Below are positions 1 through 64,000 of a stretch of 64,000 nt of DNA, one piece after another. This stretch comes from Ischnura elegans (Eukaryota; Arthropoda; Insecta; Odonata; Coenagrionidae). Positions within the stretch are counted from its first letter, which is position 1; every line of letters starts with the position of its first letter. The stretch is from positions 6,524,607 to 6,588,606 of the forward strand of contig NC_060258.1 in the NCBI RefSeq assembly GCF_921293095.1, written 5' to 3'. Under the pieces are notes generated by a model that saw only the letters and a list, made by a program, of their open reading frames with translations, did not search any database and had not been told where the DNA came from. The position numbers and the translations under genes are program-made.

Positions 1-2
1 CT

Positions 3-1133
3 GGCAATTTGGATATTCATGCTAATTTGACAATTGGGAAAGATTTGGCCCTCAAAACTCTTGGTTTAGGAGGGGAAACAAATTGTTCTCATCGGCCCAC
101 CTCCTCCAAGAGTTTAAATAAGCTGATATGTAAAAGAAAAGGGATGAGACAAAACGGAAATGGGCTTTTTAAGGCAAACTTTGGAGGAACAAGGGAGAAG
201 AAAAAAGTGAGTGAAGTGAGGAAAAGCTTCACTGTAGATGGGACATCATGCACAGATAGTTCACACTCAGCAAAGAAACCTTATTCCTGCAATGAATGTG
301 AACAGTCATTTTCTGATAAGAATTGCCTTGTCCGTCACGTTCGCACTCATACGAAGGAGAAACCTTATACTTGCGGTGAATGTGAAAAGTCATTCTCTCG
401 AAAGAGTCACCTTGTCTTACACAATCGGACTCATACGAAGGAGAAACCTTATTCCTGCGGTGAATGTGAAAAGTCTTTCTCTCAAAAGGGCGGCCTAGTC
501 AATCACATTCGGACTCATACGAAGGAGAAACCTTATTCTTGCGGTGAATGTGAAAAGTCTTTCTCTCGAAAGAGTCACCTTGTCCGTCACATTTGGACTC
601 ATACGAAGGTGAAACCTTATTCGTGCGGTGAATGTGAAAAGTCTTTCTCTCGAGAGATTACCCTTGTCCGTCACATTCGGACTCATACGAAGGAGAAACC
701 TTTTTCATGTAACGAATGTGAAAAGTCTTTCTCTGTAAGGGGCAACCTTGTCTGTCACATGAGTATTCATACAAAGGAGAAACCTTATTCCTGTGGTGAA
801 TGTGAAAAGTCTTTCTCTCGAAAGAGTCACCTTGTCCGTCACATTCGGACTCATACGAAAGAGAAACCTTTTTCATGCGAAGAATGTGAAAAGTCTTTCT
901 CTCAAAAGGGTAACCTTATCCTTCACATGATGATTCATACAAAGGAGAAACCTTATTCCTGCGGTGAATTTGAAAAGTCTTTGCCTTTTAGGAGCAACCT
1001 TGTCCGTCATTTGCAGACTCATGCGGAGGAGAAATTTTATTCATGCAATGAATGTGAAAAGTCTTATGCTACCAAACGAAACCTTGTTTTACACTTGCGT
1101 GAACATAGAAAAGAAGCCTTTTTGTTGCATTGA
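3..1133 (+). CDS. C2H2 zinc-finger protein, 3' exon (5' end outside window)
   Basis: The reading frame is open from the left window edge, and the first in-frame ATG is at 144, so this is probably the last exon of a longer gene. About 90 residues of basic, low-complexity sequence precede ten tandem C2H2 fingers of 28 residues (residues about 92-366). Each finger follows C-x2-C-x12-H-x3-H and is joined by THTKEKP-type linkers close to the classical TGEKP linker, which implies sequence-specific DNA binding in the nucleus. Fingers 4 and 7 are nearly identical (SFSRKSHLVRHI), showing recent internal duplication. Finger 9 has Phe in place of its second Cys (GEFEKS) and should not bind zinc normally. 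An eleventh finger lies just downstream in another frame (about 1112-1188, CCIDCEETF...), so a one-base shift cuts it off. No KRAB, ZAD or BTB domain is visible in this exon. The family is certain; the individual gene is not recognised. Confidence 0.85.
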   Translation, partial: GNLDIHANLTIGKDLALKTLGLGGETNCSHRPTSSKSLNKLICKRKGMRQNGNGLFKANFGGTREKKKVSEVRKSFTVDGTSCTDSSHSAKKPYSCNECEQSFSDKNCLVRHVRTHTKEKPYTCGECEKSFSRKSHLVLHNRTHTKEKPYSCGECEKSFSQKGGLVNHIRTHTKEKPYSCGECEKSFSRKSHLVRHIWTHTKVKPYSCGECEKSFSREITLVRHIRTHTKEKPFSCNECEKSFSVRGNLVCHMSIHTKEKPYSCGECEKSFSRKSHLVRHIRTHTKEKPFSCEECEKSFSQKGNLILHMMIHTKEKPYSCGEFEKSLPFRSNLVRHLQTHAEEKFYSCNECEKSYATKRNLVLHLREHRKEAFLLH

Positions 1134-1371
1134 TTGTGAAGAGACTTTCTCTCAATTTATTCATGTTTTCTCTCATTTAAAACTGTGTTAGGTCTTAGTA
1201 GTCTAATTAATTTGTGTTCATTCGTCATCAAGATAAATAATTCTCATTAATACGATAACTGCATGCAAGAATTGCCTCATAATGTTCATATAATGAAATA
1301 ATATTCAATTAGGTTTGTAAGCTAATTTTTTAATGTTCAAGTGAATTTACTCTACTATATTGTCAAGGATC

Positions 1372-1377
1372 AATAAA
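1372..1377 (+). promoter_or_regulatory. Candidate poly(A) signal of the zinc-finger gene
   Basis: AATAAA lies about 240 bases after the stop codon in AT-rich sequence with no other open frame. This fits the 3' end of the upstream exon. Earlier A/T-rich near-matches exist around 1230-1300. Confidence 0.4.
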
Positions 1378-2382
1378 TTATTCAATTATCTTTAACTGCT
1401 ATTTTTAATGGTGGTAAAGTGTTTAAATTTATGTCTCATTTTTCAGTGTACCCCTCCCCTAAATTTATGGTATCCCCCCCCCCAGAAATTTCTCGGAACT
1501 TCCTCCGAACTTATCCACAGAACTTCTCCAGCTAAGGACTTTTCGCGCAAAGGCCCTTCGACTCAAAGGCACGGAGACTCGAAGTATCGGAAACTCTTGT
1601 CTCTTAAAAATCCGGCCTCCGGAAAATCCTGCCTCCGGAGATCCTGCATCCGGAAACCCAGCACACGGAAAACCAGCCCTGAACCCAACCATACCTGGAG
1701 AGCAAGACTTATATACGACTACTGCGGAGGAATACCTACTCCTAGGCAATTGAGGGGAAATGGGTGCTGAGGCACCAATATGGAGTTTGGAGTGAGAAGT
1801 ATTACCATAGTCCTATCACTACTCTCTCTCCCTCCAACACCTCACCCCACTGACTTTCTCCCCTCCATGTTTTCCAATTAATTTCACTCTAATTCGAGTG
1901 ATGCCTTCAACCCAGAAGATTGAGGAGAAAATTCCGGCCTGCACGCTGTTCCCCCCTTATACCCCGAGTAGGATGACAAATGCTTGGCGGAGCTGCTAGT
2001 CAACAGGGGCATATACGCAGCTGACTGAACATCGCCCTTTTTACCCCTCCACTCCTTTGCAAAAACCCTCCCCTCCACCCTGACACGTCGTGGAGTATGC
2101 AAGCCCTCTCTTTTGCTCGGGCGCTCGTGGTGGATGGATGGCGTGACTGACATGGGTGATTTTAGAAAAATTATACAGCTGGTACTTAGTTTGGTAATGT
2201 TTCCTATGGGATCATTAATTATCATTGTTGTTCTCTGTAATTATTCTGATTTTGAATACTTCTACTTTCAATAGACATTGATTCTTTCTGGATGAATTCT
2301 AGATGGAGTCTTTCCCTGAACCACCTTGTGACCGACGACTGGAGTTCCCTATATCTGGGCTTACGTGGACAATCTCCAAGAT
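1378..2382. other. Intergenic, no gene recognised
   Basis: A C-run and CCGGA-rich stretch lies at about 1450-1700 (repeated TCCGGA/CTCCGGA motifs), followed by pyrimidine-rich sequence. Short frames exist on both strands but none resembles a known protein. It may be the tail of an unidentified repeat. Confidence 0.4.
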
Positions 2383-3142
2383 TTAACCCTTTCACTGCTG
2401 TTGAATCTCCGGAAACCTTCTCCTCACATGCGGCGAAAATGTTAAAATGCTCTTCCTGGCCCATGGAACAGGTACCTCCGGGATGGGTGTGGTACACCCT
2501 CCGAAAGGTCGCTAATCCGCGACCCTATCCTCGACGAACTCACCCTCGCAGGACCGTCTCATCGGCCCTACCAGCGGGGGCCCTACCTCCGGAAAAGTGA
2601 CCGCTCTGACTAAAATTTGAAAATCAATCAATCAATCCGATCATCACAAAATTATTGTTTTCATCGCACTCCTGCCAATCAAGCAATCAAGTACGTCTTT
2701 GAACCGTGTTTCTGCGATGAAAAATAACGATTTTGTTAACTTTGCAACAAAACGTGGCTGCGGACCACTGGAAAACTGCCATTATATTAAAGTTAACAAA
2801 ATCGTTATTTTTCATCGCAGAAACACGGTTCAAAGACGTACTTGATTGCGTGATTGGCAGGTGTGCGATGAAAACAATTATTTTGTGACTATCGGATTGA
2901 TTGATTGACTTTCAAATTGTATTCAGAGCGGTCACTTTTCCGGAGGTAGGGCCCCCGCTGGTAGGGCCGATGAGACGGCCCTGCGTTGGTGAGTTCGTCG
3001 AGGAAAGGGTCCTGGATTAGTGGGTCCCTTCGAAGTGCTTCGGCGAAAGTGCTGACCGCATGGCAGGGAGGAAGAAAAAGTACGTCCACCGCAGTCTACC
3101 GTGCGGACGTACTAGGTACGTCCACAGCAGTGAAAGGGTTAA
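2383..3142. mobile_element. piggyBac-type palindromic MITE, TTAA target duplication
   Basis: The element is bounded by TTAA at 2383-2386 and 3139-3142 and has inverted ends starting CCCTTTCACTGCTG. The two halves (about 2387-2745 and 2795-3138) are reverse complements over most of their length with scattered mismatches, leaving a spacer of about 50 bp, so a transcript could fold into one long hairpin. There is no transposase frame, so it is non-autonomous. TTAA duplication with CCC ends is the hallmark of the piggyBac superfamily. The CCCTTTC terminus matches that of the PB2 element at 28.1-32.8 kb, so a PB2-like transposase may have moved it (inference). Confidence 0.85.
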
Positions 3143-5278
3143 CGACGTAACGCTACATTGATATTAAAGTCATTCATTTCAACACTTTTGATAGAAGTTT
3201 GAGGCACTTAAGCTCAAGAATGATTTTCTGTGGCATTAATTCTAATTGTATGATTAAATAATATTTGTTTGTCTGATTGATGTTAATTCATGTAGTGCTT
3301 CTATGTACTTTTTATGAAAATTTCAAGTTAATGATAATGTACGATTGATTAAGAGAGATCTAAAGTATATAATAAGTATACTAGAGGGCTAACGTCATAG
3401 GAGGGAATCGTATTTGCTGATTTAATTCTGAAAGAGCCGATAAATGGCCTCGGAGTTGCGAGCAAGAGGCGAGAGATCCATCGTTCAAGGTCGTTCCAGT
3501 TCCCTCTCTTCTTTCCCTTCCTTCCCTCCCTCTCCTCTTCCTAACTCTCCGTCCGTCTCCATCACCTCCGGCTGAGGGAAGACGATCTTCGCCTCGGACC
3601 GAGAGAATAGTCTAATTGTCTCTCTCCTGCCAGCATGCGGAATCGGGACCTTGCGGCAGGGTCCTATTAGAGGGGTTCTTTCACGTGTGTCGAGCTGCGT
3701 CCTCCGCGAATCCATCGATCTTCTCTTCTGCTTGCCTTTCCCCATTATCACTTTTACCCATTAACACAAAAGTTTTACAGCATGCAGCTGTGAACAAGTG
3801 TTGAAACGGTCACATGGACGTCAATGATCGTAGTCTGAATGCCTGTCAGAAGACGGAGGGAATTTTCAGGGGGCCTTGGGCCCTATAAATATATATTCAT
3901 AAACTAAACGAATAGACTTTCAAGTTAATAGCGTTAGGAAAATATTCACTCAACCACCACAGATTATGACGAATTTGTGAGAAGAGATATGCTCGAATAT
4001 CGAATGGAGGTTGGTGGGGTTTTCATATTCAGCATGCGTCCATATATGCGTCCAATAATTTGCGTCCATAATGATTCGGTTGACAAAGTATTGCAGCCTC
4101 TCTCAATGCGGTGCTGGAAAATAGGCGTAATTGAGATGTAATATCGCCAATGGTATTTTGTCGGAAGACGTGGTACTGAGTCGCATTGTGAAAATTAAAG
4201 GGGCACAATTAAAGAACGCAATTAAATATTATCCGTGGGCAGGTCTCTGGACAAAATATTAATATTCCTGAATAGGGGAGGGCGGAGAGGTCATTATAGA
4301 TGGCGAGGTTATTAAAGGGCAGGCAAAAACCTAATAAATTTGGAAAAGAAAAAATGGGAGAGAGCGTGAGTAGGTTAGAGAGTTTCGGTGTCCACTTGAG
4401 GGATTAGCGAGTGTCGGTGGTAAAGGAAGGGTCGGGAACTTACATAGGGTAACGACGCGATAGTATAGCGGTGGTGCTCAACAGGGAGTAGAAGGGAGAG
4501 GAATGAAAAACAACGGGAAATCAAAATGGTGCGAGAAGGCGCCGCACAGTGGTGCGGATCCGGAAAAATATAGGCAAAATTACAATTTTTTTACCTTTAG
4601 GAACCCTCTTTTATTATCAGAGTTATGTTGCAATATGTCTGGAGCACCACTCTTCATGCTTATTTTTTATTAAAGAAATTTAACTTATATATTGTAACTC
4701 CACCGTGCGGGGCACATTCGGGGAAGGGGAATTGGAGGGCAAAAGGGGAGGGCAGAGGTGTAGCGAGGATATTCCGTGCACTTGGGGCGAAGGAATGGAA
4801 TTTTGGGAAAGGGCAGGAGAGAGAAATTTAGGGGTGATGAGACCTGAGACAGTAGCGTTCGGATAAAGAAAGCCGTTCGACTGCGTAGTTCGCTCAACAT
4901 AAATTTAATGAGTTTTAAATATGATTATTTACAAATACAAGCAAATCAATAGCAAATGTAACAATTAAATTCTTCTCTGTGAATTCAATGAAATACAACG
5001 CATAATTCACTATGCTGCACAACAGAAAAATTTCATTCCTTAACCTAAACCCAAAAAAAAATCACGCTACACGTTTTCACATTCATAACCCATACAAAAA
5101 CCACAAGAAAATGGGACAAATAAAAAAAAAAGAAACGGGGGGAATGGAAATATGAAACGAAATAGATATTGCAATGAAGTTCACACTGTTATAGGGGGAA
5201 GTGCTGTCCTCTTCTCTACTTGTGCGGGGGGAAACTTTAAAATCATTTTTAATGAATTTTCTTCTTGACTTGGTGAAG
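3143..5278. other. Intergenic, no gene recognised
   Basis: The stretch is mixed AT-rich sequence with a pyrimidine-rich patch (about 3490-3560) and a G-rich patch (about 4700-4830). No convincing coding region, RNA gene or paired repeat ends were seen. Confidence 0.4.
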
Positions 5279-6024
5279 TGGGAATTTTCTTCTGTTCCTT
5301 GAGGGGGGGGATTGGGATTTCGTGGCTTTTTCTCTTAGAGATTGTTGAATTTTCGGGGCTCTCGATCGGCTGATCGTGGCGATTCCGTTCCGTGTCGTAG
5401 GCTGCTCTGCGTCATCTCTGGCAGGTTCACGAGTGGGAGATGGCCTCTATGCGGCAGTTGGGAGATCCTTTCATCGGCACCACGAGTCTACCGTACAACT
5501 CCTACTCGCATTGGGCACCCTCTCTCTCTCTCTCGGGATCTCTCCACCAACTTTGTCTTCTCTGCCTCCCCACACTCCGCCTACTCTTAGGAGCGTTTTT
5601 TGTTACTTGGGACCGCCAAAAAAATAGAAGCCCTTTTTCTCCGGTGCACCACGTTATAGCCACTGAGGGGAGGAAACACTAGGGAGGGGGGGGTCAGGGG
5701 AAAAAAAGTATGATGCACTTGGGGCTGGACGGCCACTTCACCAAGGACACGGGGGAGGGGAAAAACCACGTTCTTCTTCGTCTTAATCGTTCGATTTGCA
5801 CACTTTAGGAGGGGGAAGGGGAGAGCATTACACATCATTGTGGGGAGGAAAATAGGAAAACATCAAATGGTGACACAATGATTCATAACACACACTCAAA
5901 AACCCTCTTCCACTCACTCACACGTTCATACGAACACATATCTAAAGAAAAAAAACGGCCTTCCTTTACCTCGCACTCTCGTCTCATGCGTCACTATGTA
6001 AGCGGGCAGAATGCACCGGTTACA
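5279..6024 (-). repeat. LTR (3' LTR in element orientation)
   Basis: This is the left copy of the long terminal repeat; the TG...CA-type ends match the copy at 7963. It contains a CT microsatellite and G-runs. A purine-rich stretch on the minus strand just inside the element (about 6025-6045) fits a polypurine tract. Confidence 0.8.
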
Positions 6025-6214
6025 TATGCCCTCTCAAAAGGAGGGAATACGGGGAGCGTATTTACGAAAAAAAATATACAGGCAAACCGCCCACAAAAAA
6101 TCGCGATTCGCGAGGCGAACGCCCTCCTACTCAGGCGGAGCAACGCACAGTTAACAATGGCGGAATACAAAACATCGCCTAGGGAACGCGTCTGGCAAAG
6201 AAAATAAAATAAAA

Positions 6215-6715
6215 TTAAATCTCGGACATGTATGGAATTAGATTCCCGAAATTGTACGGACCTATCAATCCGCCGTCTTCTCCTTCCAACTCGACAGCAT
6301 TTGGGGCAACGATACGGCGAATGACATATGGTCCGCTGCACAATGGGAAAAAATAACATTGGGCTGATTTACAACAGCGCGCGTAATAGTTGCACATTCC
6401 AAGGAGTGCACGAAGGCTCCGAACGTTTTTCGGCTGTTCGCAATCCACTATCGCCTTCACCTTGTCTGGGTTGGCCTTCGTTCCCTTAGTATCGATAACG
6501 TATCCCAAAAAATGGATTTCTTTCCTGAGGAAATTAGATTTCGTTATATTTAACCTTAAGTTTGCTTTCTCGAAACGGTTGAAGACCTCCCTGATACCTT
6601 TTTGAAGCATACTTTCAATATGTGGACATAAATGGAGCCTCTCCTTCTCCTCATGATTCAATACGTGGGCTGGGATCCTTCCTACCCGTAGTGTTGATAA
6701 AATGGGGACTTCCAC
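6215..6715 (-). pseudogene. Reverse transcriptase fragment of the LTR fossil
   Basis: The minus strand encodes a stretch typical of the C-terminal part of Ty3/gypsy reverse transcriptase. Recognisable features are the region around FLGYVID, the KANPDKVKAI segment and the ALLGMCNYYAR segment. Only this portion of pol is present. It is a fossil within the broken element. Confidence 0.7.
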
Positions 6716-7056
6716 TCTTATGCTCGCTGGGTTCAGGTGGGGGAAGTCGCTCGACCCAAACTCCGTAAGTTTTCCGCCCGCGGAGGTGGTAAGGAAAAAT
6801 CCATAAGATATTGGGGCATATTATCCTCATTCCAATTCCCTTCGCCCCTTTCTCTCTCATTTCCCTCCTGTCTCTCGGCTTGAGTCTGCCCTCCTCCTCG
6901 GTTTCCACCGTGGTGCCATGAGCTAAACCCCCTGCGTGACGGATTTCTTATCGCGCTTACGTTAGGGTGGGTCTCTTCTGCCCTTCTAAATGATTTTGGG
7001 ACTGGTCAAATCGTCCGAGCATAATTAAGAGCTTGCCGTAAGTGGCAACTTCCAAA

Positions 7057-7776
7057 CTACGGAGCAAATCCTGAACATACGGAATGTCTTACCAATAATG
7101 CCACCATTTCCTCCTCATTCTCCGGCGGCTCACACAGTTTGATCGCTGCGATTTTCCGGGTCGCGTACTCTTGCATGATACTTCCCGGCGTCCTCCTGTA
7201 CATTCCCGACACAACTTTAATTTTATAATTTATCCGATGCTCTTTACTCCAATACCGCGCGACAAATAGTTGTTTGAATACTTCCATCTCCTCCGGAAAA
7301 GGAAAAATTGTATCTGCCCATCCCTTTGCCCTTTCATCCAACATCTGATAGAAAAACCGTGATCGTATCTCGGGCGGGATGGCGTGAACGGAATAATAGT
7401 TTTCAACTCCCCTCATAAATGCTATGGGGTGTTCATGTGGTTTGCCACGGAATTGTAAATTAGCCGGGGGACTCGGAAAATTAGTCGAAGAACCCGTACC
7501 GCCTACCTTCATTCGACGGATCCCCGCTACCTCTTCGGCAAGATATTTAATTCTTTTTTCGTGGTGGATCTTCTCCTCCTGTACATCTCGGGAAATTATT
7601 ACAACTTGCTCCCTTACAACCTCTACCTTCTCGCTTACTTCCCTTTTTACCTCCTGAACGCGTTCGTCCACTATTTCCCCAATTCCTTCAATCTTCCCAT
7701 TAATTGCCTCCAACTTCCCTTCTAGTTTCCACCTTTCATCTTTCTCAGTATCGAAACGCTCTTTCATATCCTTCAT
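7057..7776 (-). pseudogene. gag-like fragment of the LTR fossil
   Basis: A Lys/Glu-rich coiled-coil N-terminal half is followed by a retrotransposon gag-type region with an FRGKPHEHPIAFM segment and a W-rich part (GWADTIFPF). It lies upstream of the reverse transcriptase fragment in element orientation, as expected. It is part of the broken element. Confidence 0.6.
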
Positions 7777-7962
7777 TATTCGTTCGAATTTCTCGTCAAG
7801 TTTCCCCTCTAGTCTTTCAAATTTCTTGATATCCTCCTTTCTATCTCGCTCAGCTTTTTCAAATCTCTCATCAAGTCTTTCCTCAGCTCTTCCGAATCTC
7901 TCGTCAAATTTCTCCTCTAGTCTTTCAAATTTATTTGGAATTGGAATTTGGAATTATATTAT

Positions 7963-8703
7963 TGGGAATTTTCTTCTGTTCCTTGAGGGGGGGATTGGGA
8001 TTTCGTGGCCTTTTCTCTTAGAGATTGTTGAATTTTCGGGGCTCTCGATCGGCTGATCGTGGCGATTCCGTTCCGTGGCGTAGGCTGCTCTGCGTCATCT
8101 CTGGCAGGTTCACGAGTGAAAGATGGCCTCTATGCGGCAGTTGGGAGATCCTTTCATCGGCACCACGAGTCTACCGTACAACTCCTACTCGCATTGGGCA
8201 CCCTCTCTCTCTCTCTCGGGATCTCTCCACCAACTTTGTCTTCTCTGCCTCCCCACACTCCGCCTACTCTTAGGAGCGTTTTTTTCACTTGGAACCGCCA
8301 AAAAAATAGAAGCCCTTTTCCTCCGGTGCAGCACGTTATATAGCCATTGAGGGGAGGAAACACCAGGGAGGGAGGGGTCAGGGGAAAGAAAGGGATGATG
8401 CACTTTGGGCTGGACGGTCACTTCACCAAGGACACGGGGGGGGGACCACGTTTTTCTTCGTCTTAATAGTTCGACTTGAATACTTTAGGAGGGGGAGGGG
8501 AGAGCATTATACATCAATGTGGGGAGGAAAATAGGGAAACATCAAACGGGAACACAATGATTCATAATACACACTCAAAAACCCTCTTACACTCACTGAC
8601 ACATTCATACGAACACATATCTGAAGAAAAAAAACTGCCTTCCTTTACCTCGCACTCCCGTCTCATGCGTCACTATGTAAGCGGGCAAAATGCACCGGTT
8701 ACA
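7963..8703 (-). repeat. LTR (5' LTR in element orientation)
   Basis: This is the right copy of the LTR. It is highly similar to 5279-6024 with scattered small differences. The minisatellite begins directly after it. Confidence 0.8.
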
Positions 8704-10770
8704 GTACGTTCTCCTCCTTAGTTTCTTTTTCCTCCTTATTTCGTTTGCCTTCTTAGTACGTTTTCCTCTTAGTACTTTTTCATCCTTAGTACGTTTTTCT
8801 CATTAGTTCTTTTTCCATCTATTAGGCTTTCCTCCTTAGTTTTTTTTCCTCCTTAGTTCATTTTATTCCTTAGTACTTTTTTCCTCCACAGTTCTTTTTT
8901 CTTTTCTTACGTTTTCTTCTTAGTTCTATTTCCTCCTTAGTTCTTTTTCCTCTTAGTTCGTTTTCGTCCTTAGTACGTTTTCCTCTTTCAATCGTTTTCC
9001 TCCATTGTACCTTTTCCTCCTTAGATCGTGTTCCTCCTCAGTTCTTTTTCCTCATTAGTTCCTTTTCCTCCTTACTAGGTTTACCTCCTTAGTACGTTTT
9101 CCTCCTTTGTTTATTTTTCTCCTTAGTACGTTTTCCTTATGTGTTCTTTATCCTTCTATTCCATTCTCCTCCTTAGTTCTTTTTCCTCCTTAGTTCTTTT
9201 TCCTCCTTATTTCGTTTTCTTCCTTAATACATTTTCCTCCTTAAATCGTTTTCCTCCTTTGTGCGTTTTTCTCCTTAGTTCTTGTTCCTCCTTAGTTCTT
9301 TTTCCTCCTTAGTACGTTTTCCTCCTTAGTTCTTTTTCCTCCTTAGTACGTTTACTTCCTCCTTAGTTCTTTTCTTCCTTAGTTTTTTTTCCTCTTTAGT
9401 ACGTTTTCCTCCTTATATCGTTTTCCTCCATACTACCATTTACTCCTTAGAACGTTCTCCTCCTTAGTTCTTTTCCTCCCTTGTATTTTTCCTCCTTAGT
9501 ACATTTTCCTCCTTATATCGTTTTTCTCCATAGAACGTTTTCCTCCTTAGTACGTTTTTCTCCCAAGTACTTCGTCCTCCTTAGTTCATTTTCCTCCTTA
9601 GTTGTTTTTCCTGCTTAGTACGTTTTCCTCCTTTGAGCATTTACCTCTTTTGTTTTTTTTTCCTCCTTAGTTCGTTTTCCCCCTTAGTGATTTTTCCTCT
9701 TTAGTTCGTTTTCTTTTTTTGTTCTTATTTCTCCTTAGTTCGTATTCCTCCTTAGTACGTTATACTCTTTAGTTGTTTTTCCTCCTAAGTACGATTTCCT
9801 CCATACTACATTTTCCTCCATAGTTCATTTTCCTCCTTAGTACATTCTCCTCCTTAGCTTCTTTTTCCTCCTTAGTACGTTTTCCTCCTTAGTTCATTAT
9901 CCTCCTTTGTACTTTTTACACCTTAAATAGTTTTCCTCCATTGCATGTTTTCCACCTTAAATCGTTCCCTCCATAGTACGTTTTTTTACTAGTACGTTTT
10001 CCTCCTTATTTCGTTTTCCTCCTTAGTTCTTCTCCTCGTTTGGTCATTTTCCTCCTTAGTACGTTTTCCTCCTTGGTACGTTTTTCTCCTTCGTTCGTTT
10101 TCCTCCTTAGTGCGTTTTCCTCCTTAGTACGTTTTCCCCCTTAGTTCTTTTTCATCCTTAGTAAGTTTTTCTCATCAGTTCTTTTTCCTTCTATTAAGTT
10201 TTCCTCCTTAATTCTTTTTCCTCCTTAGTACGTTTTCCTCCAAAGTTCTTTTTTATTTTTTTAACGTTTTATCCTTAGATCTTTTTCCTCCTGAGTTTTT
10301 TTCCTCTTTAGAACGTTTTCCTACTTAAATCGTTTTCTTCCATAGTACGTTTTCTTCCATAGTTCTTTTCCCTCCTTAGTTCTTTTCCCTCCTTAGTTCT
10401 TTTTCTTCCTTAGTTCTTTTTCCTCCTTAGTTCGTTTTCGTCCTTAGTACGTTTTCCTAATGAAATCGTTTTCCTCCTTAGTACATTTTCCTCCTTCTTT
10501 CGTGTTCCTTTTTAGTTCTTTTATCCTCATTAGTTACTTTTCGTCCTTAGTAGGTTTACCTCCTTAGTACGTTTTCCTTCTTAGTTCATTTTTCTCCTTA
10601 GTACTTTTTTCTTTTTAATTCTTTATCCTTCTATTACATTTCCCTCCTTAGTTATTTTTCCTCCTAATTCGTTATCCTCCTTAATACGTTTTCTCCTTAA
10701 ATCGTTTTCCTCCATAGTACGTTTTGCATTTTAAAATGCATTCCTTCATAGTGCAATTTCTTCCTTATAA
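8704..10770. repeat. Minisatellite, about 17-bp unit TTTTCCTCCTTAGTNCK
   Basis: About 2.07 kb of tandem, imperfect units in which TTTTCCTCCTTAG is followed by TACG or TTCT, giving on the order of 120 copies. Both spellings recur throughout, with frequent point changes and small indels, so the array is not freshly expanded. The strand is strongly pyrimidine-biased. It starts immediately after the LTR at 8703. No coding potential was seen. Confidence 0.9.
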
Positions 10771-12170
10771 CATTTATCCGAGTCACACGTGTGCAAGTGC
10801 CGCTCCTGCATTACCTCCGTTTTAGTGTGTAATTCTTTGCGTACCTGACGTTGCAAGTGTCAGGAACGTGCGTGAATGTGTCCGCTTCCGCCCACTGTGA
10901 GAATCACCCAGATCCGTCCATTTTTGGCTTTTTTGTGGCGTTTTCGGTGTTTGCCATCTTGCCGCCGCCGTCAATTTTCAAAGTCCCCCCACCCCTTGGG
11001 GTTGGCTTTGCCCACCAAGTGCTTTTGTGTGCCCGTAGTTCTTCACGTTCTACTGCCCCCTGGAAGTTTCGTTTTCGTGAGTGCATTTTTCATCCAGTTT
11101 CAAGTGTTACAAGTTTTCAGTTTATCGGAGTATGTTTTTTGTTATATCGTCATTTTTTCTTAAAAATCCGTCCTGATCGAGTTTGATCAGTGATACGGAG
11201 GTGTTCCTTCATTAAATTACATCCTGTTGAAGTGATTCTGTGCCCTAGTTTTGTTTATTTTCACAGTTTTGTTTTACGCGTTCGCACACGTGGGGAGTGT
11301 CGAACGTGATCTAATTATACGTTTTTTTACAAATAAGTACATTTCCGTATTCTCTATCTATTGCGGACTATTAGTGTTTCTTAATTTTACTGTTTTGTGT
11401 TCTATTTGTCTCGGAATTCGAGATATTAACGTCGTTATTGAACTTTTTCTCAGTTAAGGCGATCGTCATTTGTAGGAAGGGGAGGACGGAGAAGAAAGAA
11501 GAGGAAAGAGAAGGAAGGGGAGGAGGGAGAAGGAAGGGGATGAGGGAGAAGGAAGGGGAAGAGGGAGAAGGAAGGACAGGAGGGAGAAGGACTTTAGACT
11601 TTTTATTGGTTTTACCTGGCCCGGATGAGGCCACAATCCGGCCCCGTCTTCCCCCGGGACAGGGGTTTTTTTACAAAGTGTAGTAGATGGTAAGTATATA
11701 TTCAACATAAATATCATCGTGACTCGGCTCGCCGGCCGAAGTCTAATATTTCCAAGAAATTGAGGATAAATAGACATAAAGTAGTATTAAAAACATCTGG
11801 TGTAAGTAGAAGTACAGAAAATATTTGGAGGTTGTGAAAGTTGCGTATTAATTACCGTAATATAAGATTACTAGCCAAAATGAAGAAAGCTTAACAGGTT
11901 GTTTATGTAGTTTAAATGCAAGAACAAAAATAACGGAATTTACTAGACGATAGATATAGATCAATAAAATTAATTGCTCAATGACTGATACAAGCACTAT
12001 GAGGGTACCTGATCAGGAAATGTTTTCCGAAGCCATTGCTTAAGAGAAATCATTTTGGCATTTTCAGGTAAGGGTCGATCGTCATAAGGAATGTGAGAAA
12101 TAATAGATATAAGCGTCTTATATAATGCCAGAGGATCAATCTCATTAGTTTAGAGGTAGTCTTTCACTTC
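10771..12170. other. Non-coding, with a purine-rich simple repeat
   Basis: A GC-richer block (about 10780-11120) is followed by a GGAAGGGGA/GAGGGAGAA purine tract (about 11473-11590) and a short GC-rich segment (about 11610-11665). Overlapping frames of about 100 residues in 10851-11186 are not similar to anything I recognise and look like chance. Confidence 0.4.
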
Positions 12171-13505
12171 TCCATCTTCAATTTCCTTCTACCTCCTCCA
12201 CTTCCTTCTGCCTCCTCCACTTCCTTCTGCCTCCTCCACTTCCTTCTGACTCCTCCACTTCCTTCTATATCATCCACTCCCTTCCATCTCGTCCAATTCC
12301 TTTTACGTCGTCCACTTCCTTCTACCTCCTCAACTTTCTCCTACCTCCTCCATTTCCTTCTACCTCCTCCAATTCCTTCTGCCTCCTCCACTTCCTTCTG
12401 ACTCCTCCACTTCCTTCTACATCATCCACTCCCTTCCATCTCGTCCACTTCCTTCTACCTCGTGCACTTCCTTCTACCTCGTCCACTTCCTTCTACCTCC
12501 TCAACTTTCTCCTACCTCCTCCATTTACTTCTACCTCCTCCACTTCCTTCTGCCTCCTCCACTTCCTTCTACCTCCTCCACTCCCTTCTGACTCCTCCAC
12601 TTCCTTCTACATCATCCACTCTCTTCCATCTCGTCCACTTCCTTCTACCTCCTCAACTTTCTCCTACCTCCTCCATTTCCTTCTACCTCCTCCACTTCCT
12701 TCTGCCTCCTCCACTTCCTTCTACATCATCCACTCCCTTCCATCTCGTCCACTTCCTTCTACCTCGTCCACTTCCTTCTACCTCCTCAACTTTCTCCTAC
12801 CTCCTCCATTTCCTTCTACTTCCTCCACTTCCTTCTGACTCCTCCACTTCCTTCGACCTCCTCCACTTCCATCTACGTCTTACACTACCTTCTGCTTCCT
12901 CAACTTCCTTCTGCCTCCTTCACTTCCTTCTACGTGCTCCACTTCCTTGTACCTCATCTACGTTCTTCTACCTCCTTCACTTCCTTCTACTTCCTTCACT
13001 TCCTCCTACCTCCTCCACTTCATTCTACCTCCTCCACTTCCTTCTACCTCCACCAGTTCCTTCTACCTCCTCCACTTCCTCCTACCTTCTCCACCTTATT
13101 CTACCTCCTCCACTTCCTTCTACCTCCTCCCTTTCCTTCTACCTACTTCACTTCCTTCTGCCTGCTCCCCTTCCTTCTACTCCTCCACTTCCTTCTACTC
13201 CTCCACTTCCTTCTACTCCTCCACTTCCTTCTATGTCCTCCACTCCCTTCTACCTCCTCCACTTCCTCCTACCTACACCACATCCTTCTATCTCTTCACC
13301 TTCCTTTTACCTCTTCTCCTTCATTCTCCCACATCCACTTCCTTCTTCCTCCTCCCCTTTCTTCTATGACTTCCTCTTCTTCTCCCTCCTCCCCTTTCTT
13401 CTCTTTCCTCCATTTCCTTCTACCTCCTCCACTTCCTTCTACCTCCTTCACTTCCTTCTACCTCCTCCACTTTCTTCTACGTCCTCCACTTCCTTCTACC
13501 TCCCT
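12171..13505. repeat. Minisatellite, 19-bp unit ACTTCCTTCTACCTCCTCC
   Basis: About 1.33 kb of 19-bp units, roughly 70 copies. The variant CATCCACTCC...ATCTCGTCC marks positions 12271, 12423, 12613 and 12727, spaced 152, 190 and 114 bp apart (8, 10 and 6 units), so higher-order blocks have been copied. Because three 19-bp units make 57 bp, all three plus frames stay open over hundreds of bases. The resulting Leu/Pro/Ser-rich frames are artefacts, not a gene. Confidence 0.9.
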
Positions 13506-16500
13506 TCTGAGCTGAAAGCAATGTTGCACATAAACTGCATATATTCTCTTCCAAAGTTAGGAGAAGAAGTGTGACTGCAATGTAGAAGTAAAGGTATTCC
13601 AGTATATGCAGATTGTACAAAAATTAACGTTTTAAGGAAACTGATTTGATGGCCCACTGTGGTGCAAGTATAGAGAATATACACTTTCACAGTCGAAGAC
13701 CATGAAATGATGACATCAACAACCTAATTTACATGTGATTTTACAAATTAATAAAATTCTTAACTGTATACCTTGAAATTGCTGGGTAATACTTACTGAC
13801 AGTTACTTTGGTAGAAGTAATCCAGTACAATTAAGTAGTTGACATACATATAACTATTGCAACACAGGTACCAGCAATTTAAGGCTAATAAGATTCTTTT
13901 GCATGAACAGAAACAAAGGAGAGATTAATATTTATTCATCAGAATCAATCGAAATTTTGTCAGCAACATTTACCAATGGTTGTTTCACATTTTTTCTAGC
14001 GATTTGGGTAAAATAGTTCAAATTCTGGCCACTTTTTATTTCCTTCAACAAGTATTTCATTATTGCTTTCCTATTCCTGAGGTGAGATTTGTGAAATAAG
14101 ATACTTTAACAGTGAAACACATAGGTGGACACCATGGGTTTCACTCCTCTTGATGCTTAGTTGTATGCAGGCAGATCAGGACTGCATTCTAGCCATTAAA
14201 TCCAGCCTCTGCTATGCCTGGATTAAAATGAATGCCTCATGCTTTAGTACTTCTGGGTTAACATCCATACATCACTTCAAAGCCTTGAGTTGAACCTCTG
14301 GGAGGAATGGCTCTCTTCAGAGTATCCATATGTTATTTGGATAGACAGAGGGAAGAGTATTCCTGTTGTCCAAGTTCGCCTCTGCTCTGCCTTTTACATA
14401 TCTTAAGAAATCCATCTGGAACAGTTAAGTAAAGAGTACCTACATGAGAATAATTGGAAAAACAAACTGGATAAACTAAAAAACTGCCTCATAAAGTTAT
14501 ATGTATTGGAAATAATGATTAAGATAATAATACCTATTAGGCATTTTAGGAAATTTAATATTCTTATAATGTGGGTATACCACAGTTCTAAATAGTTAAG
14601 ACCCTAGAGGTAATTCCACAGCTGGCGCTGATGAGACTTCATCACCACTAACCACCTCTAGCCATTGCCTAGAGATGTTACAGCATTTTGCAGCCTCTTA
14701 TTAATGGGAACAGTAGGAAGGGAAGACGATGAACAAGAGACTGTTCAGGCCTACTGAGGGTAGAGATTATACCAGAGGTTACTTAGGTCAAATTCCAATG
14801 CAACAACACCACTTCAGTTTATACTATATATGTACTAACACGAGTACATCTGTGGAGCATTTCAGCAAACGAGAACTAACTACATATGATCAAAGTTCTG
14901 GTACACCAATGCAGCTGCCAAAAAGCTATAAACCAAAGTAAATCTCTAAAGCACCGTGTAGTGCTGAAGGATATGCATCAAATTTGCAGATAAAAATGGT
15001 GACTTGCAAAAAAATACCGCCTTAGAATATGAAGCCATTGCTGAGAGAATCATTGCATCTACAAGATGGTTGGTGGAATTACGGTAGCTGCAGGATGGTG
15101 AATGAAAAGTGCCGACATAGAGATTCAATTTTTATGTAGTACGGTACTACCATGCATACATTATAGATGAGTTAAAACAGAGAAATATAAAGAGACTATC
15201 CCCACTTAAGTGAGAAACAATACTATGAATTATGAACCAGTCATGAACAAACAAATGCATAAGATTCAACAAAAATTTTATACATTTGATAAAAATTTTT
15301 AGTAGCTTACACACACAACACGTAAACATATTAAAAGTGAGATACTCTATCCATGTTGTGTGCTTTCCCTCAGAAAAGTCACCTTTGCGCATGCAACATT
15401 TTCTCACCGACAGGATAATTCATACAAATCTTACAAATGTTCTACTTAAACCTCATGCAAAGCTGCCCTGAGGAGTCTAATGTTTAATTTTCGCCTGCAC
15501 AACGAGAAGTGAATGATTGTATTGTGTCAATAGGGATGATGGGCCATCTACATGTTTCTATGAAATGCGTGCCAAGTAATGTGTTTTTGGGTTTTCGTAA
15601 TGAATATTGAAAGAGAGTAGTTGCAGAAAAGGGCACACCCAGGCTATCATATTAGGATAAAGCAGCCTACACTACACATTTTTGTTTAAACACGTCCACA
15701 GTATTCACTCCAATGTTTCTGGCTTTAAGTCTAGTCTTCATTGTCATATTCTAATTGGTTCCGAATTTTCTTAGAATTAATTATTTGTTCTTTGAATATT
15801 CTTTGTTAAAATAATTATTATTGTCTACATTTTGTAAATAATGTGATATCAGTGCACAATAAAAGGCTTATGGCCGAGTTTGTTAATTTAATGAATTCAG
15901 CATGTCATTTATTTTCATTGTTAAAATATATGCAATTTTATTCCTATTTCTCTGTTTTCACTCGCGGCTGAGCGATTCGTCACGATTTATCGGAATGCAC
16001 CGTCAAAAGAACAGCAAGGATAACCGTGGGCCATTAACCTTAGAATAGTGAAGTTGCGAGAATAGGCAGCAATGGAGGTGGAAGATGTACAAACATTGGC
16101 AGAGTGCATGGGGATGTTATCGGAGGATGGAAGAGTAATCAGAGGGTGGGGAGTGGATGCTAGGTGGCACTGAGCGCACTTGCAGGGTTTGGTTATGAGA
16201 AAATGATTCAGACGACACGTCGGACGCAGCCAAAAGTAGTACTACGGAGTGAGCGAGCAAGGGATTCATCTATGTACAAACTTTGGCCACAATCCGTTCA
16301 GCCGTCTGGAAACACATGGCGGACAGATAAACATGTATTAAAGATTACATATGAAAAAGATTAAGCGTATCCTGACATTATCTTAAAACCGAGGAATGCC
16401 ATAAGTTCCTCCTACAAAGCTAGGTTCACATTTTTATATCTAGAATTTATGATACTTTGTATGCATATGTGATTTTAAAATTTATCTATGAAAAATAAAG

Positions 16501-17552
16501 AAAAAGTCTAGACGACTTCCACATTTTAATACCTTTTCAGAATGAAGAAATGCATTTTAGATTAACTAGAGGATTCCTCTTTCTCCACTCATTAAGATTA
16601 TATGATGTTACATTTCAGGGTAATCTTGCATGATTGTCGCCTCCAGAGGTGCCATTGGGTGTTTATATTTATTTATTGCCAAGGAAAAAATCTTTTTTAT
16701 GGATAGTTTCTATCAATATGCTTGCGTTCAATCGTTAAATAAAATTTAAAATTAAACTTACTATGCTTAAATTAAAATTTTTGGTTAAATATAAGACCAG
16801 CCATTGTTAGATTAGCAACGAGAATTGACCCCCGTGCATGGCGCCCGATATATCGAACGGCTGTCAATGTTGATAATATAGATAAAAAACGTAAAGAGAA
16901 ACTTGAGGAAATATGAAAGAATAACATCAACCTTAAGGACAAAAGATGTAAGTTATCAATATATTAAGAAAAAAAACTTAAATAAAAATAATTGAATTAC
17001 CCTGTGCGGGTGACTGAGATTCTTCGAATGCCATATCTTAAATAAATGCTTCTCAAGTGGATACATTCAAGTAGTCAACTAAAATATTAGAAGAATGGTA
17101 TAGACAGATATCCATGTCAACTTAATTTAGTATTACAATGTAGAGCATGTCAATTGGAGCCCATAGTAAAATTGTAGACGCACGTCCGATGAGTCGGTCG
17201 CTATGCACTAATGGGTTATCCCTTAGGGAGCGGGAACGTTTTTAAACGGTCTGCATGGTGAGTGCGGGGAGAACGTTTATCTACGGATGGCCAGAATTTC
17301 TTATCATTGGTAGCCTTTCCTTGAGATTTCCTTGCCGTCCTTTCGGCGGTGGCTTGAACTCGGCCAAACCCAGTGGCAGAAGCACAAAGGCGTCTTTCGA
17401 GGACTCTGTACCCTCACCACGGGGAGTGCTTCCCGGATTATCCCTTCTTAAAGAGAGAAGAAGCTCCCTGCTCTCCGCGGCGCATTCACGATGAAAACCA
17501 TTCCAACGAATCCTTGCATTTCCTAGGAATTAATTTATCTTGCTGTTGTAAA
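13506..17552. other. Intergenic, possible decayed 3' exon near 15.35-15.86 kb
   Basis: No intact gene is present. Around 15360-15510 one frame reads HRQDNSYKSYKCST then SCKAALRSL and RLHNEK, faintly like a decayed C2H2 finger, and a poly(A) signal follows at 15858. The rest (13506-15270 and 15870-17552) is AT-rich with only short chance frames. The zinc-finger idea is weak. Confidence 0.25.
15858..15863 (+). promoter_or_regulatory. Candidate poly(A) signal
   Basis: AATAAA in CACAATAAAAGGC lies within T-rich then A-rich sequence and could be the 3' end of a transcript whose coding part is not identifiable. Confidence 0.25.
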
Positions 17553-20125
17553 TTAACACTAGAACTACCGATGGAGTCATTTTGACTCCTCGCCATTTTT
17601 ATTTCTCTGCCCTGTCTAAAATTTTCCGAATTCCGGCCTGAAATTCCGTGACTTTTATTCATTTTCGACACAAAATAAGGCTGTGCGATTAAAATAATTC
17701 TAGAAAATAAAATAGTGCACGTTTTTCAAAATTTACCTTTAACTACCAAAGCGAGTCATTTTGACTCCCTAATGTATTTTGCTTGTCTTTTCACCAAATA
17801 GTAATATTTATACAAGTTTTTATCTCTTCTTATGTCAATAATAATTAATATAAATCAATCAAAGGCTTAAATATACAATTATTTTCCTTTTGGCTCATAT
17901 TTGCGAGACTTTGAAAGCATTTCTTATTTTACGGGTCGGTGTTTGGATCTACAAACTATGTGAATGTCCTGATATTATTTTACCTTGCGATAAAGTGGTG
18001 AATATGCAATTCATAGCATTTTCAAATCCATGTGTTTAGAATCCGTTGTGTCTGTCCCTCCTCCGTTACCCCTTCCTTCTCGCCGCCCACCTTTGCCGCC
18101 GCCCGCTAATACTGTGCATTGCGCTGCAGCACTTTTATTTCAGCCTTGACTGCGTGGAAGTTGATTTTCAAATATGAAACAGTACCTCTAATATACCGAT
18201 TCCCCAGAAAAATTGATATACTGATGAACCAGGAAAATAAATCAGTAGAATGAAATAAAGTTACTGTCCTAGCACGTTCGGCTCTGACAGCGCTGGCTGC
18301 CGGGTGCCGCACAGGAAAACCGTGCGCTGTCCTTTGCATTAGTGAATCCAGTGACTTCTCGAGTGGACTGCAAAACTCCTATGAAGCAAGGATTTCATTT
18401 TTCCTGACTGGGAGTATGGCTAGAAGAAGTAGGCGAAAGCGTGAAGAAGTCCTATCTATGTTGCATTCTATACCGGAAGGTGAATCGGAACGCGAAACAA
18501 AAGATCATTTCGGCTGTGACGAAGTCGAGGATTTTATTCCTCAAAACGTTTCTAGTGAGTCTGAAGATTCATACAAAACGCGTGCGAAATATAAGCAGTA
18601 ATTTACATTTACTTTCCCTTTCATGGGTAGTTACAAAAAAAGGTATTATATACGATTATTTATCGATTCGTTTATACTGACTCACATAAAGCGATGTACA
18701 ATTGTGGAACCACGCAGGCAAAATTACGAAGATTATACACTTTCCGATGTGGAGCTAGTTGCATGTATAGCCATATTTTATGCCCGAGGAATACCAGGTA
18801 CAAATGATTACTCTATTGAGAGTATTTGGTCAAACGACTGGGGAATACCATTTTCTACAACGATCGACTAGGTTTGTTAACATTTTGCAATGTCTAAGAG
18901 TTGATAAGAAATCTAATTGATTCCAGTGACTCAAAACTGTCAAGTTTGCCCTCTTTTCAATAGTGTACGATAGATTCATAGAGAATTACATTGCTTGTTA
19001 CAAACCTGGTCCGTACATTATAGTTGATGAACAACTTTTTCCCAGTGTAATTAGGTATATTTCACTCTGTACATTCCTTCTAATCCGGACAAATACGGCC
19101 ATGAATATTGGCTACCTGTTGACAAGGAGAGCAAATATCTTGCAAATGCCTTCCTTTATGTTGGAAAAGGTAATTCACTTCATGCAGATTGCCGTTTAGC
19201 AGTACTGAAACCAATGCAACCATTTCTGAAAAAGGGCGAAATGTTACTGTATATAATTACTTTACCTCAGTCAAACTCGCTGAACAGCAAAAAAATCCAG
19301 GGTACTAGTATTGTGGGAAAGGTAAATAAAAGAGAATAGAAGAACCAAAAGAGATGAAATCACAAATATACCACAAGAACGTCTACTCAGTGATAGCCTA
19401 TCTACTCGTTGGAAAATACTCCCGACTTAGCAGGTGTTCATGGATAGTGTACAATGAGACTACCTAAAACATTTCGCGCAAGACGTTTTAGAAAAAGCTC
19501 GTTACAGAGTTGGCTGATCCTCATGTTAGATTTAGATAAAAGCGTTGCGTGTCCAATGCCGCAGATTCTTCTGACGGGTTTCTAAAAAAAATTATTTCCA
19601 GGCAAAACCAAAGTGCCAAAATAATCTATCAGTTGGGAATTGTAAGACCTGCCAAAAGTCTTTGTGTGGGCAATGAAAATGAACGACAATGCTTGAACTC
19701 TAAAGCACCTTAGACAAATGCGTGGCGTATCAACTGCATTTTTTTGCTTTAGTTAATTATCCTCCCAACTACCATGTAGCCTAAGTAATATTTTCGATCA
19801 TTCAAACAATATAATAAAATGTGTTGAAAAGTCTACGTTTGCTGTTTTATCCAATTCCTCCATTATAATTCTATTAAAACAACATAACATGTAAGAAAAA
19901 AGAATTTCAAAGCAACACTGTCGAATTTCGCATTTAAAAAAAATATATTTTTTTGTTAAAACGACGTCTGAAATATTGCAATAATCAACAAAAATGATAA
20001 ACTTATGCAATCTATCAATAAAAACAGACATAAACAGCAAAAATAAACAATAATAAGGTAGGAGTCAAAATGACTCCATTCGGTAGTTCTAGGGGGGGTG
20101 TCAAGTCCGGTATTCCTAGTGTTAA
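17553..20125 (+). mobile_element. Decayed piggyBac element PB3
   Basis: TTAA at 17553-17556 and 20122-20125 flank inverted ends: CACTAGAACTACCG on the left and CACTAGGAATACCG as the complement of the right end. A subterminal motif CTAGAACTACCGA is followed by the palindrome GGAGTCATTTTGACTCC near both ends, and a further copy lies near 17753. The interior holds a degenerate piggyBac transposase gene. The length of 2.57 kb is normal for an autonomous piggyBac, but this copy is dead. Confidence 0.9.
18416..19711 (+). pseudogene. piggyBac transposase pseudogene (PB3)
   Basis: Pieces in successive frames follow the piggyBac order. An acidic N-terminus starts with MARRSRRKREEVLSML (18416). The central LSDVELVACIAIFYARGIPG segment follows, then IIVDEQLFPS with the first catalytic Asp, and NPDKYGHEYWLPVDKESKY in another frame. 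The second catalytic site reads VYNYFTS, with Tyr where the family has Asp (VDNFFTS). A C-terminal CKTCQKSLC scrap of the Cys-rich domain ends it. Stops and frameshifts are scattered through the gene, and the third-Asp region was not recognised. It is the former cut-and-paste transposase of the enclosing element and is non-functional. Confidence 0.85.
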
Positions 20126-22979
20126 CCGGGGAAACTTTTATAAACGCATTGGTATCTAATTTTTATACTTTTGGTGGTCAGTCTTCAGTCTGAGTAATTA
20201 CCAAGGACATATTACATTCGTGGTCCGTCGTGAGGGGGTAGGGTGAGCAGTCCCAGATTATGAGGGTGCACTACCTGCTAGACACACGCCCGGGGTCGAT
20301 GGAAAAATATCTTCCCCGCTCATGTCCCGCACACTGTGGCAGAAAAATTTTGACGCTCCCCCAGTTAAAGATATGCAGCCACCGACTTTGTCCGCCGGGG
20401 ATGCAGATGTTGTGTTGACATTTAGTTATTCAATTTAGCAGCGATATAAGCAACTATATGTCGAATAAGCAGTCATGGAGAAAAGGCGGTAGTTATTCGA
20501 GCAGATATGAGTCGATCCCTGGGCAAGATAGGCCAACTAAATAATGCACAAAGCCTTTGGAAATGCTGTGATTTGGCGATGGGAGGCTTCTAAGTATGCC
20601 TCGCATCATCTGGAGGAGAAAACAGCGGGTCATCTTCATATGAGTAAAGGCAGGGGCCACGGTGATCAGTACAGCGACAATGATTTCAGTGCAGGCGTGA
20701 GAACGTTTACTTGAACGGCTGTAATACTGCGACGAGAAAGGAAAGGGGAAACAACCATATTATTATCCCGAGGAGTCGCCGTCTCTCCAACGTTAAATTA
20801 TCGCTCACGATGGAATTCCCTTGGGTAAAACATTCCGGAGGTAAAACTTGTCCCCCATTCTGATGTCCGGGAGGAGACTGCCCGAGAGGTTTACATGGCC
20901 ATCTGCGATAAAGTTTTAAAGATAGATATAATGGCGGAACAAATTGTCGCACAGCTCATCAGCGTCTGAATGCCGGCAGTTCAGGAACCACTTGTCTCCC
21001 AAAAATTCTTAGCATTTAGCGTTTTCGAAGTCTACCTTGTTCGTACTTCGCGGATGGTGGATAAACGAAATTGTCTATCGCGGTGGGCCTTAAGTTCATT
21101 TCCATTCTGCATTTCAAGGATGTATGCGTCCGAGAAATCGGATAAAGGTGCAATGGTTCTGGCAAAACACGGCATAGTGACACTTTTGTGACTGTGTCGT
21201 GTTCTGCAAGAATCCTGTTGCAAGGAGACAGACGACCCCATATGAAAGGCCTAGTGCCATTCAGATATAAAGACGAATATACCGAGTCGAGTGTTGCGGA
21301 GACTCGTGCATGTGCCAAACATCACGAGCCTTGAAATGCAGAATGAAAGACCACCAAAGAGCTACCAAGAATAGATAATTTTCTTTTTCAGCCATCGCCG
21401 AGCATGTATGGGGAAGGCCAATGCACATCGTGTACTTCGATAACTCACCACCAAACAGAAGCAATAATTTCCCCGGCTGATTGAAGAGGCTATTGAAATA
21501 GCCAAAACACCAAGCTTCAATAGGGAGGACAGCTACTCGCTCTCCAACGCCTCGAAGAAACTCTTTCCCAAACCAGCCATTTCCCATAGTTTGCCGTACC
21601 TTACCATACTCAAGCCTCATATAAGACTGCAAAACATCTGCATCCGTCATTTCAAACCTGAAGACGCCTGCAGCAACGCTGGCGAAACTATCGTTGAACG
21701 AGGAATCGGCACTGAGGGCAAGTCGGAAGCCAAGCTGCACCAAGAGGCTAATATTACTTGGACTGTTCTCTCCCTTTTACGGAAGCGGCTTTCTCCGCTC
21801 CTTGCTTGTTGGACCACAGCCAGTAGACAGGTGGGGGACTGCGCTGTCGGTTCGCTGCCTGTTTATAACTTTTGTTTTACTGCTGACATTTAACGTGCAT
21901 GATATACGTATGTGTATTACTAACATTCTACGGAAGACAACAGTGCATATCAATTTTCAATTGACCCCCTGGTTTGGAAGTTAGCAGAGGTTTGCGTTGT
22001 ATGCAACTCATCCGTTAATTTTAGTGGTATAAACAGCTTGTTTACGGCAAATTACTAGTGATAGATGTAGCTTTTTCATATCAAGATTGTAGATATAGGA
22101 ACGAAAACTACGGTAATGTCAAGCGCTCAAATTAGGGAAACTTGATTTTACGCGCATAAAACGGGTCCTTTTGGGGAAAAAAATTAAGAACTGGAAAAAT
22201 TATGAAGCCGAAGATTTTTTAATTACATGTTACAACACAGAAATGAATTCTCTTTCGTGTGCTTTTTCTTGCATTGAAGTTGATTGCTTCGTTTTGACGC
22301 TAAAGCTCCTCAAACTCGGGTATCTTGCTTTTTTACAGACTGTACATGAGCTGGAAAATGATGCAAGATCCTTTGAGAATAATGGTAATAGAATACACGT
22401 ATCAGGAGTTCACATTATCTCCAGATCGCCCCGTGATTAGGAAGAGGAAAATTCTAGAGCTCCTGAAGGAGAATGAAGAATGTAGTCCGAGGAAGTGCAA
22501 ATGGAGCATGCTATACCCGGGAACGGTAACGAGGAGGCTGACAAAGATGCATCATTCGAATCGATTGATGTAAGAGAACCGCATTCTTTCCAACACAAAT
22601 GAGACCTCCACTTCTACAGAAAAGGGGGAAATTTTAAATGAAGTGCAAGAGCAAACATGAGCAAAAAATTTCTGTTCTCGAGCGATTGCAACTTCTCTAA
22701 TCAAAGTTGAAAATATTTCTGTTGCTTTGCCCATCCCTGCCTGATTGTGATAATGACTCTATTGAAAACTTGGATTTATCTTTTTGAGACTGTATATGGA
22801 GAAATTCCTGAGAATAGTCAGAGTATTGGTATATTTTTAGTGAAAAACATAGTACCTGGGTGTAATGTACAATCCATCAGACATTGTCCAAGTGTCATGG
22901 TCCTTGTATGCAGGGACTGTACGTTAAACCTCATGCAGGCAAGCCTGATATTTTTACATGGCTGGGCACTTGGCGTACT
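20126..22979. other. Intergenic, no intact gene
   Basis: A GC-richer zone at 20640-21860 contains frames up to 160 residues on the minus strand without recognisable domains. A hammerhead-like motif lies at 21651-21700 (separate entry). At 22480-22800 short acidic stretches such as EEVQMEHAIPGNGNEEADK look like a decayed coding region of unknown origin. Confidence 0.4.
21651..21700 (+). other. Hammerhead-ribozyme-like core (solo copy 1)
   Basis: CTGAAGA (21658-21664) fits the hammerhead core CUGANGA. It is followed by a GCC...GGC stem-loop and then GAAAC (21684-21688). The bases flanking the core, AAC before and GTT after, can pair as stem I, and the cleavage-site triplet would be ATC (NUH). 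One extra base sits between the core and stem II. Family knowledge: Penelope-like elements carry such motifs. Confidence 0.45.
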
Positions 22980-23678
22980 TTAACCCGCCGTGACTCGCGC
23001 GGGGTGTCCCAGGCACCCCAGCGTCTTGTTTTGGTTAGAGTTCGTTTCGGGTCTAGTTTTATGGTCTCATCTTTTCAGTAGCTGAGTTTAGGGATATTTC
23101 CTAGCTGTCCTGGAAAATTGGTTAGTTTCTTTCCGTTTTCGGCCGAGATCAGACGCTTTTGTGAAGACAGTGCGCATCCCGTTGGAGCGAAATTTTCGAG
23201 TGTTGGTTTCATGCTTGAATGTGTGCCGTAAACTTTTTTGCGTTTACTTGTTTTTGTGTTCATTGGATCCTCTACTAAATACTGCCGCGAAGTATACTTC
23301 GTTCTTTTATTTGGTGAGTCTTTTCACTTACAATTATAAAATTTATCTTATTTTTACAATCATTATTTCGATACCTAATGCTTCATTACGTTTTATAAAT
23401 TTTCAACGCTTATTTCACCATTATTTTTCGTTACTTCATTATTTCAAAGGAGACTATACGCAATATTTCTTTTATTTTTCCATTTTAGGGAAGAATTTCA
23501 TCCCAAAATTCGTATAACTTTTTTCTCTTAGAAGTGATTGCTAGTGGGAAGCCTAGAAATTATCTAGAGACCTCGAGGTAAGTTCATGTCATTTTCAATT
23601 TCTGATAAATGAAAAATTTTAATTTTAGGAATTACTGAAAATCATTCAGAAACTTATATAAACTATATTTTCCCTTAG

Positions 23679-24893
23679 ATGACCTATTTACGATCAGAGA
23701 GGGACATAGAAACTGCTCTTCTGCTTTCCAGTGGACTATCCGAAGAGGAAGAATTTGATTCAGACACTGAATTCTCTTCAGCTTCAGCACAGGAATCGGA
23801 GCACGACACATGTAGCGATCAGGACATCAGTGATTCAGAGACTGAATATACAACTGTGACTAACGATAATTTTTTAACGGGCAAAGATCGAGTGACAAAA
23901 TGGAGTACCTCTGAGCCACGACGTAATGTTCGAACACCAGTTCATAACATTGTATCTCAGGCAGCTGGCTTCAAGGGAAATAAAAATGATATAAATTCTC
24001 CGCTAGATTGTTTTGACATAATTTTTGATGAGAACATCTGTCACATAATTGTAAATAGTACAAATATCAAACTTGCAGAAAAGGCGCAAAATTATTCTCG
24101 AGAAAGAGATGCTAAGCCAACAGACGAATCTGAAATCAGATGTCTCATTGGTCTGCTTTTTTATTTAGGGGCAAACAAATCAGGTCGCCAGAACTTGAAA
24201 GATATGTGGGATCAAGATGGTTTGGGTGTGGAGATATTTAGGGCATCAATGAATTACCAGAGGTTTAAATTGCTGCTCCAATGTCTAAGATTTGATGACA
24301 TCAGAGACAGAGAAAATAGGAGAAAAACTGATAAATTGGCTCCGATAAGAAAGGTATTTGAAATGTTTATCCGTAAATTTGAACAATTGTACAACATCGG
24401 TGAGTTTGCTACAGTAGATGAGCAATTAGTTCCTTTTCGGGGTAGATGTTCTTTCCGCCAATATTTACCAAACAAACCCGCAAAGTACGGCATAAAAATA
24501 TTTGCACTTGTAGATGCTACTGTGTATTACACGCAAAAAATGGAGGTTTACCTAGGTATTCAGCCAGATGGTCCTTTTAGAGTAGACAACAGCCCAAAGG
24601 AGGTTGTAAAAAGGATTGTCAGTCCAATTTTGGGAACGGGGAGGAACATTACAGTGGACAATTGGTTCATGAGTGTGCCACTTTTGGAAGATCTACTTCT
24701 AAGAAAACTTACTATTGTGGGGACCATTAGGAAGAATAAGGCAGAGCTTCCCCATGAAATTGTTTTTGTCAAAAATAGAGATGAGTATAGTAGCATTTTT
24801 CTCTTCAGGAAAAATATGACTCTTGTGTCATATATTCCTAAAAAGAAGAAAAACGTCCTCATGATTTCGAGTATGCACAGCGATATTAGCATT
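23679..24893 (+). pseudogene. piggyBac transposase PB1, N-terminal two thirds
   Basis: This is the 5' part of a DDE/D transposase that excises and reinserts DNA at TTAA sites. The acidic N-terminus (residues 1-65) is followed by the DDE core. The first catalytic Asp is at residue 247 (ATVDEQLVPFRG) and the second at 327 (ITVDNWFMS), a spacing of 80 that is normal for the family. The coding sequence is open up to the 12-bp duplication at 24882-24893, where the PLE begins; read-through gives only Arg then stop. It continues at 33134 in the same frame, so the gene was apparently whole until the PLE landed. The start is supported by an acceptor-like TTTTCCCTTAG immediately before the ATG. Confidence 0.88.
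24882..24893 (+). repeat. 12-bp target-site duplication of the PLE, left copy
   Basis: GATATTAGCATT here is repeated at 33122-33133. Flanking bases differ on both outer and inner sides, so the duplication is exactly 12 bp. It lies inside the PB1 coding sequence (Asp-Ile-Ser-Ile). Confidence 0.9.
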
Positions 24894-24927
24894 AGATAAA
24901 AAGGTTGAGCTCTACGGCCTCAAGGTC

Positions 24928-25976
24928 AAATGATGAAAGAAAACACTCCAATGGCCGTAACAAGGGACCTCGTCACAGGTGTAAACCAAAACACTGTGTG
25001 GTATGCTGGAACGGGAAAATTCGCAGCAGTGACCAACCCCAGCCTCTCAACCGGAAACCCTTCACAAACACACGATCAACAGTGTAGAAACCTTCGCGAG
25101 GGTTTTGTGGGACCTCGCTAAGGCTGCTCACGTTGAAACCAATCACTCGCTTAACTATGAACGAACCTTCGCGAGGGTTTTGGGGGGGCCTCGCTAAGGT
25201 TGCTCAAGTTAAGAAACACACACACACACAATCACACAAGCAACACTTACTCCGTGGGTATAAACTCCGGGAGAATATGCTCAAAACTGAGCGATGGAAC
25301 TGCCACCTGGACGGGAAAAGCGTACCGGTTTCGGAATCCAAGATTCCCTTCTCAACGCACCTGAGGACAAAGCTTCACTTCAACAAGGTTGAGTGGCGAA
25401 AAAACAATAGACACCGCTGAAATATATGTAGAGGAGAGTGTAGGGGAGGGGAATGGTTGTGGTGTAGAGGGTGGAAGAGGAGAGGGGGAAATTGTGGTTG
25501 GACGTAAGGTATGGGGGGGGGGGCGGAATAGGAGGGGAAGAGTTAACGGACGGAGGTAGAGAAGGGGGGGGGGGGAAGGGGGAAAGGGACGGATTAACTT
25601 GGACGGAGGGTGGGGGAACGTGACGTAAGGATGACCGTTACGGAGTGGAAAATAACTGAGGGCGTAACGTTCTCAGTGCAAAAGAGAAAATAGAGAAGAA
25701 TATGGGATGGGACCTTCATCACTATTAAGGAGTTTCCCTTTGTTTTTATAAATGTAAATGCTCTCGTATGCGTCGAGGAAGTGTTTTGATGTTTGTTTCA
25801 ATAGAGTTAGGTTGTCTAGGGTAATTTCGTGGTCTGTGTCCGTAAGGTGTTGTGCAATGCTGGATTTCTCAGGTTTATTGTTTTTGTAATATGAGAGGTG
25901 TTCTTTGTATCTGGTGAGAATGTTGCGTCTTGTTTGACCTATGTAGGAAGCTTGGCAGGAATTACAATTAATCTGA
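24928..25976 (-). repeat. PLE inverted left arm
   Basis: This is the reverse complement of the PLE 3' region, 1049 bp against 1048 bp; the one clear length difference is a 7- versus 6-base G/C run. It includes antisense of most of the endonuclease domain and the G-run-rich 3' UTR. TTAA at 25209-25212 is the intact, empty counterpart of the site filled by PB2 in the right arm. Confidence 0.9.
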
Positions 25977-25990
25977 ATTTACAAGGTCAA

Positions 25991-27625
25991 ATGATGAAAG
26001 CTGATAAAGGCAACCTTGTTGTCATACTTGACAAAGTTACGTACTACGATAAAGTCACTACTTTATTATCGACAGGGCCATATTCCGAGATAACCAAAAA
26101 CCCTATTAGGCAATTAATTTCTCAATTTAAATCAGTACTCAAAGATTGCCCTGCTTTAATAGACAAAAACACTTCTTTCAAACTGAATGTTTCCAATCCT
26201 ACCCTCCCTAGGTTATATTGCCTACCCAAAGTCCACAAGGACAATTGCCCAATGAGACCCATTGTATCAGGGATCGACTCCCCAACCTATTTGTTGTCTA
26301 AATGGTTAGTTGCCCAGTTTGCACAATTCAACTTCCAGAGTCCGCATTCCATTAAGAACAACGTAGACTTTGTTAACAAAACTAAAAACTTTATCTTTTC
26401 TGAAGGCGAGATCATGGTTTCTTTTGATGTAACGAATTTATTTCCAAGTGTACCTATTGACACAGCCATTCATTCACTAAGAACTTGGCTTCAATCCCTA
26501 TCTTTAGATCAGAAAACCATAGACGAGTATATACGCCTCACGAATTTAGTAATGAACCAAAATTATTTTACCTTTAAAGGGAAATACTACAAACAAAATT
26601 TCGGTACTACTATGGGTAATTCACTCTCGCCATTTCTTGCCAACATCTTCATGACGCATTTCGAAACAACCTTCAAGAAGAAATTCTCCTACTTCCCTTC
26701 CATTTATTTACGATATGTGGATGACATTTTTGCCGTATTTGACACAAAGAAATGCTCACTGAATACTTTCCTAGACAACCTAAACAGCCTTTTCCCTTCC
26801 ATAAAGTTCACCATAGAAACTGAGATCGATAACTCAATTCCCTTCCTCGATCTCTTCCTAACACGATCCGAAAACAAAATCGTTTTTGACATATACAGAA
26901 AACCCACCAGCACAACAAATTATATACACAACTACTCATTTGTTCATCCAAGCCATAAATTTGCTGCCTTCCATTCCCTCATTAATAGACTTTTAAACAT
27001 ACCTCTTAGTAAACCAGCATTCAACAAAGATTTACTCTTCATTAAAAATATTGCCAAACAGAACGGATTCTCTACTTCTTTAATCGACCACATCTTGAAA
27101 AAACATGAATTCAAACACTTAATCAACAACTCAACCATACACAAAAAAGACCTATCAAAAAGATTCATCAAACTCCCGTTTTACCCCACCATAACAAAAG
27201 GTCTAGACAAAGTCTTCAACTCAATTAACACTACAATCACGTACACCAACGACTACAAACTAAAACAACTTTTAGGCACCAGTAAAGATAAAATACCTCT
27301 TCAAGAAAAATCCGGCATATATCAGATTAATTGTAATTCCTGCCAAGCTTCCTACATAGGTCAAACAAGACGCAACATTCTCACCAGATACAAAGAACAC
27401 CTCTCATATTACAAAAACAATAAACCTGAGAAATCCAGCATTGCACAACACCTTACGGACACAGACCACGAAATTACCCTAGACAACCTAACTCTATTGA
27501 AACAAACATCAAAACACTTCCTCGACGCATACGAGAGCATTTACATTTATAAAAACAAAGGGAAACTCCTTAATAGTGATGAAGGTCCCATCCCATATTC
27601 TTCTCTATTTTCTCTTTTGCACTGA
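25991..27625 (+). CDS. PLE reverse transcriptase / GIY-YIG endonuclease, N-truncated
   Basis: The frame is open for 544 residues from the in-frame ATG at 25991; it also extends upstream to 25898, but that part is antisense arm sequence. The body starts at the ADKG motif (MMKADKGNLVVILDK), so the N-terminal part of a normal PLE protein is missing. RT landmarks in order are PTYLLSKWL, FPSVPIDTAI, GTTMGNSLSPFLANIF, the catalytic YVDD (26714-26725) and IPFLDLFLTR with YRKPT. The endonuclease has GIY (27314) and YIG (27353), the Arg helix (RRNILTRYKEH), the His pair (AQHLTDTDH) and the Glu (DAYESIYIY), all expected active-site residues. It would copy RNA by target-primed synthesis in the nucleus. 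No stops occur within it, but truncation makes an active protein unlikely. Confidence 0.9.
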   Translation: MMKADKGNLVVILDKVTYYDKVTTLLSTGPYSEITKNPIRQLISQFKSVLKDCPALIDKNTSFKLNVSNPTLPRLYCLPKVHKDNCPMRPIVSGIDSPTYLLSKWLVAQFAQFNFQSPHSIKNNVDFVNKTKNFIFSEGEIMVSFDVTNLFPSVPIDTAIHSLRTWLQSLSLDQKTIDEYIRLTNLVMNQNYFTFKGKYYKQNFGTTMGNSLSPFLANIFMTHFETTFKKKFSYFPSIYLRYVDDIFAVFDTKKCSLNTFLDNLNSLFPSIKFTIETEIDNSIPFLDLFLTRSENKIVFDIYRKPTSTTNYIHNYSFVHPSHKFAAFHSLINRLLNIPLSKPAFNKDLLFIKNIAKQNGFSTSLIDHILKKHEFKHLINNSTIHKKDLSKRFIKLPFYPTITKGLDKVFNSINTTITYTNDYKLKQLLGTSKDKIPLQEKSGIYQINCNSCQASYIGQTRRNILTRYKEHLSYYKNNKPEKSSIAQHLTDTDHEITLDNLTLLKQTSKHFLDAYESIYIYKNKGKLLNSDEGPIPYSSLFSLLH

Positions 27626-28085
27626 GAACGTTACGCCCTCAGTTATTTTCCACTCCGTAACGGTCATCCTTACGTCACGTTCCCCCACCCTCCGTCCAAG
27701 TTAATCCGTCCCTTTCCCCCTTCCCCCCCCCCCCTTCTCTACCTCCGTCCGTTAACTCTTCCCCTCCTATTCCGCCCCCCCCCCCATACCTTACGTCCAA
27801 CCACAATTTCCCCCTCTCCTCTTCCACCCTCTACACCACAACCATTCCCCTCCCCTACACTCTCCTCTACATATATTTCAGCGGTGTCTATTGTTTTTTC
27901 GCCACTCAACCTTGTTGAAGTGAAGCTTTGTCCTCAGGTGCGTTGAGAAGGGAATCTTGGATTCCGAAACCGGTACGCTTTTCCCGTCCAGGTGGCAGTT
28001 CCATCGCTCAGTTTTGAGCATATTCTCCCGGAGTTTATACCCACGGAGTAAGTGTTGCTTGTGTGATTGTGTGTGTGTGTGTTTC
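27322..28085 (+). repeat. PLE right arm, part 1 (to the PB2 insertion)
   Basis: This is the sense counterpart of 25213-25976. It runs from within the endonuclease coding region through the stop at 27625 and a pyrimidine-rich 3' UTR with long C-runs, ending in a GT microsatellite where PB2 enters. Confidence 0.9.
27939..27978 (+). other. Hammerhead-like motif in PLE 3' UTR
   Basis: A degenerate core TTGAGAA is followed by one extra G, a perfect 6-bp hairpin (GGAATC TTG GATTCC) and GAAAC. Flanking GCG and CGC can pair as stem I with a GTA cleavage triplet. The architecture matches the solo motifs at 21651 and 53431, but the core departs from CTGANGA at two positions, so activity is doubtful. 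Confidence 0.4.
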
Positions 28086-30109
28086 CCCTTTCCGCGCGGC
28101 TGGACGTGAATTCACGTCCAGCGATTCCTAGCTAATGGCGGCCCGACGTGAATTCACGTCCAATACCCGGCGGCTTTAATAGCGGCACCACTGCGTCCAA
28201 GTCGTTCGGAGGGGCTCTTGCAGGCTCACAGCCGTCAGTTACAGCCCTACCATCGCTTGGGGAAGGTCAGTTCTTCTTGCTGGGGTGAATATTACGGTCG
28301 AAGACGCTTTCACTTGGAGGTACGTAAACATTTTTTTTTCCTTGTTCCATTTCATTTTCTGTTGTAATTATGCGTGATTTGCCTTTTATTTACCTAATTG
28401 TGCGTTGATATATGTGTTATAGATATGTATTTTGATAACTAGGTTTATGTTTTTCAAGTAAAAAGAAAATGAAAATTTTCAGTTTATTTTTTTTTTCGAC
28501 TTTTACGGCGATAAATTTTCGTTATCCAAAATATTCTTCGAATATTCTTCACGTACTAGCGATGAAATATGGCGATGAAGCATTGAATGCATTTTTTATC
28601 ATTTATTGTGCATAGATCCTATTTTTATTTTAAACACCCATGTACCGTGTATTCATTATTTCTTCTTATTACTTCCTACACAAGATACTGCAGCAGCAAA
28701 GAATTTATTGAAGAATTCAGGAGCTGTAAACATCCCGATCCTGTGTATTTATCAACTTTGTTTCCTTCGTCTGCCTTCAATTTGGGTGAGTTAATGAATC
28801 ATTATGTTATACTCTTTTTGCTTCAAAATATTTTTTTGCGAAACGTAGCTATTTTTTATTTTTGCTCATGTAACATTTTCATTTATTTTGTTTTTCAAAT
28901 GACAGTTATGCGCTCCTAAATTTTTATATTTAATCCTCGGACCAGTGCATTACAAATTCATGCATAAATTGTTAATTTTTCTTTGTAAACTCGTACCTAT
29001 TACTAGTAAGTATAAGCACATATTGCCTTCATTACTGAAGGTTGAAAGTGTTGTTGCTGTTATTTGTGATTAATTACCACTGTCATAATGCTGGAAACAT
29101 AAAAAATAAGACACGATATCAAAGAACATTTTGGTATTCTTGTTAAAATTTTGCGGTCCTCGCTTGCTGCGTAACAAAATATCTTTGTTCATTACGAATG
29201 AAAATAACTTTGTGTTCTTGGTATCTGCATAATCAGGAAATCAAGAAAAAGAATTATCCGTGGGAGTGTTGTCATTCCCGTTAGAGATTTGGCTGTTCAG
29301 AAAAGGATGTTTTGAAAGTTGGAGTTGAAGTGGTCGCTAGCAATATCTTTAGTAGTCTTCGACATTTCACTCTTTTCAGATACCTTTCACTCTCTCCGTA
29401 TATTCTTTTGTTTGATCAGTTGCCGGGGTGCCGCGCGACCTTCTTGGCCCTGCTTTCGGAAGTTTCGCAGACACAAAGAGGGTTTATTGCCACGTGAAAA
29501 GCATTAGGGATGAGGGTGTTGGGGCGGAAGAACCCTCAAGCAGGATGGCGTCAGAGGATATTTTCTTATTATGAAGCAGAGTTCAATGGTCTACCGACTG
29601 GCTCGGGGATTCCCTCTGAGAATATTTCGGAATGCATGTCATCTCCCAGCGGTAAATAGCTCTGCCCATGCTCTGTGTAAAACGGGACGGCCGCTGGTCT
29701 CCGGGTACCTGCAGGTTCAACCCTTATAATCCTCCGCAGGCAAACACCCTACCCCGGCCTATGACAATGGGAGTGGAGTAGATCTGAGTTATTCTTCGGC
29801 ATTTAATAGCATAGCGATACAAGCTAAATGTTTTCTAATGAATGATACACATACCATATTTAGAAAGTTTTTTTAAAATGATGGAAAACGACACCAAACT
29901 CGCCATAGTTTTTTTTAAATAAACAAAGATTTTGCTATATTCGCTAATTTATTCATTCATCATTGAACCAATATGTTACTAAAATCAGGTCTTTCTTTTT
30001 TTTAATCGAGATCTTATAAATAGTGGAAAATTTACATTATTATCCAAAATGTTTTTTTAGTCCATAAAAGTATGCCATCATACTATGCTTTCATTTATCA
30101 TGTTTCAGA
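28086..30109 (+). other. PB2 5' region and putative 5'-UTR intron
   Basis: There are 2 kb between the left end and the ATG. A GAG/GTACGT donor at 28319-28320 and the TTTCAG acceptor at 30107-30108 suggest a 1.79 kb intron. A GC-richer block at about 29400-29780 contrasts with the AT-rich surroundings and may be a further inserted repeat, but no ends were found. Confidence 0.45.
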
Positions 30110-31993
30110 ATGGTTAAAACTCGGGGAGGAAAAAAAAGGGGTGTGGAGCAATCCACCCTTAGGGAGAGTCCTCAACCCTCGACTTCTCAAGTCAGTCCCC
30201 CGCGTACTCCTGATCCTCAGGATAATACGGAGGACATTCCTCCACCGAAGTCGAGGAGAATGGCAGCTTCGGGAGTAATAACCTCCACGGAGGAACTCCG
30301 GAGGCTGCTAGAAGAGGAAGATGACAGTGAGGAAGAAGATAGTACCTTCTCCGATGAAACGGATTGCAGCGGGAGTGATAACGATGATTCGGAGGAGGAA
30401 GAGGATCCCTCGCAGGGTAATGACTTGCTATCCCCAGATTCAGGCCTCCCGAGTACCTCTTCGCAAGCCACCACTGCCAGACTAAGACAGACCACCTACA
30501 CCTGGACTTCTGGCAGACCGACAATAGACCCCATTCCATTTACCCAGACCCCTGGTATGACTGCTTCACCTCAAGGAGACCAACCCCCCGACTTTTTTAA
30601 TCTTTTACTGACTGACAGTATCCTCGAATTGACTGTGAGAGAGACAAATAGATTTGCCGACGAGCTGAAGGCGCAGAATGTAGCCCCGAAAGCAAGGATT
30701 GTTAAATGGAAATCCTTGACGAAAGAGGAGTTCCTTGTATTTTTAGGCGTCCTGTACCACATGGGAACAATCAGATTAAATAGGATATCGGACTTCTGGA
30801 GCAAGGACTTCCTATTTAACTTTCCTTGCTTTCGGGGATGCATGAGCCGTGACAGGTTCTCGGGTATTTTGCAATGTTTGCACTTTGCGAAAAACCCAGA
30901 ACCTGGTCAGCCTCAGCCAAATGACCGACTATATAAAATTCGCCCCCTAATAGACCTCTTTCATGACTCAGTAAGTAATGCCGTGACTCCGACGCAAAAA
31001 CTCTGCGTTGATGAGTCTATGCTTCTCTGGAGGGGGCGACTTGTTTTCCGAATGTTTTTGAAGGGGAAGAAACATAAATATGGAATCAAAATTTATATGC
31101 TAACGGAACCTTCCGGTTTAGTTCTCAGATTTATCGTTTACACAGGATCTAGTGACGCTGATGTAGGAGGCCGAGGCCACGTTGACACTGTTGTGAATAA
31201 GCTAATGGAGGGTCACCTTGATGCTGGCCATTCATTATTTATGGATAATTATTACAACAGTGTCAATTTGGCCCACCAACTACTGGAGCGGAAGACCTAT
31301 TGTACCGGAACTTTGAGAACTAACCGGAAGGGTAATCCTCCCCAAATTAATTCAAAAAAATTAAAGAAGGGGGAAGTTGTGAATGCCTACACTGATGACG
31401 GTGTCTGCGTCATGAAGTGGAAAGACAAGAGAGAAGTACTGATGATCAGTTCGCAGTATAGCGGCGAAATGATCGATGTCCCCCGCCGAAGGGGAGGGGG
31501 AACCATACCCAAACCTGAGGCAATTGCAAGATACAACGAGGCAATGGGGGGCATTGATCATACTGATCAGATGATGTCCTATTATCCAATTGAGCGAAAA
31601 ACTCTCAAGTGGTACAAGAAGTTGGGCATTCACATCTTCCACCTTCTCCTCCTCAATAGCTATTATTTGTATAAGAAATTACATCCCAGATATTCATTTT
31701 ATGACTTTCGGCTTTCGGTAATCAAATCTTTACTTTCACCTGCTTTCACTCGCCCTTCAGGCCCTTCCCCTTCAGTCCCTTCCAGAGGCGTAGGCTTATC
31801 AAGGCATTTCCCTCACACCCTTCCAATTGACGAAAAAAGCAAGAGGAACAGAACGGTGCAAAGAAGGTGCCGGGAATGCCAGAAGAAGGGGATAAGAAAA
31901 GACACAACGTTCTTTTGCCCTGCTTGCGAGGGACACCCTCCCCTCTGCGTCGACACATGTTTCACGGCCTTCCACGAAAATATGCGGTTGTAA
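30110..31993 (+). CDS. piggyBac transposase PB2, full length (627 aa)
   Basis: This is a cut-and-paste DDE/D transposase that acts in the nucleus at TTAA sites. The start ATG follows an acceptor-like TGTTTCAG. The N-terminus is basic, followed by an acidic Ser/Glu-rich stretch (residues about 60-115). The catalytic residues are all present: D301 (LCVDESMLLWRG), D379 (LFMDNYYNS), and D483 and D486 (GGIDHTDQMM). The 78, 104 and 3 residue spacings match the family. SYYPIERKTLKWYKKLGIHIF follows as usual. A C-terminal zinc-binding Cys-rich domain (CRECQKKG, CPACEG, CVDTCF) is complete. There are no internal stops or frameshifts. It may be functional; whether the element can still move is uncertain because the left TTAA is missing. 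Confidence 0.93.
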   Translation: MVKTRGGKKRGVEQSTLRESPQPSTSQVSPPRTPDPQDNTEDIPPPKSRRMAASGVITSTEELRRLLEEEDDSEEEDSTFSDETDCSGSDNDDSEEEEDPSQGNDLLSPDSGLPSTSSQATTARLRQTTYTWTSGRPTIDPIPFTQTPGMTASPQGDQPPDFFNLLLTDSILELTVRETNRFADELKAQNVAPKARIVKWKSLTKEEFLVFLGVLYHMGTIRLNRISDFWSKDFLFNFPCFRGCMSRDRFSGILQCLHFAKNPEPGQPQPNDRLYKIRPLIDLFHDSVSNAVTPTQKLCVDESMLLWRGRLVFRMFLKGKKHKYGIKIYMLTEPSGLVLRFIVYTGSSDADVGGRGHVDTVVNKLMEGHLDAGHSLFMDNYYNSVNLAHQLLERKTYCTGTLRTNRKGNPPQINSKKLKKGEVVNAYTDDGVCVMKWKDKREVLMISSQYSGEMIDVPRRRGGGTIPKPEAIARYNEAMGGIDHTDQMMSYYPIERKTLKWYKKLGIHIFHLLLLNSYYLYKKLHPRYSFYDFRLSVIKSLLSPAFTRPSGPSPSVPSRGVGLSRHFPHTLPIDEKSKRNRTVQRRCRECQKKGIRKDTTFFCPACEGHPPLCVDTCFTAFHENMRL

Positions 31994-32211
31994 ATATTTG
32001 TACATAATAATTGCAATGATGGAAACTGTATTTTTTTATTTGTGTATAAATAATATGTTTTTTTTGCTCTGCAGTCTGATGAAGTTGTAATTTCTGTTCT
32101 ATTTTTACGTTTTTAAATTTGTAAATAGTATTGTAAAAGGATTTTGTGCTTGTTTTGAATTTGTGCGATTGCATTTTGTGTATATTATTTATTTGTTTAG
32201 CGCTATGTAAA

Positions 32212-32217
32212 AATAAA
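32212..32217 (+). promoter_or_regulatory. Poly(A) signal of PB2 transposase
   Basis: AATAAA lies about 220 bases after the stop codon in T-rich 3' UTR sequence. Confidence 0.5.
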
Positions 32218-32837
32218 TTATGCTTGTTTTAAAAGTTTTTTTTCATTTATAAATCCTGCTAGAAACTGTGTTAGTTCTTGCTGCAAAATTTCGTAACGAA
32301 ATAAAAAAAAAATATTAGATTCAAATGTCAAAATAGCATACAGCATATTTCATTCTATTATTTCACAGAACATAAGAACGAGTGCGAGAAATAGCTATTT
32401 AGTCGTTGTAGTAACCGTTATAGCAGATCGCGTTTTTAGCAGAAAAATTTCAGCATTTGCAAAATAATTACAAAATTGATAAAGTATGACTATGGAATTT
32501 TAAATCAATATAAAAATAAGACTTCATATTGCATAACTATATTTGAAAGGCTTTGCATTTTTTCCCAGCAATAGGGGTAGCTAAAAACTTAGGAGAGATA
32601 TATGGTCGCAAAGGGGCGATGATACTACCCTGCATAACTCAAAGCGGCCTCAAGCGTATGGCTGAGGACGTGAATTCACGTCCGTTGAAAAAATTTAAAT
32701 TTTTAGCATTAAAAAATTTTTTTTTTTTTAATTCCTGAAGAATAATTGTTTCTTAGGTACAGTATTACTGAAAAACCCAAAAAAATGCATTCAGTCAGGG
32801 GAAAGCCATACAAAAAATAGCCTCCGCGTTGAAAGGG

Positions 32838-33121
32838 TTAACTTGAGCAACCTTAGCGAGGCCCCCCAAAACCCTCGCGAAGGTTCGTTCATAGTTAAGC
32901 GAGTGATTGGTTTCAACGTGAGCAGCCTTAGCGAGGTCCCACAAAACCCTCGCGAAGGTTTCTACACTGTTGATCGTGTGTTTGTGAAGGGTTTCCGGTT
33001 GAGAGGCTGGGGTTGGTCACTGCTGCGAATTTTCCCGTTCCAGCATACCACACAGTGTTTTGGTTTACACCTGTGACGAGGTCCCTTGTTACGGCCATTG
33101 GAGTGTTTTCTTTCATCATTT
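32838..33121 (+). repeat. PLE right arm, part 2 (3' terminus), with tandem hairpins
   Basis: This continues the PLE after PB2, from the TTAA at 32838-32841 to the 12-bp duplication. Two tandem hairpins lie at about 32849-32885 and 32924-32960. Each pairs a CCTTAGCGAGG strand with CCTCGCGAAGG across a loop of C and A residues, the first with a longer AACCTT start. The inverted arm carries the same pair at 25090-25200. Confidence 0.85.
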
Positions 33122-33133
33122 GATATTAGCATT
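33122..33133 (+). repeat. 12-bp target-site duplication of the PLE, right copy
   Basis: GATATTAGCATT matches 24882-24893. The PB1 reading frame resumes directly after it. Confidence 0.9.
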
Positions 33134-33772
33134 GATCCGACCACAGGTGAGAAAAAAAAACCGGAAATGATATCCTTTTACAACTCTACGAAAGGTGGTG
33201 TAGATACGGTAGATGAAATGTGCGCTACCTATAGTGTTGCCAGAAACACAAGGAGATGGTCTATGGTGGTTTTTTATCATTTGATGAATACATTGGGCAT
33301 CAATGCGTTCGTTATTTTCAGGAACTTACATCCTGAAATTAAGACAAATAGAAGAACATTCCTCCGAGAAATTGCTAAAGGCTTAACAAAACCTTTTATT
33401 GCCCAGAGAAGTACACAAAAAAATTTGCCAAAAGAATTTAGGAAAACGTTAGAGAAATACGGAGAGCCATCAATATCGGAGCCACAGGAAAAGCGGAGAA
33501 GAGGAAGTGGAAGGTGTGTAATTTGCCCCAGAGCCAAAGACATAAAAACTAAATTGTTTTGTGAAATTTGTGAAAGGAATATGTGTGCATCGCACATGTT
33601 GAAAGTATGTAGTGAGTGCTTGGAAAATATTAAAAAATATTTTCATGAAGGAATTCGTGTAAACGATTTTTTCGTGTCATTCATCAGCCCTTCCAAATGT
33701 CAACTGAGGCTATACCAACTTGCTACAATTCGTAAATATTTTCTGTCTCATTTTACACATAATAATTTCTAA
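33134..33772 (+). pseudogene. piggyBac transposase PB1, C-terminal third
   Basis: This is the continuation of the PB1 transposase after the insertion. The third catalytic region GGVDTVDEM (first Asp codon at 33203) carries both Asp residues expected at this site. The ARNTRRWSMVVFYHLMNTLG segment typical of the family follows. A C-terminal Cys-rich domain (CVICPRAKD, CEICERNMC, CSECLE) is the zinc-binding module that reads the element ends in characterised piggyBac proteins. The frame is open to the stop at 33770-33772. The combined protein would be about 617 residues, close to the family norm. It is inactive here because the gene is split by 8.2 kb. Confidence 0.88.
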
Positions 33773-34394
33773 AGTTGATCAAAATGCAACTATCCCAAAG
33801 GAGCATATGAATATTGATCAATAATAGCGAGGATTTCGCAGGGAAATTTTTCTGGTAACTATCGTGATGTCTGCATGCACAAAGTAACGAAGACAAATCT
33901 TGTTTAGAGAAGTAAAAATTCATATTTGAATTGCCGAATGGAGAGCAAACTTCTCTTTTACTGGGATACAGAGACCGCCAGAACAAAAGGATTTATTGCA
34001 GGGTAAACCTCTCAGCAAAGAGAGTAGGGAAGACCTTCACCCAGATCCTTTCCGGCCTAAGCCCAAAACATTTCTGAAATCCGAATGACCCTGACTCAGC
34101 TGCGTATAAAGGAAAGAGAATCTTTCCCCCTCCGTCTACCGCCGCTTCATTTGTGAAACCTTTTTATTGCTTCCAGTCTTGGGTGCGTAGGGGGGTTTTC
34201 ACACTTCTTGCTGCGGTATTTGCCATACCCTGTCCTTCCCCAAGCCTGGCGTGAGTCATGACGAAAATTCGAGATAGTCGGTCATAACATGACATACTAG
34301 GGCACAATGAATGGCGTGAGTAAGAACCCGTGTAGGGGGTTCTTGTGCGTGAGAAATAAACAACGGAAGGAGTAGTCCAGATTTTCCGATCGTT

Positions 34395-34960
34395 GGTATA
34401 GTCTATCCAAACAGGGAAGGCGGGTAAGAGATTAGGCACCGCTCGAGGTCCAACCATAGCTTCCTACCTGCCATCCGCCAAACGATAGCCGGGGTCTGGT
34501 AGACCGCTTTTGCTATAATTAGTCATGAATTGCACTCCACTCTGAAATATTACTGCATATAAATAAGCGTAATTTGTATTTTTTTTACAGTTTTGATTTC
34601 CACGTGTAATTTCATGAAAAAAGTGTAAACAGGACGGAGCTATGTCAAGTAGTTATGCAACACTTAGTGGTTTTTTTTGCAACCGCTATGTAAGTGTTAC
34701 ATAACTAATGGACGTAGCTCCGTCGTATAGAGACTCTTTCTTCATGAAATTATACGTAGAAATCAAAGTTATAATAAAAATTACATATCACGCTTACTTT
34801 ATGAGATAATTTTTCCGAGTGGAGTGCGATTCGTGACTCATTATATCGAGCGTGATCGACTGGACCCCGGGTAATTTTTGGCTGACGGCAGGTACGCGGT
34901 TATCGTTGGGCCCTCGATCCATGCCAAATCTCTTACCCATCCTTCCTTATTTGAACAGAC
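34395..34960. repeat. Long imperfect palindrome inside PB1 3' region
   Basis: Arms of about 270 bp meet near 34680. The innermost match is CACTTAGTGG with CCGCTATGTAAGTG. Further out, GACGGAGCTATGTC pairs with GACGTAGCTCCGTC, GCACTCCACTC with its complement, and GCCGGGGTC with GACCCCGGG. It resembles a fold-back MITE, but no target duplication could be set. No coding frame is present. Confidence 0.75.
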
Positions 34961-35630
34961 TACAGGTCCACCCTCGATTTCCGAAAAGATACAGCATTTC
35001 CCAGGCAAATTTGGAATTTATAGACTAGAAGATTATTCAGAATTTTCCCACTTGAGAGAGCCAGTGATTGAGATAAAATTCTTCAAAAATACTTTTCAGA
35101 ATCATTATTAACAACTTAGAATACAATTTGATCGTTATAACAAATGTAAAAAACCCTAATCATCAAATCATTTCCATTAGCTCAAAAGCAGGCAAATCGC
35201 AAGACTCGCGGCCGGTTTTTCCATCAAATAATCAAAATTCAATTCATATAAAATATTGAAACGAAGTAACGTATAAAATTATTTAGCCAGGTAATGCAAA
35301 TTGTTAATTTATGTGAACAAAATTATTATTGCTTTAATTAGAATACAGCCAATATGTAAGAATGTTTACAAATTGTATCAACGTCCGCATCTTTTGTACT
35401 TCAAATTCTTTTGAAAATTAACAAAATTACAACAAAATATCCCTATGCGACAATTATTCATATCAAACAAACAAATATTATCAGGAGTTATGAAAGGATA
35501 CTTAAATAGCAAAAAATAAGGCAAAATACAATTAAACAATTGAAAAAAGCGAAAAAAACGAGTGGGGTGTCAGAAACACCCCACGCGAGCTCTCACGTTC
35601 GTATTTAGGGCGCGAGTCACGGCGGGTTAA

Positions 35631-38100
35631 TAGTTGTGAGAATATTTTTCAAACATGTATATTTATTCTATGTATTTTCCAAAATTGAGAAGTGCATTTT
35701 CAACCATTTTACTTATTAGCCATGTAAAAATATTATTTAAATGTACCTTCAACAAATCCATTGATTGTGTCAATTCAAGGTTCTGTAATTTCATAACACT
35801 CCTGCCGAAAACTACATAAATTTAAAATAATTTTTCTTGATGTGTATTTGACAAGTTTATAATATAAACATTATAAATTTAAATATACCCCACATTTGTG
35901 AAATAACATTGAAAAATCCAAAAAATTTGTACATCTTAAAAAATCACAATTTACATCTTAAAATTTGTGAATCGCGGGCAATGGAACTCCAAAAATTATT
36001 GCTAAATTTTTAAACAATTTAATTTAAATTTAAACAAAGCTTGAAAATAGTGTACGTAATTAATAATATGTTTTTCTAGTGTTTTTTATCATTTAAATGA
36101 ACAGTGCAGCTCAAATGCGAAAAATATTTGCTTTTTCTGGGGAAATATTACCTCGCACCAAAAGACAACAGATCCGCCCAATGTGACATTTATGTCACAG
36201 CCTGTATCTCGGAAACTACATAACTGATCAACGTAATATTTTCAGAATGTAGTAAAAATGAGACCCTTACCATTCCCCTAGAATATGAATTGTAAATATA
36301 AAAAAAAAATTGGGGGGATCCAGGTTAACCACATTTCCGTTACCTCCAGGTAGCAGAGAGAATATAGCTATTGTTTAACAAATAATACAATAACAGAAAC
36401 GAACGAGTAACAAATGCTAATGCCGAAAATAGAGAAAAAAGTAAAATTGTGAAACATAAAAAGTAATAAAAAAACCCAAACACATTTATCAAATGGAAGA
36501 TTGGACAAATAAAGAGCTATTTAAAAAAATATGCCCTAGATATACGATAAAACCCAAAGAAAGGAGGCGTCACAAAGGCATGAAATAGGAATAGCTATAT
36601 TTCTTATCAAGACAACTGGTAACATGTTTAACCATTATATTCACTTAAATCCTTGAAAACCAAGCAGCAATCCTGAGGATAAGGAGACATTTACTATTGC
36701 TTATTAATAAGAAGATACCTACTTCCCGTCAACTGAATACTATACAAAGGATATGTGAATGTTGAAAATATATACGTGCATGAATGACTGCAATGATCTT
36801 CTCTAACGCCAGTGAAAATTTGAAAACGACCAACTACAACAAAAATGTACTAAGGTCACAAACATGTAGGAAAATGAATCTAAGAACCTAATTACTTAAT
36901 AACGACATTTCTTAAATGCCTTCCAACTGGTAAAAATTGAAAAAAATCCCATCTTAACCATTGTATGTCAAGTATGACAAGATTGTAAATTTATATTTTG
37001 CATCACATTTAAATGTACACCATCTTTGAAATTAATAATCTTTGACGAATATAGTGTTATGCCTACTACAAAATGTTATGCCTACATCATTATAATAGCA
37101 AACTACAGGGAAATGTCTCTCAAGTGAATGGTTCAAACAAGGTGAGACCAATGAACCAAAACAAACTAATTTTTATCAAAGGGCTATACAAACATGAGTA
37201 CATCTGGCAAAATATGATTATAAAATTGGAAAGAGCTTCATATGTTGCAAATAGATTTATGTGTACGATGGCTTTCAGATAAACTGAAGGATTACATTGG
37301 TAAGCCAAAATGGTACATTCCTTCAATTTACTTATAGCGTAAATGGGATTCAAAGTGATCTATAATTAAAAATACAAATACCATGGTGTCGGAAACATGA
37401 AATCAACAAAAATGTCTGAGTATAATCATAAGATATGTGTTACGATTGCACTAAACACACGAGTAATTAAGTTAACCAAAAAAAACTGAGAGGCTTAAAG
37501 AAAATAAATGAATATGAACAAAATTTTCATCTTCAGAACTGGCTCCATCACAATCTCCAAAGTATATCAGGGCAAATTCATCTCTGAAACAGAAAATATA
37601 AATTAATGGAATGAAAAGTAGTGCAATCACAATCAAAATGCAATGTCAATATAAGGTCAGTCTTCATAGTGAGATGAAATATGACTTCCATTTACAAGAG
37701 TTCAATGGCAGTATTTATAAGCAACAATTATCAAATATCTTCCAACAAACCCATGTTCTACAAATATCTTTTATTTTAGAAGTGAAATATGTTGGAAGAC
37801 TTTCACTATTGTTTGGAATTCACGTATGAATCACTGGATTGCTCTATCATGGATTTTAATATGGGCTCTCTTCAATTTCCTTATATTATTTTATCTTTAA
37901 CTTCGATATTTATCCATTAGATTAGTTTGTTAGTTTTGAAGTCACTTTCTTAAACTTATGACACATAAGATCTTCAATACATGTTATCTTTTGAAAAGAA
38001 ATCTGCATCTTGGAATACCGATAGTAGAATGTTGGAATAAAATAAATTGCATTTAAATATTCTAATATTACAAAACCCCACTACCATTAAATCAAAGTAC
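35631..38100. other. Intergenic or intronic, AT-rich, no gene
   Basis: The sequence is A/T-rich with only short chance frames. Later exons of the minus-strand ankyrin gene could lie here, but I could not identify one. Confidence 0.4.
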
Positions 38101-40475
38101 TCATAGGGGCCTATTACGAACGAGCGGGCGGTACGCTACCGCCGGGCGGAGTTTTCGTTCGGTATACGGTATCATACCGCCCCTTGCGATTACGAATGGG
38201 ACAGTCGGCAAGTCACCGCCGGGCGGAGAGTACGTGTCAGGGGGTCGGTAAGGAGCGATGCGGCGGAAGTGACGTTTGTATGAAAAATTCTGAGCTCCTT
38301 CAGCCCGAAAATGGTGTAGCCAATGGCAAGGGCGTGCGGTGTTCCAATTCCGCGGCAACTGTTCCTAGCAGACGAATATTTCGGCAAGAGTTGTTGGCAG
38401 TCGATTAAGGCAATTAGTGGTATTTATGGATTAATAAGGATGTGTTCTTCGTTAATTCACCTTAAAAGTTTGAAAAATGAACGAATTTTGCTCCTCAATT
38501 CTTACTTATAGGATAAAAAGTTGAATAAAACAATAATTAGCCGTGACTTACGGAAGATATCATCAAAAAATCACGTATGAGCAGACGCAGGTAGTGACAA
38601 ATTGCATGGCAGACCATTGAAAAATTACGATAGAAGTACTTTTAGGGCAAACGGGCAAGGTGAACCACCAATTCCATTATAGTTTTGACCGAAATGTCCA
38701 TTCTTAAAAAATATATGAAAATCCACCACGAATACTTAGCTTGAGAGCCTTAATCACAGACAATATGACAATCAACATCTGTGAAATGACATAATATCTG
38801 TTGCTCTGCATTCCTTTCGTGTAAGTAACGGGGTTTGGAAACCTAATGCAAATTCAGAGAACAAGAAAGGCACTTTTAAAAATAATGAAAAATAACTTTT
38901 GGCTGTTATCTATGAAAAGCAATGGAGAATTAAAAAACACAAAATATTCACTTCTGGTTACAATAAAATTTTATTTCAATATAATGTCACAGAGTTTCAC
39001 CGTTTCTTTGGTTTAATCACGGGTACACAACCACAGCAAAACAGTCTGCCCACAATAAACATGTGAGATCGCGAATCGGTTCCTCGGCAATCACACACAC
39101 AGGCTACAACTTATTTCAATATTTCAGGTAAAATCCACAATCGATACATGCTCACACCATTATAGATAATGGTAAATAGGCAAATACGATCATCAAAAAC
39201 TGGAAGTCACTACCATTCCTATATTCATCACGTAAACATTACTATCAAGAGCTCGCTATGATGAAAACAACTATATAATCACTGATTTTAATCCTCACAT
39301 TATCCTACGCAAGTGGCACAGGTGACTTTTCTCACAACAACTCCTTGGTACGAAATTGATATACTAGTATATAAACAAATTTCACACATGGCTTTGAACT
39401 TGATAGCTTGATCGTAAAATGTTATCTCTGCGGTGAATGACGAAGGTATAAACGCCACTGACAATCTTTACATTACTATCAGACACTTCTCGATAGCGTA
39501 AACCACTGTTTAAAAACCAACCACAATGGAACAGTGATAACTACAGCTCTTGGCAGATGTTTGTCAACCTCGTCAAACTTTGTGCATTACAACCACTGGT
39601 ACTGTGATTAACGGTAGTTGTCACATTGAAAATAATACTATTTTGAAACAAAAGATGTTCGTAGAAATCTCCAAGCAGCGAGCAAAAGTTACATTCACCT
39701 CACTATTCAAGCAGTTATAACGTTGAAAATAACACTACTTTGGCACAGAAGATGTTCGTAGAAATCTCCAAGCAGCGAGCAAAAGTAGTATTCACCTTGC
39801 AATACAAGAAGTTGTCACGTTGAAAAAATAATATTTTGCCACAATAGATGTTCGTAGAAATCTCCAAGCGGCGAGCAACAGCTGTATTCACCATACAATA
39901 CCAGCACAGGCAGTCCTTAACGACGAATTTTCCGGAACCTATGAAGAAATGGAAGATGTTTTTGCATATAAAAACATAGCGGACATTAAAAAACATCCAA
40001 ATTGTTCTAATTAAATAAATGAATGAGGGTCAACTTACAATCAACGTATCCATCTCCTACGGCCGTGGCTCTCTCTCTCTCAGCTCAGACGGCTACAACG
40101 TTGTTATATGGGTATTATACTTTTTTTGTTCAACTGCTCCAGTCGGCTCCAGTTTTATATTTTATACGCTTACTCAGATATTAATATTATAAATAACACA
40201 AAATATGATAGCTTCCGAGTTTCTATCGTCGGATATTTTGTTTTAAAAACGCCAGCTCGACCTGAAAAATGTAAACAGACGTCCGCCATTAGGGGGTCGG
40301 TATCTCACCACCGGGGTAGCTGGCCGTGGTATCATACCGACCCCTAAGCCGTGGTATGATACCGACCGGTGGCCACTCGTAATCGCTCGGGGGCGGTAAA
40401 CGCGCTTCGGGGCGGTATGATACCGCAGGCGGTATCTCACCGCATGCGGTAAGCCGTTCGTAATAGGCCTCATAG
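38101..40475. mobile_element. Unclassified DNA-transposon-like element with compound palindromic ends
   Basis: TCATAG at 38101-38106 and 40470-40475 flanks inverted ends GGCCTATTACGAACG (the left end has extra G). The outer 180-200 bp on each side is GC-rich and packed with palindromes GGTATCATACC/GGTATGATACC and GGCGGTA motifs; an ATTACGA motif recurs internally in inverted orientation. The 2 kb interior is AT-rich, has no transposase, and contains a 97-bp tandem repeat. The ends do not let me assign a superfamily with confidence. It lies just beyond the splice donor of the ankyrin gene exon, so probably in its intron. Confidence 0.75.
39621..39910. repeat. Tandem repeat, about 97-bp unit, three copies
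   Basis: The block GATGTTCGTAGAAATCTCC recurs at 39654, 39751 and 39847 (97 and 96 bp apart), each preceded by a TTGAAAATAA-type stretch and followed by AAGC(A/G)GCGAGCAA. It lies within the element at 38.1-40.5 kb. Confidence 0.85.
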
Positions 40476-40745
40476 AACACATGAGAGGAATATCTAAGGA
40501 TGTATTCAATGTACCAGAACTTTCATTTCACCTCTGCATGCCATTCCTATCTCCACCGAGTGGCCGAATATTGGGAAATCTTGGAAAATTAAATTACGAA
40601 CAAATCTTTCAACTATTCAAAAGTTTGTTTACATTTACATTTATTAATTACCGATTTATTGGCTAAAACAGCTATTATGATTTCAATGTTTTAATAAAGA
40701 CCATGATGTAATGAAAAAAGCATAAGAAATAGACATAATACCCAC

Positions 40746-42068
40746 CTTTGCACTGGCTAGAAGTGTTCCCATCACATTGTTAGAATAGAGAGAGAGGAGG
40801 AGAGGGTAATTCTTCAGCAGTCTAGCTCTTCCATCTGTGGATCCATAATAAGCGATAATCCAAGGGACAGCTGCAGCCAGCCAACATACCTTTGCCTTCA
40901 GTGTCTTCCCATCCAATGCAACTTTGATATCATCATCTAATACCTCTCCCCTCTTCATTTTCTCCTCCAACTCCTCTAGAGCCCTCATCCACTCAAGCTC
41001 GCCTTCAACATCTCCCTTGCTATAAGGACTCCCCTCATTATCAAAAACTAACTTCAGTGATAATTGTGAGAGGGCACAACCTAACTCAGCAAATACGAAT
41101 TCCTCTCTAATACCAGAACAATCCTTTGCACCCAAATATACAGTCTCACTCTCAAAATCACAAAATGCTTCCCATTTACTCCCATTCCTCTGTGTCCCAT
41201 CCAAATCCACAAATTTCTCCTTCATCCCTCCAATGTAATAAGAATCACTGTCCACCATCACCTTCACCCGATCATCCCCACTTAAAAACTTAATAATACA
41301 CGCAGTACACTCATCTCCATCATACAGTCTCTCATACATCTTACGCATTTCATCAACTCCACTTCCATACACTATCCGCGTCTTTTGCATCATGGCATCC
41401 ACGCACTCCTGCCTTGCTCTGGCCGGATCGGATGTAGGTTGACTTAAAGATGCCTCCCCACTAAATCCAAACTTGATCGACGTTACATCCTCTGCTGTTG
41501 ATGCCACGGGCTCTTCCAGACAACGCAACGGTGTGTCATGGCCACACACTTGCGCCTTGAGTTCCTCCAACGATGAGCTCAGCTGTCGCACAAGAGATTT
41601 CATCTCTCGCCTCAATGAGTCCACGGAGGACTTGAGAGATGCAACATCACATTCTGGGCTAGCCACGGGTGTTGCATGATCAGTGCTCCTACTCGAAGAT
41701 GCTTCCAGACGATGCAAAATAACTTGGTCCCTCTTGTGAACCAACGTCACCAACTGCAGCACTTTTGAGCGTTCTACATCGTCAGGGAACTGCCGCACCA
41801 TCTCCTCAGCCGAAGACAATGCATTCTGTTGACTGTCATCTGTAATGTCTGTGTCGGCCCCTCTCGCCAATAGTTCCTCCACCCAGTCAGTTTTTCCAAG
41901 TCCCACACCAACATGCAAAAGTGTTTTTTGCCGCATGTACCGAACATCAACATCTTCCAACATGTTCAACAGCTCTTTATGCTGAAGCAATGGACCAGTA
42001 AACAATCCATTTAAAAGCCTCTCCTCAACAAATTGCTCAGCGCCGCTAGCAGAAATGTTGCTTGCCAT
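40746..42068 (-). CDS. Ankyrin-repeat protein with a degenerate zincin-like region, first coding exon
   Basis: The ATG at 42066-42068 follows 140 bases of leader. The exon encodes 441 residues and ends at a clear donor (CAAAG/GTGGG at 40746/40745), so the frame's last 20 residues after K441 are intron read-through. One ankyrin-like unit lies at residues 47-88 (TLLHVGVGLGKTDWVEELL, then ARGADTDITD). A heptad-like Leu/Glu stretch at 141-175 suggests a short coiled coil. Residues about 225-350 resemble an arthropod domain that often carries an HExxH-type metallopeptidase motif; here the site reads AELGCALSQL with no His, so a catalytic role is unlikely. The tail NYPLLLSLYSNN matches the same remembered family. 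No signal peptide is seen, so it is probably cytoplasmic. The function is unknown; later exons are not identified. Confidence 0.75.
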
Positions 42069-42209
42069 TATTTCGAAAGAATGAAATAATTATTTAAGAG
42101 TATGTTGGATTCAGAATACAGGGAGTTTCCAATGGGAATCAGGTGTGGTGGCGTTGGTCAGCGAGGAGTAACACGATCTCAATGTTGCTATGAAAGGATG
42201 AAATGTTGA
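42069..42209 (-). other. 5' UTR part of the ankyrin-gene exon
   Basis: Read on the minus strand, a polypyrimidine tract and acceptor CTTTTTCTTTGCAG end at 42210, giving a 141-base leader before the ATG. At least one non-coding upstream exon is implied at higher coordinates. Confidence 0.5.
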
Positions 42210-45200
42210 CTGCAAAGAAAAAGAATGAATTTCAAATTATTACAAGTTGTCAAAAGCAGAGTGGGAACATAAAAACTAAAGCATAAGCGTGACTTGAGAA
42301 AAAATATCTGGCTTACAATGCAACCCAGAATAAATAGGAAAATGATCTGGAATGGCATTTATTTAAACTTCAATCACTCACAACCATCGTTTTTATGAGG
42401 AAAGAACAATTCAGCTGGAGACCAAAATAGATACAGCTACACTGAAAATGTCGGGACAGTTTTCTACCAAGCAGGAATACTGATCGTTTATTACCAAACC
42501 TATAATAAAGAGGGAAGTGAGGTTAGAATGAAAATATAGATGAAATGCTCGAAAATCTATTAGGTGACATGATTAGATGGGAAAACAGGCTGCTGAAAAA
42601 ACAGAAAAAAGAAATAAGAACAATAGATGAAAATCAACAGATGCAGGTGCTACATGGTGGAAGTTTGAAATATTTAAATTAGAGATGGTAACACTTTTCC
42701 ACAGTATTTCATGAACAATTCTTGTACCAGATGATGACTCTGTGAGCTAAAACGCATCATACTCATTGAAATGTTGTGGAAAAGTGCTGCCCACTTGTAT
42801 TCAAATGGGAAAAAGGTTAACAAGTAAATAAATAAACTGAGTAACAACTTAATAGCGGATGCTGGCATGGGTGAAAGTACATCATATAATTATCAATATT
42901 TGCTCGGTTACTTTCTAGAGGGCAATTCAAGTACAATAATTTGTCCATCTTATGAAACGCTGTCTTATTCCCCTTTGTGCCATAAATTGAAAGCATGCTT
43001 ACGCCAGGTTTTCCTCCTCCATTCCTCCTCTTCTCTTAGAAATGCAAATTACCTTAGCTCTCAATTGCCTTCCCCATATACACCATCACTTAAATTATGT
43101 TACTTAACTTAATCATTGGACTACCAAATTTTTAATCCACCACTTCGTCTTCAGTTCCTTTGTCTCCAGTTCATCGGAGGTGGAGAAAAAAACAGCACTT
43201 CTACATTATTGAATTTCATAAGCTGTGAAATTTCCACTTTTCACACTACTTTATCTTACAAAATTGTACTTTTCATGAACTTTTATCAGGATTTTAAGAA
43301 GCAGGATGGCGTCAAAATCCATTTCCACGCAGGGATTTCCTAAGTATTCCAAGGCAGGGCTCACCGGTTAAGATTTTTAGCCCCCCTATTTTGAGCCCCA
43401 GCCGTGGGCCCCAATCACCCCACACCACCCCTGCTAATCTTCCTTACATACTCCTCCTGTCCACTTCTTATCTCCCCCTGATATCCTATTTATCTCTATT
43501 GGATATTTCTCATCGCCAGTGACTTAGTGTACATGAATTAAAACAAAATTGAGTCAAATGGACAACATCGTTCAATATTTCACTTATCTTATTTTTATGG
43601 CATTAATTGAGATTTAAATTCTCCACGATAATGGTCCTACTCACCTACACGATCTCGTCCAATTTCTTCAGTAAAAAATAAGTCTACACAGATATTAGAG
43701 GTGGCCTCATATTATATTGGAGCATAACTTTTCTATCTTTCACTTAGCACACGTTGAATATTTTTACTTGAAATAAGAATAAACTATTCTGTCATCAATT
43801 AAAGAGTAAAATTTGTTGGCTGAACAACGCTCAGATGACTAGAGTACAGATGGGGATATTGGGGAGGGGTACAGGTTCACGTGCCCCCCTGATTCTTTGA
43901 AAACAAAAAGACAAGTTTTTTAACCTGGTTATCATTGCGTTTGTTTTGGATTGAGTATCAATCATAAAATATCATATTAACAATAAAGAGAATATTTTGG
44001 CACATTAATTGTCTTACGTTGTTCGTAATCCCAATTACAAGAAGACACTGGCATTTACAGGTAGGATATTAATTTAACTGTGATTTAAATGAATGTAAAG
44101 CGAGCTCTATCTCTCCGTGCACATTCCTTTATCTCCCCCAAAATACACTCAAATGCCTCTGGAAGCGTCTTTTACACACAGAAGGCGACATAACTATTAA
44201 AAGGGCATGTAGCACTAGAAACGATTTAAGACTGAACATATTTAGGCACATCATCTCATGCTATAAACATGACGGAAAAATAAGATATATGAAATAAAGA
44301 CAACAGATTAAAGTTTTATAATAGTCGCTAGTCATATTAAGTGAATATATTACAAGTTATTAAACTGTAGATCACCCACTTTTCTCTTTAGTAAGGTAAT
44401 GAGTTTATAAAGCAAGAGGTATGCGGGGTTAGGTATGAGCAATTAGCCCCAAGTTCCTTGTTTTCCTTTGTGGAACCACAAACTTCCAAATAAAGTTTAT
44501 TCTAATTATATTCAACCACAACCATTAATATACAATGGCCTTGATCGCCTCTTGTCACAATTGAAACAATCTCCTTCATCTCGTAATCCAGCTAGCCTGC
44601 CTTAGTTCATTCCAACGTTTTGACTTCAATCTTGACCGCTTCGGAAAGAAATTCTCGTGGCGAACATATCGCCTGTTGACCGCTGCTCCGGAGCACTTTC
44701 CTCGAGATTGCACTGTAGCCAATGTAGCGTTATTTGGACCTCACCCCATGGTAATGGAGATTTCTAAATAGTCTTACTCTCTTTCAGAATTGTACTATCA
44801 CCTCACCTTGAAGAGTAGCTCACTGAAGATCGTATCCTTAACTTTCAAATTCAGCGTATTGTTTACAGGGTATTTCGGATTGTGCTTACTGCATCCCAGC
44901 TAGCACATTATAAACCATTGATATAAGATGAAAGGAAGAAATACAGAAGGCGCTTATCAAGTAAGCTTGTTATGGGTTTCTGACGGCCAGGCCGACAAAC
45001 ATACAGAGTAATGACAAAATGGATGCCAAACTTTCAGCACTTCCGTAGATTATTCTATCGATTTAGAGTATTCATTAAGGTATTTACGAATAAGAATAAT
45101 TTTTCCATTCTTGGCACTTCTATAACATGAGTAGAAATAACATTAAATGTCCATAATTTGAAAATCATTCACGTTTATGCACTGATGGCAAAACAGCGGA

Positions 45201-46205
45201 CAAAAGAAAGGACAGACGGAAGAAAAACACAATTTCACACGAATAGTGACGTAGAGTAATATAAAAATGCCTTTGGTAATCTCTAATATACATATTGTAT
45301 TCATCGCGTTATCAGGCCATAAATTAAAATTCATAAATGTTGTATCATGTGGACCTTGAATAGTTTCAGTTGTTCACGCATATACCAGCAAAGTTTTTCT
45401 ACGTTATTGAATTTTAAACTGGTAACTATGACCATTGCAGTTATCAGCTGCAGTGGTGATGTAGTTAGAGTGCAGAACTGTGGATACGTAAATCATTCGT
45501 TCGAAACTCCTTAGCATTATTTTTTTCTTTTCGCCGCAAGAAAAATGTACTTTTATTATGCTTTTTATCTTCACCAGCCCGTCCCTTGCAGTTATTAATT
45601 TTTTTCTATTTACCGGAAAATCTGTTACCATTTGCTCTCAGAAAGACTCATTGATGGCATTTCTTACCTATTCTTCTCTCAAATCTTACCCTTCCTTAAT
45701 ATAAGCCCCGTACCTTACGATAAGCTGCTTGTCAATTTTACCGAAGAAAATCACAAGAAACAGATAACTCCCTTACTTTGTGCTATCTGGGATATAATGA
45801 AAAAAAAAACGTTGGATGTTACACTTGCAAGACTTCGCAATATTCAGCCAGACTTTGGAATACACGCAAATCCATTTTCGAGATTTAATTATTTCAGTTG
45901 GTATTGTTTCGTTTTGGTTGTTAGGAATATTTTGCATTGTCTGCATCTCTAAAGAAATTGAATAGTAAAATGAGGACTAATGCCTTTTCAGGACGTACTT
46001 TATCTTTATTTTATTATTCTAACCTATTTTCTCTGCAAATATTAATATAATATTTAAATAAGTTTTATGTATCAATAATAATCTTGAATATTTTCCTCAT
46101 TTTTACAGAAACAGATGGCCTTTCTAAAACATGTATTTAATCACCCTTGCTTGAAAAATGAAAGTTTAGATATTCTCAATGGTAAGATGAGAGTATCTTA
46201 TAGAT
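42210..46205. other. Intronic or intergenic, no gene recognised
   Basis: The sequence is AT-rich. A GC-richer patch at about 43350-43450 with runs of C may be part of a repeat. The 106-residue frame at 45632-45952 has no recognisable domain. Confidence 0.35.
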
Positions 46206-46745
46206 TTTAACATCATTTTAAACAAAAGCAGTAAATAATAAGCTCATAAGAACTGACTCATGCCGGCCTCTGATTGAGGTTGTTGAAAAGCTATTTCGTA
46301 TAATTATTTTGCGATAGGACTACGTCTCGTGGAAAAGAAATTGGTGGATTTCATTTGAAATAGATTTTCGTAGTAATGTTTTTCAGGTATGGAATAAGTA
46401 CAGAGTAAACTGTGGCAAAAAACGTTTTTTGGATATAACAAGAGAAATATTTACTATCCGTTCTTATCATACATTATATTCAAACTCAGTTGGTCGATTG
46501 TATTAGATAAGATCATGCATGTGAATTTAAAGTAAGGCAATCACGCAGCAATGGATAATTCATAAAAAAGCTGCAATAAAATGCATTTGCACGTACTTAC
46601 TCACTAGGTTAGGCAATCTGGTTGAAATAGATATTCGAACTTTCCTCGACTCCCGTATTTCCAATACAGAGAAGGCAATCCTGACACGTAAAATAAATTA
46701 TTTCTGTCACTGAAATGGGAAAATTATTATACTCGTACGAAGCAA
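46206..46745 (+). repeat. 0.55 kb dispersed repeat, copy 1
   Basis: It aligns with 50080-50640 in the same orientation across shared blocks such as CATAAGAACTGAC, TTCAAACTCAGTT, GGCAATCCTGA and AAAATAAATTA, with many substitutions and small indels between. No terminal repeats or coding frame were found. Confidence 0.75.
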
Positions 46746-47603
46746 ACCTTTCCTTAATGCCTTTTTAAACTTGCAGAAATTACAATCCAATATGAGGGAC
46801 AAATACTTCTCAGATAACAGGTGTTGAAGAAAATATGGTGGATCAATTCGTGAGATGCAACTCGCACTCGTCTCATGACTTAGGAAATGGCCTTTACACC
46901 CACAGACAGCGGACTTATCTAATCTTTAGTGCCTCATAAAAAATGGAGGAGTAGGTATTGCGAATATACTACATTGTTAGTCTTCCCTTGGGCAAAAATA
47001 ATTGCCATTTTCTCGACTGAACATAATGGATAAGAAGGATAAATATCTATTTAACATTTTTTCTTGGGTAGGTTGCGATTCTTTGCAAGATTACTGAGAT
47101 ATGGGATCACGAGATGAAGATGAAGGCAATGGATTTTGAGCTGAACACAATGGCTAGCCTCTACCCCTCGGGTAATCCAGATAAGAAAGCTGACAATTAA
47201 ATCTCACAATCAAATAGTGACGCGAACTATTGGCCCAAGAACTGCAAACGCTTCTTCATCAGAGAAACTATTTAAATCCAAACATAAGCAAGTTTTATTA
47301 AAAAACCGAATGTAATAGTGATAACCAATAAACAGTACCAACCAAAGAAACTGTTGGTAGGTACCTATACGTTGATGTAGTTATTTCTAACATAATGATA
47401 AGATAATCCGTGCCGTGGTTGAGAGAAGAAGGTCGCTTTTGCCGTTTTCGGATGTTGGCGAGACGAACGAAGATCAATTGATTTTTCTATACATAGCTTG
47501 ATATACGAAGATGATTTGAAGTTTATTGCGTCCTCTAGTGTATAATAAAAAAGTTTATTTTTAAGTATCTCATATCCTTGGTTGCACACCAAGAAAGCCA
47601 CAG
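46746..47603. other. Intergenic, no gene
   Basis: AT-rich sequence without a recognisable feature. Confidence 0.4.
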
Positions 47604-48115
47604 GAAGTGATTGAATATAAGAATTATGTGAGTGGCATCGATAATTGGGATCAAAAAAGGTCTTCCTATCCCACTGAAAGGAAATCCATCACATGGTACA
47701 AAAATTTGGGAATCTACCTACTAATCTTACTGTTGCTGAACCGTTACTTTTTATGCTCAGAATATTTTTTGAAAATTCCTTCTATCGACTTTTGAATTCA
47801 AATTTTAGAATCACTTTTAACTGTATCTATAACTCCAGCTCCCTTGAAGAGACAACCATCATCCCAGCACACCTCATTCAAAACCAACGGCTTATCAAGA
47901 CATTTCCCCAACTAAAAGACAAAGACAGAAAAGACTAAAACAAAAGAGGTGTAGATAGCACATCAAGAAGAATGTCTGCTAGGACACTTCATATTATTGC
48001 CCCACCTGCCTGGCTGACCCATGATTGTCTTGAGTGTTTTCTGAAGTATCACAAGAATTGGTTATGGAGAAAATTATTTACACAGCTGAACAAAATTGTT
48101 TTATAAAATTTACAT
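47604..48115 (+). pseudogene. piggyBac transposase C-terminal fragment
   Basis: It begins with EVIEYKNYVSGIDNWDQKRSS, the third catalytic region with both Asp positions kept, then YPTERKSITWYKNLGIYLL, typical of piggyBac transposases. The frame then breaks, but later pieces match the family tail: FPQLKDK, then RRMSARTL, and CLECFLKYHKNW in place of the usual Cys-rich ending, most Cys codons being lost. The N-terminal part and the element ends are absent, so it is an old, truncated relic. Confidence 0.75.
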
Positions 48116-50079
48116 CTTAATTTTATGCGTAAATTTGTGTATTTTCAAAATGATATTATTTGATGCAATATAAATAGTAAATAGAAAAATCTTTTTCTTA
48201 TGGTTGACAATTTCTGATTTGTTTGACGATGTTTCATCAATATAATTCTTCTTTTATATAAATTTTCCTTTTTATTAATTAACCTATGCATGCCATCACA
48301 AAATTTTCCCAGAGCTTATCGAATCGCTCAGTCGCATTATCCATGATAGGGAACACCACTTTTGCCACAAATATTGTTGATATTTATTATATTTCATTCA
48401 GCCCAATTAAAAATTTAAAATTGTATTCAAATGTAAAATTTCCAGATAAAAAAATTAGCTGAATTACTATTTTCATTAGAGTTTCCCACAAAATGATTTG
48501 GTCTAAACGGGTTTTTGCCACAGTACTGACAAAAAGCAAAGAAATATCGGAATCATATACATGTATTGCAGCAAGGTATCACAAGATTGACAGGATACTT
48601 GGAAAATTTTAATTTAAATTTTTTAACAAATGGAGGGTTACTTTTGGGAAAAATAGTAAATACATGTACCAAGAATCACAACTCATAAGATCATGTTATT
48701 AAATTAATAATAAAAAAATACAACTTTTTGCCAAAATGACGGCCACTGAGCATTTTCTTTAAAAAACGGTGAGCACGGAATGTGTTCAGTAATTTTTTTG
48801 GTGAAAATGGACACATGATAGAATGAAAGCCTTTTTGGGGGATGAATCTCCCACTTATCTTTGATAAGGAAAAATCGGTTAAAATAAATAAACATATTTT
48901 CTATCAATAATAGTGAGACCGCCTGTCCAATATTTTCTCTTTTTTACAATTACAGAAGGCTTTTATAAAATGTTACCATAAACACTTTAATTAAGAAATT
49001 GAAATTACAGCAGACTCCCGATAATACGGCTGCAGTATATCCGTGCATGAATTTCACTCTCACTCAGTGTTCTCGGCAATCTTTATGAAAATTTAAATCG
49101 GATGCAAAATCATCAGAATTACAGCATTTGAATGGTAGGATACTCCACGCTTATTACTTCCACGAGAATCCCCTTCGTAAAATGGAAGTGATCACGCGCC
49201 AGCTGCATTCACGAGAGCTCAGTGGTCTTGTTTTTCGAATCCTCGCAGTGTGCAATTGCGCTACGTGTTCACTGATACACGCCCCACAGCAGTTGTAAAC
49301 CGAGCAACATATGAAAGACGCGACTAAGAGGCGTGGTGCCTTAAAATTTTGATTTCTGATGTCACGCAGTGGTTTTGAAGTATTCGTGCAAACCACTTTT
49401 CTGTACATGTGATCTAGCGGATATGTGGAATTCAAAACCAGTTCTTAAATGGAGCAGTAATAGTACGAGTAAAACCTTGTTATTGCCTAAAGATTGTGTA
49501 CTCTCGAAGAGAGCTCCCAATGAGACCGGAGAGAACTCTTAAATAACAGCATAAATAATAATATATTGTTTTTTTACATAAGTTATGAACATTTCAAGCC
49601 ATTTTTCTTGCTTAGTTATACGTTTTTAACTGCTGAGGTATTCATAAATTTATATTCGATTTTATGCATCAACTATATGGGTCAATTATACAGCAAAAAC
49701 AGTTCTTTGAAACAGAATAAAAAACTGATGTCTAAAACACTTTATAATATGTCTTAATATTTAACACTTTGCCATGTTTAAAAATATAGACATAAATATT
49801 AAATTGAAATGGGTAATTAATTGGAAAAAATTGAACATATTTCAATCATTCCACTCATTGATGCATTTCGCAGGAGTGGCGTATGGTCTCTCACACCATT
49901 AATCAAATTTAGTCGGATATTAACGGAAATAAAAAATAAAAGCATTAGTTTTCGAGACTTTGATATCTGTAGCATAAAAAATATGAAGATAACAGGAATT
50001 ATTGGCATAAACAATAGTAATTTTGAAAGCATTCATAATTTTAAAAACGCAGTGGTCTCTCAGACAGCATGACAAATGG
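48116..50079. other. Intergenic, no gene
   Basis: AT-rich sequence; frames up to 93 residues show no domain. Confidence 0.4.
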
Positions 50080-50640
50080 TATGTTTCAAAACTCCATCTA
50101 AAACAAAAGCAAACAATAACCAGCCCATAAGAACTGACAAATGCTGGCCTCTGACACTGTCTCAAGTGACCAAAAGCTATTTTGTACACACAAACGTTGC
50201 GATATGACTATTTCTTGATGAATACTAAAATGGAGATTACATTTTAATTAGTTTCGGAAAAGCTTTCAGAGTGTATGTAAACTTGGGAATAAGAACGAAC
50301 TATACCATGGCAAAAATTTTTTATGGATGTAACAGAAGAAGTATTTGCTATCCATTCTTACCATAAATTACGTTCAAACTCAGTTTGTTTAATTTATTAC
50401 ATAAAATCTTGTTATTGGCAGGCATGCATCTTTCAAGCAAGGAAGTCACACAATAATGAATAATTCATGGAAAAGCATAGATTAAATGTATTTGCAACTA
50501 CCAACTTACCTCCAAGGTTACGCAATCTGGTTGGAATAGATAATCGCTCCTTCCTTGACTTTCCTATTCCCAATACGGAAGTGGCAATCCTGAAATGTAA
50601 AATAAATTACTTCGAAACTTCGCAACCAATGGGTCACAGA
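50080..50640 (+). repeat. 0.55 kb dispersed repeat, copy 2
   Basis: This is the diverged partner of 46206-46745, 3.9 kb away in direct orientation. It could be an old tandem duplication or two copies of a non-autonomous element. Confidence 0.75.
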
Positions 50641-51779
50641 AAATTGAGCTTGAAATAATTTACATGCGCGAGGACTTCTGGAAAGTCCCTAATGTCGTTG
50701 CCCTACTAGGATTCATCATTGACAATAACATTCAAAACACATTCACTGAAACAACTAAACCACTGATCACCCTGGATAAATTACCACCAGCCACTACTGA
50801 TCATTGGTACAATTGTTAAACTACCTGCTGGTGATGTTCTCAAACATTAAATTTTACCACTCACAGAAACTGATTTCTATAGTTTGAAATAGTATATCAC
50901 TATATGTAATCACTTTTTTCTTATAAGTATCACATTTGAGCCTATAAAAAGTTGCTATTCATTGAGACATTTGAGACGCTGGGAGAGAATTATACCATGA
51001 ACAATTAATTATTTCAAAAAAATAATATCACCAATAATATCATACAGGTCTTTATAGTAGTCCAGTGCCGTGAATTAGGCTTACTTTTGATTTCATTGAA
51101 AATTTTCTAATGAGATATTTAAGCAGTGTTATTGATTGGGATTATCTTCTTTTGTATGTATCATGATCTGCTCTTATAGTTAAATATTATCCCTTTGGTG
51201 CTACAAGATTTGCAAATCAGTGGGTAAATTCTTCAGGACAAGCATCGGTCTGTTGTAGAGTCCCATTATGGTGTCCAATGCAGATCTAACATTAACCTAT
51301 TGCAGCCCAGACATCCCTATGGATACGTCATACTTAAAATATTCCTAAATACTCTCAAGTTTGTTGATTATGCAATTTCTTTGCATTTTATGACAGAAGA
51401 AAGCCTTGAAATGGTAAACAAGTTTAATGATAACAAGGTATACAATTTACATAATTTTAGCCTTTATTTGCAATTGTTATGCTCACTTACAGATGTCTGG
51501 TTACAACCTACTCAGCAATCACCACCGTAAGGTCCTGTGAAATTTAAATTTTCTTATTCAGTATTGATTTTCTGAATCCAGTTTTTCCCTTTTTTATTTT
51601 AAAAGAATGAGGAATATTATCTTTTAAAAGACATTCATTTCTCTTTCAATCTCATAACAAAACTAATCAGTAAAACTTTGATGTATCTAAAGATACGTCT
51701 GTGCAAAAGTGGCACTAAAAATTCAATTTTTAACTCAAAGCTATTTCATTGTACTTAATGATTTAATAAATAGATAGGT
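50641..51779. other. Intergenic, no gene
   Basis: AT-rich sequence with no supported feature. Confidence 0.4.
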
Positions 51780-52200
51780 AATAGGGTAGTTTCCTTCATC
51801 AAAGAAAACGAAATGCATTGATTGCGATTCCTTACCCACCATTAGTGCATTTATAATATACAAATTATTTGGTTTTAGATATCCCAGTTAAGACGAATGG
51901 CCACGGTCAATTTTAACCTCATTTAAAAAAGGCCAGATTGGGGCCCATGCGATGCCACTCCACGTGATGTCAAAGGTACCTAGTTTCTATACCAGTAGAT
52001 AGGAGTTTTACATGGTCTGAGATTACCAATGCACTCATGAGGCACAGAGGAAAGGGAAAAATCTCATAATAATCATGTCATTAAAAATACCTAATTTCGG
52101 AAAGTTTCCTTCGTTTGATAGGGTATTAATAATCCTTATTTAAGCCCAGTGCCACCTGCTAGCAGGGTACTCAGCTACCTGCTAGCAGCCTGCGTCATAT
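51780..52200. repeat. Putative dispersed repeat
   Basis: This block has a base composition and motif density unlike its flanks. It starts near AGGGTAGTTTCCTTCATC and later has GAAAGTTTCCTTCGTTTG in the same orientation. Two copies of ACCTGCTAGCAG lie 23 bp apart (52154 and 52177), each holding the palindrome CTGCTAGCAG. It looks like a high-copy repeat, but there is no second copy here to set its ends. Confidence 0.4.
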
Positions 52201-54234
52201 CAGCACTCAAGCCTCTCCCCAAGGTCACCTAACATGCCGACAGCTTGAACCAGAAATACGTCACGCAGACTTTTCCCATCATTCCCGCTTTGCCGGCATG
52301 TTTTTGGGCACTTGAAATTTTTCACTTTTTATTTGATCACAGAAAATAGATATCGTTATTTGAGAATCTAAGAGCGTGAAATACCCACTCCAGGAGTAAT
52401 AATCTTTCCATTTAGACCATAAGAAAATAGTAGGAAGCCACCTTATTATTTTGCAAACCTAATTTTGTGATAATTCAAATACAATTTTATGTTTTTGCCA
52501 TTTCATGAAGTACAATACTGAAAAATTACGAAAATACAGCAGAACAGGTATTGTCTCAAAATTGATTACTTTGTTTCTCTTTTAACTTACAGCTGGAAAT
52601 GATATCCAGATTACAAGCCAGAAATCAGTGTAGGAAATAAAAATTTGGTGAGCATTGATAAAAAAAAACTACTACCCTACATTGCCCAAAACTTTGCATT
52701 GTGTATTCAAGCTCGAGTTTAGGAGGAATTAGTGATCTAAAAACTTCTCAACTGTCTCTTTTGAAAGTAATGTTTTGGTTACTTTGGTGGCACACCCCTT
52801 GCTATAAATGTCAAGAAAATAGCAAAGGAGCTACCATTTACACTGAGAAGAAAAGACGTACCTAAGTGATGGAGCAGAGGTGAAACATATCTGAAATAGC
52901 TCTACCATCAATGCTGTCTGCACAAATATTTAACCTTTTCCCTACTAAAGACAAATATGTGTGTGGACATTTCTTGACCAGGGAAATGAAAGCGGTATAT
53001 TTCCATCTGAGATTTTCCTGAACAAGAGAACGAAAGCCATATACATATGTTTTCTACCTCTCCCCCTTTTATGATGGCTGCAAGTGCACGACGTCTTTGT
53101 TTTGGGTCCCAACACGGCGGGGTTTAGGCTTTACCCTTGGAATCCAGGAGCATGTACCCCTCGACATTTACTACCCCTCTTAGTGGTCATGCCATTGCTT
53201 ATCTAGCCAGTTTGAAATATTTGTTCTTTTCTCAAGAAATATAAACTAAAAATTGAATTCTTTGTCTTTTGAGCTGCATAAACAATTTTTAATCAAAATT
53301 CTATGATAATTATAAACTTATATCTCAAGTTCTGTGCAAACATCAAAATAGAAATTTTTGATGCATCAAATGCATTAATATTGATGTTGTCTCGGTGTCT
53401 TCCGTACGCGGCAAAATCACGGAAAGCACCACTTCGACCTGAAGATGCCTGGTGGAATCCTGGCGAAACTGTCGTCACCTCTGACCACTAAACGCGGCGA
53501 CAACCCGAGAAATGGAGAAATCCGCAAATTAATATTGACTTTAGGTTTTAGTTTAAAATTTGAAAATACTCAGAAAAAATGAGGAATTCTATTCAAAGTC
53601 TGCAATGTATGTGCATGCATCAATTACCCATGTGCTAATTACATATACGCAATACATAAGTTGACCGCAAACCAATGCTGCAGGTATGGTCTTAAGCCCC
53701 GAAAGGAGGGAGCACAACTACTCTCGGAGTCTGAGATAATGCAGACTCCCAGCGGGAAGGGGTCGAAAAATGGTTCCGCAAGACCCTTCTTAACGAACGT
53801 CTCCCAAAAATACTCCATACCATGAGAAAAAACAGTCTCTTGAGGTTCAGTACAGCAGTCATGCTAAGACGAAAACCCTGCCGTCTCGAAAGGATTAAGA
53901 AAAGATTTCAGAACAATTGTTAAAAATTTGATATGCTCTTTTAACGTGCAAATAGAAGATATTTATAGTGTTTGGAATATTACTACTCTCAACAAATCAC
54001 CCTCTACCTAGTCAATGGCTTTATTTGAACTCATCTCCAGATTACGCCATCGGAATAGGGTCTCAGTCAATGCGAAGGAATAGGATTGAAGAAATTTTAA
54101 GGTAAACATTATATAAAGTGAAATATCTGGCAGATTATCGGAAGAATGATGGCAAGGTTAGGCTTTATATAGTGCAACCTTTTACGAGATTTTGAACACG
54201 ACTTTCGACATGTTTATTGCTGAAGAATACTGTT
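52201..54234. other. Intergenic, with a hammerhead-like motif
   Basis: No gene is present. GC-richer patches lie at about 53080-53180, 53390-53510 and 53680-53890; the middle one holds the motif at 53431. Confidence 0.4.
53431..53476 (+). other. Hammerhead-ribozyme-like core (solo copy 2)
   Basis: CTGAAGA (53439-53445), a GCC...GGC stem-loop and GAAAC (53465-53469) are laid out as at 21651. GAC before and GTC after the core pair as stem I, with a GTC cleavage triplet. Compared with copy 1 (AAC/GTT) the stem has changed on both strands and still pairs. As in copy 1, one extra base separates the core from stem II. Confidence 0.45.
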
Positions 54235-54880
54235 TGGTAGATTAATCAATCAACCCCTACTATGGTAGACATGGCTGCAAGCAATGTATTAGAGGAAAAC
54301 CAGTAACAATTGGGTTTAAATTATGGTGCATTGCCGAATCAAGTGGCTACTTTTATCATGCTGAGCTGTATGTTGGAGCTAACACCAACCTTGAGAGAAC
54401 AGATCTTGGTCTAGGAGGAGATGTAGTTTTAGGACTAGTGGATGAGATTAAATAACCACCAGATACAAAAATATCCGTCGACAACTTATTCACATCAGAA
54501 AAGCTGCCAAAAAAGTTGATAGGAAGAAGCTTGCATGGCAATGGAACCCCTTGTGAAAATAGAATCAAGAGTATAACCTTCCAGAAAAAAACTGCATTTC
54601 AAAAATCAAAACGGAGGTCTGCTCAGGTTAAATGAAACAGTTTCCAAAAAATTATGAGGTAGAATGGTAATAACGCAGTTACCATGATTACTAATTGTAC
54701 GCATAATAAAATGAAAACTGATGCTCATTATTCTGTCACCAAAAAGAAAAAAATGACGATCCAATGCCAGTGGCGATCGCAAAATTCTCAAATGGGTGGA
54801 GTAGACCTATGCTATCAATTATTGGCAAATTAACAGACATCAATAAGGAATACAAAATGGTAGTTCACCTATTTTAGATG
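54235..54880 (+). pseudogene. PGBD-like piggyBac transposase pseudogene
   Basis: The longest open piece (54255-54455) reads PYYGRHGCKQCIRGKPVTIG then FKLWCIAESSGYFYHAELY and GLGGDVVLGLVDEI, the PGBD-type piggyBac core just after the first catalytic site. After a stop, ISVDNLFTSEKLPKK gives the second catalytic Asp, and LHGNG follows. Near 54790, MGGVDLCYQLLA is the third site, with Tyr where the second Asp of that pair is expected. Stops and frameshifts occur throughout, and no TTAA-flanked ends were found. It belongs to a different subfamily from PB1-PB3. Confidence 0.8.
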
Positions 54881-55320
54881 GGACTTGAATGTATAAATTG
54901 TGCAGGGATGGCTTGGGTATAGAAAACTGAGATACAGGGACATACTGCTAAAAATTTCAAAATCCTAATGTCTATTGTTCATGTAAAAATACTTTTCACC
55001 ATAATACTATAATACCGAATACTTAAAATTATGTTATATTATGCATTAAAATTCAAGTATACAAAACCACTTGAAGACTTAAGCAATGAATTATTTAGCG
55101 GTAACGTGAATCAACCCAATTACATGATATTGTACATTGTTGTTCCCTCAAGTGCCAATATGTATCTTAAGATACATATACGATTAAACAATGCAAATGT
55201 TAGAGATAAATAAAAACAAAACATTTTTTTCCTTCATCAGATATGATGTCGAATCATAATTTAAGCAAGGAGAGTAAAATATTTTTTAAAAAATCTTCTG
55301 GGCATTCATGGACAACTAAG
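54881..55320. other. Intergenic, no gene
   Basis: AT-rich sequence; a 60-residue frame at 55031 shows no domain. Confidence 0.35.
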
Positions 55321-55450
55321 GTTTCTTGAGGTGTACCACATGGATAAATATTGGGACATATTCTTTCTGTCATATATATTACTGACCAGTAAAGTACAGG
55401 GGGCTATACTATTCCTTTATGCAGACTGTACTAGCAAAACGAATGACTAA
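55321..55450 (+). pseudogene. LINE reverse transcriptase scrap
   Basis: One frame reads VS, stop, GVPHG, stop, ILGHILSVIYITD and then GAILFLYADCTSKT. This follows the conserved non-LTR RT blocks GVPQGSILGP and LFADDT. Two in-frame stops and replacement of the catalytic Asp-Asp by Asp-Cys show it is dead. Only about 130 bases are recognisable, so the clade (Jockey, CR1 or similar) cannot be set. Confidence 0.65.
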
Positions 55451-57780
55451 TAAAATGCCACAATCGTTGAAACCGTGATCCAGTAGGTAGTGACAGGAAT
55501 GAAAGTGGACCACGAATCTGTAGTGTCCTAAGCGGGAGCACTCGGGAGCATTAGGAGCATGTACTGGACTACAATCTTACATAAGTTTATTACCACTCAC
55601 GAGATGGTGATTTTCTAATGAAAATAATAAAATATTTAGTGCTTAAAATGTTAATAATCTTAATCTTTAGAATTTCTAAGCCATTTAGTCAGTGAATATG
55701 AACTTATCAATAGTATGATTCACCTCAAGCGTTATAAACACAATTTATATTCACACGGTTACAACCCTGTATATAAATTTTACTTTAAAACTTTAAGATC
55801 AAATGGTGCTATTTAAGGCTATAAAAAATGCCTAAACCGAGGAAACACATACAAAACAATAATTCACTCACAACAATAAAAGTCGCAATTGAGACTTGCC
55901 CTTTAGACAACTTGATAATAATTACCTACATGCTATACACGACATACTACCACCTTAACCAGTTTCAAAACAAATACTACGCATAGCTGGCACGATCGAC
56001 CGGAAAAAAAGCTTCAAGGCAAAATATTTCATCATCACCGTTTTTGTTAACTTGTCCATCAAAATGATGACACAAACTTTCAAGACAAGTACAACTGAGA
56101 CACCAATTGGGTGACACGACTTATTTAAAAACAAACAATGGCATAACACCGAATGGAATTATGCAGTTTCATACACTGTTATTGCAGAAGACAGAATTAT
56201 AAGAAATTGCTCAATATACTCACTTTGAGACTCAGGAGGTTCTGGAATGAAAGTTTTCCGACCGGAATCCTGGAAAGGAAATTGGACAGATGAAGATTAA
56301 CAAATTGGCAGCTGAATACTTTTTCGTCATTCCATGAACAAATGCTACAGCTACAGATACGTAATTTTAAGGCGTAAAAAGCCATTGAAAGGGTTGAAAT
56401 AAGGCCGTTACAACTTCAATACAACCAGGGCGAAATAATATTCATTCAATACATTAAAAGGTAGAATTAGCAAGTAACGAAATAGAATTAATGACATAGC
56501 TATGGTCTATAATGGGCATCTTTTCATATCGAGGGCCAGAGGACATTGCAAAAAAAATAATGTATGCAGAAACTTACTGACTACAGTCCTATCTCAGTGA
56601 ATAAAACAGAAACATTCCCGATTATCAGATAAATAGATGAAAAGACCAAAAGAAAAAAAATAGCCCAATCATAACACATCCTACTATCTACCCACTCCAC
56701 CTGGAATTTCATTGGTGACAACACATTTATCCCGGTACCAAAACAATATTTAACATTTACACAATAATACTGACACAACACCGGCATATATCGATAGAAA
56801 TGGTAGAAATTCGTAGACACAATGAGTACACGACAATACAGCAGCAATGGCAAAAGTTTAAATATGCCCAAGGCGTTCACAGTATACTTTTATCGAATAC
56901 TAATTTGCGTCATATTCTTCACCATGTTATGGATTCAAAACTTATGTCGCATTCATAACAATATTACGGGCGGGAGAAAGCGCAGCGACTGCAATCGAAT
57001 TAACACAATACACGCTACTTATTTTCATGTGGTAATGGCTCATAATTTAAAGTAAACTGCTACCCATATTATTACCAATAATATAAACCCAAATTTATCC
57101 GTTTTAATCTCCAGCACATCCTAAAAATCAGAAGATTATAAATGATGGACAAAGGACAATCGACCGTGTGGTATAAAATCCAATTAGTAGAACACAACAA
57201 AGTTACATTGAGACAACGAATATCAACTCGCCAACACGTAGTATACGTGACCTAAATCCAGAATGTATTCGCGGGCCGCATTGCAATCATAATATAACCT
57301 GTAGTGAGGAAAGCTTTAACAACGTAGTCACATATAAATGAAACACAAACTGCAAACAATAGCAAATAAGTAGGTAATGTAAGAGTAAACACGTTAGAAA
57401 TGAGTAGTACCGAGTCTGACAACACAAGTCACTACGCCTTGTTACATGGCACTGATAATTAAAACTCACGAATGTGGGATCCAGATTACAAACACCTAGG
57501 ATTAAGGGACGATAAATGAACTCAAAAGCGACATAGAATGCAGAGAATCCTAAAAACAACGTACCAGACCACTTTTACTTTCTCGTTGCTGTTCTCTTTG
57601 GTTCTCTCAGCAAGAAACGAGCTATCATTGCACTCGTGGCAAAATACCCATAATACCACGCAAGTCAAAACTCAAAGCATAGAGACGGCATTACCATGAT
57701 GATTGGAAACAAACGCAGTTAGCGCGGCAGTTTGTTTCTGAGCTGGCATGTATGCGGCTATTGCGACGACAACATATGAT
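55451..57780. other. Non-coding, with weak minus-strand exon candidates
   Basis: On the minus strand, a polypyrimidine tract and CCAG end at 56270, followed by a 46-base segment (56224-56269) and a GTGAGT donor, as in a small internal exon. A minus-strand ATG frame beginning MIARFLLREPKRTATR (about 57580-57630) precedes a weak GTAAAA donor and could be a first exon; the two would join in frame. No protein family is recognised. Confidence 0.25.
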
Positions 57781-60338
57781 ATATCACGTTTTTAAAATAA
57801 ATTTTAAATTAAGTTGGCTGTTAAATTAAAAATAAATATATTTTATATTTCGAGAAATTCATAGCCAACCTTAAAGTAAGCCTATAAGTTCCACTGAATA
57901 CAGTAACATTAATGAAATTAATTTAATAAAATAAAACATTACAGTATGGTGATGTACACTGAAATATTTTTTCGAAGGCAATAGACTCTTGAGTTTCGGG
58001 AAAAGTATTAAAATAATTTTTAAAGGCTACAATTTGTTAATAAAAAGGATGTCGTTTGATAGGAGACCAAAATATACCTTACGTCATGGTACTAATAGAT
58101 ATATTAGTACCATGCCTTACGTCACCTTAATTTTCCCTTGCGCCAGGAAATAAGAACAGGATGTAAAAAATAATACTGGATTACAAGAGCCATATTTCAT
58201 TCTATAATGACGTCAATAAATGTACTTTAAGGAACTCATATTATAACAAGCCTTCAAATAATGTTACCTTCTGTTTGAAAACAATAGTAATTTTGTTCAC
58301 CTGTAGCCAAAACCAAGAGGCAAGATGCTAAAGTCATAGTATCTTAGAAGCCATTTCAGTAATTATGTATGAGTTTGCTGATCGGGAAATTGATTAGCTT
58401 TTTTACGGGGACTACAACTTGGGAAAACATCTGCATTCCCAAAAGTGACGTCACAAGCCGAGTGATCATGCATTATCGTCCCGGAAGTCGGCCAGATGTA
58501 TGTATGGTCACTAAAGATCGGAGGAGGGTACTGCTTCGTGACAAGTTCATGGTCAAGGTCAAGCATTAGTCAATTTGTCAAATTGTTTATTTCATTCTCT
58601 ACGTAGGCTTTGATTGCACAAATGTGATGACCCCGTCGAAATTTTTGATGTGAGCGAAAGGCATGAATATTTGCTTGGACAAATGATTTCGGGCTTGGTT
58701 CGAATTGAGGTACGTGGTTTCTTATGATATTGTTTAATTCTTGTGTATTAAAGGCGTTAGCGTTGTTTTTGGAACATAGCAATTCCTCGAGCCTTCGAAA
58801 GAAGGGTGTATCGGATCCAATAGAAACAATTATTTGTCTGGAATTTGAATGAGATGTTTTACCTTTTTCGTAAACTTGGTGAGAAGAATGGTCACTCTTT
58901 AATGCAACGTAGGTTGCCTGAATTTGAGAATAATGATTTCGTAAACTTCATTGATTTATCATTGTGGAATCGATGTTTGTGACGTATCCACATGAGGGCG
59001 GAGGATTGAGTGTTAATTGCTACTTCCCTTGAGTTTTGAAGGAACTCATTTTCATGACAACTCAAACTATTTAACCATCCAAACAGTTTTTCAACTATTT
59101 CGATTTCCTTCTTCGTGAACATAGCAAATCATACATGATCCGTTAATTGTTTTGCACATTCATGCAACTTATGGCAATGTGATTACGACCTGAAGTATAA
59201 TTGTTTTCGTGTGTTCACTATGTTAGTATCCCTTTCTATCAGTGAACTAGTATCCTATAAATCGTAGACTTTACTGGAACTTAAAATGCCAGACTTAGCA
59301 ATCCAATACCAATTTGGTGATATTATTTGTTAGATATGGTTAATTAATTCGTCATCTTATAATTCTCTGCCAGCCTCTGGAAAGCCTCAATGAATTCCAA
59401 CTAATTTGTGGGCTCAAATGTGATAATTATAAGAAAAAAAGTGATTACATTCATGTAGTGATATACTTTTCCAAACTAAATAAATCAGTTCCTGTGGGAG
59501 TAGTAGAATATGATGTTTGAAAACGTAACCGGTAGGAACCTCAAAAGTGTTCCATTAGTTATCAAATTGAAATTCGATAGAGAATATCAGCATCTTGGAT
59601 ATAATAACATGAAATTGATTTTTTCCGGCGTTGAGTTTTTCTGTAGAATTATTCAATACTCTCGAACCAGCTACGTTAATGTTTCCTCTGTCCATTTTTT
59701 GTTGTGTGTTCCTATTAAGCAGGGGAAAGTGGGTCAAAACCGATGGGTAAACATTTTTTCATTTAAAACTTGACCCGCTGTGGCTAGTATTCTTTTAAAT
59801 GTGGTTAACAGTAATATTTATGCATATTAATGGAAATGCATTTTATGAAAGTGATTCCATTTATTTATGATTCTTTTCAAACATTGACAAAATGGAGATT
59901 TTGCCTCAAAGATGGGGCAAAATAGACAGCCATTGAAATTGCATTTACAAAACCTTTATTGTACAATTTTGAAAGATTAATTTTAGAAACACACTTTAAA
60001 AACGTGTGATATTTCTAAACATGAAATAGTAAATTAACAATATGTGAGGCTGGATATTAACTTGTGTACAGCAATCACAGAGACATTGTCATCTTCTTCA
60101 CAATTAGAACACGACTCTGAGCCCACTCTTTGCAGTTCAAACATTGTATCCAATCCACTTTATTCTTGGAACTCGAATACCACTCATTGCAAAATTTGCA
60201 AGCCTACTCGTCTCCTTGGTCACAATCATCCCTATCTGTAAAGGCTGTTGGAGCACATACTTATGAAAGTTTACATGACCAGAAAAATGTCTTAAGTATC
60301 TATAAAGTGAATGGTATCTCTCTATTCTTCATTCCAGA
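57781..60338. other. Intergenic, no intact gene
   Basis: Minus-strand frames at 58570-58870 and 58892-59122 have somewhat protein-like composition (for example ELNNIIRNHVPQFEPSPKSF) but match no family I know. A short palindrome between direct repeats lies at 58077-58124. Confidence 0.35.
58077..58124. repeat. 28-bp palindromic insert between 10-bp direct repeats
   Basis: CCTTACGTCA occurs at 58077-58086 and 58115-58124. Between them, TGGTACTAATA and TATTAGTACCA form a near-perfect palindrome around GATA. It looks like a tiny insertion with a 10-bp target duplication. Confidence 0.7.
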
Positions 60339-60915
60339 TTGCTTCAACAGGGGAAAACAAAATTAAAGGAAGCAGAGTACTCTGCTCAAATGCAGTGGCA
60401 GAGTCAGGGAGAAAGGGGAGATGAGTTAAGGGCACAAAGATATATCCCTCACAGTGAGGACACTGATGATGAAGAGAGGGTTATGCCATCTAAGATTTCA
60501 TCTCGTAGATTTTCAATCTCCATTCTAGCAATAATTTGGTTTTTATCGTTCAGTTCTCCTTCTAAATTGGTCTGGGTATCAGTTAGAGAAGAAAATTCCA
60601 CCTCCATCCATTCCATCCTGAAGAGTTTCTTCTAGTTCCTTTATTTTAGCCTCCAAACTTTCCTCCTTAGCTTCCAGAGATGAGTTCTTCTTCATTTTTC
60701 AACAAAGTTAGCCATTGAAACCAATGCATTAACCTTTTTGTAAGAGAATTATGCCAGCCGAAACTGACAGTAAGAAGATCCAGAGGAGGAGGACTTTGCC
60801 CCCAATACCTGCATCTTCTTCCGATGAGCTCCATGCACGAGAAAGTGAGGGAACATTCCTTGACAGTAAGATACCCACAGAGGCTAATACGTTCTATCAA
60901 TATTTTAATTGGCCA
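60339..60915. pseudogene. Coding-like mosaic (coiled-coil gene fragments, both strands)
   Basis: Three adjoining pieces look protein-coding. On the plus strand after a good acceptor (CTATTCTTCATTCCAG), LLQQGKTKLKEAEYSAQ, then DELRAQRYIPHSEDTDDEER. On the minus strand at about 60490-60715, KNSSLEAKEESLEAKIKELE, then TDTQTNLEGELNDKNQIIAR and MEIENLRDEI, a coiled-coil pattern with one frame change. On the plus strand at about 60745-60900, MPAETDSKKIQRRRTLPPIP and ASSSDELHARESEG. This could be exons of a plus-strand gene with chance antisense reading, or a rearranged pseudogene of one coiled-coil protein. The parent gene is not recognised. Confidence 0.3.
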
Positions 60916-61462
60916 TCTTGATTAGATGTGTGGGATTAGAATTGTGGCATCAGAGAAATGATGGGTGGTGCTGCCATGAAGGCCAGTATGGCTATGAGGC
61001 TGTGGACTGTCAACTAAGTTTAGCGTAGAGAGTTCTCTTACTACACTTTTCGCAGAGAATGATCTGACTTTTTCTTTGCCAATTTCACTTGCTTAGAATT
61101 TCTCGGAGTTTAGCATTTCATATTTTTTGTTCGAAAAATCATACGGGGCCAGCGCTAAGGAAATGTAGTCCTAAATTATCAAGGCTTTTATGTAATGAGT
61201 TGGGTTGACCACAAACGAGAACCCTCGTGACGTCATCGACTCATGGAAGGTGGGCGGCAGCTTTCGGGTTTTCTTGATTTTCGCTTGCAAGAAAATGGCT
61301 GCAGAGGGAAGACTTTTATTCGTTGGAACTTATCTCTGCCCATACAGCTAATGGTGTTGTAGCTATAGTTGCTGTTTAATGCTTCCACATGAAAAAGGTA
61401 TTTTTCCCATCATTCCTAGAGAGCGGCCTTTGAACTAAAGAGATAATGGGAATTATTTCATC
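60916..61462. other. Intergenic, no gene
   Basis: Mixed sequence; no supported feature. Confidence 0.35.
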
Positions 61463-61758
61463 TTAACACGTTCCCTACCGCTGATTTTTAAACGAATTCA
61501 CCCATTGCGCCGACGTTCTTTTTCCCTTCTTCCTTTCCTTTCAATAATTGGATACTTTCCATTTGAGTTTCGCGTGCATTCGCCTGTGTGCGCTGTGTCG
61601 GTCAAATCATATATGTACTGGAGCAGCCATGACCAACGGCGTGCTACGAGAGTCAAAAAGAAAGTGACTCACTATTCTATCGTAATGACCGAAACGGTGC
61701 GAAGAAGATGAAGTACGTGTTTCGGTCATTATGACCGAATCGGCAGCGAACTTGTTAA
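61463..61758. mobile_element. piggyBac-type MITE, 288 bp, TTAA target duplication
   Basis: TTAA at 61463-61466 and 61755-61758 flanks inverted ends CACGTTCCCTACCGCT and CAAGTTCGCTGCCGAT (12 of 16 match). A hairpin lies near the right end: AATGACCGAAAC pairs with GTTTCGGTCATT, followed by GGTCATTATGACC. The terminal TACCG and the GTCAT palindrome recall the PB3 ends, suggesting a PB3-like helper. No coding capacity. Confidence 0.8.
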
Positions 61759-62745
61759 GAGACAAAAGACAGGTGAAGGCAGAGTGAATTTGGTGGGGAG
61801 ATAAGATATCAGGAGTGGAGAGATATCCGCATTCACGACCTCAACGCTTCTTTATTTATCTTTGGACGCTGATTTTAGCCACGAGAGTTGAAATAGTTGC
61901 AGTGCGATTAGAATTTGGCGGATAGGCTAGAATATAACTTCCTCAATGACTTCATACCAACCAAAAACTACATTGATAAGAACATCTCATCAGCGTTTCA
62001 AATAAAATATAGATAAGGATTACGGTTCGGTCTTTTTTATGCTCTTTCTACGGCGTAGTATAAGAAGTCTTCCATCATTAACGGTTGCCATAAAATCATT
62101 GATGATCGTCTAAAGAAGGAAATACTTACGACCCTACGCACTCGATATTTTTCGGTGGATTTGAAAATCGACCGAATCGTACGGCAATTTTCCCTTTCTT
62201 AAAACAGCTTTCATGCTAATTTTTTCGATGCTTGAACAAACTGCCATAGTAATTTTTCCTATGAACGTTGGTCCGTCGTTGATCCCGCGCAAAGTAATCT
62301 TTGCGAATAATTAATGGCCCTTTCCTCAAGGACTAAGAACTCAGACTCATGTGCAATTGACAGAAATTTTAATTAAAACTATAAATACTCTTACTTAATA
62401 TTCGAGCTACTTATATGTATGTTCCGTTCGACGTGTATACCACAGATTTTTGCACGTTGGCGTAGTAAATTTTTTTAAATATTCCTCTCTAATATTCGAA
62501 GGTGACTAGGCAGGGTCAAATATTATGCGATTACGCAGAAGGTCATTGAGTTTATAATTTTCTAGTATAACTAAATGAAATCATAAATTCGCATTTGCTA
62601 ATTTTCTAAATTGATTTTGTTGAGACAACTCTTCCTGTGTACGTTTTAATTCTCAGTACAATACTGTAAAATGTAATTAAATATATAACATAAGAATTAA
62701 GTATTTGCGCAGTTGTAGTGAGCTCTTAGCAATCATGTTTCACTC
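61759..62745. other. Intergenic, no gene
   Basis: AT-rich sequence with no supported feature. Confidence 0.4.
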
Positions 62746-62982
62746 CATCCAATCAGGGTCGCAGCTAGGAATTAAGTCTAGGGGGGGTTTAGGTGCAAAT
62801 AATACTAAGAGGTGTGTGGTTGTATGGAATACCCACCAGGATAAGCGATAATCTTTACAATATTCTTAAAATATCCTTACATATTATAATATAATATGAA
62901 TTAAACCTGAAAATTTCTCTAAGCTCAGGGGGTGGTTTTATACCCCAAACCCCTCCCCCCTCGCTGCGCAACTGCATCCAAT
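62746..62982. mobile_element. hAT-type MITE, 221 bp, 8-bp target duplication
   Basis: CATCCAAT at 62746-62753 and 62975-62982 flanks inverted ends CAGGGTCGCAGC and CAGTTGCGCAGC (9 of 12 match). An 8-bp duplication and CAG ends are typical of the hAT superfamily. G-rich and C-rich tracts lie just inside the two ends. There is no transposase. Confidence 0.85.
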
Positions 62983-64000
62983 GACAAGAAAGACATTTAT
63001 GTTTGAAATTTATTGAATGTAAATGCTTAAATGTTCCATCTTTAAAAAATGTTAATGCGTGCCAGGAATGTATAAAGCTCGCGTAAATGAATCATAAATA
63101 CACATAAATCTCGGACATAACAATATTAGAATAAAAGGCATTAAAAAGACGAAAGTTGATCGATAGACTTAGAAGGAGAATAAGAAATGTGTTCCATGAG
63201 TCGTGTAAGTTATCACTGGGGTTGAGTTTTTCGATAACAAGTACGACGATTATCTCAGACGATATAGGAATAATCTCAAAGAAATAATGTCATCTCAAAC
63301 ATGTGCCAAGTGTAATTTCTTTCCCATATTGTTCTCTATAGTGAACCCATTGCACTTTCAGCCCGAAGGAAAAGAATTTTAACTTCGCCGTGATTAAGGC
63401 TGTTACATTTTAACAAAACTAATCTAAATAAGTCGTTATGCACAAAACTGTTCACATTGTTTATGATTTTTTTGCCGTCGTGTATAGATGACGCTCGGAT
63501 CTAGCGGAGGGAAAAGGTTTCGGCGCTAGGAGTACTCTTGCGTAAATATCCTGCGGAAACTTATTGAAGTCTTATTTTCAAACCATTTGACATTTTTTAC
63601 GTCTATGATTGATTTATAAGGCTACAGGTTAAGAATTAAGTATGCTTTTAGTTTTTCGTCGGTAATTTTTAATTTATTATAATAAGCTATTATTCCTTTT
63701 TATTATAATATTTTGTGTATACGATTATTCATTTTACCGTTCTCTGATGAGAAAGAGCAGCTTTAACTACTCGTTACTTCCTACTTATGAATATGCAGTT
63801 TGTATTAGTTGTGTTTATAGAGAAATGATTTATTTTCGTTCCACTGCACAATGGGCTGAAAACAAAAACAGCTGGACAAAATTCCAAAATGACGTTTTTT
63901 GAGAGGTAGACCTTAAAGTTATCGTAAATACTATGATTACCAACTATATATGCATAAGCCATTTACATCAATTCGACCCGTTACTGAGAAACAGTGGTCC
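62983..64000. other. Intergenic, no gene
   Basis: AT-rich sequence; a minus-strand frame at 63774-63962 shows no domain. Confidence 0.4.

Follow-up and report, generated by a model that had tools for sequence, protein, structure and literature searches.

How a transposon comes to lie in the genome as two copies facing each other is the question raised by a locus of Ischnura elegans, at which a Penelope-like element (PLE) sits within one piggyBac transposon (PB1) and carries a second (PB2). The locus was studied in a stretch of 64,000 nucleotides (C13:6524607-6588606, taken as chromosome 13, 21.32 Mb), which is called the window here; positions are counted from its first letter. Nested transposons are common, and the locus as a nest is therefore ordinary. 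The features of the locus are listed below, each with the evidence for it in brackets.

22980-35630, + strand: PB1, outer piggyBac, from TTAA to TTAA (inverted ends, transposase domain in two pieces)
23679-24893, + strand: PB1 transposase, first part, 405 aa (open reading frame; Pfam DDE_Tnp_1_7 profile positions 1-283)
24882-24893, + strand: PLE target duplication, left copy, GATATTAGCATT (word repeated at both flanks)
24894-33121, no strand: PLE insertion, head-to-head double copy containing PB2 (inverted arms, genome copies)
24894-24925, - strand: PLE tail of 32-34 bp, confined to the left outer end (right end without a tail)
24926-25976, - strand: left PLE arm, the final 1050 bp of the PLE in reverse complement (arm alignment)
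25977-25996, + strand: 20-nt filler at the PLE inner junction (templated)
25997-27625, + strand: right PLE arm, 5'-truncated reverse transcriptase/GIY-YIG-like frame (Pfam RVT_1)
27626-28085, + strand: right PLE arm, 3' region before PB2 (arm comparison)
28086-32837, + strand: PB2, inner piggyBac, 4752 bp, without the left TTAA (ends CCCTTTCC.../...GAAAGGG)
30110-31993, + strand: PB2 transposase, 627 aa, uninterrupted (Pfam DDE_Tnp_1_7, E 1.2e-90; zf-Tnp_2)
32838-32841, no strand: TTAA right of PB2, sole survivor of the expected pair (sequence, close copies)
32838-33121, + strand: right PLE arm, final part, with a tailless end (arm comparison)
33122-33133, + strand: PLE target duplication, right copy, GATATTAGCATT (word repeated at both flanks; its first letters GA could be element sequence)
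33122-33772, + strand: PB1 transposase, last part, same frame (open reading frame; Pfam DDE_Tnp_1_7 profile positions 295-349)

Three nested insertions

The ends of PB1 are perfect inverted repeats, in which TTAA followed by CCCGCCGTGACTCGCGC at 22980-23000 returns as its reverse complement at 35610-35630 (21 nt, 100% match), in line with the TTAA-flanked ends claimed in a first-pass annotation of the sequence. These ends and a DDE_Tnp_1_7-type transposase place PB1 in the piggyBac superfamily. The closest solved protein to the left transposase piece is the piggyBac transposase 6x67 (E 3.4e-63). The structures 6x67 and 6x68 are of the piggyBac of Trichoplusia ni; PB1 shares with it the transposase and the TTAA at both ends, and differs in being interrupted by the PLE. 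The PB1 codons read ...SMHSDISI before the first copy of the duplication and ...SIDPTTGEKKKPEM after the insert with the frame unchanged. Thus, the transposase is cut at 24893 and continues in phase from 33122, as had been annotated. The two parts together have ~617 aa, and the longest open frames in other copies have 179-616 aa. The word GATATTAGCATT occurs twice in the window compared with 0.05 times expected, and none of 100 shuffles had two copies; the two copies flank the PLE and correspond to the 12-bp duplication that had been proposed within the PB1 transposase codons.

Searching the genome yielded 31 additional PB1 matches: 30 have 96-99% identity over the 194-base query, and one has 79%. 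In BLAST alignments, all 29 of the copies fetched run straight through the PLE site with nothing inserted; the uninterrupted PB1 copies predicted by the annotation are thus present elsewhere in the genome. Comparison of the junction letters for 27 of the 29 (all except L025 and L033) showed a single GATATTAGCATT in 25, GATATCAGCATT in its place in L037, and loss of part of it in L038. The joined PB1 flanks of the window align with single PB1 copies at ~98-99%, indicating that the two halves belong to one family rather than to unrelated parents, a point on which a check had been advised.

PB2 is found only in the right PLE arm, where it had been annotated. The left arm is uninterrupted at the same site, with TTAA at ~25209-25212, and the empty site GTTTC-TTAA-CTTGAG is kept by the left arm and by the relative L079. 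The left junction of PB2 in the window reads GTTTC-CCCTTTCC, from which precisely the TTAA is absent. TTAA is present on both sides of PB2 in all four close copies, whereas the window copy has it only on the right; the simplest account would be a 4-bp loss during or after the insertion of PB2. The PB2 transposase matches the piggyBat transposase (PDB 9c0f) with an E of 4.7e-68, and the superfamily assignment of PB2 comes from this transposase and, at the level of the family, from TTAA on both sides. PB2 resembles piggyBat also in its TTAA target and uninterrupted frame, and differs in the missing left TTAA of the window copy. PB2 has 4 mismatches and 1 gap over 4229 columns relative to the nearest copy fetched, and four other copies are 99.5-99.9% identical to it over ~4230 columns. 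Because of this identity and the full-length frames of 627-628 aa in all five copies, PB2 may still be active in Ischnura elegans. An internally deleted form, with query bases 1-200 joined to ~1057-1891, occurs at at least 22 further places among the 40 scored of 120 candidates.

The uninterrupted PB1 copies, the duplicated PB1 codons and the empty PB2 site bear out the reading of the assembled sequence as a nest of three transposons, with PB2 within the PLE within PB1. Judged from the sequence, the order of insertion is also fixed, as PB1, PLE and PB2, since the 29 PB1 copies are uninterrupted at the PLE site and the sister arm of the PLE keeps an empty PB2 site. The PLE is later than PB1 because its target duplication consists of PB1 codons. 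The first-pass annotation had gone further and seen in the locus a relative dating system. The strict order holds, but dating is too strong a claim, because the yardsticks of change differ and gene conversion between the inverted arms could hide changes. PB1 is ~1-2% from its relatives, the PLE arms have 0 mismatches, and PB2 has the 4 mismatches given above; these amounts fit the order of insertion loosely.

Structure of the PLE insertion

The PLE had been described as lying between the copies of the duplication. An insertion is indeed present at 24894-33121, but it is a head-to-head double rather than a single copy. The twin structure, the one-sided tail and the missing TTAA of PB2 had been overlooked. 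Alignment of the left arm with 27322-28085 plus 32838-33123 showed 0 mismatches and 1 gap over 1051 columns. The right arm, the longer of the two, is in sense orientation and truncated at its 5' end, beginning within the reverse transcriptase at 25997, and the other PLE copies in the genome match only from 25997 onward. The segment 25982-26000 at the inner junction repeats 24921-24939 at the left end of the PLE (19-nt identity). The insert is two 5'-truncated copies placed head to head. The inverted arms and the filler show that both 3' ends of the PLE face the target, whereas the two truncated 5' ends adjoin each other inside the insert.

The reverse transcriptase domain was assigned at the level of the profile (Pfam RVT_1, E 2.1e-14). 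The GIY-YIG profile match is below the cut-off (E 0.0041, 17.8 bits vs. 22.6), and GIY and YIG motifs can be read in the translated sequence. The inverted pLTR arms, the short target duplication and a tail near 30-40 bp (32-34 bp) are those of Penelope-like elements. Rfam at E up to 5 gave three chance-level matches in 22900-35700 and no hammerhead ribozyme, a frequent but not obligatory feature of PLE pLTRs, although short PLE ribozymes may escape the models; at gathering scores, it gave no known RNA in the window. When the terminal 69 and 119 nt of the PLE were folded as RNA, a stem, UUACGGCC/GGCCGUAG, was placed around the inner start site. This stem is not clearly above shuffles (z -1.18 and -1.31), and no weight is put on it. 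To locate the start sites relative to the reading frame, a full-length PLE was sought at seven loci whose matches share one starting position; an upstream translation was obtained for four. A long open stretch lies upstream in L065, a diverged relative (70%), but neither a start codon nor a relation to a pLTR could be shown for it.

Tails of head-to-head PLE insertions in the genome

Since the PLE at this locus is readable in full, with its ends, its inner junction and a known target, tails were counted across the genome. The 3'-end motif of the PLE was found at 307 places with up to 2 mismatches, compared with 0 and 1 for the reversed pattern; 100 of these, all exact and from C1 to C11, were listed. 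The tail motif was found at 241 places, with 100 listed, all exact, and 0 and 0 for its reversed control. The 100 listed end motifs include 19 neighbour pairs spaced under 6 kb; all 19 are facing, with none in tandem and none back to back. These pairs were picked regardless of tails, and both ends were read in every one. Each of the 19 has precisely one tail; five of these tails do not match the motif exactly and were recognised only when the sequence was read. If start sites were chosen independently, at most half of the pairs would be expected to have one tail, and simple arithmetic puts the chance of 19 out of 19 at ~2 in a million.

The 19 facing pairs, other pairs found separately or as an end motif facing a tail motif, and the window together give 37 head-to-head candidates, of which 35 have one tail, two have two tails and none lacks a tail; the candidates added through the tail motif are biased toward at least one tail. 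A word of 9-15 bp is common to both flanks in 34 of the 35 one-tail candidates (33 by script and L138/L139 by eye), the exception being L131/L132. One tail is therefore found in all 34 head-to-head insertions with a target duplication. The duplications are mostly 12-13 bp, and the tailless end stops near the same point across the one-tail insertions. The two-tail candidates, L116 and L140/L141 (the latter spanning 9 kb on C13), have no duplication. They are probably not single insertions, since their flanks share no word.

The pattern has its limits outside the head-to-head insertions. In a set of 20 loci, 12 are in head-to-head pairs (L077-L085, L087, L091, L095) and at least two are one-sided; the other end was left unclassified in six (L086, L088, L090, L092, L094, L096). 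In the one-sided insertions, L089 and L093, the 3' end has a tail and the opposite, 5'-truncated end is fused to the target, with 12-bp shared words. Thus, the second cDNA is not always visible, and the one-sided insertions count against a strict one-tail rule for all insertions.

Comparison with known PLE systems

The rotifer study referred to below as PMC3846280 is that of Arkhipova and colleagues (2013). The Penelope families of Adineta vaga resemble the Ischnura elegans PLE in having head-to-head inverted pLTRs, a tail at one inverted pLTR and short duplications, and differ in the length of the duplications (8-10 bp vs. mostly 12-13 bp) and in that the tail is called optional (PMC3846280). 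The accessible text gives no count of tails per insertion for Adineta vaga (PMC3846280). No count of PLE tails per insertion was found in the partly accessible literature searched, and the one-tail pattern may have been noted before in older Penelope papers. It agrees with the published remark of a tail at one inverted end (PMC3846280).

The Poseidon PLE of Anolis carolinensis was studied in vitro by Frangieh et al. 2024 (PMC11167929). The anole protein cuts and extends both strands in vitro, and reverse transcription starts from two adjacent internal sites, the tail being the stretch between them (PMC11167929). The likeness between the two elements extends to the reverse transcriptase with a GIY-YIG-like region (putative in Ischnura elegans), AT-rich targets, a tail of 30-40 bp at some ends, and two kinds of ends that fit two start sites (PMC11167929). 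In comparison with the anole element, the Ischnura elegans PLE has its tail in a paired arrangement, one per two-ended insertion with a duplication, and no hammerhead found by Rfam. No difference in start site between the strands was apparent in vitro, and the additional steps that complete an insertion are described as 'yet to be validated experimentally' (PMC11167929).

Proposed integration mechanism and alternatives

We consider it likely that the locus arose by three ordered insertions, in which the PLE entered by two-ended priming from two start sites followed by joining of the cDNAs. PB1 would have inserted at a TTAA. A Penelope-like ribonucleoprotein would then have cut both strands of the PB1 transposase gene ~12 bp apart, and both cut ends would have primed reverse transcription of the PLE RNA. 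Priming at one end from the outer start site would leave the tail, and priming at the other from the inner start site would leave none. End joining of the two 5'-truncated cDNAs, head to head and with a short filler of templated sequence between them, would have followed, and filling in of the 12-bp stagger would give the target duplication. PB2 would have come last, inserting at a TTAA of the right arm, with loss of the left TTAA. From the structures described above we infer the cutting of both strands, the priming at both ends and the end joining; the two start sites and the extension of both strands are carried over by analogy from the anole PLE, and may apply here (PMC11167929). Counting against this mechanism are L131/L132, with one tail and no duplication, L116 and L140/L141, with two tails, and the one-sided L089 and L093. 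The lack of a strand difference in start site in vitro also counts against it (PMC11167929).

Inverted arms would also follow directly if only one target end primed and the end of the cDNA then folded back to copy its own first arm. The high similarity of sister arms and the near-equal arm lengths in some pairs (L077, L078) would suit such self-priming, which the study of Adineta vaga favours from palindromes at the inner junction (PMC3846280). However, fold-back copying would repeat the first end and thus predicts two tails or none, whereas in each of the 34 insertions with a duplication a single end carries the tail and the opposite one terminates at about the same position; self-priming is accordingly quite improbable. 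One tail per insertion would likewise be obtained if the second end started on an RNA cut between the start sites by a ribozyme or nuclease, so that the tailless end is the 3' end of the RNA, and RNA-seq read ends coincide with the start sites in the anole study (PMC11167929). Yet Rfam shows no hammerhead in either of the searches above, and the anole element started internally in vitro with no need for ribozyme cleavage (PMC11167929). We regard a cut RNA as unlikely.

A misassembly could in principle produce the nest or the inverted arms, as long near-identical inverted arms are a hazard for assembly. The window has no N, and the duplication, the frame and the empty site are consistent to the base. 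In addition, the assembly, ioIscEleg1.1, is described as PacBio HiFi with a contig N50 of 13.1 Mb (PMC9975421). An artefact is thus extremely unlikely.

Returning to two-ended priming, the origin of the two arms from different RNAs was considered and rejected: indel placement aside, most differences between sister arms are found in none or one other insertion. The sole difference with both letters common is at position 2371 of L085; it falls at the end, so that the letter there may come from the target. By sequence, one RNA and several RNAs of one source would both fit. We give about even chances to a stricter form of two-ended priming, in which the integration would be strictly asymmetric. 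Both internal start sites would be used, one for each strand of the target, as though both sites of one template, or of two identical ones, were presented to the two cut ends by a dimeric ribonucleoprotein, and the tail would be a fixed mark of one end rather than optional.

Implications for PLE integration

The value of the locus lies in a PLE with substitution-free arms, a target known from the sister PB1 copies, and both ends and the inner junction readable. The twin structure and the one-tail pattern are the part worth follow-up. The pattern holds for all 34 head-to-head insertions that have a duplication. It favours starts that are separate and non-equivalent on the two strands of the target over fold-back copying, and it is testable in the existing in vitro PLE system. 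The mark left on the PLE suggests that both cut ends are used simultaneously when such elements are copied into the genome, each with a different start point.

Secondary structures in the Penelope-like element and PB1

A pair of hairpins with the pattern CCUUAGCGAGG...CCUCGCGAAGG lies in tandem in the 3' region of the Penelope-like element (PLE; 25066-25212, minus strand), and an identical sequence is present in the right arm of the element. The tandem hairpins fold much better than shuffled sequences (z of -6.11, 0/200). The inner start site, the proposed start of reverse transcription giving the tailless end, is enclosed by a predicted stem formed by UUACGGCC and GGCCGUAG (24894-24962, minus strand), the folding energy of which is weak. 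This stem is preserved in the diverged PLE copy at locus L060, with changes on both sides, and is broken in other copies of the same genome, such as those at L061 and L055. At two further loci, L089 and L093, the 3' end of the PLE carries the tail and the 5' end is truncated, with shared words of 12 bp; judged from these sequences, both insertions appear to be one-sided.

The right part of the outer piggyBac element, PB1, holds an inverted pair with arms of 49 nt and a complementarity of 84% (34578-34781), for which the matches to microRNA families in Rfam are only weak and sub-threshold.

Outside the nest, a frame of 374 aa with many C2H2 zinc-finger-like repeats in tandem units of 84 bp lies at 9-1133, and long tandem arrays with units of 17/34 bp and 19 bp occupy 8703-10725 and 12183-13503.

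Ends and derivatives of PB2

The left junction of the inner piggyBac element, PB2 (28086), lacks exactly the left TTAA; TTAA flanks both sides in all four close PB2 copies (4/4). The palindrome GGACGTGAATTCACGTCC occurs three times, whole or mostly, near the PB2 ends (28096-28162 and 32660-32684), and is a possible transposase binding site. An internally deleted form of PB2 was found at at least 22 places in the same genome among the matches listed (40 of 120 candidates scored), and may represent a non-autonomous derivative.
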